DNA of 64,000 bases, from positions 4,216,001-4,280,000 of the forward strand of contig NZ_JAUSZI010000002.1 in the NCBI RefSeq assembly GCF_030817415.1, written 5' to 3'. The position numbers were made by a program, and so were the translations under genes. How positions within the stretch are numbered: the stretch's first letter is position 1; each line of letters opens with the position of its first letter. Below, piece by piece: positions 1-64,000 of the stretch. Below the pieces are notes generated by a model, which did not search any database, was not told the DNA's origin, and was given only the letters and a program-made list of their open reading frames with translations. The DNA comes from Streptomyces umbrinus (lineage in GTDB: Bacteria; Actinomycetota; Actinomycetes; Streptomycetales; Streptomycetaceae).

Positions 1-842
1 ACCGCGTGCCGTCCGGACAGCAGGGCGGCGGCCCGCTCGGTCGCGTGGGCGTCCATGCCGACCCCCGCGTCGTCGATGATCACGCAGGCGCCGTTGTGCA
101 CGGACTGGACGTTGACCTCGACCTTGGTGTTGGGCTGCGAGTGGCGGGCCGCGTTGTCGAGCAGCTCGGCGATGGTGAGTACGACGGGCTCGACGGCCCG
201 GCTCTCGACGGCGATGTCGGCCTGGCCGTGGATCTGTACACGCCGGTAGTCGCGGATGCGGGAGGTGGCACCGCGGACGACCTCGATCAGCGCGGAAGTG
301 GAGCGCTGGCGGCCCGGCCAGGATCCGCACAGTACGGCGATGGCCTGGGCGCGGCGGCCGAACTGGGCGTTGGCGTGGTCGATTTCGAGCAGGTCGCGCA
401 GGACGTCGGGGCGGTCGTGGCGGTCCTGCATGTCGGAGATGGCGACCTGCTGCTCGTTGGCCAGCGCCTGGATCGAGCGCATCGACGACTTCAGGGCGGC
501 CTTCGCGGACTGGTCGGCGCGGGCCTGGGCGTGCTCCACGGCGGTGGCGAACCGCTCCAGGACGTGGTCGAGGGACTTCGCGAAGCCGCTGCCGGAGAGT
601 CTGGCGTCGAGCAGGCCCACGCCGGCGAGCGGCTGCTGGGGGCCGTGGTCCTCAAGCGCGGGGAGGCGTACGGCGACCAGGTGCCGTACCTCGTCCTCCC
701 GGGTGCGCACGTCCTCGGCCAGCTCGGTGGTGCGTCGGCGCAGCCGCGCGGTGATTCCGCGCTGGCGCACCAGCAGCACGGTGACGGCGAGCAGGCCGAC
801 GGCCACGCACCAGAACACCGCCTCCGGTATCTGTTCCTTCAT
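1..842 (-). CDS. Histidine-kinase-like ATP-binding protein, C-terminus cut by window edge
   Basis: The N-terminal 280 residues are visible; the gene runs off the left edge. One membrane segment lies at about residues 8-26, followed by an Arg-rich stretch and a helical, coiled-coil-like region. A GHKL ATPase domain follows, with the N-box IAELLDNAARHS near residue 225 and the G1 box DDAGVGM near 255. No classical HELRTP phospho-acceptor motif is seen. This matches the conservon/CvnA-like orphan kinases of actinobacteria rather than classical HKs. The ATG at 842 is chosen because GAGGA lies about 5 bases upstream and no in-frame ATG or GTG is close upstream. Ligand and partner are unknown. The next gene (AraC regulator) is divergent, 380 bp away. 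Confidence 0.85.
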   Translation of the reverse strand, partial: MKEQIPEAVFWCVAVGLLAVTVLLVRQRGITARLRRRTTELAEDVRTREDEVRHLVAVRLPALEDHGPQQPLAGVGLLDARLSGSGFAKSLDHVLERFATAVEHAQARADQSAKAALKSSMRSIQALANEQQVAISDMQDRHDRPDVLRDLLEIDHANAQFGRRAQAIAVLCGSWPGRQRSTSALIEVVRGATSRIRDYRRVQIHGQADIAVESRAVEPVVLTIAELLDNAARHSQPNTKVEVNVQSVHNGACVIIDDAGVGMDAHATERAAALLSGRHA

Positions 843-1224
843 GAAGTCCTCGAAGTTCTCAAAGGCGGAGAGGTTGGTGATTGAGGGGTGGGTGTGGCGA
901 GCGGGGTGAGTGTGGTGGGTGTAGGGGATGAGGGGCGTGGGGAGGTGGGGGACGCGGCGCCCGACGGTAGTCGCGAGCGGGCGCGCGCACTTTCCCGCGC
1001 GCGCAAGGAAGTTGCCGTGAGGCGCACCGTCGCACGCGGGGCGCACGGATGGCTTCGCACGCCACTGAGTACGTGCGGGTGCCGTCTGCCATTCACATGT
1101 TCCGCTCGGACCGCACAAACGGAATGTGTGCACTACGCTTACGAGTCGTAACTGCCGTGGCCAGAAGGCCAGTTGATCAGGCACGTCGGCTACGGCCGGG
1201 CACACTCTGGGCGGAGGAAGTGCA
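843..1224. other. Intergenic region between divergent kinase and AraC genes
   Basis: This 382-bp gap has no convincing coding sequence. It holds an alternating GC hairpin (GCGCGCG at 981-987 pairing with CGCGCGC at 996-1002) and, near 1093-1128, an imperfect inverted repeat in which TTCCG and CGGAA are flanked by CACATG and ATGTGTG. The second could be an operator for the downstream AraC regulator, but only its shape supports that. Confidence 0.4.
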
Positions 1225-2181
1225 TTGCCCGCGGGAACCTACATCGTGGAGTCGCAGACGACCGGTGAGATGGATCCGCGTGAGCGGACCGACTTCTGGA
1301 GCGAGCATGTCGGGTCCTACCAGACCCGGATGGACTTCAGATACGCGAGTCCCGAGACATTCCGCGGCGAGATGGTCCGGCAGGGCACCGACACGTACCA
1401 GATCGTCGACTGGAGTTGCGACAAGATCGAGTACGTCCGTACGCCGCGGCTCGTGCGGCAGGAGCCCGATCCCGACTACCGGTTTCTGCTCCCGCTCTCC
1501 GGGGAGCTGGTGCTGCGGCAGGACGACCAGGAGGCGCGGCTCACGCCCGGTGCGGGGAGTCTGATGACGCTGGGGGCGCCGTTCCAGTTGCTCCACGACG
1601 CGTCGTTGCGGGGGATCATCTTCTCCATACCGGCCCGTGAGATCGACGGGCCGCTGAACCGGAAGTCGCCGTTGGCGACCGGTATCGATCTGACGACCGG
1701 GCTGGGGCGGGTCGTCGGCGCCATGATCGAGAGCCTGTCGGCGGAGCGGGACAGTCTGACGACGACCGAGTTCAACGCCGTGTCCGACCGGATCGTCGAG
1801 CTGCTGTGCATGATCACTGTCGGGGACGACCGGCCCGACTCGTCCGGGCATCTGACGGAGGTCGAGGCGGTGGTACGCCGTCATGTGCGGGAGCACGCGG
1901 CGGATCCCGGGCTCACCGGGACGTCGATGGCGCGGGCGCTCGGGTGGTCGTTGCGGCAGATTCAGCTGGCGTTGCAGCGGGTGGGGACCACGCCGCGGGA
2001 GTTGATCCGTGAGGAGCGGTTGCGGCTTGTGCGGGATCGGCTTCAGTGCGGGGAGTGTGAGCACATGACGATCACGGATCTGGCGTATGCGTCGGGGTTC
2101 TCGTCGGCGAGTGCGCTGAGCACGGCGTTCAAGCAACGGTTCGGGGTCAGTCCTCGGGAGATGCGGCACGGGGTGCGGTGA
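1225..2181 (+). CDS. AraC-family transcriptional regulator
   Basis: A 318-residue protein. Residues 15-190 resemble the AraC-binding-like cupin domain (opening RTDFWSEHVGSYQTRMDF). The last ~90 residues form a double helix-turn-helix of AraC type: a first helix pair around SMARALGWSLRQIQLAL, then ITDLAYASGFSSASALS and FGVSPREMR. It is expected to bind DNA in the cytoplasm in response to an unidentified ligand. A TTG start at 1225 is preferred because GGAGGAAG sits 5-8 bases upstream; an ATG at 1270 is the alternative and has a poorer ribosome site. The gene stands alone between a divergent kinase gene and a repeat-filled gap, so no target can be inferred. Confidence 0.9.
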   Translation: MPAGTYIVESQTTGEMDPRERTDFWSEHVGSYQTRMDFRYASPETFRGEMVRQGTDTYQIVDWSCDKIEYVRTPRLVRQEPDPDYRFLLPLSGELVLRQDDQEARLTPGAGSLMTLGAPFQLLHDASLRGIIFSIPAREIDGPLNRKSPLATGIDLTTGLGRVVGAMIESLSAERDSLTTTEFNAVSDRIVELLCMITVGDDRPDSSGHLTEVEAVVRRHVREHAADPGLTGTSMARALGWSLRQIQLALQRVGTTPRELIREERLRLVRDRLQCGECEHMTITDLAYASGFSSASALSTAFKQRFGVSPREMRHGVR

Positions 2182-2663
2182 GGGTTGTTTGTTTGCCTGC
2201 GGGTGGGTGGGGGCTGGTCGCGCCGTTCCCCGCGCCCCTAAAAGATTGCGCAGTTCCCCGCGCCCCTGGGTGGTTGGGGGTTTCGGCTCGTCTGTCAGGT
2301 GCGGGGACGCGTCGGGATGTCCGTCCGCAGCGGAGGACGTACGGCCCGTTGCCGCACGGTGACCGCAACCCAGTCTCTTCGTAAGCTGCGGCCACACATC
2401 CCGCCACGTCCCCTCCGGCCGGTCCCCCGCTAGGGGCGCGGGGAACTGCGCGAGCAACCGGAACGAACCGGCACGTGGTGATCCGACCTAGGCACCGGCG
2501 TCTTCGGGGGCGCGGGGAACTGCGCGAGCAACCAGAGCGGACCGGCACGTGGTGAGCGGGCCTAGGCCACGGGTTTTCAGGGGCGCGGGGAACTGCGCGA
2601 TCAGCCGGAACGGGCCCGCAGCCGCCCAACCACCCCGATCCCCCACCCACCCCCGGCGGCCTG
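2182..2663. repeat. Repeat-rich gap with interspersed ggggaactgcgcga elements
   Basis: No gene is seen in these 480 bp. Three forward copies of a ~28-bp element with core GCGCGGGGAACTGCGCGA begin near 2432, 2506 and 2579. With their flanks they form a ~74-bp tandem array: GACCGGCACGTGGTGA or a close variant follows the first two copies. Two reverse-oriented copies lie at about 2219-2239 and 2244-2268. The same element recurs elsewhere in the window, for example at 21605 and 31518. It is a dispersed Streptomyces intergenic element of unknown role, possibly acting as a terminator or mRNA-end structure. Confidence 0.8.
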
Positions 2664-3665
2664 TCAGGCCGAGGCCCGCTTGCGTGGGGGTGTCTTCTTG
2701 GCCGGGGTCTTCTTCGCGGCTGTCTTCTTCGTGGCGTCCGCCGTCGTTTTCTTGGTTGCCGCCGTTTTCTTGGCGGCCGTCTTCTTGGCCGTCGGCTTCT
2801 TGCCGGACGCCGGCTTGGGGGAGGCCTTGCGGGCGGGACCCTTGCGGAGGGGCTTGACGTCGGCGGCGGAGTCGGCGGCGTCCTCGCCGCGGGCCACCTT
2901 GGCCTGCCGCACACTGCTCTCCAGCGCGGCCATGAGGTCGATGACCTTGCCACCGCCCTTCTCGCCGGAAGGCGCGGCCGGCACCTTCTCGCCGGAGGCC
3001 TTCGCCGCGATGAGTTCCTCCACGGCCTCGCGATAGTCGTCGTGAAGGTCGTTGAGGTCGACCTCACCAAGGGTGTCCATCAACGCGTCCGCGAGATCGA
3101 GTTCCTTGTCCCGGACGGTGACACTGGAGTCGGGGGCGACACTCTCGGGCGTACGGATCTCGTCCGGCCACAGAAGCCCGTGCATCGCGATGACGTCGTC
3201 GACGACACGCAGCATCCCGAGCCGCTCACGCCCGCGCAGGGCGAACTTCGCGATGGCGACCTTCTGGCTGCGCTTCAGCGCCTCCCGCAGCAACGTGTAC
3301 GGCTTGGCCGCCGGCACCCCGTTCGCCGCCAGGTAGTACGCCGTGTCCATCTGGAGCGGATCGATCCGGTCGGCCGGCACGAAGGCCACGATCTCGATCG
3401 TCCGGGCGGTCGGGATGGGCAGGGACGCCAGGTCCTCGTCCGTGATCGGGATCATCGACCCGTCCGCGTCCTCGTACGCCTTGCCGATCTCCGGCGACGA
3501 CACCTCGCGCTCCTCCAGCTCGCACACCTTGCGGTAGCGAATGCGGCCGCCGTCCTCCAGGTGGATCTGGCGGAAGGAGATCGAGTGGCTCTCGGTGGCG
3601 TTCACGAGCTTGATCGGGATGCTGACCAGGCCGAAGGAGATGGCGCCGTTCCATATGGATCGCAC
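2664..3665 (-). CDS. ku: Ku-family NHEJ end-binding protein with Lys-rich tail
   Basis: A homologue of bacterial Ku, the homodimeric ring that binds double-strand DNA ends and recruits the end-joining polymerase/ligase. Residues 1-255 form the Ku core, opening with the hallmark RSIWNGAISFGLVSIPIKL. The last ~65 residues are a basic Lys/Ala/Pro tail with repeated KKTAAKK-like blocks, as in histone H1, and are expected to bind DNA nonspecifically. GTG at 3665 is favoured as start because GGAAAGG lies 8 bases upstream; an in-frame GTG at 3674 would overlap that ribosome site. The gene is divergent from a LigD-type primase-polymerase gene starting 71 bp away, which supports a shared NHEJ role. 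No ATP-dependent ligase gene is present nearby. Confidence 0.95.
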   Translation of the reverse strand: MRSIWNGAISFGLVSIPIKLVNATESHSISFRQIHLEDGGRIRYRKVCELEEREVSSPEIGKAYEDADGSMIPITDEDLASLPIPTARTIEIVAFVPADRIDPLQMDTAYYLAANGVPAAKPYTLLREALKRSQKVAIAKFALRGRERLGMLRVVDDVIAMHGLLWPDEIRTPESVAPDSSVTVRDKELDLADALMDTLGEVDLNDLHDDYREAVEELIAAKASGEKVPAAPSGEKGGGKVIDLMAALESSVRQAKVARGEDAADSAADVKPLRKGPARKASPKPASGKKPTAKKTAAKKTAATKKTTADATKKTAAKKTPAKKTPPRKRASA

Positions 3666-3692
3666 GTGCAGCACCTTTCCGATCGGTTTGGG

Positions 3693-3711
3693 ATGAATTC
3701 CGGGGATTCAT
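3693..3711. promoter_or_regulatory. Inverted repeat in the divergent Ku/PrimPol promoter region
   Basis: Perfect 6-bp arms ATGAAT and ATTCAT are separated by 7 bases and centred in the 71-bp gap between two divergent NHEJ genes. Its position suits co-regulation of both genes by one dimeric protein. No known consensus was recognised, so the role is inferred. Confidence 0.4.
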
Positions 3712-3736
3712 TGTGAAATCGTGGGATTGTCATCCT

Positions 3737-4618
3737 ATGACGCCGATCACGGAGGTGGAGGGGCGAAGGCTCGCGCTGAGCAATCTGGAGAAGGTCCTCC
3801 ATCCGGCGACCGGCTTCACCAAGGGCGAGCTGCTGCACTACTACGCGACGACCGCCGAGGTCCTGCTGCCCCACCTCCGCGACCGGCCGCTGTCCTTCCT
3901 GCGCTACCCGGACGGGCCTGACGGCCAGGTCTTCTTCGCCAAGAACGTGCCGCCGGGTACGCCCGAGTGGGTCACCACGGCCGAGGTGCCGAGGTCGGAG
4001 GGACCGGCCCGCATGGTGCTGGTCCAGGACCTCGCGAGCCTCGTGTGGGCGGCGAACCTCGTGACCGAGTTCCACACGCCCCAGTGGCTGATCGACGCCC
4101 CGGGCGAGGCCGACCGGCTCGTCTTCGACCTCGACCCGGGGGCGCCCGCGACCGTCGTCGAGTGCTGTGAGGTCGCGCTCTGGCTGCGGGAGCGGCTCGC
4201 GGCGGACGGGATCGAGGCGTACGCCAAGACGTCGGGGTCGAAGGGGCTGCATCTGCTGGCGGCGCTGCGACCGACGCCCTCCGGCCGGACGACGGAGTAC
4301 GCCAAGGAGCTCGCGATGGAGGCGGAGAAGGCGCTGCCGCGGCTCGTCGTGCACCGGATGACGCGCAGCCTGCGGCCGGGCAAGGTCTTCGTCGACTGGA
4401 GCCAGAACGCGGCCCGGAAGACGACCGCCACCCCCTACACCCTGCGGGCCCGGGCAGAGCCGACGGTGTCGGCGCCGGTGACGTGGGCCGAGGTCGAGGA
4501 GTGCCGGTCCGCCCGCCCGCTCACCTTCCTGGCCCCGGACATCGCGCAGCGGCTGCGGAACCACGGCGACCTGCTGGCCCCGCTGCTCGATCCGCGGCAC
4601 GCGGGCCCGCTGCCCTGA
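3737..4618 (+). CDS. LigD-type archaeo-eukaryotic primase/polymerase (NHEJ)
   Basis: A 293-residue stand-alone polymerase domain of the LigD/PrimPol (AEP) family, which fills gaps and adds nucleotides at broken ends bridged by Ku. Catalytic motifs are intact: DLD at residues 131-133, SGSKGLH at 166-172 and DWSQN at 220-224, so the three metal-binding aspartates are present. The length fits a polymerase domain without the ligase and 3-prime nuclease domains of full LigD. The ATG at 3737 (MTPITEVEGR) is chosen; a GTG at 3713 would only add eight unconserved residues. It is divergent from ku, so the two genes probably act together, with a separate ligase encoded elsewhere. Confidence 0.93.
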   Translation: MTPITEVEGRRLALSNLEKVLHPATGFTKGELLHYYATTAEVLLPHLRDRPLSFLRYPDGPDGQVFFAKNVPPGTPEWVTTAEVPRSEGPARMVLVQDLASLVWAANLVTEFHTPQWLIDAPGEADRLVFDLDPGAPATVVECCEVALWLRERLAADGIEAYAKTSGSKGLHLLAALRPTPSGRTTEYAKELAMEAEKALPRLVVHRMTRSLRPGKVFVDWSQNAARKTTATPYTLRARAEPTVSAPVTWAEVEECRSARPLTFLAPDIAQRLRNHGDLLAPLLDPRHAGPLP

Positions 4619-4686
4619 GCACGGCGGGCCGAGGGCGGGGCTCACACCCAAGACGAGGGGGGACCACCTCACAACAAAGGAGCACC

Positions 4687-5988
4687 ATGCAAGCACCACC
4701 GCCCTCCCGTACCGTCCGCCGCTCACTCGTCATCGGGCTGACGGCTCTCGCCCTCGGCGCCCTGCCCTGGGCACCCTCGGCCGCCACGGCCTCCCCGGAC
4801 CGGGCCTCGGCACAGGTCCCGGGCGCCAAGGTGATCACCGAGTGGAGCGAGACCGCCGCCGCCGTGGTCAGCGTGGACGCCGCGCGCCCGACGGCCGAAC
4901 CGTTCCTCTGGTACGGCTTCGTCTCGGCCGCCGTCTACAACGCGGTCGTCGGCATCGAGGGCCGCTACACCCCGTACAAGTGGCACGTACGCGGTCCTCG
5001 CGCCGCCTCGTCCGAGGCGGCCGCGGCGGCTGCCGCCCGCCGGGTCCTCCTGACGTACTTCCCCGCCTCGAAGGCCCGGATCGACACCGCCTACACCGCG
5101 TCGCTCGCGAGGATCCCCGACGGAAAGGCCGAGGACCTGGGCGTCCGCTTCGGGGAGCGCGCCGCCGCGCGGATCGTCGAGCTGCGTGAGAACGACGGGC
5201 GCGACAACCCGGTGACGTACGACAAGGAGCCCGCCCCCGGCGTCTGGCGCCCGACCCCGCCCGGCTTCAGGCCCTTCGTGAACCCGTGGCTCGGGAAGCT
5301 GCGGCCGATGCTCTTCGACTCGCCGGACCGGTTCATGCCAGGGCCGCCGCCCGCGCTGACGTCGAAGAGGTACGCCCGGGACTTCGCCGAGGTGAAGTCG
5401 ATGGGCGCGAGGAACAGCCCTGGGCGGACGGCCCGGCAGACGGAGACCGCGCGCTTCTTCTCCGACCCCCTGCCGCAGCAGCTCCAGGCCGCCTACCGCG
5501 ACCACACGGCACGGCACGGAATGGACATCGTCGAGGCGGCCCGGTTGTTCGCCGCCGCCAACACGGCAAGTGCCGACGCGACGATCACCACGTGGAACTC
5601 CAAGTTCACCCACGCCCTGTGGCGTCCGATCACCGCGATCCGGCTGGCCGACACCGACGGCAACCCCGCCACCGAGGCCGACCCGTCCTGGGAGCCGCTG
5701 CTCAACACACCCCCGTACCCGGAGTACATCGGCGGCCACTGCGCCAACGACGGGGCTGTCATGGCCGTACTGGACCGGCTGACCGGCGGTGACATCGACC
5801 TCCGCGTCTCGTCGGCGGTGACGGGCACCACCCGTACGTACACGCGGTCGGCCGACTACAACCGTGATGTGATCAACGCCCGGATCTGGAGCGGGATCCA
5901 CTTCCGCACCGCCGACGTCCTCGGCAACCGGATCGGCCGGCACATCGGCAACTGGGCACTCGACCACCACTTCGCGCCGCTGCCCTGA
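4687..5988 (+). CDS. Secreted vanadium-dependent haloperoxidase / PAP2-like phosphatase
   Basis: A 433-residue exported protein. An N-terminal signal with a twin arginine (RTVRRSLVIGL) is followed by a hydrophobic stretch and an Ala-rich cleavage region near residue 35. The vanadate/phosphate pocket of the haloperoxidase-PAP2 superfamily is recognisable: K306 and R313-P314 in KFTHALWRP, H351 in GGHCANDG, and R399/H405/D410 in RIWSGIHFRTAD. The acid-base histidine thus sits in GGH rather than the usual SGH. The enzyme could oxidise halides or act as an acid phosphatase, and sequence alone does not decide. The ATG at 4687 follows AAGGAG by 4 bases. It is monocistronic as far as can be seen, 68 bp after the PrimPol gene. 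Confidence 0.88.
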   Translation: MQAPPPSRTVRRSLVIGLTALALGALPWAPSAATASPDRASAQVPGAKVITEWSETAAAVVSVDAARPTAEPFLWYGFVSAAVYNAVVGIEGRYTPYKWHVRGPRAASSEAAAAAAARRVLLTYFPASKARIDTAYTASLARIPDGKAEDLGVRFGERAAARIVELRENDGRDNPVTYDKEPAPGVWRPTPPGFRPFVNPWLGKLRPMLFDSPDRFMPGPPPALTSKRYARDFAEVKSMGARNSPGRTARQTETARFFSDPLPQQLQAAYRDHTARHGMDIVEAARLFAAANTASADATITTWNSKFTHALWRPITAIRLADTDGNPATEADPSWEPLLNTPPYPEYIGGHCANDGAVMAVLDRLTGGDIDLRVSSAVTGTTRTYTRSADYNRDVINARIWSGIHFRTADVLGNRIGRHIGNWALDHHFAPLP

Positions 5989-6026
5989 TCGGCGTGGTTC
6001 GAGCCGCCGCGCCGGTCCTGAGGCCC

Positions 6027-6830
6027 TCACACCCGCGTCCACGTGTGCCGGTCGCGGGCCACCGCGTGCAGTGCCTCGACGTCCGCCGGTTTCAGGGTTC
6101 CGCCGAGGCGGGTCAGCGTCGGGAGGTCCGTGTCGGTGAGCACGCGGGCCTCCCGCAGGGGGGCGGTGATGTCGAGGGCGGAGGGGGCGAAGACGGCCAG
6201 GACCGGGCGGACCTCCGCGGTCAGGGCGTACGAGGCGCGGGCGGCGTCGGCGCGTACGGCGCGGAGCAGTGGGTGCGGCTCGCGGCGGCCGACCGTGACC
6301 ATCGGGTCGGCCACCAGGACCCGCTGTTTGCGGGCGTAGAGGGCGCGTACGGCGAAGAGTCCGCCGGGGCCGATGACGAGATGGTGGATGCGGTCGCCGC
6401 CCGGGAGCGGGACCGAGTGCAGGGTGTGCCAGCCCGCCCCGTCCAGCCGGTCCAGGGCCTCCCCCACCGCCTGCTCCGCCGCGAGCGCGCGCCGGCGTGG
6501 ATCGGGGCGCATGCGGCGTGGGGCGGCCGGTTCGCGGTCGAGGGCGATCTGGAGTGCCTCGCCGGGCCGGTTCGGCGCGAGGTCGTCGTCCGGGTGGAGG
6601 GACAGCCGCGCGAGCTCCGCGGGCGTGGGCACGGGTGGCGGACCCACCGTCACCTCGCCGGTCAGGAACGGCCCGAGCACGTCGAGCACGTCCTCGCGCC
6701 GCTCCTCGCTGAGCAGGTTGACCCTGGCCGCCTCCCTGTCGTACCAGGCGACGTTCCTGCCGTCGGTGAGACAGACGTAAAGCCGCTCCTGGCCGTGGCG
6801 CCAGGTCGGTATGACGCGCAGTCCGCTCAT
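6027..6830 (-). CDS. NERD (nuclease-related) domain protein
   Basis: A 267-residue cytoplasmic protein without signal or membrane segments. Residues ~115-215 resemble the NERD domain, a PD-(D/E)XK-like nuclease-related fold: AEQAVGEALDRL, then RIHHLVIGPGGLFAV. The expected acidic residue before the IGP segment is replaced here (RIHHLVIGP instead of an EIDH-type motif), so nuclease activity is uncertain. The N-terminal ~90 residues contain a segment on 'YVCLTDGRNVAWYDR' that appears lineage-specific. It is divergent from the phosphatase gene 90 bp away. The function in Streptomyces is unknown. Confidence 0.8.
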   Translation of the reverse strand: MSGLRVIPTWRHGQERLYVCLTDGRNVAWYDREAARVNLLSEERREDVLDVLGPFLTGEVTVGPPPVPTPAELARLSLHPDDDLAPNRPGEALQIALDREPAAPRRMRPDPRRRALAAEQAVGEALDRLDGAGWHTLHSVPLPGGDRIHHLVIGPGGLFAVRALYARKQRVLVADPMVTVGRREPHPLLRAVRADAARASYALTAEVRPVLAVFAPSALDITAPLREARVLTDTDLPTLTRLGGTLKPADVEALHAVARDRHTWTRV

Positions 6831-6920
6831 GCACCATCACCCCACGACCATGGGAACAGGCGGGGTGCTCCAGGGGCAAGAAGCCGGTTACCTTTGGGGA
6901 CAGTGGAGGGGGAGGCGCCG

Positions 6921-7427
6921 TTGCGGGATCGCGGGAAGCAATCCAATGCGCCGGCCCCGGACAGCCCGTGGAGCGAGATCGTGCCCGGCCTGTGGATGGG
7001 CGGGCACGAGTACACGGGCCGGTCGGGACAACCGGAGTTCGCCGTCGTACGAGACGAGTTCGACCTGGTACTGACCCTGCTGCGACTACCCGGCCACGGC
7101 CCCGACCCGGGCGTGGAACACCATGTGTGGCCGATCCCCGACGGACCGCTGGACGGCACCCAGCTGGCCGGTGTGATGCGGCTCGCGCGGACCGCGGACG
7201 AGGCGCGGGACGCCGGCCGGCGTGTCCTGGTCCGCTGCTACCACGGCTACAACCGCTCGGGCCTGGTCGTCGCCCACGCCCTGGTCCGCGCGGGCAGCAC
7301 CGCCGAGGACGCGATCCGTCTGATCCGCTCACGCCGTTCCCCGTGGGCGCTGCACAACGAGTTGTTCGTGGAGTACCTGCACACCGGGCTCGACACGGTC
7401 CGGTTCCTCGAAGAGCTCGCCGAGTAG
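6921..7427 (+). CDS. Cysteine-based protein-tyrosine/dual-specificity phosphatase
   Basis: A protein of about 168 residues carrying the CX5R signature: C106-YHGYN-R112 in VRCYHGYNRSGLVV, with a probable general acid D74 in PIPDGP. This is the active-site loop of dual-specificity phosphatases, so dephosphorylation of proteins or a small phospho-substrate is expected. Several starts are possible. TTG at 6921 is chosen because GGAGG lies 5 bases upstream; GTG at 6903 would add six residues. The domain core begins at SEIVPGLWMGGHEY. The gene is monocistronic and its substrate is unknown. Confidence 0.85.
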   Translation: MRDRGKQSNAPAPDSPWSEIVPGLWMGGHEYTGRSGQPEFAVVRDEFDLVLTLLRLPGHGPDPGVEHHVWPIPDGPLDGTQLAGVMRLARTADEARDAGRRVLVRCYHGYNRSGLVVAHALVRAGSTAEDAIRLIRSRRSPWALHNELFVEYLHTGLDTVRFLEELAE

Positions 7428-7606
7428 CCCGTTCCGGCCGGTGAACAGCGCGGGGAAACAGCGCCGGTGAACAAAAAGGACTTCCGTACGAATAGGGTGT
7501 ACGGGCGGCGGTTATCGGCCATGGCCGGTGATCGCGGCACCACCCCGGCACCACCCCGGTCCACGCCGATCTCGCACCGGGCGAGTGGCCCTGACGCAGG
7601 AGCGCA

Positions 7607-8347
7607 GTGATCCACAACCGCCCCGCGGGCTCCCGCCGCCTCGCGCGCGCGGCGCTCGCGCTGCCCGTCGCCGCCCTGCTGCTCGCGGGCTGCGGCGATC
7701 CGGGCGATCTGCGCGGGTCGGGCCCGACGTCCACCGCCGTGGGCCCGACCCGGCTGTGGCCGGAGGTTCCGCCAGCCGCCTCGCCCGCCCTCGACTACGG
7801 CGAGGCGGACACCGAGACCGTCCAGGGCGTCACCGCGCCGGGCGACGACATCCACAAGGTCGACCCGGCCACCGTCTTCCGCGCGGAGATCGCCCGCCAC
7901 CCGGATCTCTACACCGACGACGGGGCCTCGTACGCGGAGACGGCCCAGCGGACGAAGGAGTGCGGCAAGAAGGGCGAGCCTGGCCGGAAGTGCCCGGTCC
8001 TGCGCCCGTACTTCCGGGACATCACCGGCGACGGCCGGGACGACATGGTGCTCGGCGTGCGGATGCCCGAGAACCAGCTGGGCGTGCGCGCGTACACCTT
8101 CATCGGTCACCGGCTGGTCGAGGTCATGGCCACGACGGACAGCACGCTCAGCGTCCAGATCGCGGACCATGACGTGATCATCCGTTCGCCGTCGACGCTG
8201 GCGGGCTACGAGTACCGCACGGTGTGGTCCTGGGACCGCCGCCAGAAGGCGATGCTCGCGGCGAAGGACGAGATCCTGCGGGTGGGGTCGAGCGCCACGC
8301 CCAGCGGCCCCGCCCCCTCGCGTTCCCCGGCCGCGGACACCCGGTGA
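7607..8347 (+). CDS. Lipoprotein coupled to a sensor kinase (CseA-like arrangement)
   Basis: A 246-residue lipoprotein. A basic N-terminus and hydrophobic segment end in the lipobox LLAGC with C29 as lipid anchor. The mature part contains DITGDGRDDMVLG near residue 145, an Asp-rich turn like those in FG-GAP/VCBS-type repeats. GTG at 7607 is the start, preceded by CAGGAGCG. The stop overlaps the kinase start by 4 bases (GTGA at 8344-8347), so translation is probably coupled and the lipoprotein may modulate the kinase from outside the membrane, as CseA does for CseC. That analogy rests on gene arrangement, not on sequence identity that I can verify. Confidence 0.88.
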   Translation: MIHNRPAGSRRLARAALALPVAALLLAGCGDPGDLRGSGPTSTAVGPTRLWPEVPPAASPALDYGEADTETVQGVTAPGDDIHKVDPATVFRAEIARHPDLYTDDGASYAETAQRTKECGKKGEPGRKCPVLRPYFRDITGDGRDDMVLGVRMPENQLGVRAYTFIGHRLVEVMATTDSTLSVQIADHDVIIRSPSTLAGYEYRTVWSWDRRQKAMLAAKDEILRVGSSATPSGPAPSRSPAADTR

Positions 8348-9612
8348 GGCGCCCGCGGCCGGCCGGGCCGCCCACCGGGATGCGGCGCCTGCGCCACTGG
8401 ACGGCCACCCTCACCTGGAAGGCCGCCGCCTTCATCGCCGTGATGTGCTGCGGGCTGGCCGCGCTCCTCGGCACCCTCGTGCACGTCTCGGTGACCAACC
8501 AGACCGTCGGCGAGGCCCGCGACCGCGCGCTCGACCGGCTCGCCGAGGCGACGGAGGCGTACGAGGCGGGCGACCGGCTGCCGCACGGCGCGGGCGTCGG
8601 CCTGGCGGGCCTGCCCGTCGAACTGCGCACGCTCGCCGCGGCCGGGGACCGCGGCACGATGGTCGGCAGCGACGACCCGCACCCCACGATGTGGGCGGCC
8701 GGCCCCGCGAGCGGCGGGCGCGCGCTCGCCGTGCGGGTCGACTACTCGCAAGGGGTCCGCACGATCGACGGCCTCGACCGGGCGATCCTCGGCTCCTCGG
8801 CGCTGGCGATCGGCGTGACGCTGCTCGTGGGCGCGTTCGCGGTGACGCGCGTGACGCGGCGGCTGCACGGTACGGCCCAGGTGGCGCGGCGGATCAGCGC
8901 GGGCGACCTGGACGCGCGGGTGAACGATCCGCGGGCCGAGGACCCGACACGCCCCCAGGACGAGGTGGCCGCGGTCGCGGGCGCGCTGGACACGATGGCG
9001 TCCTCGCTGCAGGGCAAGCTGCAGAGCGAGCAGCGCTTCACGGCGGACGTCGCCCACGAGCTGCGGACCCCGCTGACCGGGCTGCACGCGGCGGCGGAGC
9101 TGCTGCCGCCGGGCCGCCCGACCGAGCTGGTCCGCGACCGGGTCGCCGCGCTGCGCACGCTCACCGAGGACCTGTTGGAGATCTCCCGGCTCGACACACG
9201 CAGCGAGCGGCTGGACGTGGACGCGGTGCGGCTCGCGGAAGTGGCCGAGCGGGTGGTCCGGGCGTCCGGCACGGACACGGAGGTCCTGGTCGTACGGGAC
9301 GCGGTCGTGGAGACCGACCGGCGGCGCCTGGAGCGGGTGTTGGGCAATCTCGTCGCCAACGCGCACAAGCACGGGCGGGCGCCGGTGTCGCTGACGGTCG
9401 ACGGACATCTCGTCACCGTGCGGGACCACGGTGACGGCTTTCCGGCGTACCTCGTCGAGCACGGGCCGCAGCGGTTCCGGACGGAGGGGGGCTCCAAGGG
9501 GCACGGGCTGGGGCTGACCATCGCGCTGGGGCAGGCGGGGGTGTTGGGGGCGCGGCTCCTGTTCGCGAACGCGGCGGATGGTGGGGCTGTCGCGTCGCTT
9601 TCGCTCCGCTGA
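8344..9612 (+). CDS. Membrane sensor histidine kinase, no adjacent response regulator
   Basis: A 422-residue HAMP-type kinase. Transmembrane segments lie at about residues 27-52 and 145-170 and enclose a small extracellular domain. HAMP and dimerisation regions follow, with the phospho-acceptor H238 in AHELRTPLTGL, the N-box NLVANAHKHG, and G boxes VRDHGDGFP and GSKGHGLGL. All the main catalytic motifs are present. The kinase gene overlaps the preceding lipoprotein gene by 4 bases. No response regulator gene lies within the next 6 kb, so its partner must be encoded elsewhere. The neighbours (SH3-like secreted protein, FtsW, PBP) suggest an envelope theme, but the signal is unknown. Confidence 0.92.
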   Translation: MRRPRPAGPPTGMRRLRHWTATLTWKAAAFIAVMCCGLAALLGTLVHVSVTNQTVGEARDRALDRLAEATEAYEAGDRLPHGAGVGLAGLPVELRTLAAAGDRGTMVGSDDPHPTMWAAGPASGGRALAVRVDYSQGVRTIDGLDRAILGSSALAIGVTLLVGAFAVTRVTRRLHGTAQVARRISAGDLDARVNDPRAEDPTRPQDEVAAVAGALDTMASSLQGKLQSEQRFTADVAHELRTPLTGLHAAAELLPPGRPTELVRDRVAALRTLTEDLLEISRLDTRSERLDVDAVRLAEVAERVVRASGTDTEVLVVRDAVVETDRRRLERVLGNLVANAHKHGRAPVSLTVDGHLVTVRDHGDGFPAYLVEHGPQRFRTEGGSKGHGLGLTIALGQAGVLGARLLFANAADGGAVASLSLR

Positions 9613-9823
9613 GCCCCGGGGACAGGAAGGCGGCAGAGCTCGGGGGTGCGCGTGATCCGGCCTCTGCGGGTGCGTTGTGGCTGGTCACGCCGTTCCTCGC
9701 GCCCTGACGGGGCTTGGGCTGAGCGGTTGCTTGTCTCTGATGGCCCAGCATGGCGGGCGCGCCACGCAGAGCGCTCATAATGTGGCGATTAGTCAGCTCT
9801 GCCCCCTTCTGGAGGAGCCAGCA

Positions 9824-10186
9824 ATGTCACTGCGTACCGCTCTCACCCGCATCGGCATAGCCGCCGCCGGCGGCGCCCTCGTCGTCGGAGCCGCAAGCCC
9901 CGCTCTCGCGAACGACGACTGGGGCCACCACAACAACGGCAGTCACCACAAGCTCTACAAAGGCGTCGTCACCGCGCCCGGCGGACTGAACCTCCGCGAC
10001 AGGCCGACCCGCGGCAGCGCCATCGTCGGCTTCGTCGGCTACAACCAGAAGGTCTCCATCTTCTGCAAGACGAGCGGCGAGAACGTCCAGGGCAACCACC
10101 TCTGGTACCTCCTCGCGGACGGCACCTGGGCCTGGGCGACGGCCCGCTTCATCGAGAACATCGGTCCGGCGCCCCGCTGGTGCTGA
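9824..10186 (+). CDS. Secreted SH3-like protein
   Basis: A 120-residue exported protein. A Sec signal peptide covers residues 1-29 (hydrophobic IGIAAAGGALVVGAASPALA). A His/Asn-rich linker follows, then a bacterial SH3-like fold starting at VTAPGGLNLRDRPTRGSAIVG and ending WAWATARFIEN. Such domains bind peptidoglycan or other wall polymers. Two cysteines (in IFCKTSG and the C-terminal WC) could form a disulphide. The ATG at 9824 has an optimal GGAGGAG 6 bases upstream. A hairpin follows the stop at 10195. Probably a wall-associated protein of unknown partner. Confidence 0.85.
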   Translation: MSLRTALTRIGIAAAGGALVVGAASPALANDDWGHHNNGSHHKLYKGVVTAPGGLNLRDRPTRGSAIVGFVGYNQKVSIFCKTSGENVQGNHLWYLLADGTWAWATARFIENIGPAPRWC

Positions 10187-10194
10187 AAGCCCGG

Positions 10195-10210
10195 CGCCCC
10201 TGAAGGGGCG
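10195..10210 (+). terminator. Short GC hairpin after the SH3-like gene
   Basis: CGCCCC and GGGGCG form a perfect 6-bp stem with a TGAA loop 9 bases after the stop codon. There is no U-tract, as is usual in this genus. A weak terminator or mRNA-end stabiliser. Confidence 0.5.
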
Positions 10211-10285
10211 ACCGAGCTGCACCCGAGAAGCCCGTTTGACCCTCTATAGCGGGACATGGACTGTTTCGCTTGCTACGTTCCGGAC

Positions 10286-11677
10286 ATGCTCTCGCCCGGA
10301 ACGACAGCGCAGGCGGACCCGCCCACTCCCGTCGTCCCCCTCCCCCGGCGCCGTGGCATCGAGTTCACCCTCATCGTCCTGGCCGTCCTGCTCTCCGTGT
10401 ACGGCTACTGCGACGTGGGCATCGCCCGGACCGGATCGGTCCCGCCCGGCGCCGTCGGCTACGGCGCCGGGCTCGGCGTACTCGCGCTCCTCGCGCATCT
10501 CGCGGTGCGTCTGCGGGCCCCGTACGCCGATCCGCTGCTGCTGCCGATCGGCGTCCTGCTCAACGGACTGGGCCTGGTGCTCATCTACCGGCTCGACCTG
10601 GAGACCCCGGACGACCCGGCGGCCCCGACGCAGCTCGTCTGGTCGACGCTGGGCATGGGCCTGTTCATCGCGGTCATGGTGCTGCTGCGCGACCACCGGG
10701 TGCTCCAGCGCTACACGTACGTGTCCGTCGTGAGCGCGCTCGTCCTGCTCGTCCTGCCCATCTTCTTCCCCTCCGTGAACGGCGCCCGGATCTGGGTCAG
10801 GGTCGCCGGATTCTCCATCCAGCCCGGCGAGTTCGCGAAGGTCCTGCTCGCGGTGTTCTTCGCCGGCTACCTCGCGGCGAACCGCAACGCCCTCGCGTAC
10901 ACCGGCCGTCGCGTCTGGCGGCTCCAACTGCCCACCGGGCGCGTCCTCGGCCCGATCCTCGCGATCTGGCTGCTGAGCGTCGGCGTCCTGGTCCTGGAAC
11001 GGGACCTCGGCACCTCGCTGCTCTTCTTCGGCCTGTTCGTGATCCTGCTGTACGTCGCCACGGGCCGCACCGGCTGGATCGCGGTGGGCCTGCTGCTCGC
11101 GGTGTGCGGGGCCGTCGCCGTCGGCTGGCTCGAACCGCATGTGCACAGCAGGGTCGAGGACTGGCTGCACCCGTTCGCGTCGATCGAGGCGGGCCTGGGT
11201 CCGAACCAACTCGCCCAGTCGCTCTTCTCGTTCGCCGCCGGGGGGATGCTGGGCACGGGACTCGGCCTCGGCCACTCCATCCTCATCGGCTTCGCCGCCA
11301 AGTCGGACTTCATCCTGGCCACGGCGGGCGAGGAACTGGGTCTGGCCGGCCTCTCCGCGATCTTCCTGCTGTACGGGCTGCTGGTCGAGCGCGGCTACCG
11401 GGCGGGCCTCGCCCTGCGCGACCCCTTCGGCCGGCTGCTCGCGGTCGGACTCGCCTCGATCGTCGCCCTCCAGGTCTTCGTGATCGCGGGCGGGGTGACG
11501 GGGCTGATCCCCCTGACCGGAATGGCGATGCCCTTCCTGGCGCAGGGCGGTTCGTCGGTCGTCACCAACTGGATCATCGTGGCCCTGCTGATGCGCCTCA
11601 GCGACTCGGCACGCGACCGGTCGGGGACGGCGACGGCCGAGGGAATCGAGGGAGTCAGAGGAGGAGCCACGCCATGA
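10286..11677 (+). CDS. FtsW/RodA/SpoVE-family SEDS glycan polymerase
   Basis: A 463-residue integral membrane protein with about ten to eleven transmembrane segments, typical of SEDS peptidoglycan glycosyltransferases. Family signatures seen: NGARIWVRVAGFSIQPGEFAK, ERDLGTSLLFFGLF, and a C-terminal TGMAMPFLAQGGSSVV loop. It polymerises lipid II and works with a transpeptidase. The next gene encodes a class B PBP and overlaps it by 4 bases (ATGA), which fits a dedicated SEDS-PBP pair. The ATG at 10286 is preferred; an in-frame ATG at 10256 would add ten Cys-containing residues without homology. As a third-type SEDS protein it may act in sporulation or polar growth, which I cannot decide. Confidence 0.93.
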   Translation: MLSPGTTAQADPPTPVVPLPRRRGIEFTLIVLAVLLSVYGYCDVGIARTGSVPPGAVGYGAGLGVLALLAHLAVRLRAPYADPLLLPIGVLLNGLGLVLIYRLDLETPDDPAAPTQLVWSTLGMGLFIAVMVLLRDHRVLQRYTYVSVVSALVLLVLPIFFPSVNGARIWVRVAGFSIQPGEFAKVLLAVFFAGYLAANRNALAYTGRRVWRLQLPTGRVLGPILAIWLLSVGVLVLERDLGTSLLFFGLFVILLYVATGRTGWIAVGLLLAVCGAVAVGWLEPHVHSRVEDWLHPFASIEAGLGPNQLAQSLFSFAAGGMLGTGLGLGHSILIGFAAKSDFILATAGEELGLAGLSAIFLLYGLLVERGYRAGLALRDPFGRLLAVGLASIVALQVFVIAGGVTGLIPLTGMAMPFLAQGGSSVVTNWIIVALLMRLSDSARDRSGTATAEGIEGVRGGATP

Positions 11678-13152
11678 CCGGGAACGGCCGCCCCATGACC
11701 CGTTACATCCGGCACGCCGCCGCCTTCTGTGCCCTGCTCCTGATCGCCCTCCTCGTCAACGCCACCCGCATCCAGCTCGTCCAGGCCCGCTCGTACGACG
11801 AGAACCCGGCCAACCGCCGCCACACCATCGCCCGTTACGGCCAGCCGCGCGGCGACATCCTCGTCGGCGGCAAGCCTGTCACCGGTTCCAAGGACTCCGG
11901 GGAGCAGTTCCGCTACGAACGGACCTACAGGAACGGCCCGTTGTACGCACCCGTCACCGGCTTCTCCTCGCAGGTGTACGGGACGAATCTGCTGGAGGGC
12001 GCCGAGGACGACATCCTGGCGGGCACCGACCCACTGCTGTCGCCGCTCCCCCTGTGGAACGACCTCACCCGGGCCCGCAACCCCGGCGGCCATGTCGTCA
12101 CGACCCTCGACCCGGCCGCGCAGGAGGCGGCGTTCGCGGGGCTCGGCGACCGGCGTGGCGCGGTGGCCGCGCTCGAACCGTCCACGGGACGGATCCTGGC
12201 GCTGGTCTCCACCCCCTCCTACAACCCCGAGGAGCTCTCCGGGACGGACTCGGCGGTGGCCCGGGCCTGGACGCGGCTGAACCAGGCGGCCAACAAGCCG
12301 ATGCTCAACCGGGCCGTGCGGCAGACCTATCCGCCCGGCTCGACCTTCAAGGTGGTCACCGCGGCGGCGGCCCTCGACGCGGGCGTGGTGGAGGACCTCG
12401 ACGAGCCCACGAAGTCCCCCGCCCCCTACCGGCTGCCGGGCAGCTCGGTCCGGCTGACGAACGAGGTCGAGGGCTGCGCGGACGCGTCCCTGCGGTACGC
12501 CTTCACCTGGTCCTGCAACACCGTCTTCGCCAAGCTGGGCGTGGACGTCGGGGTGGTCCGCATGCGGGCGGGGGCTGCCGGATTCGGCTTCAACGAACGG
12601 CAGTTGAGGATCCCCTTCCGGGTCTCCCCCAGCACCTTCGACACCCGGGTGGACCAGGCGCAGCTCGCGCTCTCCTCCATCGGCCAGTACAACACCCGGG
12701 CGACGCCGCTGCAGATGGCGATGGTCGCCGGGGCCGTCGCGAACAACGGCTCGGTGCGTACGCCCCATCTGGTGGAGCGGACGACCACCGACGACGGCGA
12801 CACGGTGTCGGCCACCGGGCAGCGCACCCTCCGCCAGGCCATGAACCCCGCCACCGCCGTACAGCTGCGCGAGCTGATGACGGACGTGGTGGAGCGGGGC
12901 ACCGGCAAGAACGCCGCCATCCCCGGCGCCACCGTCGGCGGCAAGTCCGGCACCGCCCAGCACGGCATCCACAACTCCGGTACGCCGTATGCCTGGTTCA
13001 TCTCCTGGGCGAAGGCCGACGACGCGATGGAGCCGGCCGTGGCCGTCGCGGTCGTCGTCGAGGACGCGGAGGCCGACCGGGGGGACATCAGCGGGGGCGG
13101 GGACGCGGCGCCGATCGCTCGGGATGTGATGGAGGCGGTGCTCACTCCGTGA
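11674..13152 (+). CDS. Class B penicillin-binding protein (transpeptidase)
   Basis: A 492-residue PBP anchored by one N-terminal segment (AAAFCALLLIALLVNA) facing outward. The transpeptidase domain carries all three active-site motifs: S223 in PPGSTFK (SXXK), S280-C281-N282 in WSCNTVF (SXN), and K424 in KSGTAQ (the KTG motif with Ser in place of Thr). It cross-links peptidoglycan strands made by the adjoining SEDS protein. The start ATG overlaps the ftsW-like stop as ATGA, with GAGGAGGA upstream. At 492 residues it is shorter than FtsI and lacks a PASTA domain, which places it with the small sporulation/elongation PBPs of actinobacteria. Confidence 0.94.
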   Translation: MTGNGRPMTRYIRHAAAFCALLLIALLVNATRIQLVQARSYDENPANRRHTIARYGQPRGDILVGGKPVTGSKDSGEQFRYERTYRNGPLYAPVTGFSSQVYGTNLLEGAEDDILAGTDPLLSPLPLWNDLTRARNPGGHVVTTLDPAAQEAAFAGLGDRRGAVAALEPSTGRILALVSTPSYNPEELSGTDSAVARAWTRLNQAANKPMLNRAVRQTYPPGSTFKVVTAAAALDAGVVEDLDEPTKSPAPYRLPGSSVRLTNEVEGCADASLRYAFTWSCNTVFAKLGVDVGVVRMRAGAAGFGFNERQLRIPFRVSPSTFDTRVDQAQLALSSIGQYNTRATPLQMAMVAGAVANNGSVRTPHLVERTTTDDGDTVSATGQRTLRQAMNPATAVQLRELMTDVVERGTGKNAAIPGATVGGKSGTAQHGIHNSGTPYAWFISWAKADDAMEPAVAVAVVVEDAEADRGDISGGGDAAPIARDVMEAVLTP

Positions 13153-13197
13153 GACGGGGGGTGTTGCGCTCCCGTCTCCCGACCTACCGTTCGGTTC

Positions 13198-13719
13198 ATG
13201 ACTCAGCCCGCAGCCGCGTACGAACTCGCCCAGGTGAACATCTCCCGGCTCAAAGCCCCGTTGGACTCCCCGCAGTTGAAGGACTTCGTCGACGCCCTCG
13301 ATCCGGTGAACGCCGTCGCCGACGCCGCGGACGGTTTCGTCTGGCGTCTGCAGAGCGACTCCGGCAACGCGACGGACACGTCCGTCTTCGGCGACGACTG
13401 GCTGATCATCAACCTGACGGTGTGGCGGGACACCAACGCCCTGACCGCGTTCATGTACCAGGGACAGCACCGTGAGCTGCTCACCCGCCGCAATGAATGG
13501 TTCGAGCGGATCCAGGAGGCGATGACGGCTCTGTGGTGGGTGCCGGCCGGGCACCGGCCGACGGTCGCCGAGGCGGAGGAGCGGCTGCTGCATCTGCGGG
13601 CGCACGGGGCGACCGCGTACGCGTTCACGCTGCGGACGTCGTTCCCGGCCGGGGAGGCTGCGCCGACGGCCCTGTCCGAGGAGACTCGGGCCCTTCCCGA
13701 TGTGGAGTGCCCTGTCTAG
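13198..13719 (+). CDS. DUF3291 domain protein
   Basis: A 173-residue cytoplasmic protein with the DUF3291 pattern: ELAQVNISRLKAPLDSP at the N-terminus, GFVWRLQS, LTVWRDTNALTAFMYQGQH, and WWVPAGHRPTVAEAEERL. The fold is probably ferredoxin-like, of the dimeric alpha-beta barrel type found in some monooxygenases; no enzymatic activity is established. Its last six codons and stop lie inside the first unit of a 25-bp triple tandem repeat, so the C-terminus (PDVECPV) may be a recent creation of that repeat. It is convergent with the frameshifted diiron gene. Confidence 0.85.
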   Translation: MTQPAAAYELAQVNISRLKAPLDSPQLKDFVDALDPVNAVADAADGFVWRLQSDSGNATDTSVFGDDWLIINLTVWRDTNALTAFMYQGQHRELLTRRNEWFERIQEAMTALWWVPAGHRPTVAEAEERLLHLRAHGATAYAFTLRTSFPAGEAAPTALSEETRALPDVECPV

Positions 13720-13770
13720 TCCCGACGTGGAGTGCCCTGTGTAGTCCCGACGTGGAGTGCCCTGTCTAGG
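13696..13770. repeat. 25-bp tandem repeat, three copies, shared by two convergent gene ends
   Basis: Three units of 25 bp begin at 13696, 13721 and 13746, differing at only one to three positions. Each contains the core ACGTGGAGTGCCCTGT (or ATGTGG in the first) and ends in a CTAG or GTAG tetramer. The stop of the DUF3291 gene lies in the first unit and the stop of the opposite-strand diiron gene lies in the third, because CTAG reads TAG on both strands. Confidence 0.9.
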
Positions 13771-14873
13771 ATTCCGCGCCGGCCTCGATGGCCTCCTCCA
13801 CTTCTGCGACCCGGGCCTTCTCCTCGGCGGCGAAGCGTTCCGCGTCCAGTTTTTCGGCCAGTTCCTCGTCCTGGGCCATGAGGAGGTCGAGGTTGGAGTT
13901 GCCCATGTCGAAGACGCCCATGTCGACGTAGGCTTGCTGGAGGCGCTTGCCCCACAGGCCGATGTCCTTGACGCACGGGACGATCCGGGAGAAACAGCAA
14001 CTGGCGGAACAGCGCGAGGAATTCGGACCGCTCGCTGTACTCCTCCGCCTCCGCCTTGGGGATGCCGAAGTTCTCCAGGACCTCCACGCCGCGCAGCCGG
14101 TCGCGCATCAGGTAGCAGCCCTCGATGACGAACTCCTCGCGTTCGCGGAGCTCGGCGTCGGTGAGCTGCTTGTAGTAGTCGCGCAGCGCCATCCGGCCGA
14201 AGGCCACATGGCGGGCCTCGTCCTGCATCACGTACGCGAGGATCTGCTTGGGCAGCGGCTTGTCCGTGGTGTCCCTGATCATGCCGAACGCGGCCAGCGC
14301 CAGGCCCTCGATGAGCACCTGCATGCCGAGGTAGGGCATGTCCCAGCGGGAGTCGCGGAGGGTGTCCCCCAGCAGCGACTGGAGGTTGTCGTTGACCGGG
14401 TACAGCATCCCGATCTTCTCGTGGAGGAAGCGGGCGTAGATCTCCGCGTGCCGGGCCTCGTCCATGGTCTGGGTCGCGGAGTAGAGCTTGGCGTCCAGGT
14501 CGGGGACCGATTCGACGATGCGGGCCGCGCAGACCATGGCTCCCTGCTCGCCGTGCAGGAACTGGCTGAACTGCCATGAGGCGAAGTGCTTGCGGAGTTC
14601 GCCCTTGTCGCGGTCGTTCATCCTCGCCCAGTAGGGCGTGCCGTAGATCGAGATCGACTCGTCGGGGGTGCCGAGCGGATCATACGGGTCCACTTCCAGG
14701 TCCCAGTCGATCCGCTTCCGGCCGTCCCACTGCTTGTCCTTGCCCTTCTGGTACAGGGCGAGCAAGCGTTCGCGTCCTTCGTCGTACTCCCAGCTGAACC
14801 GTGCCGCGCCGGTCGCGGGCACCTGCCAGAGGGGGGCTCCGGGGTCCTTGGCGTACAGGTCGTAGGTGGACAT
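13766..14873 (-). pseudogene. Ferritin-like diiron protein, frameshifted near its C-terminus
   Basis: The gene encodes a four-helix diiron protein with two metal motif pairs: E in HGEQGAM and MDEARHAE, then E in VLIEGLALAAF and QDEARHVAF, as in R2-like and ferritin-like oxidases. From the ATG at 14873 the frame is open to about 13994. After FRQLLF it must shift by one base, at an AAA run at 13992-13994 on the top strand, to continue as SRIVPCVKDIGLWGKRL and end with AEVEEAIEAGAES at the stop 13766-13768. With one base removed the product would be 368 residues. Without correction the protein reads into the 25-bp repeats and out to about 13716. Either a recent mutation or a sequencing error. 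It is divergent from an AurF-like diiron gene. Confidence 0.8.
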
Positions 14874-15013
14874 GTCTCGCAGGCTCACACGTAGTAGACG
14901 ACGGGTCAACAAGTTGCGCGCGAGGGATTGACGGGCTTGCTGACAAGCAGTCTCATAAGGAGTGACCGGCGGTAACCCCAGGTTTCTTCCCGTACGACGA
15001 GGTGGGCACAGCC

Positions 15014-15943
15014 ATGACGACCGTTACGGAGGCCGAGGTGCTGCGCGATGCGCTCGGTCTGCTCAAGGACCGGGAGCAGGTGGCCGAGCGGCTGCTCGAC
15101 TCCTCCGCGAAGCACTCCTTCGACCCGGACAAGGAGCTGGACTGGGACGCGCCCTTCGAGGAGGGGAAGTGGTTCTGGCCGCCGGAGCTGGTGTCGCTGT
15201 ACGACACCCCGCTGTGGAAGCGGATGAGTGAGGAGCAGCGGATTCTGCTGTCGCGGCACGAGGCCGCCGCGCTGGCCTCGCTGGGGATCTGGTTCGAGAT
15301 CATCCTGATGCAGCTGCTCGTGCGGCACATCTATGACAAGGCGGCGACGAGTGCGCATGTGCGCTATGCGCTGACCGAGATCGAGGACGAGTGCCGACAC
15401 TCGAAGATGTTCGCGCGGCTGATCGCGTCCGGTGGGACGCCCTGGTATCCGGTGAGCCGGGCCCATCAGAACCTCGGGCGGTTCTTCAAGACGGTGTCGA
15501 CCACGCCGGGGTCGTTCACGGCGACGTTGCTCGGTGAGGAGGTGCTCGACTGGATGCAGCGGCTGACCTTCCCTGACGAGCGGGTGCAGACGTTGGTCCG
15601 GGGTGTGACGCGGATCCATGTGGTGGAGGAGGCCCGGCATGTGCGGTACGCGCGGGAGGAACTCCGTCGGCAGATGGTTACCGCGCCTCGGTGGTCGCAG
15701 GAGTTCACGCGGGTTACGTCCGGGGAGTTCGCTCGGGTGTTCTCGGTGGCTTTCGTCAATCCCGATGTGTACGAGAACGTGGGGCTCGACCGGCGGGAGG
15801 CGATGGCTCAGGTGAAGGCGAGTGGGCATCGGCGGGAGGTTATGCAGACGGGTTCTAAGCGGTTGACCGACTTCCTGGATGACATTGGGGTGTTGCGGGG
15901 TGTGGGGCGGCGGCTCTGGAGGTCTTCGGGGTTGCTGGCCTGA
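15014..15943 (+). CDS. AurF-like diiron oxygenase
   Basis: A 309-residue protein of the AurF/p-aminobenzoate N-oxygenase type. Metal-binding motifs typical of the group are visible: E/H pairs in EIEDECRHSKMFARL and VVEEARHVRYAREEL, and a further Glu in LLGEEVLDWMQRL. The family uses a carboxylate-bridged diiron centre and O2, for example to oxidise aryl amines or to desaturate; the substrate here is unknown. The ATG at 15014 is used; a GTG at 15002 would add four residues. The neighbouring divergent gene also encodes a diiron protein, which suggests both serve one oxidative step and share control through the 140-bp gap. Confidence 0.88.
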   Translation: MTTVTEAEVLRDALGLLKDREQVAERLLDSSAKHSFDPDKELDWDAPFEEGKWFWPPELVSLYDTPLWKRMSEEQRILLSRHEAAALASLGIWFEIILMQLLVRHIYDKAATSAHVRYALTEIEDECRHSKMFARLIASGGTPWYPVSRAHQNLGRFFKTVSTTPGSFTATLLGEEVLDWMQRLTFPDERVQTLVRGVTRIHVVEEARHVRYAREELRRQMVTAPRWSQEFTRVTSGEFARVFSVAFVNPDVYENVGLDRREAMAQVKASGHRREVMQTGSKRLTDFLDDIGVLRGVGRRLWRSSGLLA

Positions 15944-16290
15944 GGGGACGGGGGTCGGGTGCGGGTTGTGTGGGGCTGGTCGCGCCCTGCGGCGGAGCCG
16001 CAAATGTCACCGCCTCGCGCCCCTGGGTCGGTGGGGGTGCGGTCCGGTTGCAAGGTGCGGGTTGTTTTTTGCGTCCGTTGTCGTGGGGGCGGGGACGGGC
16101 CGGGGGTATCCGTCCTCGGTCTGGCGCGAAATAGGTTGCCTTCAAGGGCGCCCGAGTTGACACGCCATCCGCTGCGGGCGGACACCCCCGCCCCATCCCC
16201 TCCGGCACGATGCCGGCTGCGGGCACGACCGGCCTCGCTCCTTCGCTGCGGCACGCATCCGCGGGAGGTTCAGGCACCGCCGCTCGGGGT
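15944..16290. other. Convergent intergenic region with dispersed repeat and hairpin
   Basis: This 347-bp gap lies between two convergent genes and shows no gene. It holds a degenerate dispersed element (GGGCTGGTCGCGCC followed by CGCGCCCCTGGG) interrupted by a perfect hairpin, TGCGGC-GGA-GCCGCA at 15988-16002. The structure could terminate both transcripts. Confidence 0.5.
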
Positions 16291-16950
16291 TCAGGGGTAG
16301 AGGCCGGCGCGGAAGGTGAACGAGACGAGTTGGGCTCGGTCGCGGGCGCCGACCTTTGTCATGGCCCGCACTGCATGCGTTTTCACGGTGAAGGGCGACA
16401 CGGAGAGCTGGGCCGCGATCTCGTCGTTGCCTAGGCCGCTCGCGACGAGGACGATCACGTCCCGCTCCCTGGGTGTCAGGGCGTCGAAGCGTCGTAGCAG
16501 TTCCTGGTCGATCAGCGGGGGCGGGCTGTCGGTCATGTGGCCGATGAGCGCGGCCGTCGCGGCGGCCGACAGTGCACCGCCGCCGCCTACGACCTCGGTG
16601 ATTCCGGCTACGAGTTCGGCGGGGCTCACGGTCTTGCTCAGGAAGCCGTTGGCACCCGCGCGGAGGGCGGCGAGAACGATGTCGTCCTGGTCGAAGGTGG
16701 TCAGCACGATCACCCGCAGCTCTTCGGGTGGGTGTTCCTTGCGGATCCGGCGGGTGGCCTCGACACCGTCGATGCCGGGCATCCGGATGTCCATCAGGAC
16801 GAGGTCGACGGGGTGGTCCCGGAGGTAGGGGACGACCTGGAGTCCGTCGGAGAGATCGCCCGTGACGACAAGACCGGGGTCGAGCCTGAGCATCGCTTTG
16901 ATGCCGGCCCTGATCTCTTCCTGGTCGTCGACGATCAGAATCCGTGTCAT
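16291..16950 (-). CDS. NarL/LuxR-family response regulator
   Basis: A 219-residue two-domain regulator. The receiver domain spans residues 3-120, with the acidic pocket DDQEE, phospho-acceptor D54 in VLMDIRMPG and the conserved Lys in FLSKTVS. A LuxR-type HTH occupies about residues 155-215 (LTPRERDVIVLVASGLGNDEIA). The start ATG overlaps the kinase stop as ATGA (16947-16950), so the pair is translationally coupled. It is expected to bind DNA as a dimer after phosphorylation; the palindromes upstream of the kinase gene are plausible targets. Confidence 0.95.
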   Translation of the reverse strand: MTRILIVDDQEEIRAGIKAMLRLDPGLVVTGDLSDGLQVVPYLRDHPVDLVLMDIRMPGIDGVEATRRIRKEHPPEELRVIVLTTFDQDDIVLAALRAGANGFLSKTVSPAELVAGITEVVGGGGALSAAATAALIGHMTDSPPPLIDQELLRRFDALTPRERDVIVLVASGLGNDEIAAQLSVSPFTVKTHAVRAMTKVGARDRAQLVSFTFRAGLYP

Positions 16951-18125
16951 CGGACGGTGGCTCCCAAGGGGCTGAACTCCGCGTGGACGCGGAATCGCCC
17001 GTCGTCACTGTCGATCGTCAGGCGACCGCTGGAGGACTCGACGCGTTCGCGCATGCCCAGGAGGCCGAGTCCGCTGCCCGAGCCGCGCTGTGTGTGACCG
17101 ACGCGGTTCTCCACGGTCACGCAGATCCTGCCGTCGCGCTCGCGCACGTCCACTGTTGCCGTCCCCTCTCCATGCCGGTACGCATTCGTGAGTGCTTCCT
17201 GAACGACCCGGTAGACCGTCACGCCGACGCTGGGCTCCACGAAACCGGCCGGGATGTCGATGGAGGGACGGACGTCGAGGCCGATGCTCTCGAAAGAGGC
17301 GATGAGGCCTTCCAGGCCGCTGAGCGCCGGGGTCGGCCGGAGCGCCTCGTCGTCGGCAGTGTCGTCTCCGAGGCGGAGGAGCGCGAGGATCCGTTGTGTT
17401 TCGACGACGACGGTACGGGCGCTGGACCTGGCCGAGACGAGGGCCTGCCGGGAGGACTCGGCGTCTTCGGGCAGCCCGATCTCCGCGGCACCGAGATGCA
17501 TGCTCAGCATCGCGACCTGGTGACCGATGACGTCGTGGAGGTCCCGGGCGATGCGGAGCCGTTCCTCGGTCACCCGTCGGGTGGCTTCGATCTCGCGGGT
17601 GGCGATGGCGCTCTCGGCCCGTTCCTCCAGGGTGCGCCAGTGCTCGCGATGGATGCGCAGCGCGGCCCCTGTCGCGCCTCCCGCCATGGCCGAGAAGAGT
17701 GCGGCGGCTCCCACGATCGCGCCGCCACGGAATCCTCCCAGCGTCATGAACGCCCCCAGGAAGGACGCCGCCACGATGCCGGTTCCGACGAGCGGCTGCT
17801 TCCCCCTGACGGTGACCGAGAACAGTACGAGCACCGCCATCATCCACACCGACAGGGGGTCGTGGCCCACCGCTGTGACGGCGAAGGACGCGGCGCTCGT
17901 CACGACCAGTCCTGCCCACGGGCTCCGCCAGGAGAGGGCGACGCCGCCACCGGCGAGGAGCACGGAGAGGGCCGTCGGCCAGTCCGACCCTCGCAGGATC
18001 GCTGCCACGATCTGGCCGGTGAAGACCAGGGCGGCCAGGGAATAGGCGATGAGGTGCAGGGCCTCGGGGCGGCGGACCCACAGGGGTGCCACGGGCTCGT
18101 CGTGGTTGTTGTGCGCCTTGGCCAT
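16947..18125 (-). CDS. NarL-partner sensor histidine kinase (HisKA_3)
   Basis: A 392-residue kinase with about five to six transmembrane segments between residues 25 and 155 and almost no extracellular loops, suggesting it senses something in or at the membrane. The HisKA_3 phospho-acceptor is H197 in RIARDLHDVIGHQ. The HATPase domain shows VVQEALTNAYRHG and GSGSGLGLLGMRERV. The ATG at 18125 opens MAKAHNNHDEP; earlier in-frame codons run through the operator region and are rejected. It forms an operon with the downstream response regulator. Upstream lie two palindromes shared with the divergent DUF308 gene, suggesting autoregulation. Confidence 0.93.
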   Translation of the reverse strand: MAKAHNNHDEPVAPLWVRRPEALHLIAYSLAALVFTGQIVAAILRGSDWPTALSVLLAGGGVALSWRSPWAGLVVTSAASFAVTAVGHDPLSVWMMAVLVLFSVTVRGKQPLVGTGIVAASFLGAFMTLGGFRGGAIVGAAALFSAMAGGATGAALRIHREHWRTLEERAESAIATREIEATRRVTEERLRIARDLHDVIGHQVAMLSMHLGAAEIGLPEDAESSRQALVSARSSARTVVVETQRILALLRLGDDTADDEALRPTPALSGLEGLIASFESIGLDVRPSIDIPAGFVEPSVGVTVYRVVQEALTNAYRHGEGTATVDVRERDGRICVTVENRVGHTQRGSGSGLGLLGMRERVESSSGRLTIDSDDGRFRVHAEFSPLGATVR

Positions 18126-18156
18126 GGCTTGATTCTCGTCCACGTGTGCCGCGGCC

Positions 18157-18178
18157 GTGTACTTCGAATGAAGTACAC
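18157..18178. promoter_or_regulatory. 22-bp palindromic operator upstream of the sensor kinase
   Basis: Perfect 9-bp arms GTGTACTTC and GAAGTACAC surround a GAAT centre, 32 bases upstream of the kinase start. It shares the half-site TACTTC/GAAGTA with a second palindrome 67 bp away, next to the divergent DUF308 gene. The likely ligand is the cognate LuxR-type response regulator (inferred). Confidence 0.7.
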
Positions 18179-18244
18179 GGCGGGCCCGGTCCGGGTGCGG
18201 TGGGGGACGGCGGAAATCGTTCGATCCGAAGTGGATGGCAGAAC

Positions 18245-18260
18245 TACTTCGTTCGAAGTA
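18245..18260. promoter_or_regulatory. 16-bp palindromic operator upstream of the DUF308 gene
   Basis: Perfect 7-bp arms TACTTCG and CGAAGTA surround a TT centre, 80 bases upstream of the DUF308 start. It shares its half-site with the palindrome at 18157. A degenerate third site (CGTTCGATCCGAAGT) lies near 18215. The arrangement suggests one regulator controls both divergent transcripts. Confidence 0.65.
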
Positions 18261-18340
18261 CGCGGTCCCACCCGAGGCCGCCGAGACTCCTCGTCGAGGC
18301 GACCGTCTCACACCATCACGATCACAAAACGGGACACCCG

Positions 18341-18940
18341 ATGACTCAGACCACTGTGAATCCGAGCACGACCACGACCTCGACGACGCTCTCCGGGCTC
18401 CGATCGCTCTACCTGATCCGGGTCGCCTTCTCCCTGGTCTGGGTGGCACTCGTCACCGCGACCTCCGCCTCGCTGGTGTCGACGGACAAGCCCACCGTGG
18501 CTGCGGCCGTGCTGCTCGTCGTCTACCCCCTGTGGGACGCCATCGCCACGCTCGTCGAACGTCGCATGGCCGCCGCCACCGGCTCCACGGACCGCGTCGG
18601 TACGGTCAACATGGCTCTCGGCCTGGCCACCACCGCCGGGATGCTCATCGCCGTCTTCTCCACCATCGGGACGACCCTGCTCGTGTTCGGCATCTGGGCC
18701 CTCCTTTCCGGAGCGGTCCAGCTCGTCGTGGCGATCCGGCGCCGGCGCACCCTCGGTGCCCAGTGGCCCATGGTCATCAGCGGCGGCCTGTCCGTCCTCG
18801 CCGGTGCCTCCTTCGCCGCCATGTCCTCCTCTGCGACGAGCAGCCTGTCCACCCTCGCCGGATACTCCGCCTTCGGCGCCTTCTGGTTCCTCGTCTCCGC
18901 CATCGCCCTCAGCATCCGCGGCCGACGCGAAAATCGTTGA
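18341..18940 (+). CDS. DUF308/HdeD-like membrane protein
   Basis: A 199-residue membrane protein with a Thr-rich N-terminus (about 17 residues) and six predicted hydrophobic helices arranged as three hairpins: LIRVAFSLVWVALVTAT, AAAVLLVVYPLWDAIA, ALGLATTAGMLIAVF, LLVFGIWALLSGAV, VISGGLSVLAGASFA and FGAFWFLVSAIALSI. This matches the HdeD/DUF308 family, whose enteric member is linked to acid resistance; the role here is unknown. The gene is divergent from a sensor kinase gene and shares a palindromic control region with it, so it is a likely regulon member. Confidence 0.85.
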   Translation: MTQTTVNPSTTTTSTTLSGLRSLYLIRVAFSLVWVALVTATSASLVSTDKPTVAAAVLLVVYPLWDAIATLVERRMAAATGSTDRVGTVNMALGLATTAGMLIAVFSTIGTTLLVFGIWALLSGAVQLVVAIRRRRTLGAQWPMVISGGLSVLAGASFAAMSSSATSSLSTLAGYSAFGAFWFLVSAIALSIRGRRENR

Positions 18941-19252
18941 CCATCGCCCCGGGCGGCGCAGCGTCCGTGGCCGGCTCTCGAACCACCCGCTCGACCAGGA
19001 GCCGCGCGGCGCGCAGCCGCTCCCATCAGCCCCGCCCCACTCAGCCCGTCCGGCGTTTGAGGACGAGGCCGCCAGGCCGATGCCCCACCCACCCACGGCC
19101 AGCCAACCCACCCCGCCAGCCCGGCACCACCCAGCCCGTCCGGCGTTTGAGGACAAGGCCGTTCAGGCCGATGAGCGGGGGTCTGGGGGCGGCAGCCCCC
19201 AGGGATGGGACGGGTAGGGGCGGCGGGGGCGAGAAAGGTTACGCTGCGGGAC
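18941..19252. repeat. Gap with two copies of a dispersed gtccggcgtttgagg element
   Basis: No gene is visible in these 312 bp. Two ~40-bp direct repeats start at 19042 and 19132, each with the core CAGCCCGTCCGGCGTTTGAG, followed by GACGAGGCC or GACAAGGCC. The element is frequent between Streptomyces genes. The second copy runs into a perfect hairpin at 19183-19202. Confidence 0.75.
19183..19202 (+). terminator. Perfect 8-bp hairpin, probable terminator
   Basis: CTGGGGGC and GCCCCCAG pair around a GGCA loop, 50 bases before the TetR gene at 19253. It probably ends transcripts from the DUF308 gene or insulates the TetR gene. No U-tract is present. Confidence 0.6.
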
Positions 19253-19978
19253 ATGACCTCGGAGGTTCCCACACGCGCGTATCGGCGGCTCAGTGTCGAG
19301 GAGCGGCGGAGCCAACTGCTCGACGCGGCGCTGTCGTTGTTCGCGGCCCGGGCCCCCGAGGACGTCTCCCTGGACGATGTCGCGGAAGCGGCCGGCGTAT
19401 CGCGCCCCCTGGTGTACCGGTACTTCCCCGGCGGCAAGCAGCAGTTGTACGAAGCCGCACTGAGGTCCGCCGCCGAAGAGCTGGAGCACTGTTTCGCCGA
19501 ACCCCCGGAGGGCCCGCTCACCCAGCGGCTCTCCAACGCCCTCGACCGCTACCTCGCCTTCGTTGACGAGCACGACGCCGGATTCAGCGCGCTGTTGCAG
19601 GGCGGAAGTGTCGTCGAGACGTCACGGACCACGGCCATCGTGGACGGCGTGCGACGGGCCGCCGCCGAGCACATCCTGGTTCATCTGGAGGTCGAGGAGC
19701 CGGCACCCCGGCTCCGGATGACCGTCCGGATGTGGATCACGGCGGTCGAGGCCGCCTCCCTGATCTGGCTGGATGAAGAGAAGGAACCGCCGCTGGACGA
19801 GCTGCGGGACTGGCTCGTCGAGCAGTTCGTCGCGTGTCTCGTGGCGACCGCGGGGCGCGACGCCCAGGCCGCCGGTGCCGTACGGGCCGCGCTCGCGATG
19901 GAGCCCGCGGACGGCCCGATGGGCACGTTCGCCCGGGCGGTGCTGCCCGTCGTGAGCGACGCGGCCCACCTGCTGTGA
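19253..19978 (+). CDS. TetR-family transcriptional regulator
   Basis: A 241-residue regulator with an N-terminal TetR HTH at about residues 20-65 (RRSQLLDAALSLFAARAPEDVSL in two helices, then VAEAAGVSRPLVYRYFPGGK). The C-terminal ligand/dimer domain has the pattern of actinobacterial TetRs with a conserved LRMTVRMWITAVEAASLIWLD segment. The ATG at 19253 is used; the ribosome site is weak (GCGGG). A hypothetical gene follows 10 bp downstream and may be co-transcribed. The target and ligand are not evident. Confidence 0.92.
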   Translation: MTSEVPTRAYRRLSVEERRSQLLDAALSLFAARAPEDVSLDDVAEAAGVSRPLVYRYFPGGKQQLYEAALRSAAEELEHCFAEPPEGPLTQRLSNALDRYLAFVDEHDAGFSALLQGGSVVETSRTTAIVDGVRRAAAEHILVHLEVEEPAPRLRMTVRMWITAVEAASLIWLDEEKEPPLDELRDWLVEQFVACLVATAGRDAQAAGAVRAALAMEPADGPMGTFARAVLPVVSDAAHLL

Positions 19979-19988
19979 CACTGGCTGC

Positions 19989-20318
19989 GTGAAGAGCGAA
20001 GACACCCCCTTCGAAGGCGGCCCCCTGGACGGCCGGGTGCTGCCGGTCCTGCTCGGTCCGACCGGACACCCGCCGAAGGTGTACCGGGTCCCGGTCCCGG
20101 ACAACGCCGGTGGCCCGCCGACCGTGCTCGTCTACCGGCGCGTGCAGTCGGGGACCAGCAGGCGGCTCGCGCTGCATCAGGGATGGAAGTACCAGTACTC
20201 CGCCGAAGGTGAAGGGGGCGCGGACACGAGCGGCGGCAGGCTCCGGTGGCCGTGGTCCAAGCCGGTCATCAAGCCAGACGCCACGCCGGACGGCAAGTCG
20301 GACGACACCGACGAGTGA
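19989..20318 (+). CDS. Hypothetical protein, Streptomyces-type
   Basis: I do not recognise this 109-residue protein. It starts at GTG 19989, ten bases after the TetR stop, so it may be translated from the same mRNA. The first 70 residues look folded (PLDGRVLPVLLGPTGHPPKVYRVPVP, then TVLVYRR and LALHQGWKYQYSA). The last 35 are polar and probably disordered (KPDATPDGKSDDTDE). No signal peptide, membrane segment or metal motif is seen. Codon use and GC resemble the neighbours, so it is probably a real gene. Confidence 0.7.
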   Translation: MKSEDTPFEGGPLDGRVLPVLLGPTGHPPKVYRVPVPDNAGGPPTVLVYRRVQSGTSRRLALHQGWKYQYSAEGEGGADTSGGRLRWPWSKPVIKPDATPDGKSDDTDE

Positions 20319-20426
20319 CCTTGTTGGGCCGGATCGCCCACGCTCGCCGCGCGGGGCTCGCGCGCGCGTCTGACGCTCGTGGTGCGGAGGAGCGGAAGGG
20401 CCGCGCCCCGCACCGGAGGTGATGAC

Positions 20427-21656
20427 GTGTCAGGAAGGCTTCTGCGGCTGGTCTGTACGGCGGCGATCGCGGCCGGCGCCGTCCTCGCACCCGGGCCCGC
20501 GGCGGCGGTGCCCGAGCCCGGTGAGAGTCCGGTGGCCGAGCCCGGTGAGAGCCTTGCACCGGATTCCGTACCGGAGGGCGAGCCGTCCGTCGCCGAGTTG
20601 CTGACCGACCTCCAGCGGCTGTACCGGGAGGCCGAGGAGGCGACCGAGACGTACAACGCGACCGAGGAGAAGCTGAAGCGGCAGCGGACCGAGGTCGCCA
20701 GGCTCAACGGGCGCCTCTCCGCGGCCAGGCTCTCGCTCCAGGGCAGCCGCGGCGCCGCCGGACGGCTCGCCCGGCAGCAGTACCAGGGCACGAGCGAGAT
20801 CTCCTCGTACGTACGGCTGCTGCTCGCCCGCGATCCTCAGCACGCGCTCGACCAGGGCCAGGTGATCCGGCAGGTCTCGCTGGAGCGCGCCGGAACGGTC
20901 GACCGGCTGGCGGTGGACGAGCGGAGGAGCGACAGGCTGGCGCGGGAGGCCCGCCGCGCGCTCGACGAGCAACTCACCCTCGCCGAACGGCAGAAGAAGG
21001 ACCGCGACCTCGTGGGCAAGCGGCTGAAGGACGTCGAGGAGCTGCTCGTCTCACTGAGCGCCGAACAGCTCGCCCGGGTCGCCGAGTTGGAGAAGTCGGG
21101 CGTGGCCGAGGCGCAGGACGAGCTCGTGACCTCGGGTGCGCTGAGCAGTGCGCGGCCGCCCTCCCGTGAAGGCGACGAGGCGCTGCGCCATGCCGTGGAC
21201 CAGATCGGCAAGCCGTACGAGTGGGGCGCCGAGGGACCGGACACGTACGACTGCTCCGGTCTCACCTCGGAGGCCTGGGGCAGCGCGGGCCGCGCCATTC
21301 CCCGTACCAGCCAGGAGCAGTGGGCCCAACTGCCTCGCGTGGAGCTGAACGAGCTGCGTCCGGGGGACCTGGTCGTCTACTTCCCCGAGGCCACCCATGT
21401 CGCCATGTACCTGGGTGATGGCATGGTCGTCCAGGCTCCGAGGCCTGGGGCGACGGTCAAGGTGTCCCCCATCGCCGCCAATCCCGTACTGGGTGCCGTT
21501 CGGCCGGACCCAGACGGAGAGCCCCTGCAGACCTACACCCCGCCGGAGCTCCCGGAGGGCGCGACGGACGGTTCGGACGAGGGCTACAGCACCACTTCCC
21601 ACCCAGGGGCGCTGGGAACTGCGCAATCAGCCACGACCGATCCGCACCCGAGGTGA
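20427..21656 (+). CDS. Secreted NlpC/P60 peptidoglycan hydrolase with coiled coil
   Basis: A 409-residue exported wall hydrolase (gamma-D-glutamyl-diamino acid endopeptidase family). A signal peptide covers about residues 1-28. A short Pro/Glu direct repeat (PEPGESPVAEPGES) follows, then a long coiled coil (residues ~55-235; LTDLQRLYREAEEATETYN). The NlpC/P60 domain has C276 in YDCSGLTSEAW and H324 in ATHVAMYLGDG. GTG at 20427 follows GGAGG by 7 bases. The final ~15 residues (HPGALGTAQSATTDPHPR) are encoded by a dispersed intergenic repeat that has run into the reading frame. It ends 4 bases before the stop of a convergent TetR gene. Confidence 0.93.
   Translation: MSGRLLRLVCTAAIAAGAVLAPGPAAAVPEPGESPVAEPGESLAPDSVPEGEPSVAELLTDLQRLYREAEEATETYNATEEKLKRQRTEVARLNGRLSAARLSLQGSRGAAGRLARQQYQGTSEISSYVRLLLARDPQHALDQGQVIRQVSLERAGTVDRLAVDERRSDRLAREARRALDEQLTLAERQKKDRDLVGKRLKDVEELLVSLSAEQLARVAELEKSGVAEAQDELVTSGALSSARPPSREGDEALRHAVDQIGKPYEWGAEGPDTYDCSGLTSEAWGSAGRAIPRTSQEQWAQLPRVELNELRPGDLVVYFPEATHVAMYLGDGMVVQAPRPGATVKVSPIAANPVLGAVRPDPDGEPLQTYTPPELPEGATDGSDEGYSTTSHPGALGTAQSATTDPHPR
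21605..21632 (+). repeat. Dispersed 28-bp element inside the NlpC/P60 reading frame
   Basis: AGGGGCGCTGGGAACTGCGC followed by AATCAGCC matches the element at 2432, 2506, 2579 and 31518 apart from two or three bases. Here it is translated as part of the hydrolase C-terminus instead of lying between genes. Confidence 0.8.
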
Positions 21657-21660
21657 GAGC

Positions 21661-22269
21661 TCAGGAGAGCGGCCAGTTGCGCAGAGCGGCGTCGGCCATC
21701 TCCTGGAGTTCGTCGCGGCCCACACCGCTCGCGGCCTGCACGGCGATGCCGTACCCCAAGGCGGTGAGGTAGCGGGCCAGTAGCCCCGGGTCCGTCTCCG
21801 GAGGCAGGTCGCCGTCGTCGACGGCCCGCTGGAACCGCTCTCGGATGAGGGTGTAGCCGTCGTCACGCCAGGCGACGAGAAGGTCACGGACCTCCCGCCC
21901 GGAGTCACTGACGGTCAGGGCGCTCTGGACGCCCAGGCAGCCGTTGGGATGGGCCGGGCGGGTGGTGGTCCGAATGGTGCCGGCCAGGATCGCGGTGGCG
22001 ACGCCGAGGGCGGTCGGCTCTTCCAGGGCCCGGGGCACGTAGGCGCTCGGGCCTTCGGTGTACCGCTCCAGGGCCTTGCGGAACAGCGCCTCCTTGTTGC
22101 CGAAGGCCGCGTACATGCTGGTGGTGGAGATGCCCATGGCATTCGTCAGGCAGGCCAGGCTGGCCCCCTCGTAGCCGTGCTCCCAGAAGACCAGCATGGC
22201 CCGTTCGAGAGCCTCGTCGGCGTCGAACCCTCGCGGTCGGCCGATGGGGCCGCTCTGTTTCGTCTCCAC
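21661..22269 (-). CDS. TetR/AcrR-family regulator, divergent from SDR gene
   Basis: A 202-residue regulator. The N-terminal HTH (GRPRGFDADEALERAMLVFW, then ACLTNAMGISTTSMYAAFGNK) is followed by an all-helical ligand domain with NGCLGVQSALTVSDSG, a pattern of the AcrR-like group whose members sit beside short-chain dehydrogenases. The start is GTG at 22269, so the leader abuts two long palindromes at 22285 and 22319 that very likely bind this repressor. By analogy with the group it should repress the divergent SDR operon and itself, with release by a small, possibly electrophilic, ligand. Confidence 0.92.
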   Translation of the reverse strand: METKQSGPIGRPRGFDADEALERAMLVFWEHGYEGASLACLTNAMGISTTSMYAAFGNKEALFRKALERYTEGPSAYVPRALEEPTALGVATAILAGTIRTTTRPAHPNGCLGVQSALTVSDSGREVRDLLVAWRDDGYTLIRERFQRAVDDGDLPPETDPGLLARYLTALGYGIAVQAASGVGRDELQEMADAALRNWPLS

Positions 22270-22284
22270 CCGCGCAGTCTACCT

Positions 22285-22308
22285 CTTCCGCATCGATCGA
22301 TGCGGAAG
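22285..22308. promoter_or_regulatory. 24-bp perfect palindrome, probable TetR operator
   Basis: CTTCCGCATCGA is followed immediately by its reverse complement with no spacer, giving a fully self-complementary 24-bp site, 16 bases upstream of the TetR start. It is one of two palindromes in the divergent promoter region. Confidence 0.75.
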
Positions 22309-22318
22309 TGCTATCGTT

Positions 22319-22348
22319 CGACTTCTGCAGAGATCGCTGCAGAAGTCG
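22319..22348. promoter_or_regulatory. 30-bp inverted repeat overlapping the SDR ribosome site
   Basis: 12-bp arms CGACTTCTGCAG and CTGCAGAAGTCG flank a 6-base spacer. The right arm ends where AAGGAGG begins, 15 bases before the SDR start. It may be a second operator, or an mRNA hairpin sequestering the ribosome site edge. Its arms differ from the 22285 palindrome except for a short CTTC/GAAG half-site. Confidence 0.7.
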
Positions 22349-22363
22349 AAGGAGGCTGTTCAC

Positions 22364-23104
22364 GTGGGGTTGCTCGAGGGGAAGACCGCTCTCGTCACCG
22401 GGGGCAGCACCGGAATCGGCCTGGCCGGCGCCGTGCGACTGGCGGCCGAGGGTGCGCATGTGTTCATCACCGGCCGCCGCAAGACCGAACTCGACGCGGC
22501 CGTGGAAGCGATCGGTTCAGCCGCCACCGCGGTGACCGGCGACATCTCGGACCTGGCCGACCTGGACCGGCTCTACGAGACGATCCGCAGCCGGGGACGA
22601 GGTCTGGACGTACTGTTCGCGAACGCCTCCGTCGCCGAGCTCGTGACGCTCGAGGAGGTCACCGAGGAGCACTTCGACACCCTCTTCGGCATCAACGTCC
22701 GGGGCACGCTGTTCACCGTCAAGAAGGCGCTGCCCCTGCTCAACGACGGCGCCTCGGTGATCCTGAACGGCTCCACCAACGTGGACGTCGGCGATGAGGC
22801 GCTCGGCGTGTACGCGGCGACCAAGGCCGCCACTCGATCATTCGCCCGGACCTGGGCCAACGAACTCAAGGGGCGCGGCATCCGGGTCAACACCGTTACG
22901 CCCGGCCCGACCGACACCCCCGCCCTGTCGGCCCTCACTCCCGACCCGGAGCGGTTCCAGCGGCAACTGGCGGCACGTGTGCCGCTGGGCCGGCTCGGGC
23001 GCCCGGAGGAGGTCGCCGCCGCGGTGGCCTTCCTCGCCTCCGACCAGAGCAGCTTCATCACCGGTTCGAGCCTGTACGTCGACGGCGGTCTGAACCAGAT
23101 CTGA
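22364..23104 (+). CDS. Short-chain dehydrogenase/reductase (classical SDR)
   Basis: A 246-residue NAD(P)-dependent oxidoreductase. The Rossmann motif TGGSTGIG lies at residues ~12-19, the catalytic Tyr-Lys pair at Y150 and K154 (VYAATKAA), with Ser in ILNGS upstream and the PGPTDTP and SSLYVDGG signatures at the C-terminus. NADPH use is likely from GRR after the second strand. GTG at 22364 follows AAGGAGG by 8 bases. It is the first gene of a cluster with a SnoaL-like gene and a second SDR, under a divergent TetR. The substrate is unknown. Confidence 0.93.
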
Positions 23105-23135
23105 GTTCCATGACCGCGCATCCGGAGGTCATTCC

Positions 23136-23528
23136 ATGTCCGACAGCGATCTGCGCGCTTTCTACCTGCGCTATATCGAGCAGCTCAACGCCCACAAGTT
23201 CGACGGTATGGACGAATTCATCGACGACCGGACCACGTTGAACGGTGTGCCCGTCACCCGGAACGACGTTCTCTCGGTTCAGAGGCAGGCCGTGGACGCG
23301 GTTCCGGACCTCCACTGGGAGCTCAAGGAACTGCTCTTCGACGGTGACCGGCTGGCCGCCCGTCTGATCAACACGGGCACTCCGGTGAAGGAATGGCTCG
23401 GCGTGGCCCCCACCGGCGCCTCGTTCGAGATCGTCGAATACGCCATCTACCAGGTCCGCGACGGGCGGTTCGTGCATATGACCGCTCTGCACGACGCCGG
23501 TGAAATGCGCCGTCAGTTGACCGGTTGA
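23136..23528 (+). CDS. SnoaL-like (NTF2-fold) polyketide-cyclase/ester-cyclase protein
   Basis: A 130-residue protein with the alpha+beta SnoaL-like pattern: [54 protein letters not shown], and [22 protein letters not shown]. Such small cone-shaped folds bind hydrophobic ligands and occur as cyclases, isomerases or accessory proteins. It lies 31 bp after the first SDR with a GGAGG ribosome site. With the two SDRs it probably forms one TetR-controlled cluster acting on one substrate class. Confidence 0.85.
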
Positions 23529-23613
23529 TCTCCCGGATCGGCGTCAGCAACGCAGAGAACTGTCCGGACACCGATATCGGCCCACTCGGGCCACTTGATT
23601 CTGGAGGAAAGGC

Positions 23614-24300
23614 ATGACCGTCACACTGATCACCGGGGCCAACAAGGGCATCGGCTTCGAGACAGCCAGACAACTTCTGGAGCTGGGCCACGTCGTCTAC
23701 ATAGGAGCGCGTGACGTCGAGCGGGGCAAGAAGGCCGCCGCGGAGCTCGGCGCACAGTTCGTGCAGCTCGATGTGACCGACGAGGCATCGGTGAGCAGCG
23801 CGCTGGCGACGATCGATTCGGCCGAGGGCCGGCTCGACGTTCTCGTGAACAACGCCGGAATCCTCGGGAGTGACGTCATCAACGGTCCCGAGGCAGTGCG
23901 GGTATTCGACACCAACACGGTGGGAGTCGTGCGCGTCACGGAGGCGGCCCTTCCCCTGTTGCGCAACTCCTCGAACCCCACCGTGGTCAACGTTTCGAGC
24001 AGCCTCGGGTCGTTCTGGGCGGTGAACAACCCCGACCGGCCGGAGTTCAACGTGCCATTGGCGCTCTACTCCGCGTCCAAGTCAGCCGCGACCATGCTCA
24101 CGGTGCAGTACGCAAAGTCCCAGCCGGGCATCAAGTTCAATGCCCTTGAGCCCGGCACCACCGCCACCGACATGACCGCGGCCCTCGGAATCGGAAGGCC
24201 GGTGGAAGAGAGCGCCAGAACTGTGGTGCGCCTGGCAACCCTCGACGCGGACGGCCCCACAGGAACTCTCCAGGACGAGAACGGGGAGTTGCGCTGGTAG
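23614..24300 (+). CDS. Short-chain dehydrogenase/reductase (carbonyl-reductase-like)
   Basis: A 228-residue SDR. Its cofactor motif TGANKGIG at residues ~7-14 is the version seen in carbonyl reductases. NNAGI lies mid-protein, catalytic Ser is in VNVSSSLG and Y152/K156 in LYSASKSAA. It is shorter than usual and lacks a C-terminal substrate extension. GGAGGAAAGGC precedes the ATG. It is the third gene of the TetR-SDR-SnoaL cluster, 85 bp downstream of the SnoaL-like gene, and convergent with the StyA-like gene. Confidence 0.92.
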   Translation: MTVTLITGANKGIGFETARQLLELGHVVYIGARDVERGKKAAAELGAQFVQLDVTDEASVSSALATIDSAEGRLDVLVNNAGILGSDVINGPEAVRVFDTNTVGVVRVTEAALPLLRNSSNPTVVNVSSSLGSFWAVNNPDRPEFNVPLALYSASKSAATMLTVQYAKSQPGIKFNALEPGTTATDMTAALGIGRPVEESARTVVRLATLDADGPTGTLQDENGELRW

Positions 24301-24343
24301 CTGGGCAAGCACGCACGCGTCGAGGGGCAGCGCGACTGTCCTG

Positions 24344-25597
24344 TCAGGCTCCGGTGACCGAAGCCAGGTAGGCGCCCGTCTTCTCCGGGTCGTAGAAGAA
24401 GTTCTCGAAGTCCGACGGGTCGTTGAAGCCGTTCGCGAAGCGGTCGGCGACCGGGGGGAGTTGGCCCGCCGCGCCGATCAGGTTGAGGACGTGCTCCGGC
24501 GGTGCGCCGAGCATCGCGTTCGTCCACTTGGTCACGTGCTGGGCCGTCTCCCAGTACCGCTCGAACGTGTCCCGCATCCACGTCTCGTCGAACTCCTTCT
24601 CGCCGTGCGAGAGGATCGAGTCGAGGTACGAAGCGGCGCACTTCGAGGCCGAGTTGGAGCCCTGGCCGGTGATCGGGTCGTTGGCGACGATCACATCGGC
24701 GACGCCGAGGACCAGGCCACCGCCGGGCAGCCGGCCGATGGGGTTGCGGACCGTGGGCGCGTAGCGTCCGGACAACGTGCCGCCGACGTCGGTGAGTTCG
24801 ACCTTGGTGGCCCGCGCGTACTCCCACGGCGTGAACCGCTCCATGAGTTCCAGGGTCAGGGAGAGGTGTTCGGCCGGGTCCTTGACACCCTGGAAGGCGT
24901 CCAGCGGGCCGCCGGGTATGCCCTCCCAGAAGAGGATGTCCGCCCGGCCGGAGGTGGTGAGGGTGGGCATGACGAAGAGTTCACCCACGCCGGGGACGAG
25001 GTTGCAGCGCACCGCGTCGTAGTCCGGGTGCTCCGGGCGCGGGCCGAGGCCGTGGACGTACACGACGGCCAGTGCGCGCTGCGGCTCCGTGTACGGAGAG
25101 CGGGAGGCGTCGCGGCCGAACATCGACACCAGTTCGCCCTTGCCTGCCGAGACGAGGACCAGGTCGTACGTTCGGGCGAAGTAGTCGAGGTCGCCGACCG
25201 CCGCGCCGTGGATGACCAGTTGACCGCCGCGCTGGGCGAACGTCTCCATCCAGCCGGCCATCTTGACGCGCTGGTCGACGGACTGTGCGTACCCGTCGAG
25301 CCTGCCGACCCAGTCGATCACGCGCTGGGTCGGGCCGGGGTCGTGCGAGCCGGGGGCGGCGACCGAGACGCCGAGTCCTTCGACCTTCGGGGCCTGGGAC
25401 TCCCAGAAGTTCACCTGGAGATCGCGCTCGTGCTGCAACGCCGTGTGGAACATGCACTGCGTCGACATGACGCGGCCGGTACGGATCTCGTCCGCCGTGC
25501 GGTTGGACATCAGGGTGACCTCGTACCCGTTCGACTGGAGTCCGAGGGCGAGCTGGAGTCCGGACTGGCCGGCTCCGACGACGAGTATCTTCCGCAT
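24344..25597 (-). CDS. StyA-like FAD-dependent monooxygenase
   Basis: A 417-residue flavoprotein resembling styrene monooxygenase StyA, a two-component enzyme that epoxidises alkenes or indole with reduced FAD delivered by a separate reductase. The GAGQSGLQLALGLQ Rossmann motif begins at residue 8, followed by TADEIRTGRV, and the C-terminal half contains ANDPITGQGSNSASKCAASY, the family FAD-binding motif. The length matches StyA (about 415). No StyB-type flavin reductase gene is nearby. The gene lies 67 bp downstream of the conservon cvnD and in the same direction, so it may belong to that operon. Confidence 0.88.
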   Translation of the reverse strand: MRKILVVGAGQSGLQLALGLQSNGYEVTLMSNRTADEIRTGRVMSTQCMFHTALQHERDLQVNFWESQAPKVEGLGVSVAAPGSHDPGPTQRVIDWVGRLDGYAQSVDQRVKMAGWMETFAQRGGQLVIHGAAVGDLDYFARTYDLVLVSAGKGELVSMFGRDASRSPYTEPQRALAVVYVHGLGPRPEHPDYDAVRCNLVPGVGELFVMPTLTTSGRADILFWEGIPGGPLDAFQGVKDPAEHLSLTLELMERFTPWEYARATKVELTDVGGTLSGRYAPTVRNPIGRLPGGGLVLGVADVIVANDPITGQGSNSASKCAASYLDSILSHGEKEFDETWMRDTFERYWETAQHVTKWTNAMLGAPPEHVLNLIGAAGQLPPVADRFANGFNDPSDFENFFYDPEKTGAYLASVTGA

Positions 25598-25664
25598 GCC
25601 TGTCCTTCTCTGCGTACGTCTTGTTCCGGTGTCTTGATCCGGTTGTTCCGGCGTCTTATTCCGG

Positions 25665-26336
25665 TTATTCCGGGCTGACTTCGAGTGCGTGGCCCACGAG
25701 GGCCAGCAGGGTCTCGATCGCCGAGAACCTGCTGCGCGCGTCCATGATCATGACAGGAATGTGCGGGGGAATCGTGAGGGCCTCGCGTACGTCCTCCGGC
25801 TCGTACTTCTCGCTGCCGTCGAAGTGGTTGACGGCGACGACGTACGGCAGCCCGCAGCTCTCGAAGTAGTCGAGCGCCGGGAAGCAGTCCTTCAGGCGGC
25901 GGGTGTCGGCGAGGACCACCGCGCCGATCGCCCCGCGCACCAGGTCGTCCCACATGAACCAGAACCGCTGCTGCCCCGGCGTGCCGAACAGGTACAGGAC
26001 CAGGTCGTCGTCGAGCGTGATGCGGCCGAAGTCCATGGCCACGGTGGTGGTCAGCTTCTCCGGGGTCGAGCTGAGGTCGTCGGTGTCCTCGCTCGCCTCG
26101 GTCATCAACGCCTCCGTCTGGAGAGGCGTGATCTCCGAGACGGCGGTGACGAGGGTGGTCTTGCCGACGCCGAAGCCGCCGGCCACCACTATCTTCGTGG
26201 CGATCGGGGCGCGCGTACGGTCCTTCTGCCAGGCCTTCAACTCATCGTCAGGCTCGAGGAGTTGAGGATCCTTTGCGAATTGCGTGTATCGCGAGGCATC
26301 TGCGACGCGGGAGGCGTCAGAGACGACGGAGTCCAC
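25665..26336 (-). CDS. cvnD: Conservon GTPase-like protein CvnD
   Basis: A 223-residue MglA/Ras-like NTP-binding protein. The P-loop GGFGVGKTT (residues 53-61) and the switch-like LFGTPGQQRF are clear, with VAVNHFDG as the base-recognition loop (N-H-x-D instead of N-K-x-D). In conservons it is part of a membrane-proximal signalling complex with CvnA-C. The GTG start at 26336 overlaps the cvnC stop by 20 bases, implying coupling. It is the last conservon gene, followed by the StyA-like gene. Confidence 0.93.
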   Translation of the reverse strand: MDSVVSDASRVADASRYTQFAKDPQLLEPDDELKAWQKDRTRAPIATKIVVAGGFGVGKTTLVTAVSEITPLQTEALMTEASEDTDDLSSTPEKLTTTVAMDFGRITLDDDLVLYLFGTPGQQRFWFMWDDLVRGAIGAVVLADTRRLKDCFPALDYFESCGLPYVVAVNHFDGSEKYEPEDVREALTIPPHIPVMIMDARSRFSAIETLLALVGHALEVSPE

Positions 26337-26727
26337 TCAGCACCCTTTCCAGCAGAGCGCGGTCCGGCTGTCCCGGGCCGTGACCTGTTCCGTACACACG
26401 GATCTTTCCCTGGTCCGCCAGGTCGCTGAGGAGCACCCGGACCACACCGAGCGGCATCTTCAGCAGGGCGGCGACCTCGGCCACCGTACGCATCCGGCGG
26501 CAGAGTTCGACGATGGCCCGCATCTCCGGCATCACCCGGGTGGAGAGTGAACCATTCTCCAGTTCCGGGCGCTCCGGCGGGGCTTCGAGCGCCGCCACGA
26601 ACGTCTCGACGAGCAGGACGTGCCCGAAGCGCGTACGGCCGCCGGTGAGCGAGTACGGGCGTACGCGGGCGGGTTTCCTGTCGCCGCCGCGGACCGGGAG
26701 TCTGGGCGTGCCGCTCACGTCGTTCAC
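26317..26727 (-). CDS. cvnC: Conservon DUF742 protein CvnC
   Basis: A 136-residue DUF742 protein. The family core is evident: VRPYSLTGGRT, LSTRVMPEMRAIVELCRRMRT, then a winged-helix-like VAEVAALLKMPLGVVRVLLSDLADQGKI. It is thought to link the roadblock protein and the GTPase in conservon complexes. The GTG start overlaps the cvnB stop by 4 bases (GTGA at 26724-26727). Confidence 0.93.
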   Translation of the reverse strand: MNDVSGTPRLPVRGGDRKPARVRPYSLTGGRTRFGHVLLVETFVAALEAPPERPELENGSLSTRVMPEMRAIVELCRRMRTVAEVAALLKMPLGVVRVLLSDLADQGKIRVYGTGHGPGQPDRALLERVLSGLRRL

Positions 26728-27224
26728 TTGGCCGCCTCCATCGTCGTGGCCTCGATCGACTGCCGCAGCTCGCTGCGGAGTTCGGGGGTCAGGACGTGCC
26801 CGGCACGGCCCACGAAGAGCGCCATGTGGTACGCGACGACGCTCATGTCGCAGTCCGGGGCGCCGTGCACACCGAGCAGCGAGCCGTCGCTGATCGACAT
26901 GACGAACAGGCCGCCGTCCTCCATCGCGACCATCGTCTGCTTGACGCCGCCGCCGTCCATCAGCTTGGCGGCGCCGATGGCGAGGCTGCCGATGCCGGAC
27001 ACGATGGTCGCCAGGTCCGCCGCGGAGCCCCTGGGGCTCGTGCGCTTGTCCGTGGTGCGACGTGCCTGGGCGTTTCTCCCGGGGTCGGAGGAGAGCAGCA
27101 GCAGGCCGTCGGAGGAGACCACCGCGACGGACAGGAGCCCCGGCACCTCCTCGACGAGGTTCGTCAGCAGCCAGTGCAGATTGCGGGCTTCACTGCTCAG
27201 TCCGAAGGTACTGGGCGCGGTCAA
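26724..27224 (-). CDS. cvnB: Conservon roadblock/LC7 protein CvnB
   Basis: A 166-residue roadblock/LC7 protein, a small dimeric regulator of the neighbouring GTPase. The typical pattern is NLHWLLTNLVEEVPGLLSVAVVSSDGLLL and, later, LFVMSISDGSLLGV. At 166 residues it is longer than the usual ~135-140. The surplus is partly an inserted, basic NAQARRTTDKRTSPRG loop near residue 55. The start is TTG at 27224, within a TTGA overlap with the cvnA stop and after GAGGAGG. Confidence 0.9.
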   Translation of the reverse strand: MTAPSTFGLSSEARNLHWLLTNLVEEVPGLLSVAVVSSDGLLLLSSDPGRNAQARRTTDKRTSPRGSAADLATIVSGIGSLAIGAAKLMDGGGVKQTMVAMEDGGLFVMSISDGSLLGVHGAPDCDMSVVAYHMALFVGRAGHVLTPELRSELRQSIEATTMEAAK

Positions 27225-30169
27225 CTGCTTGCCTCCTCGACTGTGTCCCCCTTGGTTTCTACGGCATGTGCGGCGGGCTGCTGCAGCCCCGACGTCTGTT
27301 CGGCGATCTCCGCTTCGACGTCACGGCGGCCGTGGTTCGCGCCCCGGTGGAAGCCGCCGAGCCTGCGGCGCAGGGCCTCGGCGTCCACGGACGCGTTGCG
27401 CGGCCTCGCCGCCGGGGCGGGCGCGGAGATCCTGGGGGTCCGCTTGGGCAGCCCCTTGTCGGTGACCGGCTCGTCCGGTTCCTGCGGTGTGTGCGATTCC
27501 TGCGGTGCGTGCGGTTCGTGCGCTGTCTGCGGTTCGTACGCCGGCTGCGGCTGGTGCGGCGCGTCGGGGACGCGGTCGTGGGCGTCCGGGCCGATGGCGT
27601 ACGGGTCGGTGCTCTTCTGGGTGGGGAGCGTGATGGACGGGGTGGCGGCCTCGGGTTCGCGGGCCTCGGCCTCGGCGGGCTCGGCGGGTTCGGAGAGGCC
27701 CTCGGCCGGGGGTACCGGCGCCATGAGCACCATGGTCGTCTCGGGGCCGGTGGCGACGGGCTCGGTGGACCGCTCCTCCTGGGTGCCGGCCTGCGGGCTC
27801 GCGTCCTCGTGGGCTTCGTCGCCCGTGTCGTCCGCGTCGTCCTCGCGTACGGGACTGTCGACGAGGGGCGCCTCGCCGGCGTCCCGCAGCGACTCCTCCG
27901 CGGCCGCGATCAGCGGGTCGCGGTCCGAACGGGCGTACAGGACATTGGAGTTGACCTCGGCGTCCGCGCCCGGGAGGGAGAGCGCGGGGGCGCCGCCCGC
28001 CGTACGGGCGGTGGTCGCCGAGGGGACGGCGACCGCGGGCGCGGCGGCGAGCAGGGACTTGGGCAGGACGACGACCGCCGTGATGCCGCCCTGCCTCTGC
28101 TCGCGCAACTGCACCCGTACGCCGTGCCGGTGGGCGAGCCGGGCCACCACGTACAGGCCGAGACCGAGTCCTTCGCCGGTCTCCTGGTCGTACGCGTCCT
28201 CGGGGTCGAAGTCCGAGAGGCGGGCGTTGAGCTGGGTGAGCCTGTCGCCGGTCATGCCGATGCCCTCGTCCTGGACGGAGAGCATGACCTCGCCGCTCTC
28301 CAGGAGCCAGCCGGAGACCTCGACGGGCATGTCCGGCGGCGAGAACGACGAGGCGTTCTCCAGGAGTTCGGCCACCAGGTGGCTGATGTCGTCCGCGGCG
28401 AACCCGGCGAGGTGCGCGTGCGGCGGCAGCGCGGCGATCCGTACCCGCTCGTACCGCTCGATCTCGCTGACTGCGGCGCGTACGACGTCGACGAGCGGGA
28501 CCGGGCCGGGGTGCTGGTGGCCGTGGTCGGCGCCCGCGAGGACCAGCAGGTTCTCGCTGTGGCGGCGCATGACGGTGGCGAAGTGGTCGAGCCGGAAGAG
28601 GGTGGCGAGGCGGTCGGGGTCCTGCTCGCGCTCCTCCAGGCCCTCGATGACGCCGAGTTGGCGCTCGACGAGGCCGAGGGTGCGCAGGGCGAGGTTGACG
28701 AAGGTGCCGTGGATGCTGCTGCGGACCTGCTCCAAGTGCGCCACGGCGTCCGCGAGTTCGGAGCGGAGCCGGTCGCGCTCGTCGGCCATCTTCTGGCGCT
28801 TGCCGATGAGGTGCTTGCGGTCGTCCTCCAGGGTCGCCAGCCGCTCGTGGGCCGCGAGGGCGTGCGCGTGGAGCGTGTTGACGGAGCGTACGACCTGGGC
28901 GAACTCGTCGTTGCGGCCGGTGAACTTGACCGGTTCCTGGGTCGCCGGTTCGGCGGCGAGGCGCGCCGAGCCGAGGCGCAGGACGGCGAGCGGGCGGGTG
29001 AGCGAGCGGGCCATGCCCGTGGCGACGCCGACGGCGAGCAGCATCAGGGCGCCGAGGATCGCGATCCGGATCTCCAGCGCGGTGACGTCGTCGTCCCTCA
29101 ACTGGGCGAGTTCCTTGGCCCGTTGGGTGTTGAGAGAGGCCTCGACACCGCGCATCTGCTCGACGCGGGCGGAGAGCGCGGCGTCCAGCTTCTTGGCGTC
29201 GGTGCCGAGTTGGGAGTCGGAGAGGGTGGGCCGGGTCGCCAGGCTCGCGAGGTACTTGTCGGCGGTGTTGACCTCGGCGCCGGTCACCGTGGAGTCGTAC
29301 GAGGCACGGTCGGTCTTCGGCGCGGTCTCGCGGAAGCCGGCGATCGCCGCCTGCTCACGAACGTTGGACTGCATGGCGGCGGCCGAGAGCGCGTTGCGCT
29401 GCTTGGTGTCCGCGGCGGTCGACGTGGTGCTCGTCGTGGGCAGACCCGTGATCGGGTCGGTCTCGGTCTGCGTGGAGGTGGGGACGTTCAGGGCCGCGAG
29501 GAGGAGGCCGCGGGTCGCTGCGGCCTGCTGGACCGCGGTGTCGAGCTCGGCGAGGGCGTGCGCGCCGGCGCCCGCGCGGGGCGGGAGCTGCTCGGCCAGT
29601 TCCTCGGCGAGGCCGTGGAGTTCGGTGAGGGCGGCGGAGTACGCCTGGTGCGCTTCGAGAGCGGTGTTCTTCCCGGTGAGAGCCGCTCGGCGCACGGTGG
29701 CGATGTTGTCGAGGGTCTCGCGGAACGCCGCGGGGGCGTCGGCCTCGACGGCTTCCGCGCGGAGTTCGTCGACCTGCCGGTCGACGCGGGCGCCGCGGTT
29801 CTCGGAGGGGCCCTTGCCGTCGGGGCGGCCGGCCGCGATGTAGGAGGTGACCTCGTCGCGTTCGTCGGAGAGCGAGTGGGCGAGGGCCAGCGCGTCCTGC
29901 GTGCGTCCGGCGAGCGTCACCAGGTTCTGGGAGTCGTTCAGCTCGCTCGACGCGGCGATCACGGACGGGGCGCCGGCTCCGGCGATCGCGGCGGCCACGA
30001 CGGCGACGGCGATGATCAGCCGACTGCGTACGTGCGCGGGGCGACCGCGGCCCGCGGGGTCCGGGGTGTTCTGTGCGGTCGGCGAGTTCGGCGTGTGCCC
30101 GGAGGCTTCACCCGAGGCCGACTGCCTGCCTTTGCGCCGAGGCCGCATTTTCTGCACCGGTGCTCGCAT
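27221..30169 (-). CDS. cvnA: Conservon sensor kinase-like protein CvnA
   Basis: A membrane protein of about 982 residues. It has two transmembrane helices (LIIAVAVVAAAIAGAGA near residue 50 and IAILGALMLLAVGVATGMA near 345) enclosing an extracellular nitrate/nitrite-sensing-type helical domain. HAMP and coiled-coil segments follow, then a GHKL ATPase with ELLENASSFSPPD, QDEGIGM and GLGLGLYVVARLA. The H-box is of the conservon type (LDHFATVMRRHSENLLVLAG). The last ~260 residues are acidic, Pro/Ala-rich and probably disordered, ending in a basic patch (LRRRLGGFHRGANHGRR). The ATG at 30169 is chosen; MRPRRKG at 30148 is an alternative. It heads the conservon operon. Confidence 0.93.
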   Translation of the reverse strand: MRAPVQKMRPRRKGRQSASGEASGHTPNSPTAQNTPDPAGRGRPAHVRSRLIIAVAVVAAAIAGAGAPSVIAASSELNDSQNLVTLAGRTQDALALAHSLSDERDEVTSYIAAGRPDGKGPSENRGARVDRQVDELRAEAVEADAPAAFRETLDNIATVRRAALTGKNTALEAHQAYSAALTELHGLAEELAEQLPPRAGAGAHALAELDTAVQQAAATRGLLLAALNVPTSTQTETDPITGLPTTSTTSTAADTKQRNALSAAAMQSNVREQAAIAGFRETAPKTDRASYDSTVTGAEVNTADKYLASLATRPTLSDSQLGTDAKKLDAALSARVEQMRGVEASLNTQRAKELAQLRDDDVTALEIRIAILGALMLLAVGVATGMARSLTRPLAVLRLGSARLAAEPATQEPVKFTGRNDEFAQVVRSVNTLHAHALAAHERLATLEDDRKHLIGKRQKMADERDRLRSELADAVAHLEQVRSSIHGTFVNLALRTLGLVERQLGVIEGLEEREQDPDRLATLFRLDHFATVMRRHSENLLVLAGADHGHQHPGPVPLVDVVRAAVSEIERYERVRIAALPPHAHLAGFAADDISHLVAELLENASSFSPPDMPVEVSGWLLESGEVMLSVQDEGIGMTGDRLTQLNARLSDFDPEDAYDQETGEGLGLGLYVVARLAHRHGVRVQLREQRQGGITAVVVLPKSLLAAAPAVAVPSATTARTAGGAPALSLPGADAEVNSNVLYARSDRDPLIAAAEESLRDAGEAPLVDSPVREDDADDTGDEAHEDASPQAGTQEERSTEPVATGPETTMVLMAPVPPAEGLSEPAEPAEAEAREPEAATPSITLPTQKSTDPYAIGPDAHDRVPDAPHQPQPAYEPQTAHEPHAPQESHTPQEPDEPVTDKGLPKRTPRISAPAPAARPRNASVDAEALRRRLGGFHRGANHGRRDVEAEIAEQTSGLQQPAAHAVETKGDTVEEASS

Positions 30170-30525
30170 TCTTGACTCGTGTCCCCATGGGCCCGGGTGA
30201 CGATCCGTCAACTCGCGTTTCGTCCCGGTACGGCTCCCGACCCTCCCAGTGCCGGTGGGCAGTGGTCGTGCATCGCCTGACCCGCCACACGAAGGAGTGA
30301 ACATCCCCGAGGAGCGGACCGGCAAGTTCCCGTGGCGCGTGCGACACCCTTGCGCGGCGGGCCGGTTGGACGTCCACAGCGACCGGTGGCAAGATGCGCT
30401 GCCACGCTTCAGCGGAGTCGGTGATTCCACCTCAAAACAGGCGTCTGACCTGCCTGTCGGGGGCGATTCGAGGACGGTTGCCAGCCTTTGGCGAAGCTTG
30501 TGAAGGCCTCGTGCAGACTGGCCGA
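30170..30525. other. Divergent promoter region between cvnA and the PP2C-like gene
   Basis: No gene is visible in these 356 bp. A TTGACG hexamer oriented toward cvnA lies near 30205-30210, but no good -10 follows at standard spacing. I see no clear operator palindrome. Confidence 0.35.
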
Positions 30526-31311
30526 ATGCGCTCGGAACTGATCTCGGTCCCCGGTGACCCTGCCCGCCCCGACGAGGACTACGCGTCGCTCGGACTTCCC
30601 GCCTCCGGACAGGGGGGTTCGCTCGTCGTCCTGGACGGTGTGACGCCACCGGCCACCGACTACGCCTGTCTGCATTCCGTCCCCTGGTTCACAGCCCGCC
30701 TCGGCGGATCCCTGCACGAACTGTCCGTTTCACGGCGAGATCTGACGCTGACCGAGGTGCTCGCGCAAGCCATCCTGCGTACCGCCGACGCCCATCGCGC
30801 CACCTGTGACCTTTCTCACCCGCGCACCCCACAGGCAACCGTCGTACTGGCCCGCTGGTCCCCGGAATCCGTCGAGTACCTGGTCCTCTCGGACTCGGCC
30901 CTCCTCGTGGAATCCCCCGCCGGCGAGGTCACCCCGCTCCTCGACGACCGCCTCTCCCGAGTCCCCCGCGCCACCCTGACCTCCCACACCGCCACGGACG
31001 CCACCCTCCGCAACAAGGAGGGCGGCTTCTTCACAGCGGCGGCGGATCCCTCGGTGGCGTCCCGAGCGGTGACGGGAACCCTCCCCCGCTCCGACGTCCG
31101 CGCCCTGGCCGCCCTCACGGACGGCGCGACCCGCTGGACGGACAAGTTCCACGAGGGCGACTGGACGGACTTGTTCGCCCTCGTAAGAAAGGAGGGCGGC
31201 CAGGCGTTGATAGACCGCGTACGAGCCCTGGAACTGGCAGATGTGGAGCGCAAGTTCCTGGGCCGCTCAAAGCAGCATGACGACGCGACGGTGGCGTACG
31301 TGGAGTTGTAG
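30526..31311 (+). CDS. PP2C-like protein phosphatase domain protein
   Basis: A 261-residue cytoplasmic protein resembling PPM/PP2C phosphatases. Family features are VVLDGVTPP near residue 38 (a DG metal motif), YLVLSDSALLV, LAALTDGATRW near 200 and a terminal KQHDDATVAYVEL (the DD motif). The first aspartate motif is shortened relative to canonical RxxNEDx8D, so activity toward phosphoproteins should not be assumed. The ATG at 30526 is used. The stop codon lies in the first unit of a 31-bp tandem array. The gene is divergent from the conservon. Confidence 0.8.
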   Translation: MRSELISVPGDPARPDEDYASLGLPASGQGGSLVVLDGVTPPATDYACLHSVPWFTARLGGSLHELSVSRRDLTLTEVLAQAILRTADAHRATCDLSHPRTPQATVVLARWSPESVEYLVLSDSALLVESPAGEVTPLLDDRLSRVPRATLTSHTATDATLRNKEGGFFTAAADPSVASRAVTGTLPRSDVRALAALTDGATRWTDKFHEGDWTDLFALVRKEGGQALIDRVRALELADVERKFLGRSKQHDDATVAYVEL

Positions 31312-31463
31312 GCCGATCGACGGTGGGCTGCGCGGAGTGTCGGCCAATCGGCGGTGGTCTGCGCGGGGGGCCGGTCAACCGGCAGTGGTCTGCGCGGGGG
31401 GCCGGTCAACCGGCAGTGGTCTGCGCGGGGGGCCGGTCAACCGGCAGTGGTCTGCGCGAGGTT
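31309..31463. repeat. 31-bp tandem repeat, five copies, starting at a stop codon
   Basis: Five units with an exact 31-bp period begin at 31309, 31340, 31371, 31402 and 31433. Units 3 and 4 are identical (core GGTCAACCGGCAGTGGTCTG), unit 5 differs only in its last few bases, and units 1-2 are diverged (GGCCGATCGACGG, GGCCAATCGGCGG). Unit 1 starts with the TAG of the PP2C-like gene. The CCGGTCAACCGG part is a palindrome-like core. Confidence 0.9.
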
Positions 31464-31507
31464 GTGAGCCGATCGGGGCTGCCCCTTCAGGCTCGCGACC
31501 ACCAGGG

Positions 31508-31527
31508 CGCGCCCCTTCAGGGGCGCG
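31508..31527. terminator. Perfect GC hairpin between convergent genes
   Basis: CGCGCCCC and GGGGCGCG pair around a TTCA loop. It joins a dispersed ggggaactgcgcga element (to ~31545) and sits between the convergent PP2C-like and MarR genes, so it probably acts as a two-way terminator. Confidence 0.6.
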
Positions 31528-31590
31528 GGGAACTGCGCGACCAGCCACAACCGGCCGGCAGCCGACGAACAACCCCGGGAGGGAACCCGC

Positions 31591-32109
31591 TCAGCTCTCA
31601 ACCCCCCGGTTCAGCCGATGCAACAACCGAGCCAGCTCAGCCACTTCCTTCCGGTCCCAGCTGGCAAGCTCCCGTACGTACCGCGCCCGCCGGGCATCCC
31701 GCACGGCACGAAACCGCACCCGCCCCTCCTCCGTGAGATGAACGAGCCAGGCCCGCCCATCCGCGGGATCCGGCTCCCGGGCGACGACGCCCATCTCCTC
31801 CAGCGCCCGCAACTGCCGCGACATCGTGGCCTTGCCGACACCGATATAGGCGGCAAGCTCCGTCGCCCGCTGCCGCCCCAGTTCCTCCAGCCGCACGAGC
31901 AGGCCGTACGCGGAGGACTCCAGGTCGGGATGGACCTCGCGGACCATCTCGCCGGAGGAGGCGCGGGCACGCCGCAGCAGGACGGTCAGCTCGCGTTCCA
32001 GCGCCAGGAACTCCTGGTCCACCCCGCCCTGGTCCACACCACTCGCCGGAGCACCGGATTTCGTCCGGTGCCCTTCGCCGTTTCCGCCCTCGTGCACGTC
32101 AGCACCCAT
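31591..32109 (-). CDS. MarR-family transcriptional regulator
   Basis: A 172-residue winged-helix regulator. The N-terminal ~30 residues are polar and unconserved. The MarR fold follows: EFLALERELTVLLRRARA, YGLLVRLEELG, then the recognition region LAAYIGVGKATMSRQLRALEEMGVV and the wing REPDPADGRAWLVHLTEEGR. The D-x-R pair of the wing is intact. The ATG at 32109 is used. The gene is divergent from the lysozyme gene 260 bp away and may regulate it or itself; no operator stands out in the gap. Confidence 0.92.
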   Translation of the reverse strand: MGADVHEGGNGEGHRTKSGAPASGVDQGGVDQEFLALERELTVLLRRARASSGEMVREVHPDLESSAYGLLVRLEELGRQRATELAAYIGVGKATMSRQLRALEEMGVVAREPDPADGRAWLVHLTEEGRVRFRAVRDARRARYVRELASWDRKEVAELARLLHRLNRGVES

Positions 32110-32369
32110 GACCCGGTTTCCCGATCGTGAAAGTTTCCGCCAAAGACCGCCATTGCCGCAGCTGGGCCAGTATTTCGCAGGAATAGACCAACGGCAGCCT
32201 CCGGCCCCTCTTTCCGCCCGGTCGCCGGGGCGCGTAGCTTCGCTGAGAGGCACTCAATGGCATGCCCACGCCACTACCCACATCGAGCACTCTTCGAGCC
32301 CACTCGTCGAGCCCACTCTTCGAGCACGTTCCCGCACCTTCGAGCACGCCGAGCCTTCGGAGGCACGCA

Positions 32370-33173
32370 ATGCCCGTGCACAGATCCCGATTACTGCTCG
32401 CAGCCCTCTTCTCCCTCGCCTCTCTCCTCCTCACGATCCCGCTCCCGGCCCAGGCGGCCGACGTCCCGCCCCGGGGCTCCGCCCACATGGGAATGGGCGT
32501 CATCCCGCACGACGGCCAGGGCGGTCTGCCGACCCCCGGTGACGCCACGCAGACGGAGGGCGTGGACGTCAGCAGCCACCAGGGCAACGTCGCCTGGTCG
32601 ACCCTGTGGACCAGCGGGGTCAAGTGGGCCTACGTCAAGGCCACCGAGGGGACGTACTACACGAACCCCTACTTCGCCCAGCAGTACAACGGCTCGTACA
32701 ACGTCGGCATGATCCGTGGCGCGTACCACTTCGCGACCCCCGACACGACCGGCGGCGCCGCCCAGGCCAACTACTTCGTCGACCACGGCGGCGGCTGGTC
32801 CAAGGACGGCAGGACGCTGCCGGGCGCCCTCGACATCGAGTGGAACCCGTACGGCGCGGCCTGCTTCGGCAAGACGCAGAGCGCGATGGTCACCTGGATC
32901 CGCGACTTCCTGAACCAGTACAAGGCCCGTACCGGCCGCGACGCCGTCATCTACACGGCCACCAGCTGGTGGACCGAGTGCACCGGCAACTACGCCGGCT
33001 TCGCTTCCGCCAACCCGCTCTGGATCGCGCGCTACGCCTCGGCGGTGGGCACACTCCCGGCGGGCTGGAGCTACTACACGATGTGGCAGTACACCTCCTC
33101 CGGCCCGACGGTCGGCGACCACGACAAGTTCAACGGCGCCCTGGACCGGGTGGTGGCCCTGGCAAATGGCTAA
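32370..33173 (+). CDS. Secreted GH25 lysozyme (N,O-acetylmuramidase)
   Basis: A 267-residue exported muramidase. The signal peptide covers residues 1-30 (RLLLAALFSLASLLLTIPLPAQAA). The GH25 domain runs from EGVDVSSHQG (D66) through GAYHFATP to LDIEWNP with D155 and E157, the catalytic pair on the barrel strand, and ends WQYTSSG..DKFNGALDRV. It cleaves beta-1,4 bonds in peptidoglycan. GGAGG precedes the ATG by 6 bases. Just downstream, the last 43 bases of the gene are repeated at 33228-33270, so an older 3-prime end seems to persist beside the present one. Confidence 0.95.
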   Translation: MPVHRSRLLLAALFSLASLLLTIPLPAQAADVPPRGSAHMGMGVIPHDGQGGLPTPGDATQTEGVDVSSHQGNVAWSTLWTSGVKWAYVKATEGTYYTNPYFAQQYNGSYNVGMIRGAYHFATPDTTGGAAQANYFVDHGGGWSKDGRTLPGALDIEWNPYGAACFGKTQSAMVTWIRDFLNQYKARTGRDAVIYTATSWWTECTGNYAGFASANPLWIARYASAVGTLPAGWSYYTMWQYTSSGPTVGDHDKFNGALDRVVALANG

Positions 33174-33270
33174 CGTGAACAGCGCTCCCGGCCGGGGGTC
33201 CGGGGGTTGTCCCCCGGGAAGACACAGCAACGGGGCCCTGGACCGGGTGGTGGCCCTGGCCAACGGCTGA
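33131..33270 (+). repeat. Duplicated 3-prime end of the lysozyme gene
   Basis: Bases 33131-33173 and 33228-33270 match at 39 of 43 positions and both encode NGALDRVVALANG followed by a stop (TAA, then TGA). The 54-bp segment between them carries a hairpin at 33200-33217. Confidence 0.85.
33200..33217 (+). terminator. Hairpin between the two lysozyme gene ends
   Basis: CCGGGGG and CCCCCGG form a perfect 7-bp stem with a TTGT loop, 27 bases after the current lysozyme stop. The surrounding GGGGGTCCGGGGG sequence is common between Streptomyces genes. Confidence 0.5.
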
Positions 33271-33325
33271 CCCGCACCCACAGACACCGAACCCACCCAC
33301 GATCCGCGCGTACAGGGATACGCGG

Positions 33326-33362
33326 AAGGCCCGAGCCCCTCATAAAGAGGGACCCGGGCCTT
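33326..33362. terminator. Bidirectional terminator between lysozyme and lon
   Basis: Arms of 16 bases (AAGGCCCGAGCCCCTC and GAGGGACCCGGGCCTT) pair with two mismatches around a 5-base ATAAA loop. It sits between convergent genes, with A-rich and T-rich edges on either side. Confidence 0.8.
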
Positions 33363-33382
33363 GCGTTACCGGTGGACGCCCG

Positions 33383-35800
33383 TCACGCCGCCACCGGAAC
33401 CTCCGTCGCCGCGCCGTTCGTCGCCGGGGCGAGCGCCAGTTCGAGGACCTGGCGGACGTCCGTGACCGCGTGGACGTCGAGCTTCTCCAGGACCTCGGCC
33501 GGGACGTCGTCCAGGTCGGCCTCGTTGCGCTTCGGGATGATCACGGTCGTGACCCCGGCCCGGTGCGCGGCGAGCAGCTTCTGCTTCACGCCGCCGATCG
33601 GGAGCACCCGGCCGGTGAGCGAGACCTCACCCGTCATGGCCACGTCCGTACGGACCAGCCGGCCCGACAGGAGCGAGGCGAGGGCCGTCGTCATCGTGAC
33701 ACCGGCGCTCGGGCCGTCCTTGGGGACCGCGCCGGCCGGGAAGTGGATGTGCGCACCCCGGTCCTTCAGGTCACCCACGGGCAGTTCGAGTTCGGCTCCG
33801 TGACTCCGCAGGAAGGAGAGCGCGATCTGCGCCGACTCCTTCATGACGTCACCGAGCTGACCGGTGAGGGTCAGACCCGACGCGCCCGTCTCGGGGTCGG
33901 CCAGCGACGCCTCCACGAAGAGGACGTCACCGCCCGCACCCGTGACCGCGAGGCCTGTCGCCACGCCGGGCACCGCGGTGCGGCGCTCGGCCGGGTCCGT
34001 GGCGGACTCGGGCACGTGGTGCGGCCGTCCGATCAGCGCGCGCAGATCGTCGGCGCCAACCGTGAACGGCAGTTCCCGCTCGCCGAGTTCGTGCTGTGCC
34101 GCGACCTTGCGGAGCAGCCGTGCGACGGACCGCTCCAGGTTGCGTACGCCCGCCTCCCGCGTGTACTCGCCGGCCAGCTTGCGCAACGCACTCTCGTCCA
34201 GGGTGACTTCGGCCTTCTCCAGACCGGCCCGCTCCAGCTGACGCGGCAGCAGGTGGTCCCGGGCGATGACGACCTTCTCGTCCTCGGTGTAGCCGTCCAG
34301 GCGCACCAGCTCCATACGGTCGAGCAGTGCCTCCGGGATGGCTTCGAGCACGTTGGCCGTGGCGAGGAACACCACGTCGCTCAGGTCGAGTTCGACCTCC
34401 AGGTAGTGGTCCCGGAAGGTGTGGTTCTGCGCCGGGTCGAGGACTTCGAGCAGGGCCGCGGCCGGGTCGCCGCGGAAGTCGGAGCCCACCTTGTCGATCT
34501 CGTCCAGCAGGACCACCGGGTTCATGGACCCGGCCTCCTTGATGGCCCGCACGACACGGCCGGGCAGCGCGCCGACGTACGTACGCCGGTGGCCGCGGAT
34601 CTCCGCCTCGTCCCGTACGCCGCCGAGGGCGACCCGGACGAACTTGCGGCCCATGGCGTGCGCGACGGACTCGCCGAGGCTGGTCTTGCCGACGCCGGGA
34701 GGTCCGACGAGCGCGAGCACGGCACCGCCGCGGCGGCCGCCCACGACACCCAGGCCCCGGTCGTTGCGCCGCTTGCGCACGGCCAGGTACTCGGTGATCC
34801 GCTCCTTCACGTCCTCCAGACCGGCGTGCTCGGCGTCCAGGATCGCCTTGGCGCCCTGGATGTCGTACTCGTCCTCGGTCCGCTCGTTCCACGGCAGTTC
34901 GAGCACGGTGTCGAGCCAGGTGCGGATCCAGGAGCCCTCGGGCGACTGGTCGCTGGAGCGCTCCAGCTTCTCGACCTCCTTGAGTGCGGCCTCGCGGACC
35001 TTCTCGGGGAGGTCGGCGGCCTCGACGCGGGTCCGGTAGTCGTCGGACTCCTCGCCCTCCGCCTCGCCGTTCAGCTCGCGCAGCTCCTTGCGGACGGCCT
35101 CCAGCTGGCGCCGCAGCAGGAACTCCCGCTGCTGCTTGTCCACGCCTTCCTGTACGTCCTTGGCGATGGACTCGGCGACATCCTGCTCGGCGAGGTGCTC
35201 GCGCAGCTGCTCTGTGGCGAGCTTCAGGCGGGCCACCGGGTCGGCGGTCTCAAGCAGCTCGACCTTCTGGGCGGTCGTCAGGAACGGCGAGTATCCGGAG
35301 TTGTCGGCGAGCGCGGACACGTCGTCGATGGCCTGGACACGGTCCACGACCTGCCAGGCGGCACGCTTCTTCAGCCAGTTGGTGGCCAGCGCCTTGTACT
35401 CCTTGACCAGCTCGGTCACGGCACCGGGCAGCGGGTCGGGCACGGTCTCCTCGACCTGGACGCCCTCCACCCACAGAGCGGCTCCGGGGCCGGTCGTACC
35501 GGCGCCCACGCGCACCCGGCCGCGCCCGCGGATCAGGGCGCCGGGGTCTCCGTCGGCGAGGCGTCCGACCTGCTCGACCGTGCCCAGCACACCCGTGTTC
35601 GCGTACGTCCCGTCGATCCGCGGAACAAGCAGCACCCTCGGCTTGCTTCCTCCACTGGACCGCGCGGCGGCCTGTGCGGCCTCCACCGCGGCGCGTACGT
35701 CGGCGTCGTTGAGGTCCAGGGGCACCACCATGCCGGGCAGCACGACCTCGTCGTCGAGCGGCAGCACGGGCAGAGTGAGCGGTTCGGACGTCAGAGTCAT
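33383..35800 (-). CDS. lon: ATP-dependent Lon protease
   Basis: An 805-residue Lon of normal length and domain order. It has an N-terminal LonN domain (LPVLPLDDEVVLPGMVVPL), a coiled coil (KQQREFLLRRQLEAVRKEL) and an AAA+ module with Walker A GPPGVGKTS (K372) and Walker B VVLLDEIDK. The C-terminal peptidase follows, with the catalytic dyad S698 (PKDGPSAGVT) and K739 (GGVKQKLL). It is a cytoplasmic hexamer degrading misfolded and regulatory proteins. The ATG at 35800 follows AGGGGAG by 3-4 bases. An HspR-type HAIR element and a ClgR-type box lie just upstream, matching the known stress control of Streptomyces lon. Confidence 0.97.
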   Translation of the reverse strand: MTLTSEPLTLPVLPLDDEVVLPGMVVPLDLNDADVRAAVEAAQAAARSSGGSKPRVLLVPRIDGTYANTGVLGTVEQVGRLADGDPGALIRGRGRVRVGAGTTGPGAALWVEGVQVEETVPDPLPGAVTELVKEYKALATNWLKKRAAWQVVDRVQAIDDVSALADNSGYSPFLTTAQKVELLETADPVARLKLATEQLREHLAEQDVAESIAKDVQEGVDKQQREFLLRRQLEAVRKELRELNGEAEGEESDDYRTRVEAADLPEKVREAALKEVEKLERSSDQSPEGSWIRTWLDTVLELPWNERTEDEYDIQGAKAILDAEHAGLEDVKERITEYLAVRKRRNDRGLGVVGGRRGGAVLALVGPPGVGKTSLGESVAHAMGRKFVRVALGGVRDEAEIRGHRRTYVGALPGRVVRAIKEAGSMNPVVLLDEIDKVGSDFRGDPAAALLEVLDPAQNHTFRDHYLEVELDLSDVVFLATANVLEAIPEALLDRMELVRLDGYTEDEKVVIARDHLLPRQLERAGLEKAEVTLDESALRKLAGEYTREAGVRNLERSVARLLRKVAAQHELGERELPFTVGADDLRALIGRPHHVPESATDPAERRTAVPGVATGLAVTGAGGDVLFVEASLADPETGASGLTLTGQLGDVMKESAQIALSFLRSHGAELELPVGDLKDRGAHIHFPAGAVPKDGPSAGVTMTTALASLLSGRLVRTDVAMTGEVSLTGRVLPIGGVKQKLLAAHRAGVTTVIIPKRNEADLDDVPAEVLEKLDVHAVTDVRQVLELALAPATNGAATEVPVAA

Positions 35801-35821
35801 GATCTCCCCTTCGGCATTCAA

Positions 35822-35842
35822 GTTGAGCTATGCCGACTCAAT
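35822..35842 (-). promoter_or_regulatory. HAIR-like element (HspR operator) upstream of lon
   Basis: TTGAGC-N7-ACTCAA at 35823-35841 matches the HspR consensus CTTGAGT-N7-ACTCAAG at 11 of the 12 central arm positions, 22 bases upstream of the lon start. HspR repression of lon in Streptomyces is established knowledge; binding here is inferred. Confidence 0.75.
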
Positions 35843-35874
35843 GCATGTGAGCCTTCAATTGTTCCCCAGGCGCT

Positions 35875-35891
35875 GTTCGCTGTGAGCGATC
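35875..35891. promoter_or_regulatory. ClgR-like box upstream of lon
   Basis: GTTCGCT-GTG-AGCGATC is a near-perfect inverted repeat of the ClgR type (GTTCGCT-N3-AGCGAAC, 13 of 14 positions), 75 bases upstream of the lon start. ClgR activates clp and lon genes in Streptomyces lividans. It also lies about 100 bp before the divergent lipoprotein gene. Confidence 0.6.
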
Positions 35892-35988
35892 GGGTCGCCG
35901 AACGCCGGTGAACGTCTCGCCCGGCCGCTGCGTCACAGGTGCGGCGTCGGATTCCTTGTCCGTTCCAGTCGTCTGCCTCGGGGGCATC

Positions 35989-36900
35989 ATGCGGACCGCA
36001 CAACTGCGTCGGTTGCTCGTCGGCCTAAGCCTGTTCGCCACTGCGGCCGTCGGAGTCACCTCCTGCGGAGACAAGTACGGCGATGCCGGTACACACGACC
36101 CGGCTCGTACCGCGGAACGCGCGCGTCAGGTCTCCGACGCCTGGGAGGGCTCGGCGGCGGCGCGGGTGTGGCGTGAGGGCTACTTCCCGCTGGGGGATCC
36201 GGTCCAGCTGCCCGAGGGGGCGTTCCACAACGACGCCGACAAGCAGGCGTACCAGAGTCAGAACTTCGAGATCCGCGGCTCGCTCCCCGGCGCCCCGCCG
36301 GAGAAGGAGGAGATCCGCTGGCGCGGCGGCGGCTCGCTGGCCGTTCCGGTCGTCTCCGCGCGGGCGGCGTACGAGCAGATCGGCGGGGGTTCCGGTGCGG
36401 CCGGTCCGGGGCCCCGGCTCACCGTGACCGGTGCGAAGCTCGGGGAGATGACGATCCACACCAGCCGGGGGACGGCGACGGTCCCCGCCTGGCACTTCAC
36501 GATCAAGGGCTACGACTCGCCGCTCAAGCGCGTCGCGGTCGTCGCCTCGAAGCTTCCGAAGCCCCCGGTCAAGCCCGTACCGGACCTGACGGATGACCTG
36601 TGGGAGCTCGCCGGACTGGACACGGTGTCGCGGGACGGCCGGACCGTCGTGCTGCGCGCCCACCACGGGTCCTGCGACGACGGCCCCGGCGTCGACGTGC
36701 TGGAGAGCGCGGACAACGTGGTGTTCTCCGCCTGGATCCGCAACCCCTCCGACGGCCCCTGCACGTCGGACATGCGCATGAAGAAGGTGACCGTGAAACT
36801 GGACCGGCCGGTCGGCGACCGCATGCTCCTCGACGCGTTCACGGGCAGGCCCGTGCCTTACGAAGGGTCTCCGTGGTCCCGGTCGTCGTCCTGGAGCTGA
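35989..36900 (+). CDS. Putative lipoprotein of unknown function
   Basis: A 303-residue exported protein I cannot assign to a named family. The signal LLVGLSLFATAAVGVTSC has a lipobox-like cysteine (C25 from the ATG at 35989), followed by GDKYGDAG. The mature domain contains two related stretches (LTVTGAKLGEMTIHTSRGTATVPAWHFTI and VVLRAHHGSCDDGPGVDVLES) and two further cysteines that may form a disulphide. The ATG has GGGGG upstream; a GTG at 35908 would add a non-signal-like leader. Its last 43 bases overlap the 3-prime end of the opposite-strand rhomboid-like gene. Confidence 0.82.
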   Translation: MRTAQLRRLLVGLSLFATAAVGVTSCGDKYGDAGTHDPARTAERARQVSDAWEGSAAARVWREGYFPLGDPVQLPEGAFHNDADKQAYQSQNFEIRGSLPGAPPEKEEIRWRGGGSLAVPVVSARAAYEQIGGGSGAAGPGPRLTVTGAKLGEMTIHTSRGTATVPAWHFTIKGYDSPLKRVAVVASKLPKPPVKPVPDLTDDLWELAGLDTVSRDGRTVVLRAHHGSCDDGPGVDVLESADNVVFSAWIRNPSDGPCTSDMRMKKVTVKLDRPVGDRMLLDAFTGRPVPYEGSPWSRSSSWS

Positions 36901-37763
36901 CCCGGCGAGCTGACCCGGCGCAACAGCGGCCAGGTGGCCACCCCTATGGCCAGCGCCATCGTGTGTCCCCAGTTCGTCATCGGATCCGTGAACGCGATCA
37001 GGTCGCCGATGACCATCCAGCCGAACACCGCGAGCACGGTCCAGCGCAGCCAGGGCCTCAGCAGCCCGGCCAGCGCGCCGGCGCTCGTGGCGACACCGAA
37101 GCTGATGCCGTAGTCGTAGCGGTGCAGCGAGCTCTCGGGGAGATGCCCGGCGAGGACGGAGAGGCCGACGGGTATCTCGGTGGCCAGCGTCGCCAGGCCA
37201 TGGCCCAGGAGGAAAACGCCCGCCGTACGCCACCCGCCGATCCGCCGCTCCAACGCGGTCAGCACCAGCAGAAAGGCGATCACGTACGCCGACGTGAGGC
37301 CGCCCGCGATCCACAGCGCGCTGGCGACCAGCACACGCACCGGCGACTGCGCCAGATGGGCCACGTCGGTACTGGACGTCTGAAGCACCCGGTCCACCAG
37401 GTCCGGGTCCGCGTACTCGGCGACGAGAGAGGTCACCGCGAGGACGACCGCGTACCCGAAGGTGAAGGGGGTCCCGGTGGGTGTGGGGAACAGCCGCCAG
37501 GGCCGGACACGGCGAAGGGGCGCGGGCCGGGGCCGGACGCCCCCGGCAGCGGCGGGCGTGCTCTCGACGACGGCGGGCGCACGGACGGCGACAGCGACGT
37601 GCGCGCTCTCGACGGCGAGAGGCCGCTGCCGCGGGATGCCGTCGAGCCCGGCGGCGGGAGCGGCGCCCGGATCGGTGGCGCGAACGGCGTAAGGATCGGC
37701 GGTGGAGACGGAGGGTGCAGCGGGGGTCGTCTTCTCCGCGCCGCTCGTCACAGGCCTTTTCAC
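36858..37763 (-). CDS. Rhomboid-like membrane protein
   Basis: A 301-residue integral membrane protein. An N-terminal ~90 residues rich in Ala, Pro and Val are probably cytoplasmic and disordered. About six membrane helices then follow, with GGWRTAGVFLLGHGLATLAT, DYGISFGVATSAGALAGL and NWGHTMALAIGVA. These positions match rhomboid motifs (the serine in GxSxG-like GISFG, H in WGHTMA), but the canonical GxSG is relaxed to GISFG, so proteolysis is uncertain. GTG at 37763 is favoured over ATG at 37847 because GGAAGGAG lies 8 bases upstream. It overlaps tail to tail by 43 bp with the lipoprotein gene. Confidence 0.82.
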   Translation of the reverse strand: MKRPVTSGAEKTTPAAPSVSTADPYAVRATDPGAAPAAGLDGIPRQRPLAVESAHVAVAVRAPAVVESTPAAAGGVRPRPAPLRRVRPWRLFPTPTGTPFTFGYAVVLAVTSLVAEYADPDLVDRVLQTSSTDVAHLAQSPVRVLVASALWIAGGLTSAYVIAFLLVLTALERRIGGWRTAGVFLLGHGLATLATEIPVGLSVLAGHLPESSLHRYDYGISFGVATSAGALAGLLRPWLRWTVLAVFGWMVIGDLIAFTDPMTNWGHTMALAIGVATWPLLRRVSSPGQLQDDDRDHGDPS

Positions 37764-38071
37764 GGTGGAGGCTCCTTCCGTCACCCCCACCCTCAGCTTC
37801 GCACAGCCTGGCTGTCTGTGACGGGCGCCACCGAAGGGCCGATTCACCTGCTTCTGGCGAGGATGCCCTGGCGTTCACGCCGGGGAGGAATCGCCTCTCG
37901 TGATCGCGATGCGGAGCATCGCCGCACCTGTTCCATGCCGGGCGCGGAGTGCTCGCACGGCTGCCCGACGGGGCCAGGAGATGTGAACAACTGATCGATT
38001 GGTCGCTGGTGGTGGTGATTCGTCGGCGGTGGGCGTTCGTGTGTGTGGTGGTCGTACTACGGTCCGATGTC

Positions 38072-39193
38072 ATGAAGCTGGTGGTGCAGGTGAAGCTGTT
38101 GCCGTCACCGGAGCAGGCGGCGGCGCTGTTGGCGACCCTGGGTGCCTGCAACCGGGCCGCCGACCACGTCTCGCAGGTTGCGTTCGGATCCGGTGTGAAG
38201 GATCGCAACGGCCTGCAGAAGCTGGTCTACGCGGATGTCAAGGCCACGTTCGGGCTGTCGGCGCAGCCCGCGGTGCGGGTGGTGAAGAAGGTCGTCGACG
38301 CCTACAGCGCGCTCGCGGCCGGCCTGAAAGCCGGGCGGCTGGGCGGTCCGGGGTCCAAGCGGTACCGCAGCGCCGTCGGTTCGCCGGTCGGCTTCCGGCC
38401 GGAGGCCGCGCAGCCGTTCGACGACCGGTGCCTGTCCTGGCAGACGGACGGGCGCACGGTGTCCATCTGGACGGTGGACGGGCGGATGCGGGGCATTCGA
38501 TACACCGGCTCACCGGACCAGCTCAAGACCCTGGCCGAGTACCGCAGGGGCGAGAGTGACCTGGTCCGGCGGGGCGGGAAGTGGTTTCTGATCGCGACCT
38601 GCGACCTGCCCGATCCGGAGGTCTACGAGCCGGCTGACTGGATCGGTGTGGACCGGGGCATCGTCAACCTCGCTACCACCAGCGACGGCAGCAATTACCA
38701 GGGCCGCCGTCTGAACCGTTACCGGCGCTGGAAGGCCCGCAAACGTGCCGCACTCCAGGCCAGGCGCACCCGTTCGGCCACCCGCCGTCTGGGTGCTCGT
38801 GCGAAGAAGGAGCAGCGTCATGCCACGGATGTGAACCATCGGATCAGCAAGGAGATCGTGTCCGTCGCCAAACGCACCGGTCGTGGGATCGCAGTCGAGC
38901 AGCTCGACGGGATCCGCGAGCGGGTACGGCTTCGTCGCGACCAGCGGGCCACGCTCTCCTCCTGGCCGTTCCACCAGCTCGGACAGCATCTCGCCTACAA
39001 GGCCCGCCGGGCCGGGGTGCCGTTCCTGGAGGTGGATGCGGCCTACACCTCGCAGCGCTGCCCGCGCTGCGGGCACACCGAGCGGGCCAACCGGTCCACA
39101 CGGGACCACTTTTCCTGTCGTCGGTGCGGCCTCGCTGGGCCCGCCGATGTCGTCGCCGGGGTCAACGTGCGCAACCGCGCACGCTCGGCGTGA
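38072..39193 (+). CDS. tnpB: TnpB (IS200/IS605 OrfB), RNA-guided nuclease family
   Basis: A 373-residue TnpB of full length. The N-terminal wedge region opens KLVVQVKLLPSPEQAAALL. The RuvC catalytic residues are all present: D194 in IGVDRGIVNLA, E276 in IAVEQLDGIR and D359 in GPADVVAGVNV. The zinc ribbon has CPRCG and CRRCG. TnpB proteins cut DNA next to the transposon end, guided by an omega RNA from the element right end. No TnpA (Y1 transposase) is adjacent, so this is a solitary tnpB. The ATG at 38072 is used. It lies between a core membrane gene and a methyltransferase-like gene, in line with insertion into conserved synteny. Confidence 0.93.
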   Translation: MKLVVQVKLLPSPEQAAALLATLGACNRAADHVSQVAFGSGVKDRNGLQKLVYADVKATFGLSAQPAVRVVKKVVDAYSALAAGLKAGRLGGPGSKRYRSAVGSPVGFRPEAAQPFDDRCLSWQTDGRTVSIWTVDGRMRGIRYTGSPDQLKTLAEYRRGESDLVRRGGKWFLIATCDLPDPEVYEPADWIGVDRGIVNLATTSDGSNYQGRRLNRYRRWKARKRAALQARRTRSATRRLGARAKKEQRHATDVNHRISKEIVSVAKRTGRGIAVEQLDGIRERVRLRRDQRATLSSWPFHQLGQHLAYKARRAGVPFLEVDAAYTSQRCPRCGHTERANRSTRDHFSCRRCGLAGPADVVAGVNVRNRARSA

Positions 39194-39409
39194 GTGTTCG
39201 TCACCACACCCGTCTCCGCACCGGCCTGAACGGGCCGGACCGTGGGGAGATGCGACCCGTGACCGTCCCGTCGTAGGGGGCAGTCGGGAGCGCGACAAGG
39301 TGTGAACGACCGAGTGCACAAGCTCGGCCGTTCACGGCCGAGAAGGTGACAACCGTCGGCCCGGCGCAATTCAGCTGCTCGTACCGAGGGAACTTGCCAG
39401 GATGGCCGC
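39194..39409 (+). other. Probable right end of the tnpB element with omega-RNA-like hairpins
   Basis: The 216 bp after tnpB contain two hairpins: CCGGCC/GGGCCGG around TGAAC near 39222-39239, and a perfect CTCGGCCG-TTCA-CGGCCGAG at 39323-39342. Subterminal hairpins and a structured RNA overlapping the tnpB end are the hallmark of IS605-type right ends. The exact boundary cannot be set without comparison to an empty site. Confidence 0.5.
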
Positions 39410-40123
39410 ATGACCACCTCGCACGACGCCCCCTACAACACCACTTACGACGCTTCCCACGGCACTCCTGAAGTCATCGACCGTCGCGAGGGGCCGTACG
39501 GCGAGGTTGTACTCCGCCGGCACGGCGGGCTGCTGCAGATCATCGCCAACGGCTGCTTCCTCATGGACACCTCCGACGGACGCTCGGAGAGACGGCTGGT
39601 CGAGGCCGCGCTCGGCGCGCTGGACGGCCGGCCGGGGCCCGACGTCCTGATCGGCGGCCTGGGCGTCGGCTTCTCGCTCGCACACGCGGCCGCCGAGCCG
39701 CGCTGGGGCCGGATCGCCGTCGTCGAACGGGAGCGGGCCATCATCGACTGGCACCGAGCCGGGCCGCTCGCCGCCCTTTCGTCGCGGGCGCTCGCGGATC
39801 CGCGCACGGAGATCATCGAGGCGGATCTCGTCGCATACGTCAATGAGACGTCCGACACGTACGACGCGCTGTGCCTCGACATCGACAACGGACCCGAGTG
39901 GACCGTCACGGAGGGCAACGAAAACCTCTACTCGACGGCCGGACTCGCCGCGTGCGCAAGGGTGTTGAGGCCCGGCGGGGTACTGGCCGTGTGGTCCGCC
40001 CAACCCTCGCCTGATTTCGCAAGAACCTTGGGGAATGCCGGGTTCCGACAGGTGCGTACCGAAGAGATCCCGGTTGCCCGGGGCGTTCCGGACGTCGTGC
40101 ATCTCGCGATCGGGCCTGGATAG
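39410..40123 (+). CDS. Spermidine-synthase-like SAM-dependent protein
   Basis: A 237-residue class I methyltransferase-fold protein of the polyamine-synthase type. The motif VLIGGLGVGFSLAHA binds nucleotide. It is followed by IAVVERERAIIDWHR and by DALCLDIDNGPEW, where the family catalytic Asp lies. It could transfer an aminopropyl or methyl group, and the acceptor is unknown. The N-terminal 25 residues are Thr/Asp-rich and unconserved. The gene lies just past the tnpB element and 110 bp before the two-component regulator gene. Confidence 0.85.
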   Translation: MTTSHDAPYNTTYDASHGTPEVIDRREGPYGEVVLRRHGGLLQIIANGCFLMDTSDGRSERRLVEAALGALDGRPGPDVLIGGLGVGFSLAHAAAEPRWGRIAVVERERAIIDWHRAGPLAALSSRALADPRTEIIEADLVAYVNETSDTYDALCLDIDNGPEWTVTEGNENLYSTAGLAACARVLRPGGVLAVWSAQPSPDFARTLGNAGFRQVRTEEIPVARGVPDVVHLAIGPG

Positions 40124-40235
40124 CCGAGCGGCGGTCACTGCCCGTACCCTGCTGACCTGACGCCGATCATTCAAGCGTCAAGCGCAGTCATGGAATCACC
40201 CCACTGGTTCCGGAAAGCACACTCAGGGGCGGGCG

Positions 40236-40973
40236 ATGGAGCAGACACACACCTCCCAGAACGGCACGGCGGCCACGCCGGGCGCTCAGCGCCGGGTGCT
40301 GGTGATCGAGGACGATCCGACGATCGTGGACGCCATCGCCGCCCGCCTGCGTGCCGAGGGATTCCTCGTGCAAACGGCGGGTGACGGGCCGGCCGCCGTG
40401 GATACGGCCGAGGCATGGCAGCCCGACCTGCTGATCCTCGACATCATGCTGCCCGGCTTCGACGGCCTGGAGGTCTGTCGTCGGGTACAGGCGGCGCGTC
40501 CGGTGCCGGTGCTGATGCTCACCGCGCGCGACGACGAGACGGACATGCTGGTCGGGCTCGGCGTGGGCGCCGACGACTACATGACGAAGCCGTTCTCGAT
40601 GCGCGAGCTGGCCGCGCGCGTGCACGTACTGCTACGACGCGTGGAGCGCGCCGCGCTGGCCGCGTCGACGCCGCGCTCGGGCATTTTGCGGCTCGGCGAG
40701 CTGGAGATCGACCACGCGCAGCGCAGGGTCCGGGTGCGCTCCGAGGACGTGCATCTCACGCCCACGGAGTTCGACCTGCTGGTCTGCCTGGCGAACACGC
40801 CGCGCGCGGTGCTCTCGCGCGAGCAGTTGCTGGCCGAGGTGTGGGACTGGGCCGACGCGTCCGGCACCCGCACCGTGGACAGCCACATCAAGGCGCTGCG
40901 CCGGAAGATCGGCGCCGAGCGCATCCGTACGGTTCATGGCGTGGGCTACGCGCTGGAGACCCCGACGCCCTAG
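40236..40973 (+). CDS. OmpR/PhoB-family response regulator
   Basis: A 245-residue regulator. The receiver domain (residues ~20-130) has EDDPT, the phospho-acceptor Asp in LLILDIMLPGFDG and Lys in MTKPFSMREL. The C-terminal winged helix shows LTPTEFDLLVCLANTPRAVLSREQLL and RTVDSHIKALRRKIG. It is expected to bind direct repeats as a dimer after phosphorylation. The ATG at 40236 is used. The partner kinase gene starts 33 bp downstream on the same strand. Confidence 0.95.
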   Translation: MEQTHTSQNGTAATPGAQRRVLVIEDDPTIVDAIAARLRAEGFLVQTAGDGPAAVDTAEAWQPDLLILDIMLPGFDGLEVCRRVQAARPVPVLMLTARDDETDMLVGLGVGADDYMTKPFSMRELAARVHVLLRRVERAALAASTPRSGILRLGELEIDHAQRRVRVRSEDVHLTPTEFDLLVCLANTPRAVLSREQLLAEVWDWADASGTRTVDSHIKALRRKIGAERIRTVHGVGYALETPTP

Positions 40974-41005
40974 AGTCGGGCACCCTGGTTGAGGGGGCGG
41001 AAGTG

Positions 41006-42442
41006 ATGAGCGGTATCGGTGCGTGGCGCAAGAGCGTGCTGGCGGGTGCGGGTTCCCGTTCGCTTTTCGGCAGGCGCCCGCGCTCGGGCAGGCGCTCGGG
41101 TGCGAGGTCGCACACCGGCTCGGACGCGGGACCGCTCGCCGACTCGGGTACGGGTGCGTTCGTCGGCCCCGGTTCGGATTCACCGCTCCATACCGGTCCT
41201 GGTACCGGTATCGATGCCGGTACCGGTTCGGGCTCGGTGTCCGGACTGAGTCCGGCGCCCGGTTCGAGTGCGGCGTCCGGATCGGCAGCGGTTTCCGGAA
41301 CGGCCCCCGCTTCCGCGATGACGTCGGCCGCCGGTACCGCCTCCGCGGTGGGATCGGCCACGGGCTCCTGGGGCGAGGTGCGGCCCTTCTCGATCAAGAC
41401 GAAGCTCGGCGCTCTGGTCGTCGTCTCGGTCTTCATCACCACCGGTCTGCTGATGATCGCGGTGCGCACCGAGACGGAGCTGCGCTTCATCACGGTCTTC
41501 TCGGTGATCGCGACCCTGCTGATCACCCAGTTCGTGGCGCACTCGCTGACATCCCCGCTGGACGAGATGAACACCGTGGCGCGGGGTATCTCGCACGGTG
41601 ACTACACCCGCCGGGTCAGGGGCGCCGACCGCCGCGACGAGCTGGGCGACCTGGCCCAGACGATCAACCGTATGGCGGACGACCTGGAGGCCCAGGAGCG
41701 CCAGCGCAAGGAACTCGTGGCGAACGTCTCCCACGAGCTGCGCACCCCCATCGCCGGCCTGCGCGCGGTCCTGGAGAACGTGGTGGACGGCGTCTCCGCC
41801 GCCGACCCCGAGACGATGCGTACGGCCCTGAAGCAGACGGAGCGGCTGGGGCGGCTCGTGGAGACGCTGCTGGACCTCTCACGCCTGGACAACGGCGTCG
41901 TACCGCTGCGCAAGCGGCGCTTCGAGGTGTGGCCGTACCTGTCCGGCGTACTGAAGGAGGCCAACATGGTGGCCTCGGCGCGCGCGGGCATCGCTTCCGG
42001 CTCCGGCAGTCACACGCGTACGGACGTCCATCTGCACCTGGACGTGTCGCCGCCCGAGCTGACCGCTCACGCGGACCCGGAGCGGATACACCAGGTCGTC
42101 GCCAACCTCATCGACAACGCGGTCAAGCACAGCCCGCCGCACGGCCGCGTCACGGTGAAGGCCCGGCGCGGCGAGGGACACGAGTCGCTGGACCTGGAGG
42201 TCCTGGACGAGGGTCCTGGCATCCCGCGCTCGGAGTGGCACCGGGTCTTCGAGCGGTTCAACCGCGGCGGCGTGGTCGCCCCGCACGGTCCCGGCAGCGA
42301 CGGCGGTACGGGCCTCGGGCTCGCGATCGCCCGCTGGGCGGTGGATCTGCACGGCGGCCGGATCGGTGTGGCCGAATCCCCGCGTGGCTGCCGGATCCAG
42401 GTCACCCTTCCGGGCGTGCCTTCCCTTGACAGATTGACGTAG
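41006..42442 (+). CDS. Sensor histidine kinase with long low-complexity N-terminus
   Basis: A 478-residue kinase. Residues ~15-120 are Gly/Ser/Thr/Ala-rich, without hydrophobic segments. The usual module then begins at PFSIKTKLGALVVVSVFITTGLLMIAV (first membrane helix) and FITVFSVIATLLITQFVAHS (second). There is almost no extracellular loop, so the sensor is probably intramembrane. HAMP, the phospho-acceptor in VSHELRTPIAGLRA, NLIDNAVKHSPPH, DEGPGIP and GTGLGLAIARWAV are intact. GGAAG precedes the ATG at 41006 by 3 bases. It pairs with the OmpR-type regulator upstream; kgd follows. Confidence 0.93.
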   Translation: MSGIGAWRKSVLAGAGSRSLFGRRPRSGRRSGARSHTGSDAGPLADSGTGAFVGPGSDSPLHTGPGTGIDAGTGSGSVSGLSPAPGSSAASGSAAVSGTAPASAMTSAAGTASAVGSATGSWGEVRPFSIKTKLGALVVVSVFITTGLLMIAVRTETELRFITVFSVIATLLITQFVAHSLTSPLDEMNTVARGISHGDYTRRVRGADRRDELGDLAQTINRMADDLEAQERQRKELVANVSHELRTPIAGLRAVLENVVDGVSAADPETMRTALKQTERLGRLVETLLDLSRLDNGVVPLRKRRFEVWPYLSGVLKEANMVASARAGIASGSGSHTRTDVHLHLDVSPPELTAHADPERIHQVVANLIDNAVKHSPPHGRVTVKARRGEGHESLDLEVLDEGPGIPRSEWHRVFERFNRGGVVAPHGPGSDGGTGLGLAIARWAVDLHGGRIGVAESPRGCRIQVTLPGVPSLDRLT

Positions 42443-42738
42443 GGTTCAAATCCAGAGCCTAAGATCCATGAGTGAATCGTGTGATCGGGCAGCAGGACAC
42501 GTGTCATCGCGCGGTCCTCGTACGGAGGCTCGGCCTTTCGGGGTCGCAGTCCTGACCCGACGTGTCGGTTCCGCATCGGAACCTCGCTTGTTTCCCGCCA
42601 TTTCCACCACCGAAACACGCTTTTCGATGTGACTTACGCGACGATGACCAGGCCCGGCCTGACCTACGCGGTCCGGGAGGCGTAGCCTTTATTCCCGCTG
42701 TCCATCACCTTGTGAAGCGGAAGAGGGCGGTTGCCGCC
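42443..42738. other. Leader region upstream of kgd
   Basis: These 296 bp hold no gene I can support. TTGACA (42426) and TTGACG (42434), overlapping the end of the kinase gene, could be -35 elements, but a matching -10 at normal spacing is poor. The long leader may carry regulation not recognised here. Confidence 0.35.
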
Positions 42739-45700
42739 GTGTCGCCACAGTCCCCCAGTAACTCGAGCACCTCGACCGAGGACCAAGCCGGGAAGAACCC
42801 CGCTGCTGCGTTCGGTCCCAATGAGTGGCTCGTCGACGAGATCTATCAGCAGTACCTCCAGGACCCGAATTCGGTAGACCGAGCCTGGTGGGACTTCTTC
42901 GCCGACTACAAGCCGGGCGGCGTCGCCGCCTCGGCCCCGTCGGGTACCGCGGCCGCGGGGGCCGCGGGGACCACCACGGTCGCTCCGGCCGCCCCTGCGG
43001 CGCCCGCGGCTCCGGCCCAGGCCGCTCCGGCCCAGGCCGCACCCGCGGCGCCGAAGCCGGCAGCCGCCGCGCCGGCGAAGCCCGCCGCCGCTGCTCCTGC
43101 CGCGGCTCCGGCGAAGCCCGCCGCGGCCAAGCCGGCCGCGGCGAAGGCCGCGCCCGCGTCGGAGTCCGCCGCGGGTCCGGAGTACGTGACGCTGCGCGGA
43201 CCGAGCGCCGCGGTCGCGAAGAACATGAACGCCTCGCTGGAGCTGCCCACGGCCACGTCCGTGCGCGCCGTCCCGGTGAAGCTGCTCTTCGACAACCGCA
43301 TCGTCATCAACAACCACCTGAAGCGTGCCCGGGGCGGGAAGATCTCCTTCACCCACCTCATCGGCTACGCGATGGTGCAGGCCATCAAGGCCATGCCGTC
43401 GATGAACTACTCGTTCGTCGAGAAGGACGGCAAGCCGACGCTGGTCAAGCCGGAGCACATCAACTTCGGCCTCGCCATCGACCTGGTGAAGCCCAACGGC
43501 GACCGCCAGCTGGTCGTCGCGGGCATCAAGAAGGCCGAGACGCTGAACTTCTTCGAGTTCTGGCAGGCCTACGAGGACATCGTCCGCCGCGCCCGTGACG
43601 GCAAGCTGACGATGGACGACTTCACCGGTGTCACGGTCTCGCTGACCAACCCCGGCGGCCTCGGCACCGTCCACTCGGTCCCGCGTCTGATGCCCGGTCA
43701 GTCGGTCATCATGGGCGTCGGCTCGATGGACTACCCGGCGGAGTTCCAGGGCACCTCCCAGGACACCCTGAACAAGCTCGGCATCTCGAAGGTCATGACG
43801 CTCACGTCGACCTACGACCACCGGGTGATCCAGGGCGCCGCCTCTGGCGAGTTCCTCCGCATCGTCGCGAACTACCTCCTCGGCGAGAACGGCTTCTACG
43901 ACGAGATCTTCGAGGCCCTGCGCATTCCGTACGAGCCGGTCCGCTGGCTCAAGGACATCGACGCCTCGCACGACGACGACGTCACGAAGGCCGCGCGTGT
44001 CTTCGAGCTGATCCACTCCTACCGGGTCCGCGGCCACGTCATGGCCGACACCGACCCGCTGGAGTACAAGCAGCGCAAGCACCCCGACCTGGACATCACC
44101 GAGCACGGGCTCACCCTGTGGGACCTGGAGCGCGAGTTCGCCGTCGGCGGCTTCGCCGGCAAGTCGATGATGAAGCTGCGCGACATCCTCGGCGTCCTGC
44201 GCGACTCGTACTGCCGCACCACCGGCGTCGAGTTCATGCACATCCAGGACCCGAAGCAGCGCAAGTGGATCCAGGACCGCATCGAGCGCTCGAACACCAA
44301 GCCGGAGCGCGAGGAGCAGCTGCGCATCCTGCGCCGGCTGAACGCGGCGGAGGCCTTCGAGACCTTCCTGCAGACGAAGTACGTCGGCCAGAAGCGGTTC
44401 TCCCTGGAGGGCGGCGAGTCCGTCATCCCGCTGCTCGACGCGGTGCTCGACAGCGCGGCGGAGTCCCGTCTCGACGAGGTCGTCATCGGCATGGCCCACC
44501 GCGGCCGCCTGAACGTGCTGGCGAACATCGTCGGCAAGTCGTACGCGCAGATCTTCCGCGAGTTCGAGGGCAACCTCGACCCGAAGTCGATGCACGGCTC
44601 CGGCGACGTGAAGTACCACCTGGGCGCCGAGGGCGTGTTCACCGGTCTGGACGGCGAGCAGATCAAGGTCTCGCTGGCCGCCAACCCCTCGCACCTGGAG
44701 GCGGTCGACCCGGTCCTGGAGGGTGTCGTCCGCGCCAAGCAGGACGTCATCAACAAGGGCGGCACGGACTTCACGGTCCTGCCGGTGGCCCTGCACGGCG
44801 ACGCGGCCTTCGCGGGCCAGGGCGTGGTCGCGGAGACCCTGAACATGTCGCAGCTACGGGGCTACCGCACCGGCGGCACGGTCCACGTGGTCATCAACAA
44901 CCAGGTCGGTTTCACGGCGGCGCCCGAGTCCTCGCGCTCCTCCATGTACTCGACCGACGTGGCCCGCATGATCGAGGCCCCGATCTTCCACGTGAACGGC
45001 GACGACCCGGAGGCCGTGGTCCGCGTCGCGCGGCTGGCCTTCGAGTTCCGCCAGGCGTTCAACAAGGACGTGGTGATCGACCTCATCTGCTACCGCCGCC
45101 GCGGTCACAACGAGTCGGACAACCCGGCCTTCACCCAGCCCCTGATGTACGACCTGATCGACAAGAAGCGCTCGGTGCGCAAGCTCTACACCGAGTCGCT
45201 CATCGGTCGCGGCGACATCACGCTGGAAGAGGCCGAGCAGGCCCTGCAGGACTACCAGGGCCAGCTGGAGAAGGTCTTCACGGAGGTCCGCGAGGCGACC
45301 AACACGCCGGCCGAGGCCCATGTCCCGGACGCGCAGCCCGAGTTCCCGGTGACCGTCACCACGGCGGTCTCCCAGGAGGTCGTCAAGCGCATCGCCGAGT
45401 CCCAGGTCAACATCCCCGAGCGCGTCACCGTCCACCCGCGTCTGCTGCCCCAGCTGCAGCGCCGCGCGGCCATGGTCGAGGACGGCACGATCGACTGGGG
45501 CATGGGCGAGACGCTGGCCATCGGCTCCCTGCTCCTTGAGGGCACCCCGGTGCGCCTCTCGGGCCAGGACTCCCGCCGCGGCACGTTCGGCCAGCGCCAC
45601 GCGGTGCTGATCGACCGGGAGACGGGCGAGGACTTCACCCCGCTCCAGTACATGTCCGAGGACCAGGCCCGTTACAACATCTACGACTCGCTCCTGAGCG

Positions 45701-46539
45701 AGTACGCGGCGATGGGCTTCGAGTACGGCTACTCGCTCGCGAGGCCCGAGTCCCTGGTCATGTGGGAGGCGCAGTTCGGCGACTTCGTCAACGGCGCCCA
45801 GACGGTCGTGGACGAGTTCATCTCGTCGGCGGAGCAGAAGTGGGGCCAGACGTCCGGCGTCACGCTCCTGCTCCCCCACGGCTACGAGGGCCAGGGCCCG
45901 GACCACTCGTCCGCGCGTCCCGAGCGCTTCCTCCAGATCTGCGCGCAGAACAACATGACGGTCGCGATGCCGACCCTCCCGTCGAACTACTTCCACCTCC
46001 TGCGGTGGCAGGTGCACAACCCGCACCACAAGCCGCTGGTGGTCTTCACCCCGAAGTCGATGCTCCGCCTCAAGGCGGCCGCGTCGAAGGCGGAGGAGTT
46101 CACGACGGGCGGCTTCCGTCCGGTCATCGGCGACGCGTCCGTGGACCCGTCCGCCGTCCGCAAGGTCGTCTTCACCGCGGGCAAGGTCTACTACGACCTC
46201 GACGCGGAGCGCACCAAGCGCGGCTCGACGGACACGGCCATCATCCGCATCGAGCGCCTGTACCCGCTCCCGGGTGCCGAGCTCCAGGCGGAGATCGCCA
46301 AGTACCCGAACGCCGAGAAGTACCTGTGGGCCCAGGAGGAGCCGGCGAACCAGGGTGCCTGGCCGTTCATCGCCCTCAACCTGATCGACCACCTGGACCT
46401 GGCGGTCGGCGCGGACGTTCCTCACGGGGAGCGGCTGCGGCGGATCTCCCGTCCGGCGTCCTCTTCACCGGCGGTCGGCTCGGCGAAGCGGCACCAGGCT
46501 GAGCAGGAGCAGTTGGTTCGGGAGGTGTTCGAGGCCTAG
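42739..46539 (+). CDS. kgd: Multifunctional 2-oxoglutarate dehydrogenase/decarboxylase (Kgd)
   Basis: A 1266-residue actinobacterial fusion of E1o and an E2-like acyltransferase for the oxidative step of the TCA cycle. Residues 1-50 carry the E1o N-terminal motif [18 protein letters not shown]. An Ala/Pro linker follows without a lipoyl domain. The E2 catalytic domain ends [18 protein letters not shown]. The ThDP-dependent E1 region contains [25 protein letters not shown], and [11 protein letters not shown]. Lipoyl groups must come from another E2, as in mycobacteria. GTG at 42739 ([10 protein letters not shown]) is the chosen start; GTG at 42712 is possible. A 21-bp-stem terminator follows. 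Confidence 0.96.
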
Positions 46540-46559
46540 GCCTCGTCCCACGGCATGTG

Positions 46560-46604
46560 AAAGGGGTCGGCCCCGAGTCCTCAGGACTCGGGGCCGACCC
46601 CTTT
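46560..46604. terminator. 21-bp perfect stem terminator, bidirectional
   Basis: A 21-base arm (AAAGGGGTCGGCCCCGAGTC plus C, 46560-46580) pairs perfectly with 46584-46604 around a TCA loop. AAA and TTT at its edges make it functional in both directions, ending kgd and the convergent conflict locus. Confidence 0.92.
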
Positions 46605-46616
46605 CGTACGTCCCGT

Positions 46617-49600
46617 CTAGCCCAGGTAGGGCTCGAAGTCCCAGTAGGGCCGGGTGCGCTGGCGGGCCGAGATGGTGTGCGGGTGCTGGGCGCCCAGGGT
46701 GCGGGTGAGGGAGAGAAGGCCGTCCTCCTCCAGCTTCCCGGCCTCCTCCTGCTCCCGGGCCGCACGCAGGTCCGCGGAGAGGGCCACCTGGCAGGAGAGG
46801 GTGAGCGGGTGCTCCTCCCCCAGCGAGTGCCGGGCGCGGCGGAGGGTGTCGCGGCTCAGTTCGACGGCGTCCGAGATACGGCCGTTGAAGTTGCGCGCGC
46901 TCGCGGCGTTCAGCGCACAGCCCAGCACCCAGGGGTGGTCGGGGCCGAGCGTGGCGGTGAGACCGGCCATCGCGGACTCGAACATCGACATGGCTTCGGC
47001 GCGTTCGCCGGCGGCCTGCATGACCAGGCCGGTGTTGGTGAGCATGCCGGTCGCGACGGGGTGCGCGGGGCCGAGGAGGGCCCGGTAGCCGGCTTCCGCC
47101 TCCGCGATCAGATCGCGTGCCTGGCTCAGGTCGCCGTGCTCCCGCAGGAAGTTGCCGTAGTTCGTGAGGAAGGACAGCGTGCGGTAGTGCTCCCGGCCGT
47201 GCAGCTGGCCCAGCTGTTCCAGGAGACTGGCCATGGAGGGCCCCACGTCCTGTGTGTAACCGCCCTCGCGACGGCGGCACAGGGCCAGCTGGACGCGTGC
47301 CTCCAGGGTCTGCGGATGCAGTGGACCGAGCACCTGCACATGGAGCCTGACGACCGGCTCCTGGCGGGACAGCGCGTCGCGGTAGCGCCCGAGGAGACGC
47401 AGGTCGTGAACGACCGCGCTGCCCGAGTTGAGCGTGCTGATGTGCCGGGCGCGGAGCACGCTCTCCCGCAGCGAGAGCGTCTCCAGGTCCAGTTCGTACG
47501 CCTCCGCGTAGCGGCCGAGGAGACGCAGGCCGACGCCGAGGTTGTGCCGGGCGATCAGGGTGGCGGTCTCGTTCGGGCCGAGCAGGCGGTCGTTGCCGAC
47601 GAGGACCTCCTGCTGCAAGGTGTGCGCCTCCTCGTACCGGCCGAGGTGGAGCAGGCTGTTGGCCATGGCTGCCTTGGTGCGCAGCTCGCCCTGCTCCTGG
47701 CGCTGTGGGGCGGCCCGCAGCCTCTCGAGAACGCCGTTGTCGAGTTCGTACGCGTCCCGGAACCGGCCGCTGGCCCGCAGGATGTTGCTCTCCTGGGTGG
47801 TGAGGTCGAGCATGGGCCGGGCGAGCGGCTCCAGATTCCGGGACCAGCGGTCGCGGATCTGCTGCGCGAGTTCCAGGCCGCCCTTGTACTCGCCGCTGCG
47901 GAAGCAGTACCGCAGGCAGTTCAGGACCGCCCCCTGGACCCGTGCCCGGGTGCTGTCCAGCGCGCCGGAGGGTTCCAGGTGCGGGAGCAGTTCGGCGTAT
48001 CGAGGCCAGTTCCTGGTGTCCACGGGGTTACCGGGGTCGGCCTCGGCGAGGAGGCTGCGGACCGCCTTGCGGTGGGTGGCGCGGCTCTCCTCGCTGGTCA
48101 GCTTGGAGACGATGTCGTGGACGAGACGGTGCATGTGCACGGACTCCTGGTGCGGGCCCATCTCCGCGCCCGCTGGTCCGCGGGTCTCGCGGGTGAGCAC
48201 CGAGTAGTTGACCAGCGTGTCCAGGGCCCGGGTCCAAGCGGGCAGGTCGCTGGACATCCACCGCAGCTCCTCGGGGAGTTCCGCCTGCGGATAGGCACGG
48301 ATGAGGCCGAGCGGGATGCGTCCGGGTGCGAAGGACGTACTCAGGCTGAGGACGTCGATGGCCTGCGGCTGCGAGCGCCGGAGCCGGTTGAGCAGTATCG
48401 ACCAGGACGTCATGGACGACTGGGGGAAGCCCTCGCCCGTGGTGGGTTCGTCGACGGTCGTGAGCTTGCGCTCGCGCACCATACGCAGGTACTCGGGGGC
48501 CTCCATTCCCGACTCACCGAGCCAGGACGCGGCCTGGACGAGCGGCAGGGGTACGTCGCCGAACTCGACAGCGACCTCGTCGGCCTGGTCCGCGGTGATG
48601 TGTGGGGCTCGGCGCATCAGATAGGCGGTGGACTCCGCGCGCAGGAAGGCGGGGATCTCCAGGACCTCCGTGTGCTCGCTCCAGCCGCGGTTTCGGGAGG
48701 TGACCAGGACGTGTCCCGGGCCCTGCGGGAGCAGTACGTCGATGCCTTCGGTGTCGTCCCAGCCGTCGAAGATCAGCAGCCAGCGGGAGTGCGGGTCCCC
48801 GCGGCGCAGGGCGTCCCGCACGGCTCGGATACGCTCGCCCGGCTCACTGCCGCTGCGCAGATCCAGTTCCACGGCGAGTTCGCCGAAGCGGTCACGCTGG
48901 ATGTTGCGGTCGTCGGAGTTGATCCACCACACCATGTCGTAGTCGGGGCTGAAGCGGTGTGCGTACTCGGCGGCGAGCTGGGTCTTGCCGATGCCGGACA
49001 TGCCGAGCAGGGTGCAGGCGGCGGCGCCCTGCTCGGCGTCGGAAAGACGCTGGTGGAGGTCGGTGAGCAGGTCGTCGCGGCCGGTGAACCTCGGGTTGCG
49101 GCGCGGGATCTCGCCCCAGATCTCGGCGCGCGTCTCGGGGTAGCGGAGTTGGGTGGGGAGTGTCCTCGGGGTGCGGCGGCGCTCCAGGCCGAGCCTGCTC
49201 AGCAGGCGTTCCTCCGCCCCCTCCTCGCTCAGGCCCCACAGACTGGCCGGTTCGAGGACCGCGGTGGCCGGGAGCAGCGGCCGGTTGGTGAGGTTGACGG
49301 CGGCGAAGCGGTCGGCGTGCGCTGCGACGAAACCGCGCAGGGCGTCGTTCCACTCACCTGCGGGGCGCGGACCGAGTTCGAAGAACCAGTCGTTGAGGAC
49401 GAGGAGTACACGCCCGCTCGACAGCAGGAGGTCGCCGAGCGAGTCCTCCAGCGAGACCTCGCGGGGCGGGTCCCAGCGCTGCTGGGTGGCGCGGTGACCG
49501 TGCCGCTCCAGGCACTGGGCGATCCATGCCGCCCACGAACGGTGGTATCCGGGGAAGACCACGAGGAAATGCTCGGGTGCCGCCGCAGTGTCACGGCCCG

Positions 49601-49619
49601 TCCCCCGTTGTTCCGCCAT
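46617..49619 (-). CDS. FxSxx-system-type TPR protein: TIR-like, NB-ARC ATPase, TPR
   Basis: A 1000-residue signalling protein. Residues ~15-130 look like a TIR-type domain (HFLVVFPGYHRSWAAWIAQCL). RRNPRFTGRDDLL leads into an NB-ARC/STAND ATPase with P-loop GMSGIGKTQLA (K212), VWWINSDD and LLIFDGWDD (Walker B). The last ~450 residues are tetratricopeptide repeats of the Kinesin-light-chain kind (ATLIARHNLGVGLRLLGRYAEAYEL). This combination is the NCBI family of FxSxx-COOH system TPR proteins (FxsT) and of bacterial STAND immune receptors. It would bind NTP, oligomerise and signal. It is the last gene of the locus; the ATG at 49619 is used. Confidence 0.9.
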   Translation of the reverse strand: MAEQRGTGRDTAAAPEHFLVVFPGYHRSWAAWIAQCLERHGHRATQQRWDPPREVSLEDSLGDLLLSSGRVLLVLNDWFFELGPRPAGEWNDALRGFVAAHADRFAAVNLTNRPLLPATAVLEPASLWGLSEEGAEERLLSRLGLERRRTPRTLPTQLRYPETRAEIWGEIPRRNPRFTGRDDLLTDLHQRLSDAEQGAAACTLLGMSGIGKTQLAAEYAHRFSPDYDMVWWINSDDRNIQRDRFGELAVELDLRSGSEPGERIRAVRDALRRGDPHSRWLLIFDGWDDTEGIDVLLPQGPGHVLVTSRNRGWSEHTEVLEIPAFLRAESTAYLMRRAPHITADQADEVAVEFGDVPLPLVQAASWLGESGMEAPEYLRMVRERKLTTVDEPTTGEGFPQSSMTSWSILLNRLRRSQPQAIDVLSLSTSFAPGRIPLGLIRAYPQAELPEELRWMSSDLPAWTRALDTLVNYSVLTRETRGPAGAEMGPHQESVHMHRLVHDIVSKLTSEESRATHRKAVRSLLAEADPGNPVDTRNWPRYAELLPHLEPSGALDSTRARVQGAVLNCLRYCFRSGEYKGGLELAQQIRDRWSRNLEPLARPMLDLTTQESNILRASGRFRDAYELDNGVLERLRAAPQRQEQGELRTKAAMANSLLHLGRYEEAHTLQQEVLVGNDRLLGPNETATLIARHNLGVGLRLLGRYAEAYELDLETLSLRESVLRARHISTLNSGSAVVHDLRLLGRYRDALSRQEPVVRLHVQVLGPLHPQTLEARVQLALCRRREGGYTQDVGPSMASLLEQLGQLHGREHYRTLSFLTNYGNFLREHGDLSQARDLIAEAEAGYRALLGPAHPVATGMLTNTGLVMQAAGERAEAMSMFESAMAGLTATLGPDHPWVLGCALNAASARNFNGRISDAVELSRDTLRRARHSLGEEHPLTLSCQVALSADLRAAREQEEAGKLEEDGLLSLTRTLGAQHPHTISARQRTRPYWDFEPYLG

Positions 49620-49712
49620 CACACGCTCCCTGCTCCCACGTCCGTCACACCTGCCCGCCGGATGCGAACGCTCATCCGCCCGCACACGACGCAACTGATC
49701 TTGCACCCAGTG

Positions 49713-51005
49713 TCACCCAGGATTTCGGGTCGCCACGCCGAGACTCTCGTGGTGCCTGCTCATTTCCTGGACGAACTCCCTTCCAGCAAAGGTAAGTTCA
49801 TCGGATTCGAGGAGAATGGACAAGGCTTCCCCGACCTGTTCCCGATACGTCTCGAACCGCTGTGTGGCCTTGTGTCGCCAGGCCTCGGGAGTGGCGGGCC
49901 CGGCCCGTGCCCGCCACCAGAGATCGGTGAGCGCCAGATGCGCGTACGCACCTTGGAGCACGCCCGAAAGGGGGCGCGGGTCGCGCCGCCACGCCACTCG
50001 GTGCAGGGTCCCACCGCTCGGTCGGTACAGGGGCTCGAACTCATGCAGGGCGGCCAGCTTGGTGTGGTGGGACTCGTGCACCAGGGACTCCGCCAGCTCC
50101 CTCGCGTCGGCGGGCAGTTGGGACAGCACGGCGCCCGGAGCGGACCGGAGGGTGGCGCTCATCGTGGTGCCTCCGTCGCCCACCAGCGGCATGAGCGGCA
50201 CCACGGCGCGCAGCACCACGCCCGTCTCCGCCCCGCGCCCGGCGTCAGTCGCCGACAGGAGCGCCTGCGCCTCACTCCACGACCGGGCCCACAGCCGATG
50301 GGCGGAGTGCGGGCGCCGGGCCGCCGCCAGGGCCTTGGGACCGATCCCCCGGGGCGGCACCCGGTAGGGGTCGAGGTCGTCGAGGACGACCGTGCTGCCG
50401 GGCAGGGTGCGCAGGGCGGCCCAGCCGGTCCCGCTGCCGACCGGACGCCGTGTGCCGGGCTCCGCCCGGGCCAAGGGGCGGCTCAGCACCACATCGCTCG
50501 CGCCCGCGCCGTCCGTGAGGCGTACCAGTCCTGCCCCGCCGCTCAGCCGGACGCTGCCTGACGGACAGTACAGCGCGCCGAGTCCGGGCAGCACCAAGGA
50601 GCCCGACGGCTGGGTGAGCGTGCCGTCGACCTGGCAGCCCGCGCGGACGGCGGCGGCGACGGCCACGCCGCCCAGGTGCGCCAGGTGTCTCTCGAAGGCA
50701 GGGCCTTCGGCCGCCGCGAGCGTCTCGGTGAGCCACGCCCCGGTCATCGGGTAGTCGACGACGTCACGGACGGCGGCGGGGTCCGTCCGCTCCGCCCGCT
50801 CCAGCAGTATCCAGTCCCGCTCGAAGCGCCGGCGCGCCTCGGGGGCCAGCCGGGCCCGGCGCTGTTCGACCAGGACAAGGAGGGATTTGAGAAGCAGCAG
50901 GCGACGCGCGTGGAGTACGGCACGCAGTGCCGCGGTGACCGCCGGGTGGGGCCGGGTCCGCGCGAGTTCCGTGAAGACCTCCAAGGGGACGGCGGCCAGG
51001 GTCAT
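49713..51005 (-). CDS. HExxH-motif peptide hydroxylase/maturase (aKG-HExxH type)
   Basis: A 430-residue protein with H310-E311-x-x-H314 in LVHESHHTKL, the metal-binding motif of the aKG-HExxH peptide beta-hydroxylase family found in RiPP clusters and as the C-terminal domain of FxsB. The rest is helical (RRLLLLKSLLVLVEQRRARL) with a central beta-rich segment. No radical-SAM CxxxCxxC motif is present, so the maturase is stand-alone. The start ATG overlaps the stop of an 82-residue peptide gene (ATGA at 51002-51005), indicating tight translational coupling. It probably modifies that peptide (inferred). Confidence 0.83.
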   Translation of the reverse strand: MTLAAVPLEVFTELARTRPHPAVTAALRAVLHARRLLLLKSLLVLVEQRRARLAPEARRRFERDWILLERAERTDPAAVRDVVDYPMTGAWLTETLAAAEGPAFERHLAHLGGVAVAAAVRAGCQVDGTLTQPSGSLVLPGLGALYCPSGSVRLSGGAGLVRLTDGAGASDVVLSRPLARAEPGTRRPVGSGTGWAALRTLPGSTVVLDDLDPYRVPPRGIGPKALAAARRPHSAHRLWARSWSEAQALLSATDAGRGAETGVVLRAVVPLMPLVGDGGTTMSATLRSAPGAVLSQLPADARELAESLVHESHHTKLAALHEFEPLYRPSGGTLHRVAWRRDPRPLSGVLQGAYAHLALTDLWWRARAGPATPEAWRHKATQRFETYREQVGEALSILLESDELTFAGREFVQEMSRHHESLGVATRNPG

Positions 51006-51250
51006 CCCTGGCCTTCCTCGCTCGGTAAGCCGCCAGTGACCGGAAACGTTCGCTGGCCGCCTTCGCTGCCCACGTACCAGATCTGCCCGAACTCGCGGGA
51101 ACTCTTCAGCACTTGATCGACAGCCGCGACGAGCCCCGGATCATCCATGGCACGCAATGTCCGCAGGTCGACGTCGGTGAGGTCGGGCAGGGCCACCGTC
51201 CGTCCGGTGTCCCGGCCAGGGTCGGCCGCCCGATTCCTCTGCTCCCCCAC
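51002..51250 (-). CDS. Small peptide, FxSxx/RiPP-precursor-like
   Basis: An 82-residue protein starting at GTG 51250, with GGGAGGAG 6 bases upstream. The middle LPDLTDVDLRTLRAMDDPGL and VAAVDQVLKSSREF resembles the leader of FxSxx-COOH peptides (a pattern LPxLxxVDLxxLxxxxDPxL). The tail QIWYVGSEGGQRTFPVTGG contains aromatic residues but does not end in FxSxx. It is coupled to the HExxH gene by a 4-base overlap. Together these suggest a peptide substrate for that enzyme. It could equally be a small accessory protein. Family assignment is from memory of the pattern, not from a search. Confidence 0.55.
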   Translation of the reverse strand: MGEQRNRAADPGRDTGRTVALPDLTDVDLRTLRAMDDPGLVAAVDQVLKSSREFGQIWYVGSEGGQRTFPVTGGLPSEEGQG

Positions 51251-51340
51251 CCTCGGCTCCTCCCTGCCGACGCCCGCCCCGCACGGCCGCAACGGCTGCC
51301 CAGTTCTTCCCGACGCGTGGGAATCAGAAACCCTTACCGA

Positions 51341-54300
51341 TCAACTCCGGTCATGCGCCGCGTGGTTGAGCCGCTCCTCGGACCAGGGGTACCAGGGCGG
51401 CGAGGCGCGGCTCCACTCGTCGTCCGGCAGTGGTCGCCGCCCGCTCGGCGGGGCCGTCTGCGCGGCGAGTTCCTCCGCCGCTCCGCGGGTCGACTCGACG
51501 TCGTCCCAGTCGACTTCGGTGAGCGCACCGACGAGCCGCTGCCACTGGTCGCGGGCCGCCCGGTAGGCCTCGCCGGCCGCGGCGGGGCGTCCCATGAGGG
51601 CGAGGACCGCGGCGCGGCCGTGCAGCGCGCGGGCGGCCGTCACCGAGCCGGGGTCGTCGCCGTGGGCCCGCCGGGCCTCGCGCTCCGCGGCCTCGTACGC
51701 CTGGAGCGCGTCGGCCAGGACGGGCGCCCCGGCGCGGTGCCACAGTTCGAGGCGCACCCGGCCCAACTGGAGCCAGGACTCGGCCTGTACGCCGTCGGAG
51801 ACGGCAGCCCGGACCGCCTGGCCCAGCAGATGCCGGCTCTCGTACAGGTCCGGCAGGAAGCCCAGATGCCGGAACCGTTGTGCGAGCGCGCTCCCGATGA
51901 GTCCCTGGAGTCTGCCTCGCTGGGCGGACCGGGCGGGCAGGGCCTTGAGTGCCTCGCGCAGGACGTTCTCGGCGCGGTCGACGATGCCGGCGCCGTCCGG
52001 ACGGGAGGCGCGCCGGAGCAGTGACTCGCCCCAGGCGGTGAGGAGTTCGCAGCGCCGGACACTGTCCGGCGGGGCGAGCATGGCAGCCGTCTCGTACGCC
52101 TCGTCGGCCGCCGGGTGGTCGCCCGCGGCGTCGTGGAAGGCGGCCCGGGCGGCGAGGCAGGACAGGCGCAGGGCCGGGTCGTCGGCCGCGGCGCGTTCGG
52201 CGCGTACGAGGGCGTCGTGCGCCTCGGATCCGTCGGCCCCGGAGGCGTGCAGGGCGCGGGCGAGATCCAGCAGGGCCGGTCCGCGTACGGCGTCGGGGGC
52301 GCCCTCGCTGTCCAACAGGGCGCATCCTTCGCGGAGTTCGGGGACCGCCTCGCCGGGCCGGTCCAGGTCGAGCAGCAGGCGTCCGCGGCGCAGCAGCCGC
52401 GCCCGGCGCAGGGGTGCGGGCCAGTGGGCGTCCGGGTCCGACGGGACGCCGAGGACGTCGAGTGCAGCGGTGAGGTGTGCGGTGTCCGCGGTGAGGCGCC
52501 ACAACTCGTGGCGGGACGCGGCGAGTTCCAGTGCGGCCTCGCTGCGGTGGGTGCTGCCGGCCGGTGCCGTGCGGTGGGCGCGGGCGAACTCGGCGACGGC
52601 GGCGTTGAGGAGTTCCGCGCGGCGGTCGCCGGTGCGCGCGGCCGCGGTGCCGGCCTCCGCCCGCAGGACGCGGCCCAGGAGCACATGGGCGCGTACGGCG
52701 TCGGGGAGGGCGGCGCCGCCCTGGCGTACGGCTGCTTCGGCCTGTTCCTTCGCGCGGCGCAGGACGGTCGGGTCGGCCAGGGCCTGCCACTGGCCGAGGA
52801 GCCGCTCGGCCTCGGCGAGGGGGACGGGCGTCTCCAGGTCGGGCAGGTAGAAGCGCAGGACGCGGGCGGGGATGCGGGCGAACAGCTCGGCCTCGACATC
52901 GCCGCGGTCGTCCTGCTGTCGCTCGCCGTCGGTGACGCCGGTCGCGGTGACGGTCGTGCCGTGGTCGGCGAGCCGGGCGGCGGCGAACGCGGCGAAGTTG
53001 CGGGTGCCCTTGCCGAAGTGGCGTTCCACGTAGGCGGAGCAGTGTTTGAGGACCAGCCCGGCGGTGTCCTGGTCGAGCGAGCTGAGCAGCAGGTCCTGGA
53101 CGCGGCCGGGGTAGACGAAGCAGGGCTGCCGTTCGGTGCCGGGCAGTTGCCTGAGCAGGCCGCCCAGGAGGACTTCGGCCAGTTCCATGGGTCCGGTGTC
53201 GGGGAGCATGGCCCGCTGGACGAGTTGCATGACGGGCAGGGTGAGCGGGGCCGCGGCGAGGTACACGGCCAGGCGGACCGCGCCAGGGGAGGCGCCGGCG
53301 CGGAAGGCGCGCAGGAGTTCGTCGTCGCCGCGTGGGGCGGGCGGCCCTGCGGGCACGTTCTCCGCCGGGGCGGGGGCGGGGGTGGTCCAGGCGGCCCAGG
53401 CCCGTTCGCTGGTGGGGCCGGTGCCGGACAGAAGGCGGGAGAAGGCCTCGAATGCCTCTGGGGTCGGCTGGAGCACCGGCACGGGGCGGGCTCCGGCGGC
53501 CGGCACGTCCCAGGGTTCCTCGTCGGGCAGGAAGGTGGTGCGTCCGCCGGTCTCCGCCTGCCTGACCAGGAGCCCCGGTTCGGCGGGCAGTGCGGTGCGG
53601 CCCCAGAGCCGGGGCGGCAGCGGCTGGACGACGGCGAGCGGCGAGGTGCGGGGCCAGCCGTGCAGGAGCCGCTGTGCGCTGCCGTTCTGCCACAGGGGTC
53701 CCACGCAGTCGCTGATCACGAGGGTGAGCCAGCGACCCGTGGGGTCGTGGAACTCGTCGGCCGAGCGCAGCCGGGTGTGGTGGCGGGGCCCCGCGGTGGT
53801 GCCGATGAGCGGGATGCCGCCGTCGCCCGCGTACAGGTGGTGGACCCGGACGCTGCCGAAGGCCCCGGACTGCTGGCAGGCCTGCCGCAGTTCCTCGACC
53901 AGTTGCCCCCAGACGGCCATCGCGGGGCCGGTGTCCATCAGGAGCTGGATGTCGCAGCGCCGGCGGCGGCCCGGGCGGCGGACGGGCACCAGGACTCCGC
54001 TGGCGGCCGCGTGGTCGGCGGTCGCCTCCTCGTCGATCGCCCCGTCGCGGGGCGGGGCGGCGGGTCCCCGGTAGCGGCCCAGGGCGCGCAGCGCCTGTTC
54101 GAGGCCCAGCAGGCCCGGCAGCGCGGTGGCCGCCGGGGCGCGCACCGGGAAGACCTGCCGGACGCCGTCGGTCCCCGGACCGGCGCCGCCGCCCGCCGTG
54201 TGCAGGGGGACGGCGCCGAGCGAGGTGTCCGTGCCGGGTTCCTGGCCGGTCCCGGGGGTGTGGTCCGCCGGTGGGCGGCTCGCCGGCCCCGTCCCGTTCT

Positions 54301-54475
54301 CCGGCGGGGCGGACGGGTCGGCCGGCCTGCGGTCCCGCTCGGCACGGGGCGGCGCCGGGTCGAGCCACCGGGACAGCCAGACGGCGTCGGCCACCTCTTC
54401 GGCGGTGGGGTCGAGACCGCCCCGGCGCAGCCTGCCGATCAGGTCCTCCAGATGCATCCCGTGCATCCGGCTCAC
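51341..54475 (-). CDS. SAV_2336-type protein with vWA-like and TPR-like regions
   Basis: A 1044-residue protein of the group annotated as SAV_2336 N-terminal domain-related. The N-terminus (HLEDLIGRLRRGGLDPTAEEVADAV) is followed by a Pro/Gly-rich linker of ~60 residues. A domain with LLMDTGPAMAVWGQLVEELRQ follows, reminiscent of a degenerate vWA metal site (DTGPA in place of DxSxS). The C-terminal ~480 residues are helical Ala/Arg/Leu repeats, likely TPR-like. GTG at 54475 overlaps the MoxR stop as GTGA; ATGs at 54466 and 54457 are alternatives. Such proteins occur with MoxR ATPases and trypsin-like proteases in actinobacterial conflict systems. Confidence 0.8.
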   Translation of the reverse strand: MSRMHGMHLEDLIGRLRRGGLDPTAEEVADAVWLSRWLDPAPPRAERDRRPADPSAPPENGTGPASRPPADHTPGTGQEPGTDTSLGAVPLHTAGGGAGPGTDGVRQVFPVRAPAATALPGLLGLEQALRALGRYRGPAAPPRDGAIDEEATADHAAASGVLVPVRRPGRRRRCDIQLLMDTGPAMAVWGQLVEELRQACQQSGAFGSVRVHHLYAGDGGIPLIGTTAGPRHHTRLRSADEFHDPTGRWLTLVISDCVGPLWQNGSAQRLLHGWPRTSPLAVVQPLPPRLWGRTALPAEPGLLVRQAETGGRTTFLPDEEPWDVPAAGARPVPVLQPTPEAFEAFSRLLSGTGPTSERAWAAWTTPAPAPAENVPAGPPAPRGDDELLRAFRAGASPGAVRLAVYLAAAPLTLPVMQLVQRAMLPDTGPMELAEVLLGGLLRQLPGTERQPCFVYPGRVQDLLLSSLDQDTAGLVLKHCSAYVERHFGKGTRNFAAFAAARLADHGTTVTATGVTDGERQQDDRGDVEAELFARIPARVLRFYLPDLETPVPLAEAERLLGQWQALADPTVLRRAKEQAEAAVRQGGAALPDAVRAHVLLGRVLRAEAGTAAARTGDRRAELLNAAVAEFARAHRTAPAGSTHRSEAALELAASRHELWRLTADTAHLTAALDVLGVPSDPDAHWPAPLRRARLLRRGRLLLDLDRPGEAVPELREGCALLDSEGAPDAVRGPALLDLARALHASGADGSEAHDALVRAERAAADDPALRLSCLAARAAFHDAAGDHPAADEAYETAAMLAPPDSVRRCELLTAWGESLLRRASRPDGAGIVDRAENVLREALKALPARSAQRGRLQGLIGSALAQRFRHLGFLPDLYESRHLLGQAVRAAVSDGVQAESWLQLGRVRLELWHRAGAPVLADALQAYEAAEREARRAHGDDPGSVTAARALHGRAAVLALMGRPAAAGEAYRAARDQWQRLVGALTEVDWDDVESTRGAAEELAAQTAPPSGRRPLPDDEWSRASPPWYPWSEERLNHAAHDRS

Positions 54476-55494
54476 CGCGAGCGGTCGAGTGGGTGCATGA
54501 GCAGGTCCGCGATCCGCTCGCGGGTGAGGCGCTCCGCGTGGGGGGCGTGCTGGGTGAGGAAGAGGGCGTTGAGCAGTTGGTCCGCGGCGACGACCTCGCC
54601 GGGCTCCCGGTCGAGGTAGCGGTCGATGAGATCGCGGCCCTGCTCGACGCTCTCGCCGCCGAGGTGTGCCTCGACCATGGCGGTGAGCTGTTCCTCGCCG
54701 GGCGGTTCGAGCTCCAGCTGGATGCAGCGCCGCAGAAGGGGAGCCGGGAAGTCCCGTTCTCCGTTGGACGTCAGGATGATGAGCGGGAAGGCGGTGCAGG
54801 CGACGCGTCCGCCGTGCACGGGCACGCGGCGGCCGTCGTGGGTGAGCACCTCGACGACGGGTTCGCGGTCGGCCACGCGCTCCAGCTCGGGGACGGCGAA
54901 CTCGCCTTCCTCCAGCGTGTTCAGCAGGTCGTTGGGCAGGTCGAGGTCGCTCTTGTCGAGCTCGTCGATCAGCAGGACGCGGGGCACCTCGGCGGGCAGC
55001 AGCGCGGTGCCGAGGGGACCGAGTCGTACGTACGATCCGATGCCGGACGGGGCTGCCGCGGGCGCCGCGGTGGCGCCCTGGGCCCGCTCCAGCTGGACGT
55101 CCTGGAGGCGGCCGATGGCGTCGTAGCGGTACAGGCCGTCCTGGAGTGTGGTGCGGCTGACGACGGGCCAGCGCAGTACGCGGCCGAGGCCCAGCTCGTG
55201 TGCCACCGCGTAGGCGAGGGTGGACTTGCCGGTGCCCGGGTTGCCGGTGACGAGGAGGGGGCGGCGCAGATACAGGGCCGCGTTCACGGCGTCGACCTCG
55301 GCGGGCCGGGGCGCGTAGTTCTCCACGAGGCGCCGTCGTACGCCGAGCCGGCGGGCGCTGCTGGGGTCGTCCGGTCCGGACTCGGGTCGGTCGGGTGCCG
55401 CCGCGAAGTCCCGCCAAGGGGGCGGCGGGGGTAACTGCCGCACACCGTCGTGCGGCTGACCCACCCCGCGGTAGATCCGCCAGTCGTTCACCAT
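54472..55494 (-). CDS. MoxR-type AAA+ ATPase
   Basis: A 340-residue ATPase. Walker A is TGNPGTGKS (K90), Walker B RVLLIDELDKSDLDLPNDLL near residue 175, sensor 1 LIILTSNGERDFPAPLLRRC, and the C-terminal lid follows. The N-terminal 60 residues (including PPPPPWRDF) are variable. MoxR ATPases remodel partner proteins, usually vWA proteins; in VMAP-type conflict systems they control an effector protease. It overlaps the SAV_2336-type gene by 4 bases and lies 154 bp downstream of the protease gene. Confidence 0.93.
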   Translation of the reverse strand: MVNDWRIYRGVGQPHDGVRQLPPPPPWRDFAAAPDRPESGPDDPSSARRLGVRRRLVENYAPRPAEVDAVNAALYLRRPLLVTGNPGTGKSTLAYAVAHELGLGRVLRWPVVSRTTLQDGLYRYDAIGRLQDVQLERAQGATAAPAAAPSGIGSYVRLGPLGTALLPAEVPRVLLIDELDKSDLDLPNDLLNTLEEGEFAVPELERVADREPVVEVLTHDGRRVPVHGGRVACTAFPLIILTSNGERDFPAPLLRRCIQLELEPPGEEQLTAMVEAHLGGESVEQGRDLIDRYLDREPGEVVAADQLLNALFLTQHAPHAERLTRERIADLLMHPLDRSR

Positions 55495-55648
55495 GGGCTC
55501 CTCCCGGCTCTGGTGATCATGCAGCGGGACCCGGCTGTTCGATGTACGACGTTACCGCCGGTGCGCCGGGCCTGCCGAGCTTCCTGTTCGTCCGGTATCG
55601 AATCCGGTCAGCGAACATCCGTGCGAGGCAAGGGAGTTGGGAGTCGAT

Positions 55649-57718
55649 TCACGTGTCGGGGGCTGCCATGAGGGGCGGTTGCATGGGTTCCGTTCCGTGC
55701 GGCGGACGATCCGGCGGATCGAACAGTACAGCGATGTCGCCCACGAGACCCTCCGCCGTGTCGGGATCCGACACCCGGATCCTGAGCTCGCGCACCTGCC
55801 GGTGCAGACCCTCGGCCCCGCCCGCCAGACCCAGCAACTGCCCGGCCTGCGAGTGGAACCCGCGGCACTCCTCATGGTCGTGGCCGTCCCTGCGCCACAG
55901 GACCAGAGGATGCCCGGCGGCGAGCGCGGCCGCCATCGCGTCGAGGCCGGGACCGCTGCCGACCGGACCGCAGTGGACGGGAACGCACGCCTCGTCCATG
56001 CCCGAGAGCCGGCCGTACGCCGCCATCCTGCCCTCCGGGCGTCCCGCCTCCGGGTGCCCCTGAGCCGTCGCCTCACCCCTCAGCGGCCCGGCGGACAGCG
56101 GCCGGCTCGCCACGCCCGCCCATCTGCGGCGCCATTCGGGGCTGGCCGGCCGGGCGTTGCGCCGGCGGTCTCGAATGACGACGACCCTGCGCAGTCCGAG
56201 CGGCATGGACTGTTCGTCGAAGAGATCGGCGTCGTCCCAGGCGTCGTCGGCGCTGAGCCGCCAGTCGTCGAGCGGTACGTCGAACAGCCGGCGCGGCAGG
56301 AAGGCCTCGACCGCGGCCAGGTGTTCGCCGCGGTCGCCCAGGCGCAGGGCCTCCGCCAGCGGCTCCCTCAGGTACTGGTGCAGTTCGTCGCGGCGCACGC
56401 CGTGGTCGTTGCTGTAGAGCGGGGTGACGTCCTGGCCGTCGTAGAGGAGCTTGACGCTCAGGGGATACCGCTCTCCGTAGACGGGCTCCCCGACGTCGAC
56501 GAGGACGTCGGCCCGGGCGCGGGACGCTGTCCGGGCCGGAGCGGCGACGGTCGCCGGTGTCCGGAGGGTCTCCTCGGACAGGCGGTCCAGGAGGGCGTCG
56601 ATGTCCTCGCGGATGGCCTGGCGCGCGTAGAGGGTCGCCTGCTCGGTGATCCAGGCGGTGAAGTCGCGCAGCCGGTCGCGGTCCACGTCGGCGGGGTGGT
56701 CGAGGGCGGTGTGCCTGGCCACCTTGGCCGCGTACAACAGGACGGCGTCGAGGGCGAGTTCGGGTCTGCCGCCGTGGTCGCCCGGGTCCCGCAGGCCGTG
56801 CAGGAGTCCGGCGCCCTCGCGCCAGGTGCGCGGGTCGTGCTCGATGGGCGAGCGGTAGTCCTCCTGCACCACACGGGACTTGACCTCGTGGACGAGGTGC
56901 ATGACCTCGCCCGGGCCGCCGGGCGGCGGGAGATGGGCGAAGTGGCCGTAGAGACGCACACGCAGTACCGGGGCGAGACCGTGGGCACCGGGACCGCGCA
57001 GCCGGGTCTGGGTCCTGGTCCAGTCCGCGCCCGCCGCCGGGTCGTTGAAGCGGTCGAGGTGATGGAGGTCGTGCTCCCCCATGACGGTGTGCAGGATCTC
57101 GCCGCCCCGCACGTCGTACAGCTCGCGCAGCGCGGTGATGGGGACGGCGGCCCCCTCGTGCCGGCCGCGCCCCTTGTTCATGCCGATGACGGCGCCGTGC
57201 CGCAGGTCGACCACGGGCCCGCCCGAGACTCCCTCGACCGGCGTCTGGCCGGTGAGGAGCAGCGCCTTGCCGTCCAGGGCCGACGCCTCTCCGATGCCGT
57301 GCCGCATACCGAGGTCGCCGGTCTGCCGTGACCAGCCGTGCAGACTGACCGGGGCGGGGATGGTCGGCTCCCGGTCGCTCAGCCAGACGCACGGCGCGTC
57401 GTCCGCGCCCCGCACCCTGACGAGCGCGATGTCCGGGAACCGCCAGCTGCCGCGGGCCCCGTCGGGCTCCTCGGGCCGCGGTTTGGCGAGCACCACCTCG
57501 CCGGTGGTCTTGCCGCCCTGCCAGGTCACGCCGACGGCGTTGCCACTTCGCCACACGGCCGCTCCCCCCTTTCCCACGACATGGGCGCAGGTCAGCAGCC
57601 AGCCGGGTGCTATGAAGAAACCGCTGCCCCAGTACTCCTCACGGTCCGGTGCATACCCGTCGCCCGGTGCCACGATGCGCGCGAGCGAGGGGCGCACCAT
57701 CTCCTCAAGGGCGCTCAT
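55649..57718 (-). CDS. Trypsin-like protease with VMAP-like C-terminal region
   Basis: A 689-residue cytoplasmic protein (no signal peptide). The N-terminal ~200 residues are a trypsin-like serine protease with all three catalytic residues: H46 in LLTCAHVVG, D96 in FPDIALVRV and S165 in GVSGGPVVDL. A ~490-residue region follows with DILHHLDRFND-like and LVLWRRDGHDHEECRGFHS stretches, similar to the VMAP C-terminal region of conflict systems. That part would recognise the trigger or partners. The ATG at 57718 overlaps the preceding small gene by 4 bases (ATGA). Confidence 0.85.
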   Translation of the reverse strand: MSALEEMVRPSLARIVAPGDGYAPDREEYWGSGFFIAPGWLLTCAHVVGKGGAAVWRSGNAVGVTWQGGKTTGEVVLAKPRPEEPDGARGSWRFPDIALVRVRGADDAPCVWLSDREPTIPAPVSLHGWSRQTGDLGMRHGIGEASALDGKALLLTGQTPVEGVSGGPVVDLRHGAVIGMNKGRGRHEGAAVPITALRELYDVRGGEILHTVMGEHDLHHLDRFNDPAAGADWTRTQTRLRGPGAHGLAPVLRVRLYGHFAHLPPPGGPGEVMHLVHEVKSRVVQEDYRSPIEHDPRTWREGAGLLHGLRDPGDHGGRPELALDAVLLYAAKVARHTALDHPADVDRDRLRDFTAWITEQATLYARQAIREDIDALLDRLSEETLRTPATVAAPARTASRARADVLVDVGEPVYGERYPLSVKLLYDGQDVTPLYSNDHGVRRDELHQYLREPLAEALRLGDRGEHLAAVEAFLPRRLFDVPLDDWRLSADDAWDDADLFDEQSMPLGLRRVVVIRDRRRNARPASPEWRRRWAGVASRPLSAGPLRGEATAQGHPEAGRPEGRMAAYGRLSGMDEACVPVHCGPVGSGPGLDAMAAALAAGHPLVLWRRDGHDHEECRGFHSQAGQLLGLAGGAEGLHRQVRELRIRVSDPDTAEGLVGDIAVLFDPPDRPPHGTEPMQPPLMAAPDT

Positions 57719-58125
57719 CCGGTGCCGGAGGCCGAGGGTCCGGGCTGCCCGTCGCCGCCGTCTCCCTGCCCCGCACCCGCCGCGCCCGCCTGCCCCGCGG
57801 GCTCGGTCCAGGTCAGGGACACGGAAAGGGAAGCCTGGCCACCGCCTCCCGCGATGGCCCCTACGATCCTGCCTGCCTGCGCCGACAGTTCGATGCCGAA
57901 GCTCACGGCCACCTCGACGGGCGCCGGGGTGTCCAGACCGGCGCGCAGGGAGCGCACGACGCCACCGACCGCGTCGGCCAGTCCGCCCGCCATGTCGACG
58001 ATCCGGTCCCCGACCCCGGTGTCCTGATATCCGTCCCCGTCCAGCGCGGCCTCGTCCGCCGCACTGACCCTCGCCCATACGACGGTCCCGTCGTCGAGCC
58101 GTATCCGTTCGATCCCTCCACCCAC
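57715..58125 (-). CDS. CU044_2847/Trypco1-like small protein
   Basis: A 136-residue protein starting at GTG 58125 (VGGGIERIRLDDGTVVWARV). It contains VEVAVSFGIELSAQAGRIVG and a terminal SLSVSLTWTEP, the pattern of the CU044_2847 (Trypco1) family, whose genes typically precede trypsin-like proteases. These small domains are proposed to be partners or inhibitors of the protease. The C-terminus is Gly/Ala-rich and disordered. It is the first gene of the conflict locus and its stop overlaps the protease start. Confidence 0.8.
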   Translation of the reverse strand: MGGGIERIRLDDGTVVWARVSAADEAALDGDGYQDTGVGDRIVDMAGGLADAVGGVVRSLRAGLDTPAPVEVAVSFGIELSAQAGRIVGAIAGGGGQASLSVSLTWTEPAGQAGAAGAGQGDGGDGQPGPSASGTG

Positions 58126-58340
58126 GGCGCCCCCGTCCGTTCGCTGCCGGTTTCCCTCTGCCAGCTGTGAAGCTCCCCCTACCGCAGGGGAGGAGAAGGC
58201 TAACTCCCGACCTGGGACATGTGCGAGGGGCACCTGCGCGAGGGGCACCTGTCGGTGGCGGCTCCCGGAGACCGGATCCGGCGGGCAGTACATAGGCTGT
58301 GAGCGGAAACGGAACACGGACGCACGCAGGAGAACACCCC
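58126..58340. promoter_or_regulatory. Divergent promoter region of the conflict locus
   Basis: These 215 bp separate the conflict locus from the DUF6104 gene. A direct repeat of TGCGAGGGGCACC / TGCGCGAGGGGCACC lies near 58219-58247. A possible -10 (TACATA at about 58289) points toward the DUF6104 gene. I cannot define the conflict-locus promoter. Confidence 0.4.
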
Positions 58341-58520
58341 ATGTACTTCACCGACCGCGGCATCGAGGAACTGGAGAAGCGGCGCGGCCAGGAAGAGGTC
58401 ACCTTCGAGTGGCTCGCCGAGCAGCTGCGTACGTTCGTCGACCTCAACCCGGACTTCGAGGTCCCGGTCGAGCGCCTGGCAACCTGGCTGGCACGACTGG
58501 ACGACGAGGACGAGGAGTAG
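58341..58520 (+). CDS. DUF6104-family small protein
   Basis: A 59-residue acidic protein of a family almost confined to Streptomyces and relatives. The whole sequence MYFTDRGIEELEKRRGQEEV and later LAEQLRTFVDLNPDFEVPVE matches the DUF6104 pattern as I remember it. Length and the terminal acidic cluster DDEDEE are normal. GCAGGAG precedes the ATG. It is predicted helical and cytoplasmic, with unknown function. It is transcribed divergently from the conflict locus. Confidence 0.85.
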   Translation: MYFTDRGIEELEKRRGQEEVTFEWLAEQLRTFVDLNPDFEVPVERLATWLARLDDEDEE

Positions 58521-58550
58521 GCGGCAGGCCCGGGGCTCCGGTCCACGGCT

Positions 58551-58658
58551 GCGGGCACCTGGCGGGTGCGGGCGGGTGCGGGCACCTGGCGGGTGCGGGC
58601 GGGTGCGGGCACCTGGCGGGTGCGGGCGGGTGCGGGCACCTGGCGGGTGCGGGCGGGT
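58551..58658. repeat. 27-bp tandem repeat, four copies
   Basis: Units begin at 58551, 58578, 58605 and 58632, each starting GCGGGCACCTGGCGGGTGCG. The copies are identical. The fifth position degenerates at 58659. Period 27 is a multiple of three, but no supported gene covers it. Confidence 0.92.
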
Positions 58659-58726
58659 GCGGGCTGCGCCCGGCTTCGCCGGGCGTGACCGCTCGGCACG
58701 GTCGGCTTCCATCCGGGCTGACGTCC

Positions 58727-58862
58727 GGCTGGCGGGCTGGCGGGCTGGCGGGCTGGCGGGCTGGCGGGCTGGCGGGCTGGCGGGCTGGCGGGCTGGCGGG
58801 CTGGCGGGCTGGCGGGCTGGCGGGCTGGCGGGCTGGCGGGCTGGCGGGCTGGCGGGCTGGCG
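58727..58862. repeat. 8-bp tandem repeat, seventeen copies
   Basis: GGCTGGCG repeats 17 times without interruption over 136 bp. Read on either strand it gives an Ala/Gly/Trp/Arg or Ala/Pro/Gln/Ser repeat in every frame, so the long reading frames here are artefacts of the microsatellite. Confidence 0.95.
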
Positions 58863-58880
58863 GGCCAGTTCAACGTCTGC

Positions 58881-58990
58881 GGCGGGTCCGCTCAACCTTC
58901 CCAGCGGGCTCGATCAGCCATCCCGGCGGGCTCGCTCAGCCTTTCTGGCGGGCTCGCTCAGCCTTTCTGGCGAAGCCGCCCGCCCTCTCC
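58881..58990. repeat. 22-bp degenerate tandem repeat, five copies
   Basis: Units with a 22-bp period begin at 58881, 58903, 58925, 58947 and 58969. The third and fourth are identical (GGCGGGCTCGCTCAGCCTTT plus CT); the others differ at several positions. Confidence 0.85.
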
Positions 58991-59097
58991 GGAGAGCTCC
59001 CTCGCCCTTCTGCCCCCGAGCCTTCTCACCCTCCCGCCCTCCTCCTCGAGCTTGCTCGGCTGTCCGGCGAGCTCGGGCCTCCGGCCCCCGCCCCCTG

Positions 59098-59952
59098 TCA
59101 GTCGCGCGGGCGCATGAGGTCGTACGCCAGTCCGAGCGCCCCGTGCGCCACCAGGAGCGCCCCCGCCGTGATCCAGCCGCCGCTGCGTCGGTGCACGCCC
59201 CAGGCGGTGAGCGGCAGGCCCGCCGTCACCTGGGCGAGTGCCAGGGCGCGGGCCCTGGGGGTGCCGGCCCAGGGCAGCCAGGGGCCGAGTGATCCCCGCT
59301 CCACGGCATCGAGTTCCGCGCGGACGGCGTGACGCCACCCGGACCATTCGAGGGGCTGTGCGTCGGTCCGGGCGCGGGCCGCCTCGCGGAGGCGGTCGGC
59401 GGGTTCGCCCGGGGTGAGCCCGGCGGGGAGGGCGACACCCGCGCGCGTGAGGACGGCGAGCAGGCCAAGCAGACGGGCTCGGGCGTCGGCATCGGAGTCG
59501 GGTTTCGTGAGGCCGTCGAGGGACTGCAGGTCCAGGACCGGGTCGAGGCCCAGGCGCGCGGCGAGGGCGCGCATGGCCTCGGCCTCACCCACGGGTGTGC
59601 CGTTGGCGAGCCACTCGTAACCGACCGGGCGGCGGAAACCGGCGGCGAGGATGCAGCCGCCGTGGTCGGCGTCCCACCACAGGGCGAGTACGGGCCAGGG
59701 GGCGCCGACGGCCAGGGCGGTGGCCCAGCCGGTGAGGACGCGGCCGACCGGTTCGCCGCCGTGCAGCCAGGGCTTCCCCTCGGGAACCAGCACACTCCAC
59801 CGCGGGCCGGCCCGGGCGAGCAGCATGCGCTCGCGCAGCAGCCGGGCGACGGGGCCGACGGCCTCGGGTTCCGCGCGGCAGAGCAGCAGGGCACCGGCCG
59901 CCCGGTCGGGAGGCGCGGGCGCCTGCGGAATCTCCGGTTCATGGGGCGACAT
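59098..59952 (-). CDS. Hypothetical protein, membrane-associated C-terminus
   Basis: I do not recognise this 284-residue protein. The N-terminal part (residues 20-130) is a folded domain with LLCRAEPEAVGPVARLLRERM and WPVLALWWDADHGGCILAAGF. The central part is helical and Arg/Ala-rich. The C-terminus has two short hydrophobic segments (ALALAQVTAGLPLTAWGV and GALLVAHGALGLAYDLM) separated by a basic HRRSGG turn, suggesting a membrane hairpin. The ATG at 59952 is used. It is divergent from the DUF4097 gene 150 bp away. Confidence 0.75.
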   Translation of the reverse strand: MSPHEPEIPQAPAPPDRAAGALLLCRAEPEAVGPVARLLRERMLLARAGPRWSVLVPEGKPWLHGGEPVGRVLTGWATALAVGAPWPVLALWWDADHGGCILAAGFRRPVGYEWLANGTPVGEAEAMRALAARLGLDPVLDLQSLDGLTKPDSDADARARLLGLLAVLTRAGVALPAGLTPGEPADRLREAARARTDAQPLEWSGWRHAVRAELDAVERGSLGPWLPWAGTPRARALALAQVTAGLPLTAWGVHRRSGGWITAGALLVAHGALGLAYDLMRPRD

Positions 59953-60012
59953 GCGCCCAGATTATTAGGTTTTAGGCTGATTAATGCTCCCTGGATCACC
60001 AGAACGAGTGCC

Positions 60013-60041
60013 TTGACTTCGCGGATCCGCGATATATCGTG
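60013..60041 (+). promoter_or_regulatory. Promoter with overlapping palindrome upstream of DUF4097-padR
   Basis: A -35-like TTGACT (60013-60018) and a -10-like TATCGT (60035-60040) are 16 bases apart. The 10-bp palindrome CGATATATCG (60030-60039) covers the -10. A related motif GACGCGATATGGCGTGTC follows at 60052-60069. Repression by the downstream PadR regulator is the natural inference. Confidence 0.6.
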
Positions 60042-60100
60042 TCTATTGGAAGACGCGATATGGCGTGTCGCGTCCCGCCCCGGCCGAGGAGGTCAGCACC

Positions 60101-61219
60101 ATGTCCGAGTGGTCCGTCACAGAGCCCGGCAAGCTCACGTTCGACGAACCGGTGTCGGCCCTCCATGTGCGCATCGCCAATGGAACGGTGAACGTCGTGG
60201 GGGTCGACGAGGGTTCCACCAGGCTCGAAGTGTCCTCGATAGAGGGACCACCACTGATGGTGACCCAGGAGAACGGCACACTCACGGTCGCCTACGAGGA
60301 CCTGCCCTGGAAGGGCTTCCTCAAATGGCTCGACCGCAAGGGCTGGCGCCGCAGCGCGGTGGTCTCCCTGGCCGTTCCGGCGCGCACGCGCGTCGAGGTC
60401 GGCGTGGTCAGCGCCACCGCCGTGATCTCCGGGGTCGACGGGCGCGCGGTGGTGAAGGGCATCTCCGGCGACACGACACTCGTGGGGCTCTCCGGACCGG
60501 TGCGCGCGGACACGGTGTCGGGGAACGTGGAGGCGCAGGCCCTCACCGGCGACCTCCGGCTCAACTCCGTCTCGGGCGACCTGACCGTCATCGAGGGATC
60601 GAGCCCCTCCGTGCGGGTCGAGTCGGTCAGCGGTTCCGTGATCGTCGACCTCGACCCGGCGGGGCGGCCCAGCGACATCAGCCTGACCAGCATCTCGGGC
60701 GAGATCGCGATCCGCCTGCCGCATCCGGCCGACGCGGAGGTCCAGGTGGACTCGGCGAGCGGCACGGTCTCCAGCGCCTTCGAGGACCTGCGGGTCGGCG
60801 GCCAGTGGGGCGCCAAGAAGATCACGGGCAGGCTGGGCGCCGGGAACGGCCGACTGAAGGCGACCACCGTCTCGGGCTCCATCGCCCTGCTGCGACGCCC
60901 CCCTTCGGAGGACGAACCATGGGACGAGGGAGTGGATTTCAAGAAGGGGACGGACTTCGGGGAGGATGAGCCGGAGGACGCGGTTCCTGTTGGGGCCGGG
61001 TCCGAGCACGGCAAGAGGCACAGTGCGGTGCCCGAGGACACGGTGTCCGGCGGTCAGGACGGTGCCGGACCGGGCGCCCCGCCGCCGGACGGTCCCGCCG
61101 AGTCCCCGACCCCCGGCGCGGCCTCCGACGCGGGCCCCGATTCCGGTCCCGCCTCCGGCCCCACCGAGCATTCCGACGCCGGCGTCACCGACGACCCGAC
61201 CCACGAGAAGGGGCTCTGA
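60101..61219 (+). CDS. DUF4097 beta-helix domain protein
   Basis: A 372-residue protein. Residues 10-275 form the repetitive DUF4097 (adhesin-like) region, with runs of short beta-strand repeats built on S-G-D/N-V (VKGISGDTTLVGLSGPVRAD, LNSVSGDLTVIEGS, SVSGSVIVDL). The last ~90 residues are acidic, Pro/Gly-rich and probably disordered (GPGAPPPDGPAESPTPGAAS). No signal peptide is seen, so it is probably cytoplasmic. GAGGAGG precedes the ATG at 60101. The padR gene starts one base after its stop, forming an operon. Confidence 0.88.
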   Translation: MSEWSVTEPGKLTFDEPVSALHVRIANGTVNVVGVDEGSTRLEVSSIEGPPLMVTQENGTLTVAYEDLPWKGFLKWLDRKGWRRSAVVSLAVPARTRVEVGVVSATAVISGVDGRAVVKGISGDTTLVGLSGPVRADTVSGNVEAQALTGDLRLNSVSGDLTVIEGSSPSVRVESVSGSVIVDLDPAGRPSDISLTSISGEIAIRLPHPADAEVQVDSASGTVSSAFEDLRVGGQWGAKKITGRLGAGNGRLKATTVSGSIALLRRPPSEDEPWDEGVDFKKGTDFGEDEPEDAVPVGAGSEHGKRHSAVPEDTVSGGQDGAGPGAPPPDGPAESPTPGAASDAGPDSGPASGPTEHSDAGVTDDPTHEKGL

Positions 61220-61220
61220 C

Positions 61221-62348
61221 ATGGCTCCCGTCTTTGCCCATGGCCGCCTGCGGCTCTACCTGCTGAAGCTCCTGGACGAGGCACCGCGCCACGGTTACGA
61301 GGTGATCCGCCTCCTGGAGGAGCGCTTCCAGGGGCTGTACGCGCCGTCGGCGGGCACCGTGTACCCCCGGCTGTCCAAGCTGGAGGCCGAGGGCCTGGTC
61401 ACCCACACCAGCGAGGGCGGCCGGAAGGTGTACGCGATCACGGACGCGGGCCGGGCCGAGCTGGCCGACCGCAGCGGTGAACTGGCCGATCTGGAGCTGG
61501 AGATCCGCGAGTCGGTCGCCGAGCTCGCCGCCGAGATCCGTGCCGATGTGCGCGGCGCGGCAGGTGATCTGCGCCGGGAGATGCGGGCGGCGGCGAGCGA
61601 GGCACGGCGGAGTTCCACGGGAACGGGCGCCAAGGGGGAGCGCGCCGAACACGAGGGTGCCCACGGGGACTTCACGGACTACGGCGACAAGGAGGCGTGG
61701 CGCATCGCGAAGGAGGAGATGCGCCGCGTCAAGCAGGAGTGGAAGGAGCAGGCCCGGCGGGCCAAGGACGAGAGCCGGCGGGCCCGCGAGGATGCCCAGC
61801 GGGCACGCCACCAGGCCAAGGAGGCGCAGGAGCGGGCGCGCGCGCAGGCCCAGGAGGAGCTCCAGCGCATCGCCAAGCGCGTCCAGGACCAGGTGCAGGA
61901 CCACTTCACCCGGGGCGACTGGCCGACGGGCGTGCGCGAGGGCATCACCGAACTGGCCAAGGAATTCGGCGAGTTCGGAAAGGACTTCGGCAAGGAGTTC
62001 GGTAAGGACTTCGGCTTCGGCCGACCCGGAACAGGAAAGGGGGCGGGGACGGGAGCAGGCGCCGGGGCCGCCGGGACTGGGGCTGGCGCTGGGGCCCGGA
62101 CAAGGGAGCCCGACTACACCGTCACCCCCGAGGACTTCCCCGCCGAGTACGAACCCTCCTGGGCCCACGAGGACTCCACGGGCGACCCCGCCCGCGATCT
62201 CGACCGCCTCCTGGACCGCTTCCGCGACGACATCCGCGACGCGGCCCGCGACCACGGGGTCACGGAGGAGCAACTGCGCGACGCCCGACGCCACTTGTCG
62301 ACGGCGGCGGCGCACATAGGGGCGGCACTGCGGACGCCCAGGGGCTGA
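61221..62348 (+). CDS. PadR-family regulator with long coiled-coil extension
   Basis: A 375-residue regulator. Residues 5-85 are the PadR winged helix (RLYLLKLLDEAPRHGYEVIR, PSAGTVYPRLSKLEAEGLV). The following 130 residues are highly charged coiled coil (KEEMRRVKQEWKEQARRAKD). A Gly/Ala linker (GKGAGTGAGAGAAG) and a short helical C-terminal domain (DLDRLLDRFRDDIRDAARDH) complete it. Typical PadR proteins have 100-180 residues, so the extension is large. It probably represses its own operon at the palindromic promoter at 60013-60041. Confidence 0.92.
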   Translation: MAPVFAHGRLRLYLLKLLDEAPRHGYEVIRLLEERFQGLYAPSAGTVYPRLSKLEAEGLVTHTSEGGRKVYAITDAGRAELADRSGELADLELEIRESVAELAAEIRADVRGAAGDLRREMRAAASEARRSSTGTGAKGERAEHEGAHGDFTDYGDKEAWRIAKEEMRRVKQEWKEQARRAKDESRRAREDAQRARHQAKEAQERARAQAQEELQRIAKRVQDQVQDHFTRGDWPTGVREGITELAKEFGEFGKDFGKEFGKDFGFGRPGTGKGAGTGAGAGAAGTGAGAGARTREPDYTVTPEDFPAEYEPSWAHEDSTGDPARDLDRLLDRFRDDIRDAARDHGVTEEQLRDARRHLSTAAAHIGAALRTPRG

Positions 62349-62688
62349 GGAGCGGAGGCCGGCCGGGGGGGGCGCCCATCGACTCCAGGGCGCCCCGCCC
62401 CGGCAGGCTCCGACGGTGGGCCCACTGCCACCACCGGCTCCTACGACGGGCGGGGCCCACCATGGTCGCCCCGCACCGGGCCCGCCATGGCCGGTTCGGC
62501 ACCGGCCCCAGCATGGTCAGCTCGGCGGCGGCCCCACCGCCGCCGACCCCTACGACGGGCCCGGCCGACCGGGTCGCCCCAGCCCGGGCCACCACGGTCG
62601 ACCGGGCTGACCCGGGCCAACCGTGGTAGCCCCGCGCTGGACCCATCCGGTGGCGGCCCGCCCGGCCGACAGCGAAGGCCAGCCCCCC
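62349..62688. other. Convergent intergenic region, very GC-rich
   Basis: No gene is supported in these 340 bp. The sequence is made of degenerate CCACCATGG-, CGGCACCGG- and CTACGACGGGC-like motifs (the last at about 62440 and 62551), suggesting decayed repeats. No hairpin stands out as a terminator. Confidence 0.4.
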
Positions 62689-63276
62689 TCAGCCCGCCTT
62701 CGCCTCTCCCCCGCCGTACAGCACCCGCCGCAGCGACGCGTACGTCACCCCGTGGTCGGCCAGGACCTCCGCGGGGACGCCGGGGCGGGCGGCCAGGGCG
62801 AGGAGTAGGTGTTCGTCGCCGATGTACCGGTCCCGCTGGGCGAGAGCCATCCGCAGGGACTCCGTGAGAAGGTCCTTGGCCCCCTGAGCGAAAGGTCGAT
62901 GCCCGCCGACAAGCCCGGACCACCAACCCCTGCCCCGCCCGGCGCCGGCCCTGCCGGACCGCAGCGCGCCCTCGCCGTGGGCTTCTTCGACCCGGGAGAC
63001 GATCTCCGAGACGTCGATGCCCAGCCCGGAGAGCGCGTCCGTGTCGGCGCGGGAGAGACCGCCCCGACGCCGCGCCTCAGCCAGTGCCTGCTCTGCGGAC
63101 TCCTTGCGCTCCGCGAGCCCCAGCGACATGAGGGCGAACGACGCGCGGCTGGCTTCACGGTCGAGCAGCGCCAGCAGCACGTGCTGTTCCTCGACCGTCT
63201 CCGCGTGCAGCCGCTCGGCGTGATCGACCGCGCCGAGCACCACCGCCCGGGCGTCCTTGGTGAACCGTTCGAACAT
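62689..63276 (-). CDS. Clp N-terminal-domain protein without ATPase
   Basis: A 195-residue protein composed of two Clp-N repeats, the substrate/adaptor-binding domain of ClpA/ClpC. Repeat one is MFERFTKDARAVVLGAVDHA and HVLLALLDRE; repeat two includes LTESLRMALAQRD and EHLLLALAARPG. No AAA+ module follows, so it cannot be a ClpC. It may be an adaptor or decoy binding Clp substrates. The start ATG overlaps the HTH gene stop by one base (TGATG), giving translational coupling. Confidence 0.88.
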   Translation of the reverse strand: MFERFTKDARAVVLGAVDHAERLHAETVEEQHVLLALLDREASRASFALMSLGLAERKESAEQALAEARRRGGLSRADTDALSGLGIDVSEIVSRVEEAHGEGALRSGRAGAGRGRGWWSGLVGGHRPFAQGAKDLLTESLRMALAQRDRYIGDEHLLLALAARPGVPAEVLADHGVTYASLRRVLYGGGEAKAG

Positions 63277-63485
63277 CACTGCCTCCCGTACTTCTTGTGC
63301 ACGGCCTGCCTGCTGACACCCAGTTCCGCGGCGATCTCCTGCCACGACCAACCCTGATTGCGCGCACTGCGCACCTGAACCGCTTCGAGCTGCTCAAGCA
63401 GCCGCCGCAACGCGGAGACGGCCCGCAGCCCGATCCGCGGATCGCGGTCGCCCGCGCGCTCGGCGAGATCCGTTGCTTCGGTCAT
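63276..63485 (-). CDS. Small helix-turn-helix regulator
   Basis: A 69-residue protein that is essentially a single HTH: SARNQGWSWQEIAAELGVSR followed by QAVHKKYGRQ. A short helical N-terminus (DPRIGLRAVSALRRLLEQLE) may dimerise. It overlaps the Clp-N gene by one base. Two palindromes with TGTCAA/TTGACA arms sit 3 and 31 bases upstream of its ATG (63485), so it most likely represses its own operon. The leader is only a few bases long, so the mRNA may be nearly leaderless. Confidence 0.85.
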   Translation of the reverse strand: MTEATDLAERAGDRDPRIGLRAVSALRRLLEQLEAVQVRSARNQGWSWQEIAAELGVSRQAVHKKYGRQ

Positions 63486-63487
63486 GA

Positions 63488-63505
63488 TGTCAACTTAGAT
63501 TGACA
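63488..63505. promoter_or_regulatory. Operator TGTCAA-N6-TTGACA next to the HTH gene start
   Basis: A perfect 6-bp inverted repeat lies directly upstream of the ATG. It pairs with a second site centred 28 bp upstream. Its TTGACA arm is not at a promoter-like distance, so it probably works as an operator only. Confidence 0.7.
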
Positions 63506-63515
63506 CGCCCTCGAA

Positions 63516-63533
63516 TGTCAACCGTAGTTGACA
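63516..63533. promoter_or_regulatory. Operator TGTCAAC-N4-GTTGACA overlapping a -35 element
   Basis: Perfect 7-bp arms. Read toward the HTH gene, its TTGACA at 63521-63516 can serve as -35, with TCTAAG about 16 bases downstream as -10. Binding by the HTH protein would block this promoter. Confidence 0.7.
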
Positions 63534-63585
63534 CACAAGGGCGCGCGAGACCTGCGCAAGACCGGCACCAAGGTCCGGAACGGCA

Positions 63586-64000
63586 TCAGGGAGTGGTCAG
63601 AACGACCTTGCCGAAGAGTTCACCGGACTCCATCCGCTCGAAGCCCTCGCGGGCCCGGTCCAGCGGAAGGACCTCGTCGATGACGGGACGGACACCGGTG
63701 GCGGCGCAGAAGGAGAGCAGGTCCTCCAGCTCGTCCTTCGTGCCCATCGTGGAGCCGACGACCTTGAGTTCGAGGAAGAAGATCCGGGTCAGTTCGGCGT
63801 GCGAGGGGCGGTCGCCGCTGGTGGCACCCGAGATGACCAGCGTGCCGCCCGGCTTGAGGGACTTGACCGAGTGGGACCAGGTGGCGGCGCCGACGGTCTC
63901 GATGACGGCGTCCACGCGCTGCGGCAGCCGCGCGCCGGACTCCACGGCGTCCACGGCGCCCAGTTCGAGGGCCCGCTTGCGCTTGGCCTCGTCGCGGCTG
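63586..64000 (-). CDS. Zinc-type alcohol dehydrogenase/quinone reductase, C-terminal part
   Basis: The C-terminal 137 residues of a medium-chain dehydrogenase/reductase; the N-terminus lies beyond the right edge. Visible are EAKRKRALELGAVDAV, VDAVIETVGAATWSHSVKSL, GGTLVISGATSG and EVLPLDRAREGFERMESG followed by GKVVLTTP, all standard for the cofactor-domain end of MDR proteins. The zinc and N-terminal substrate residues are not in view, so the subtype is open. It ends 100 bp before the HTH promoter region. Confidence 0.85.
   Translation of the reverse strand, partial: SRDEAKRKRALELGAVDAVESGARLPQRVDAVIETVGAATWSHSVKSLKPGGTLVISGATSGDRPSHAELTRIFFLELKVVGSTMGTKDELEDLLSFCAATGVRPVIDEVLPLDRAREGFERMESGELFGKVVLTTP

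Follow-up and report, generated by a model that had tools for sequence, protein, structure and literature searches.

The combination of a VMAP-ternary conflict system with an FxSxx-type peptide arm has been published (Kaur et al. 2020, PMC7159879). In the sections of that paper used here, the systems have the gene order VMAP-MoxR-vWA, a trypsin accompanied by Trypco1 and a vWA protein carrying only TPRs, together with an HExxH gene, a small leader peptide and a separate downstream gene for a TIR-AP-ATPase-TPR protein. The DGR-diversified VMAP systems, in the part of PMC10907252 used here, also comprise MoxR, vWA, trypsin-VMAP and Trypco1, with CLec sensor domains borne by the vWA proteins. In VMAP/FxSxx conflict systems, the modified peptide may be a toxin, a signal or a guarded ligand.

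We analyzed a 64,000-nucleotide stretch of Streptomyces umbrinus DNA (the window), in which seven consecutive genes, g1 to g7, run on the minus strand from 58125 to 46617. Gene calls were supported by codon-position GC, computed in the correct frame for g1, g3, g5, g6 and g7, and by profile matches for g2 and g4. The genes, two motifs within them and the flanks are as follows.

57715..58125, minus strand: g1, Trypco1 (trypsin-co-occurring domain 1; CU044_2847 family), 136 aa, GTG start
55649..57718, minus strand: g2, trypsin-like protease fused to VMAP-C, 689 aa
54472..55494, minus strand: g3, MoxR AAA+ ATPase, 340 aa
51341..54475, minus strand: g4, SAV_2336 N-terminal (vWA-like) domain followed by TPRs, at most 1044 aa
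53921..53935, minus strand: degenerate MIDAS of the putative g4 vWA domain, DTGPA, residues 181-185 in numbering from GTG 54475
51002..51250, minus strand: g5, leader peptide gene, 82 aa
49713..51005, minus strand: g6, predicted stand-alone aKG-HExxH-type peptide beta-hydroxylase, 430 aa
50064..50078, minus strand: HExxH motif of g6, HESHH, residues 310-314
46617..49619, minus strand: g7, TIR / NB-ARC (AP-ATPase) / TPR STAND protein, 1000 aa
42562..46539, plus strand: flank outside the system, kgd, multifunctional 2-oxoglutarate decarboxylase/dehydrogenase (NF008907, 2113 bits)
60065..62348, plus strand: flank forming the other border of the slot, DUF4097/LiaG-like gene followed by a PadR regulator

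Seventy-nine related loci were compared. Forty-four of them were type A, the form without the radical SAM protein FxsB and without an FxSxx tail, as defined by the hydroxylase clade in the tree (locus L042, which is cut, was left out of the 44), and FxsB-bearing loci were termed type B. Seven genes on one strand carrying these modules had been proposed in the initial annotation, and gene calls and profile matches confirmed this layout. The proposed 4-base overlaps at four of the six junctions were reduced to at most three. The g1-g2 overlap (ATGA, 57715-57718) was frame-checked in 31/38 type A and 7/7 type B relatives, and the g5-g6 overlap (ATGA, 51002-51005) in 25/43 type A relatives. The third, GTGA at 54472-54475 between g3 and g4, exists only if g4 starts at GTG 54475; an alternative start, ATG 54466, lies 5 bases past the g3 stop and matches the start in most relatives, and a frame-checked g3-g4 overlap was found in 0/39 type A and 0/13 type B relatives. 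Gaps separate the genes at the other three junctions, measuring 154, 90-91 (depending on the g5 start chosen) and 93 bases. A scan of 46400-60100 with the sigma-70 consensus only revealed no promoter-like or terminator-like sites on the minus strand, and neither Rfam at its gathering threshold nor a tRNA search gave a match within the window.

The upstream genes correspond to the published VMAP-ternary core. g1 matched Trypco1 (PF19493, 59.2 bits; NF041216, 51.2 bits), and g2, whose trypsin it accompanies, matched Trypsin_2 (PF13365, 53.4 bits) and VMAP-C (PF20028, 129.3 bits; cut-off 27). The catalytic triad of g2, H46/D96/S165, was kept in 38/38 readable type A and 13/13 type B relatives. 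g3 matched AAA_5 at 32 bits and carries the N-terminal motifs WRIYRG and PPWRDF, which are those of VMAP-ternary MoxR proteins, defined as WxhapG and PsWRxa in the relevant part of PMC7159879; its W5, G10, W27, R28, Walker A K90 and Walker B D177/E178 were present in 39/39 type A and 13/13 type B relatives. g4 matched SAV_2336_NTERM (NF041121) at 419.7 bits and TPR_12 weakly. The order of VMAP, MoxR and vWA-component genes was found in the window and in all 39 type A loci whose contigs extend that far.

The putative vWA domain of g4 differs from those in the sections of PMC7159879 used here. In crown type A members the metal-site motif DxSxS has changed to DxGxA; in g4 DTGPA stands where type B has DxSxS, and the second Asp, D256, is kept, leaving both metal Asp residues present. 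A weak VWA_CoxE match was obtained for 9/25 relatives and none for the window copy, and the structure model of this region had low confidence, with no vWA among the matches listed. Since the metal site is degenerate, recognition in crown type A members has probably ceased to depend on a metal contact through the MIDAS.

At the other end of the locus, g7 matched TIR_2 (43.5 bits), NB-ARC (33.1 bits), TPR_10 (106.4 bits) and the FxSxx-system TPR profile NF040586 (780 bits). Its modeled TIR region (mean pLDDT 85.9) had TIR domains as its top-ranked PDB matches, one of them at E <= 0.001, indicating that the fold is that of a TIR domain. The catalytic Glu of TIR NADases is placed four residues after a conserved Trp. 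The putative equivalent position of g7, assigned by this spacing, is Leu in 43/43 readable type A and 14/14 type B relatives.

The peptide arm consists of g7 and the two genes between g4 and g7. g5 had 31 homologues in a homology search and matched the FxSxx-COOH profile TIGR04268 over positions 1-29 of 44 only, at 23.7 bits, below the cut-off of 28. The locus resembles the FxSxx-COOH/FxsB system (TIGR04268, TIGR04269, NF040586) in its NF040586 match, far above cut-off, and in the leader part of TIGR04268, but differs in that the latter match is partial and below cut-off and that TIGR04269, the FxsB profile, is absent from the locus and has no match over cut-off anywhere in the window's genome. 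The peptide has conserved leader residues (21-49) followed by a variable tail centered on Trp58 (codon 51077-51079), which is nearly invariant (W in 44/45 type A peptides, the window peptide plus 44 relatives); longer tails also conserve Phe69. An FxSxx C-terminal end was found in 0/45 of these peptides, and type B peptides are merely FxSxx-like, with a strict FxSxx end in 1/14. This tail and the lack of a radical SAM gene distinguish the locus from the systems in the sections of PMC7159879 used here, and none of the peptide types given there (FxSxx, RxD, acidic and FtsH-associated) fits g5. Type A and type B peptides are nevertheless homologous, aligning Trp on Trp (hhalign probability 95, E 3.7e-8; best E 0.045 in 40 column-shuffled control comparisons). 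The leader had a dN/dS of 0.32, and the region after it was weakly constrained (pooled dN/dS 0.70, 61 pairs), a value as compatible with a spacer as with a core; positive selection on the tail is not claimed from it. We infer that g5 and g6 are translationally coupled.

g6 matched the aKG-HExxH profile TIGR04267 at 144.2 bits (cut-off 40), and its PDB relatives were 22nu (E 1e-37) and ChlH (8s5f, E 1e-15), with both of which it shares a WRxDxRP element. H310, E311 and H314, together with W339-R340-x-D342-x-R344, were present in 44/44 type A and 14/14 type B loci. Hydroxylase dN/dS was 0.31 in type A (42 pairs) versus 0.27 in type B (6 pairs), so the type A enzyme appears intact and constrained as in its FxsB-bearing relatives. 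Like the RiPP enzymes ChlH, PflC/PosC and PesO, g6 combines the family profile and the HExxH motif with a leader-bearing substrate, which is predicted here; unlike them, it sits within a predicted immune locus and lacks a radical SAM partner. According to the sections of PMC12636437 and PMC13060819 used here, related HExxH enzymes hydroxylate leader-bearing peptides. The aKG-HExxH target residues named in the literature sections used here comprise His, Asp, Phe, Gln and Pro, with no Trp.

The peptide gene, SAV_2336 and STAND-TPR adjoin the hydroxylase in 44/44 type A loci, and VMAP and MoxR were present in all 39 whose contigs reach that far. This co-occurrence exceeds chance and is the opposite of the scattering that would have spoken against the initial view of the genes as one system. 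Profiles and neighbourhood conservation likewise uphold its assignment to the actinobacterial NTP-dependent conflict systems, and on these grounds the locus is a predicted cell-defence system of that kind. Judged from its sequences, it is one VMAP-ternary conflict system joined to a peptide-processing arm of FxSxx descent. The arm had been regarded as an addition made here, but an FxSxx-type arm is already described with VMAP-ternary systems in PMC7159879, as far as the sections used here go; the peptide arm and STAND-TPR stand in place of the CLec sensors of the DGR-diversified systems in PMC10907252, within the same scope. What appears new is the loss of both FxsB and the FxSxx tail, with the hydroxylase and the leader kept under selection and the peptide core rewritten. 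PADLOC gave no specific match and only weak generic matches, to g2 and g3. No paper on a radical-SAM-free FxSxx-type system was found in the open PMC subset, in which, judged by title, only PMC7159879 among the papers containing 'FxSxx' concerns the VMAP/FxSxx system; its supplementary source data may include an unremarked example.

In the hydroxylase tree, the type A loci and the window formed one clade (support 99) nested inside FxsB-bearing relatives, and FxsB was therefore probably lost once. Type A hydroxylases were found in 19/121 Streptomyces genomes (336-729 bits; next best 291). SAV_2336 lay about 2-2.5 kb upstream of the hydroxylase in 17 of these 19; G016, one of the exceptions, lies at a contig end, and for G108, the other, the SAV_2336 position was not among the matches listed. 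FxsB adjoined the hydroxylase in 0/19 type A genomes and lay directly upstream of it in 18/18 assessable genomes whose hydroxylases score at the type B level (207-291 bits). Because the hydroxylase-only form is upheld, these results suggest that cyclophane formation is dispensable for retention of the system.

The best explanation of the whole, which we consider to have about an even chance of being correct, is that a linear leader peptide, hydroxylated by the HExxH enzyme, serves as ligand for a STAND/vWA machinery that gates the trypsin effector. The g5 leader would dock the peptide on g6. With Fe(II), O2 and 2-oxoglutarate, this enzyme would then beta-hydroxylate the linear tail, Trp58 or a neighbouring residue being the likeliest site. 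Modified or unmodified, the peptide would be a ligand of the g7 TPRs or of the vWA-TPR protein g4, and the STAND protein would therefore be held off or armed by the state of the peptide. Infection or another insult would then trigger assembly of the STAND protein and remodelling of g4 by MoxR, releasing the g2 trypsin, with g1 acting as adaptor, and the cell would be killed or arrested. Several points speak against this reading. ChlH requires a preinstalled cyclophane, as cited in the section of PMC12636437 used here, and hydroxylation could therefore have ceased when FxsB was lost; Trp is absent from the targets listed above; and constraint on the region after the leader is weak. The sections of PMC7159879 and PMC10907252 used here assign the sensor and effector roles differently, and the initial suggestion that a sensor ATPase activates a protease effector corresponds to one of these two published orders of action, both of which are proposals.

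Other readings concern the chemistry and the partner of the peptide. g6 might instead cut it, either hydrolytically, as a zincin (the 2020 proposal), or oxidatively, releasing the tail as a toxin or signal. In the relevant section of PMC7159879 the HExxH protein is described as a metallopeptidase releasing a C-terminal peptide, and PflC performs oxidative and hydrolytic backbone cleavage according to the part of PMC12636437 used here; however, the profile and solved relatives of g6, including the shared WRxDxRP element, are of the aKG-HExxH kind, and the tails hold no motif resembling a conserved cleavage site besides Trp58 and, in longer tails, Phe69, which makes cutting unlikely, if a serious candidate. 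The conservation of the leader over a nearly free tail would also suit a small adaptor whose leader is an interaction helix for g4 or g7, the hydroxylase having a different protein of the system as its substrate. Such a role would agree with the correlation of 0.93 between hydroxylase and STAND-TPR distances (36 loci), although both also correlate with the kgd distances, at 0.84 and 0.91. We regard such an adaptor as quite unlikely, given the homology of g5 to FxSxx precursors (by hhalign and by the profile match below cut-off) and the frame-checked overlap with the hydroxylase start in 25/43 type A loci.

A different possibility is that, without FxsB, the peptide has no product and g5 and g6 are relics. 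The missing FxSxx ends and the loosely constrained tail agree with decay, as do the shrinkage of the median distance from SAV_2336 stop to hydroxylase from 1655 to 413 bases and the hydroxylase of one relative, L045, split over two frames. Decay is nonetheless distinctly improbable in view of the active-site residues kept in 44/44 loci, the similar hydroxylase dN/dS values in the two types, the constrained leader, the Trp kept in 44/45 peptides and the persistence of the form in 19/121 genomes. That FxsB encoded elsewhere still cyclises the peptide is very improbable: 5/19 type A genomes encode such a protein (the G031 copy has an internal stop), but the other 14, the window's own among them, have none at E <= 1e-50, and no type A peptide retains the FxSxx end. 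A more speculative reading, to which we assign a small probability, is that a single beta-hydroxylated residue on a linear ribosomal peptide acts as a self-mark read by the TIR/NB-ARC/TPR STAND protein, attack being sensed as lost marking. The marked residue might be beta-hydroxytryptophan, outside the listed targets of the enzyme family, and marking would depend on oxygen, iron and 2-oxoglutarate. Reading of the marked residue alone would leave the rest of the tail free to vary, and dismantling of the vWA metal site would have followed the disappearance of the cyclised ligand.

One Streptomyces slot holds both peptide enzymes, the radical SAM enzyme only, the hydroxylase only, or no system, a natural series that separates the two peptide chemistries. 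The hydroxylase-only form is the simplest, with one peptide, one enzyme and no iron-sulphur maturase, and the type A branch offers a clean setting for asking what a small modified peptide does. A mobile-element origin was rejected, as no phage records and only four plasmid records (29-34% identity) matched the hydroxylase. The chromosomal address is marked by kgd, which is convergent with g7 and adjoins the locus in 43/44 type A and 10/14 type B loci; elsewhere the kgd slot is empty or holds type B or the rSAM-only form. A link between kgd and the 2-oxoglutarate-dependent hydroxylase was set aside because, among 20 genomes chosen for having neither a type A nor a type B hydroxylase, 16 had the DUF4097/LiaG-PadR border near kgd with the system absent, and the slot also holds other forms without the hydroxylase.

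The locus consists of seven genes on one strand, as described in the initial annotation; they occupy the minus strand between 58125 and 46617, and curated profile searches bore out the family content of the large parts. The genes are as follows.

g1, minus strand: Trypco1 protein (curated profile)
g2, minus strand: trypsin fused to VMAP-C (curated profile)
g3, minus strand: MoxR-type AAA+ ATPase (curated profile)
g4, minus strand: SAV_2336 N-terminal domain protein with weak TPRs (curated profile)
g5, minus strand: peptide of 82 residues
g6, minus strand: aKG-HExxH-type peptide beta-hydroxylase (curated profile)
g7, minus strand: TIR/NB-ARC/TPR protein, 780 bits to 'FxSxx-COOH system tetratricopeptide repeat protein'

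The source is a 12.4-Mb Streptomyces genome, and the closest relatives of the window proteins belonged to the S. phaeochromogenes / S. liliifuscus / S. umbrinus group. At E <= 1e-50, one SAV_2336-type protein was detected in this genome and three to five in several other Streptomyces. Four 4-base overlaps had been reported between the genes; this count was wrong, because two are firm (g1-g2 and g5-g6), one (g3-g4) is conditional on a g4 start at GTG 54475, and the remaining three junctions are gaps. With reading frames checked, the g1-g2 overlap recurred in 31 of 38 type A relatives (without a radical SAM gene, like the window) and 7 of 7 type B relatives (with a separate gene for the radical SAM enzyme FxsB), and the peptide-hydroxylase overlap in 25 of 43 type A loci. 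No type A (0/39) or type B (0/13) locus showed the overlap at the g3-g4 junction, and g4 starts in most relatives at an ATG 7 bases past the g3 stop.

In the available text of Kaur et al. 2020 (PMC7159879), VMAP-ternary systems with an FxSxx-type peptide have a vWA protein with TPRs only and a TIR-AP-ATPase-TPR gene downstream, and the FxSxx peptides are accompanied by a radical SAM gene. The window shares the anatomy described there, including MoxR motifs special to such systems, but has no radical SAM gene. This match indicates that the gene arrangement is not a chance combination, and agrees with the proposal that the seven genes form one system. The peptide-modifying arm, previously regarded as an addition, is a known module of these systems in the same text. 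The locus is real, conserved and coherent, and its kind is already known; in the literature searched, we found no description of a form that lacks the radical SAM gene, has a Trp-centred peptide and shows a degenerate vWA metal site.

We sorted the 79 loci found with the hydroxylase profile among the best 80 of 104 matches. Type A (44 loci) lacked a radical SAM gene, with the VMAP side present or lost to a contig end, and in type B (14 loci) FxsB was encoded by a gene of its own, located between those for the peptide and the hydroxylase, with the VMAP side present or cut. In the 21 others, the VMAP side was not directly adjoining, the radical SAM gene was fused, separate or not found, or the contig ended (L042, L061, L063, L064 and L074); MoxR and SAV_2336 genes lay ~6 kb off in L056 and L076. 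All 44 type A loci among these best 80 matches were from Streptomyces. Their SAV_2336-to-hydroxylase interval contained no frame of at least 200 residues with CxxxCxxC, and the CxxxCxxC frames listed in L014, L015, L022 and L047 fall within other genes. The window's genome gave no FxsB above the cut-off and one partial 30-bit match.

Among 121 Streptomyces genomes, 19 had a type A-level hydroxylase (336-729 bits; next best score, 291) and 79 had FxsB at E <= 1e-50. FxsB lay directly upstream of hydroxylases of 207-291 bits in 18 of 18 assessable genomes (a contig end intervenes in the nineteenth, G059) and beside the type A hydroxylase in 0 of 19, five of which carry FxsB elsewhere or on another contig. 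FxsB was absent from 14 of the 19 type A genomes compared to 28 of the 102 others (Fisher p 0.0003, uncorrected for kinship). Across 150 Streptomycetaceae genomes of 17 genera, five scores exceeded 336 bits, all in Streptomyces, and other genera reached at most 295.

A hydroxylase tree of 75 rows, built by a quick method without bootstrap, grouped the 44 type A rows with the window in one clade (SH-aLRT 99) within the FxsB-bearing rows, with a membership of exactly the 44 type A loci. Its nearest neighbour was a single type B row, L049 (support 92, not starred); branches were long for L037, L038, L040, L045, L049 and L053. The simplest reading is that FxsB was probably lost one time in type A ancestry. 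Active-site letters were intact in 44/44 type A hydroxylases, and pooled dN/dS was 0.31 (42 close pairs) compared to 0.27 in type B (6 pairs), indicating that constraint was not relaxed. The hydroxylase and SAV_2336 genes of L045 (S. eurocidicus) were each split across two frames, and split genes also occurred in L014 and L018 (VMAP) and L041 (TPR); such split or short frames, including that of L033, are either sequencing errors or broken copies.

A leader-bearing frame preceded the hydroxylase in 44/44 type A and 14/14 type B loci, single type B matches being weak (6.5-25 bits). Profile comparison revealed that the type A and type B peptides are homologous as sets, and aligned type A Trp58 with the Trp of the type B LW(G/A)-aromatic core. 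Over 61 type A pairs, the leader (21-49) was conserved (dN/dS 0.32), with values of 0.70 outside it and 0.92 in the N-terminal extension. One Trp stood in an otherwise variable region in 44 of 45 type A peptides (Tyr in L053), and Phe69 was common to the longer tails (25 of 45 rows; gap in 16). An FxSxx end was found in 0/45 type A peptides; type B cores had an aromatic-x-Ser/Asn pattern, with a strict FxSxx end in 1 of 14.

The SAV_2336 protein retained the MIDAS (vWA metal site) pattern DxSxS in 13 of 13 readable type B rows. Among inner type A rows, the first Ser was replaced by Gly in 37 of 37 readable rows and the last position was Ala in 33, whereas the earliest branches (L037, L038, L040 and L053) still had DxSxS or DxSxT; L003, L024 and L045 were unreadable, and both Asp were kept in all readable rows. 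From this distribution, FxsB loss seems to have been followed by core change and then by metal-site decay of the predicted vWA domain. This order raises the possibility that the domain formerly bound the cyclised peptide via the MIDAS metal.

Anatomy, co-inheritance, constraint and the absence of FxsB and of an FxSxx core are observed properties of these loci. Available sections of PMC12636437 and PMC13060819 describe HExxH relatives as Fe/2-oxoglutarate enzymes acting on leader-bearing peptides at His, Asp, Phe, Gln or Pro, and one relative that cuts the peptide backbone. The g5 tail may be hydroxylated near Trp58, the peptide would be read by TPRs, and trypsin release would be the last step. 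Two published models, as given in available parts of PMC7159879 and PMC10907252, disagree as to which of the two roles, effector or sensor, the vWA side plays. The trypsin catalytic triad was intact in 38/38 readable type A and 13/13 type B proteins. Glu was missing from the TIR domain at the presumed position of the catalytic Glu. Since the triad is intact and the TIR domain without this Glu leaves no other obvious effector at the locus, trypsin is favoured as the putative effector.

The kgd gene (2-oxoglutarate decarboxylase/dehydrogenase) adjoins 43/44 type A and 10/14 type B loci. The exceptions were L033 (type A; shortened TPR gene, no kgd in the following 7.9 kb) and, in type B, L049 (contig end) and L048, L054 and L058 (no kgd in the following 6.7-6.8 kb). 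In many loci, the opposite flank carries DUF4097/LiaG and PadR genes. Twenty Streptomyces genomes were chosen because they have no hydroxylase at type A or type B level; in 16, DUF4097-PadR lay near kgd with no system gene in between. In three (L085, L090 and L094), the slot next to kgd was occupied by a third form, which has FxsB and lacks an HExxH gene. It comprises genes for Trypco1, VMAP, MoxR, SAV_2336, a small peptide with a YEDAP end, the radical SAM enzyme and the TPR protein. In the last (L093), kgd was immediately adjoined by a distant HExxH gene, and the DUF4097/PadR pair lay ~12 kb off in opposite orientation. The A/B label required six changes on the kgd tree, four forced by starred branches, and alternative forms therefore appear to have been exchanged at a single chromosomal slot. 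Over 36 type A loci, distances of the five large parts correlated with those of kgd (Spearman 0.82-0.91) and among themselves (0.83-0.95). Such variable presence and swapping of alleles are consistent with a conflict system; the locus could conceivably also have a housekeeping role.

Divergent from the Trypco1 gene is a small DUF6104 gene (plus strand, 58299-58520; PF19599, 124.5 bits). Past it, upstream of Trypco1, lie three tandem arrays: a perfect array of the octamer GGCTGGCG (58727-58865, 17.4 copies, 100% match) and two others at 58546-58664 (period 27) and 58880-58972 (period 22). These arrays are likely length-variable.
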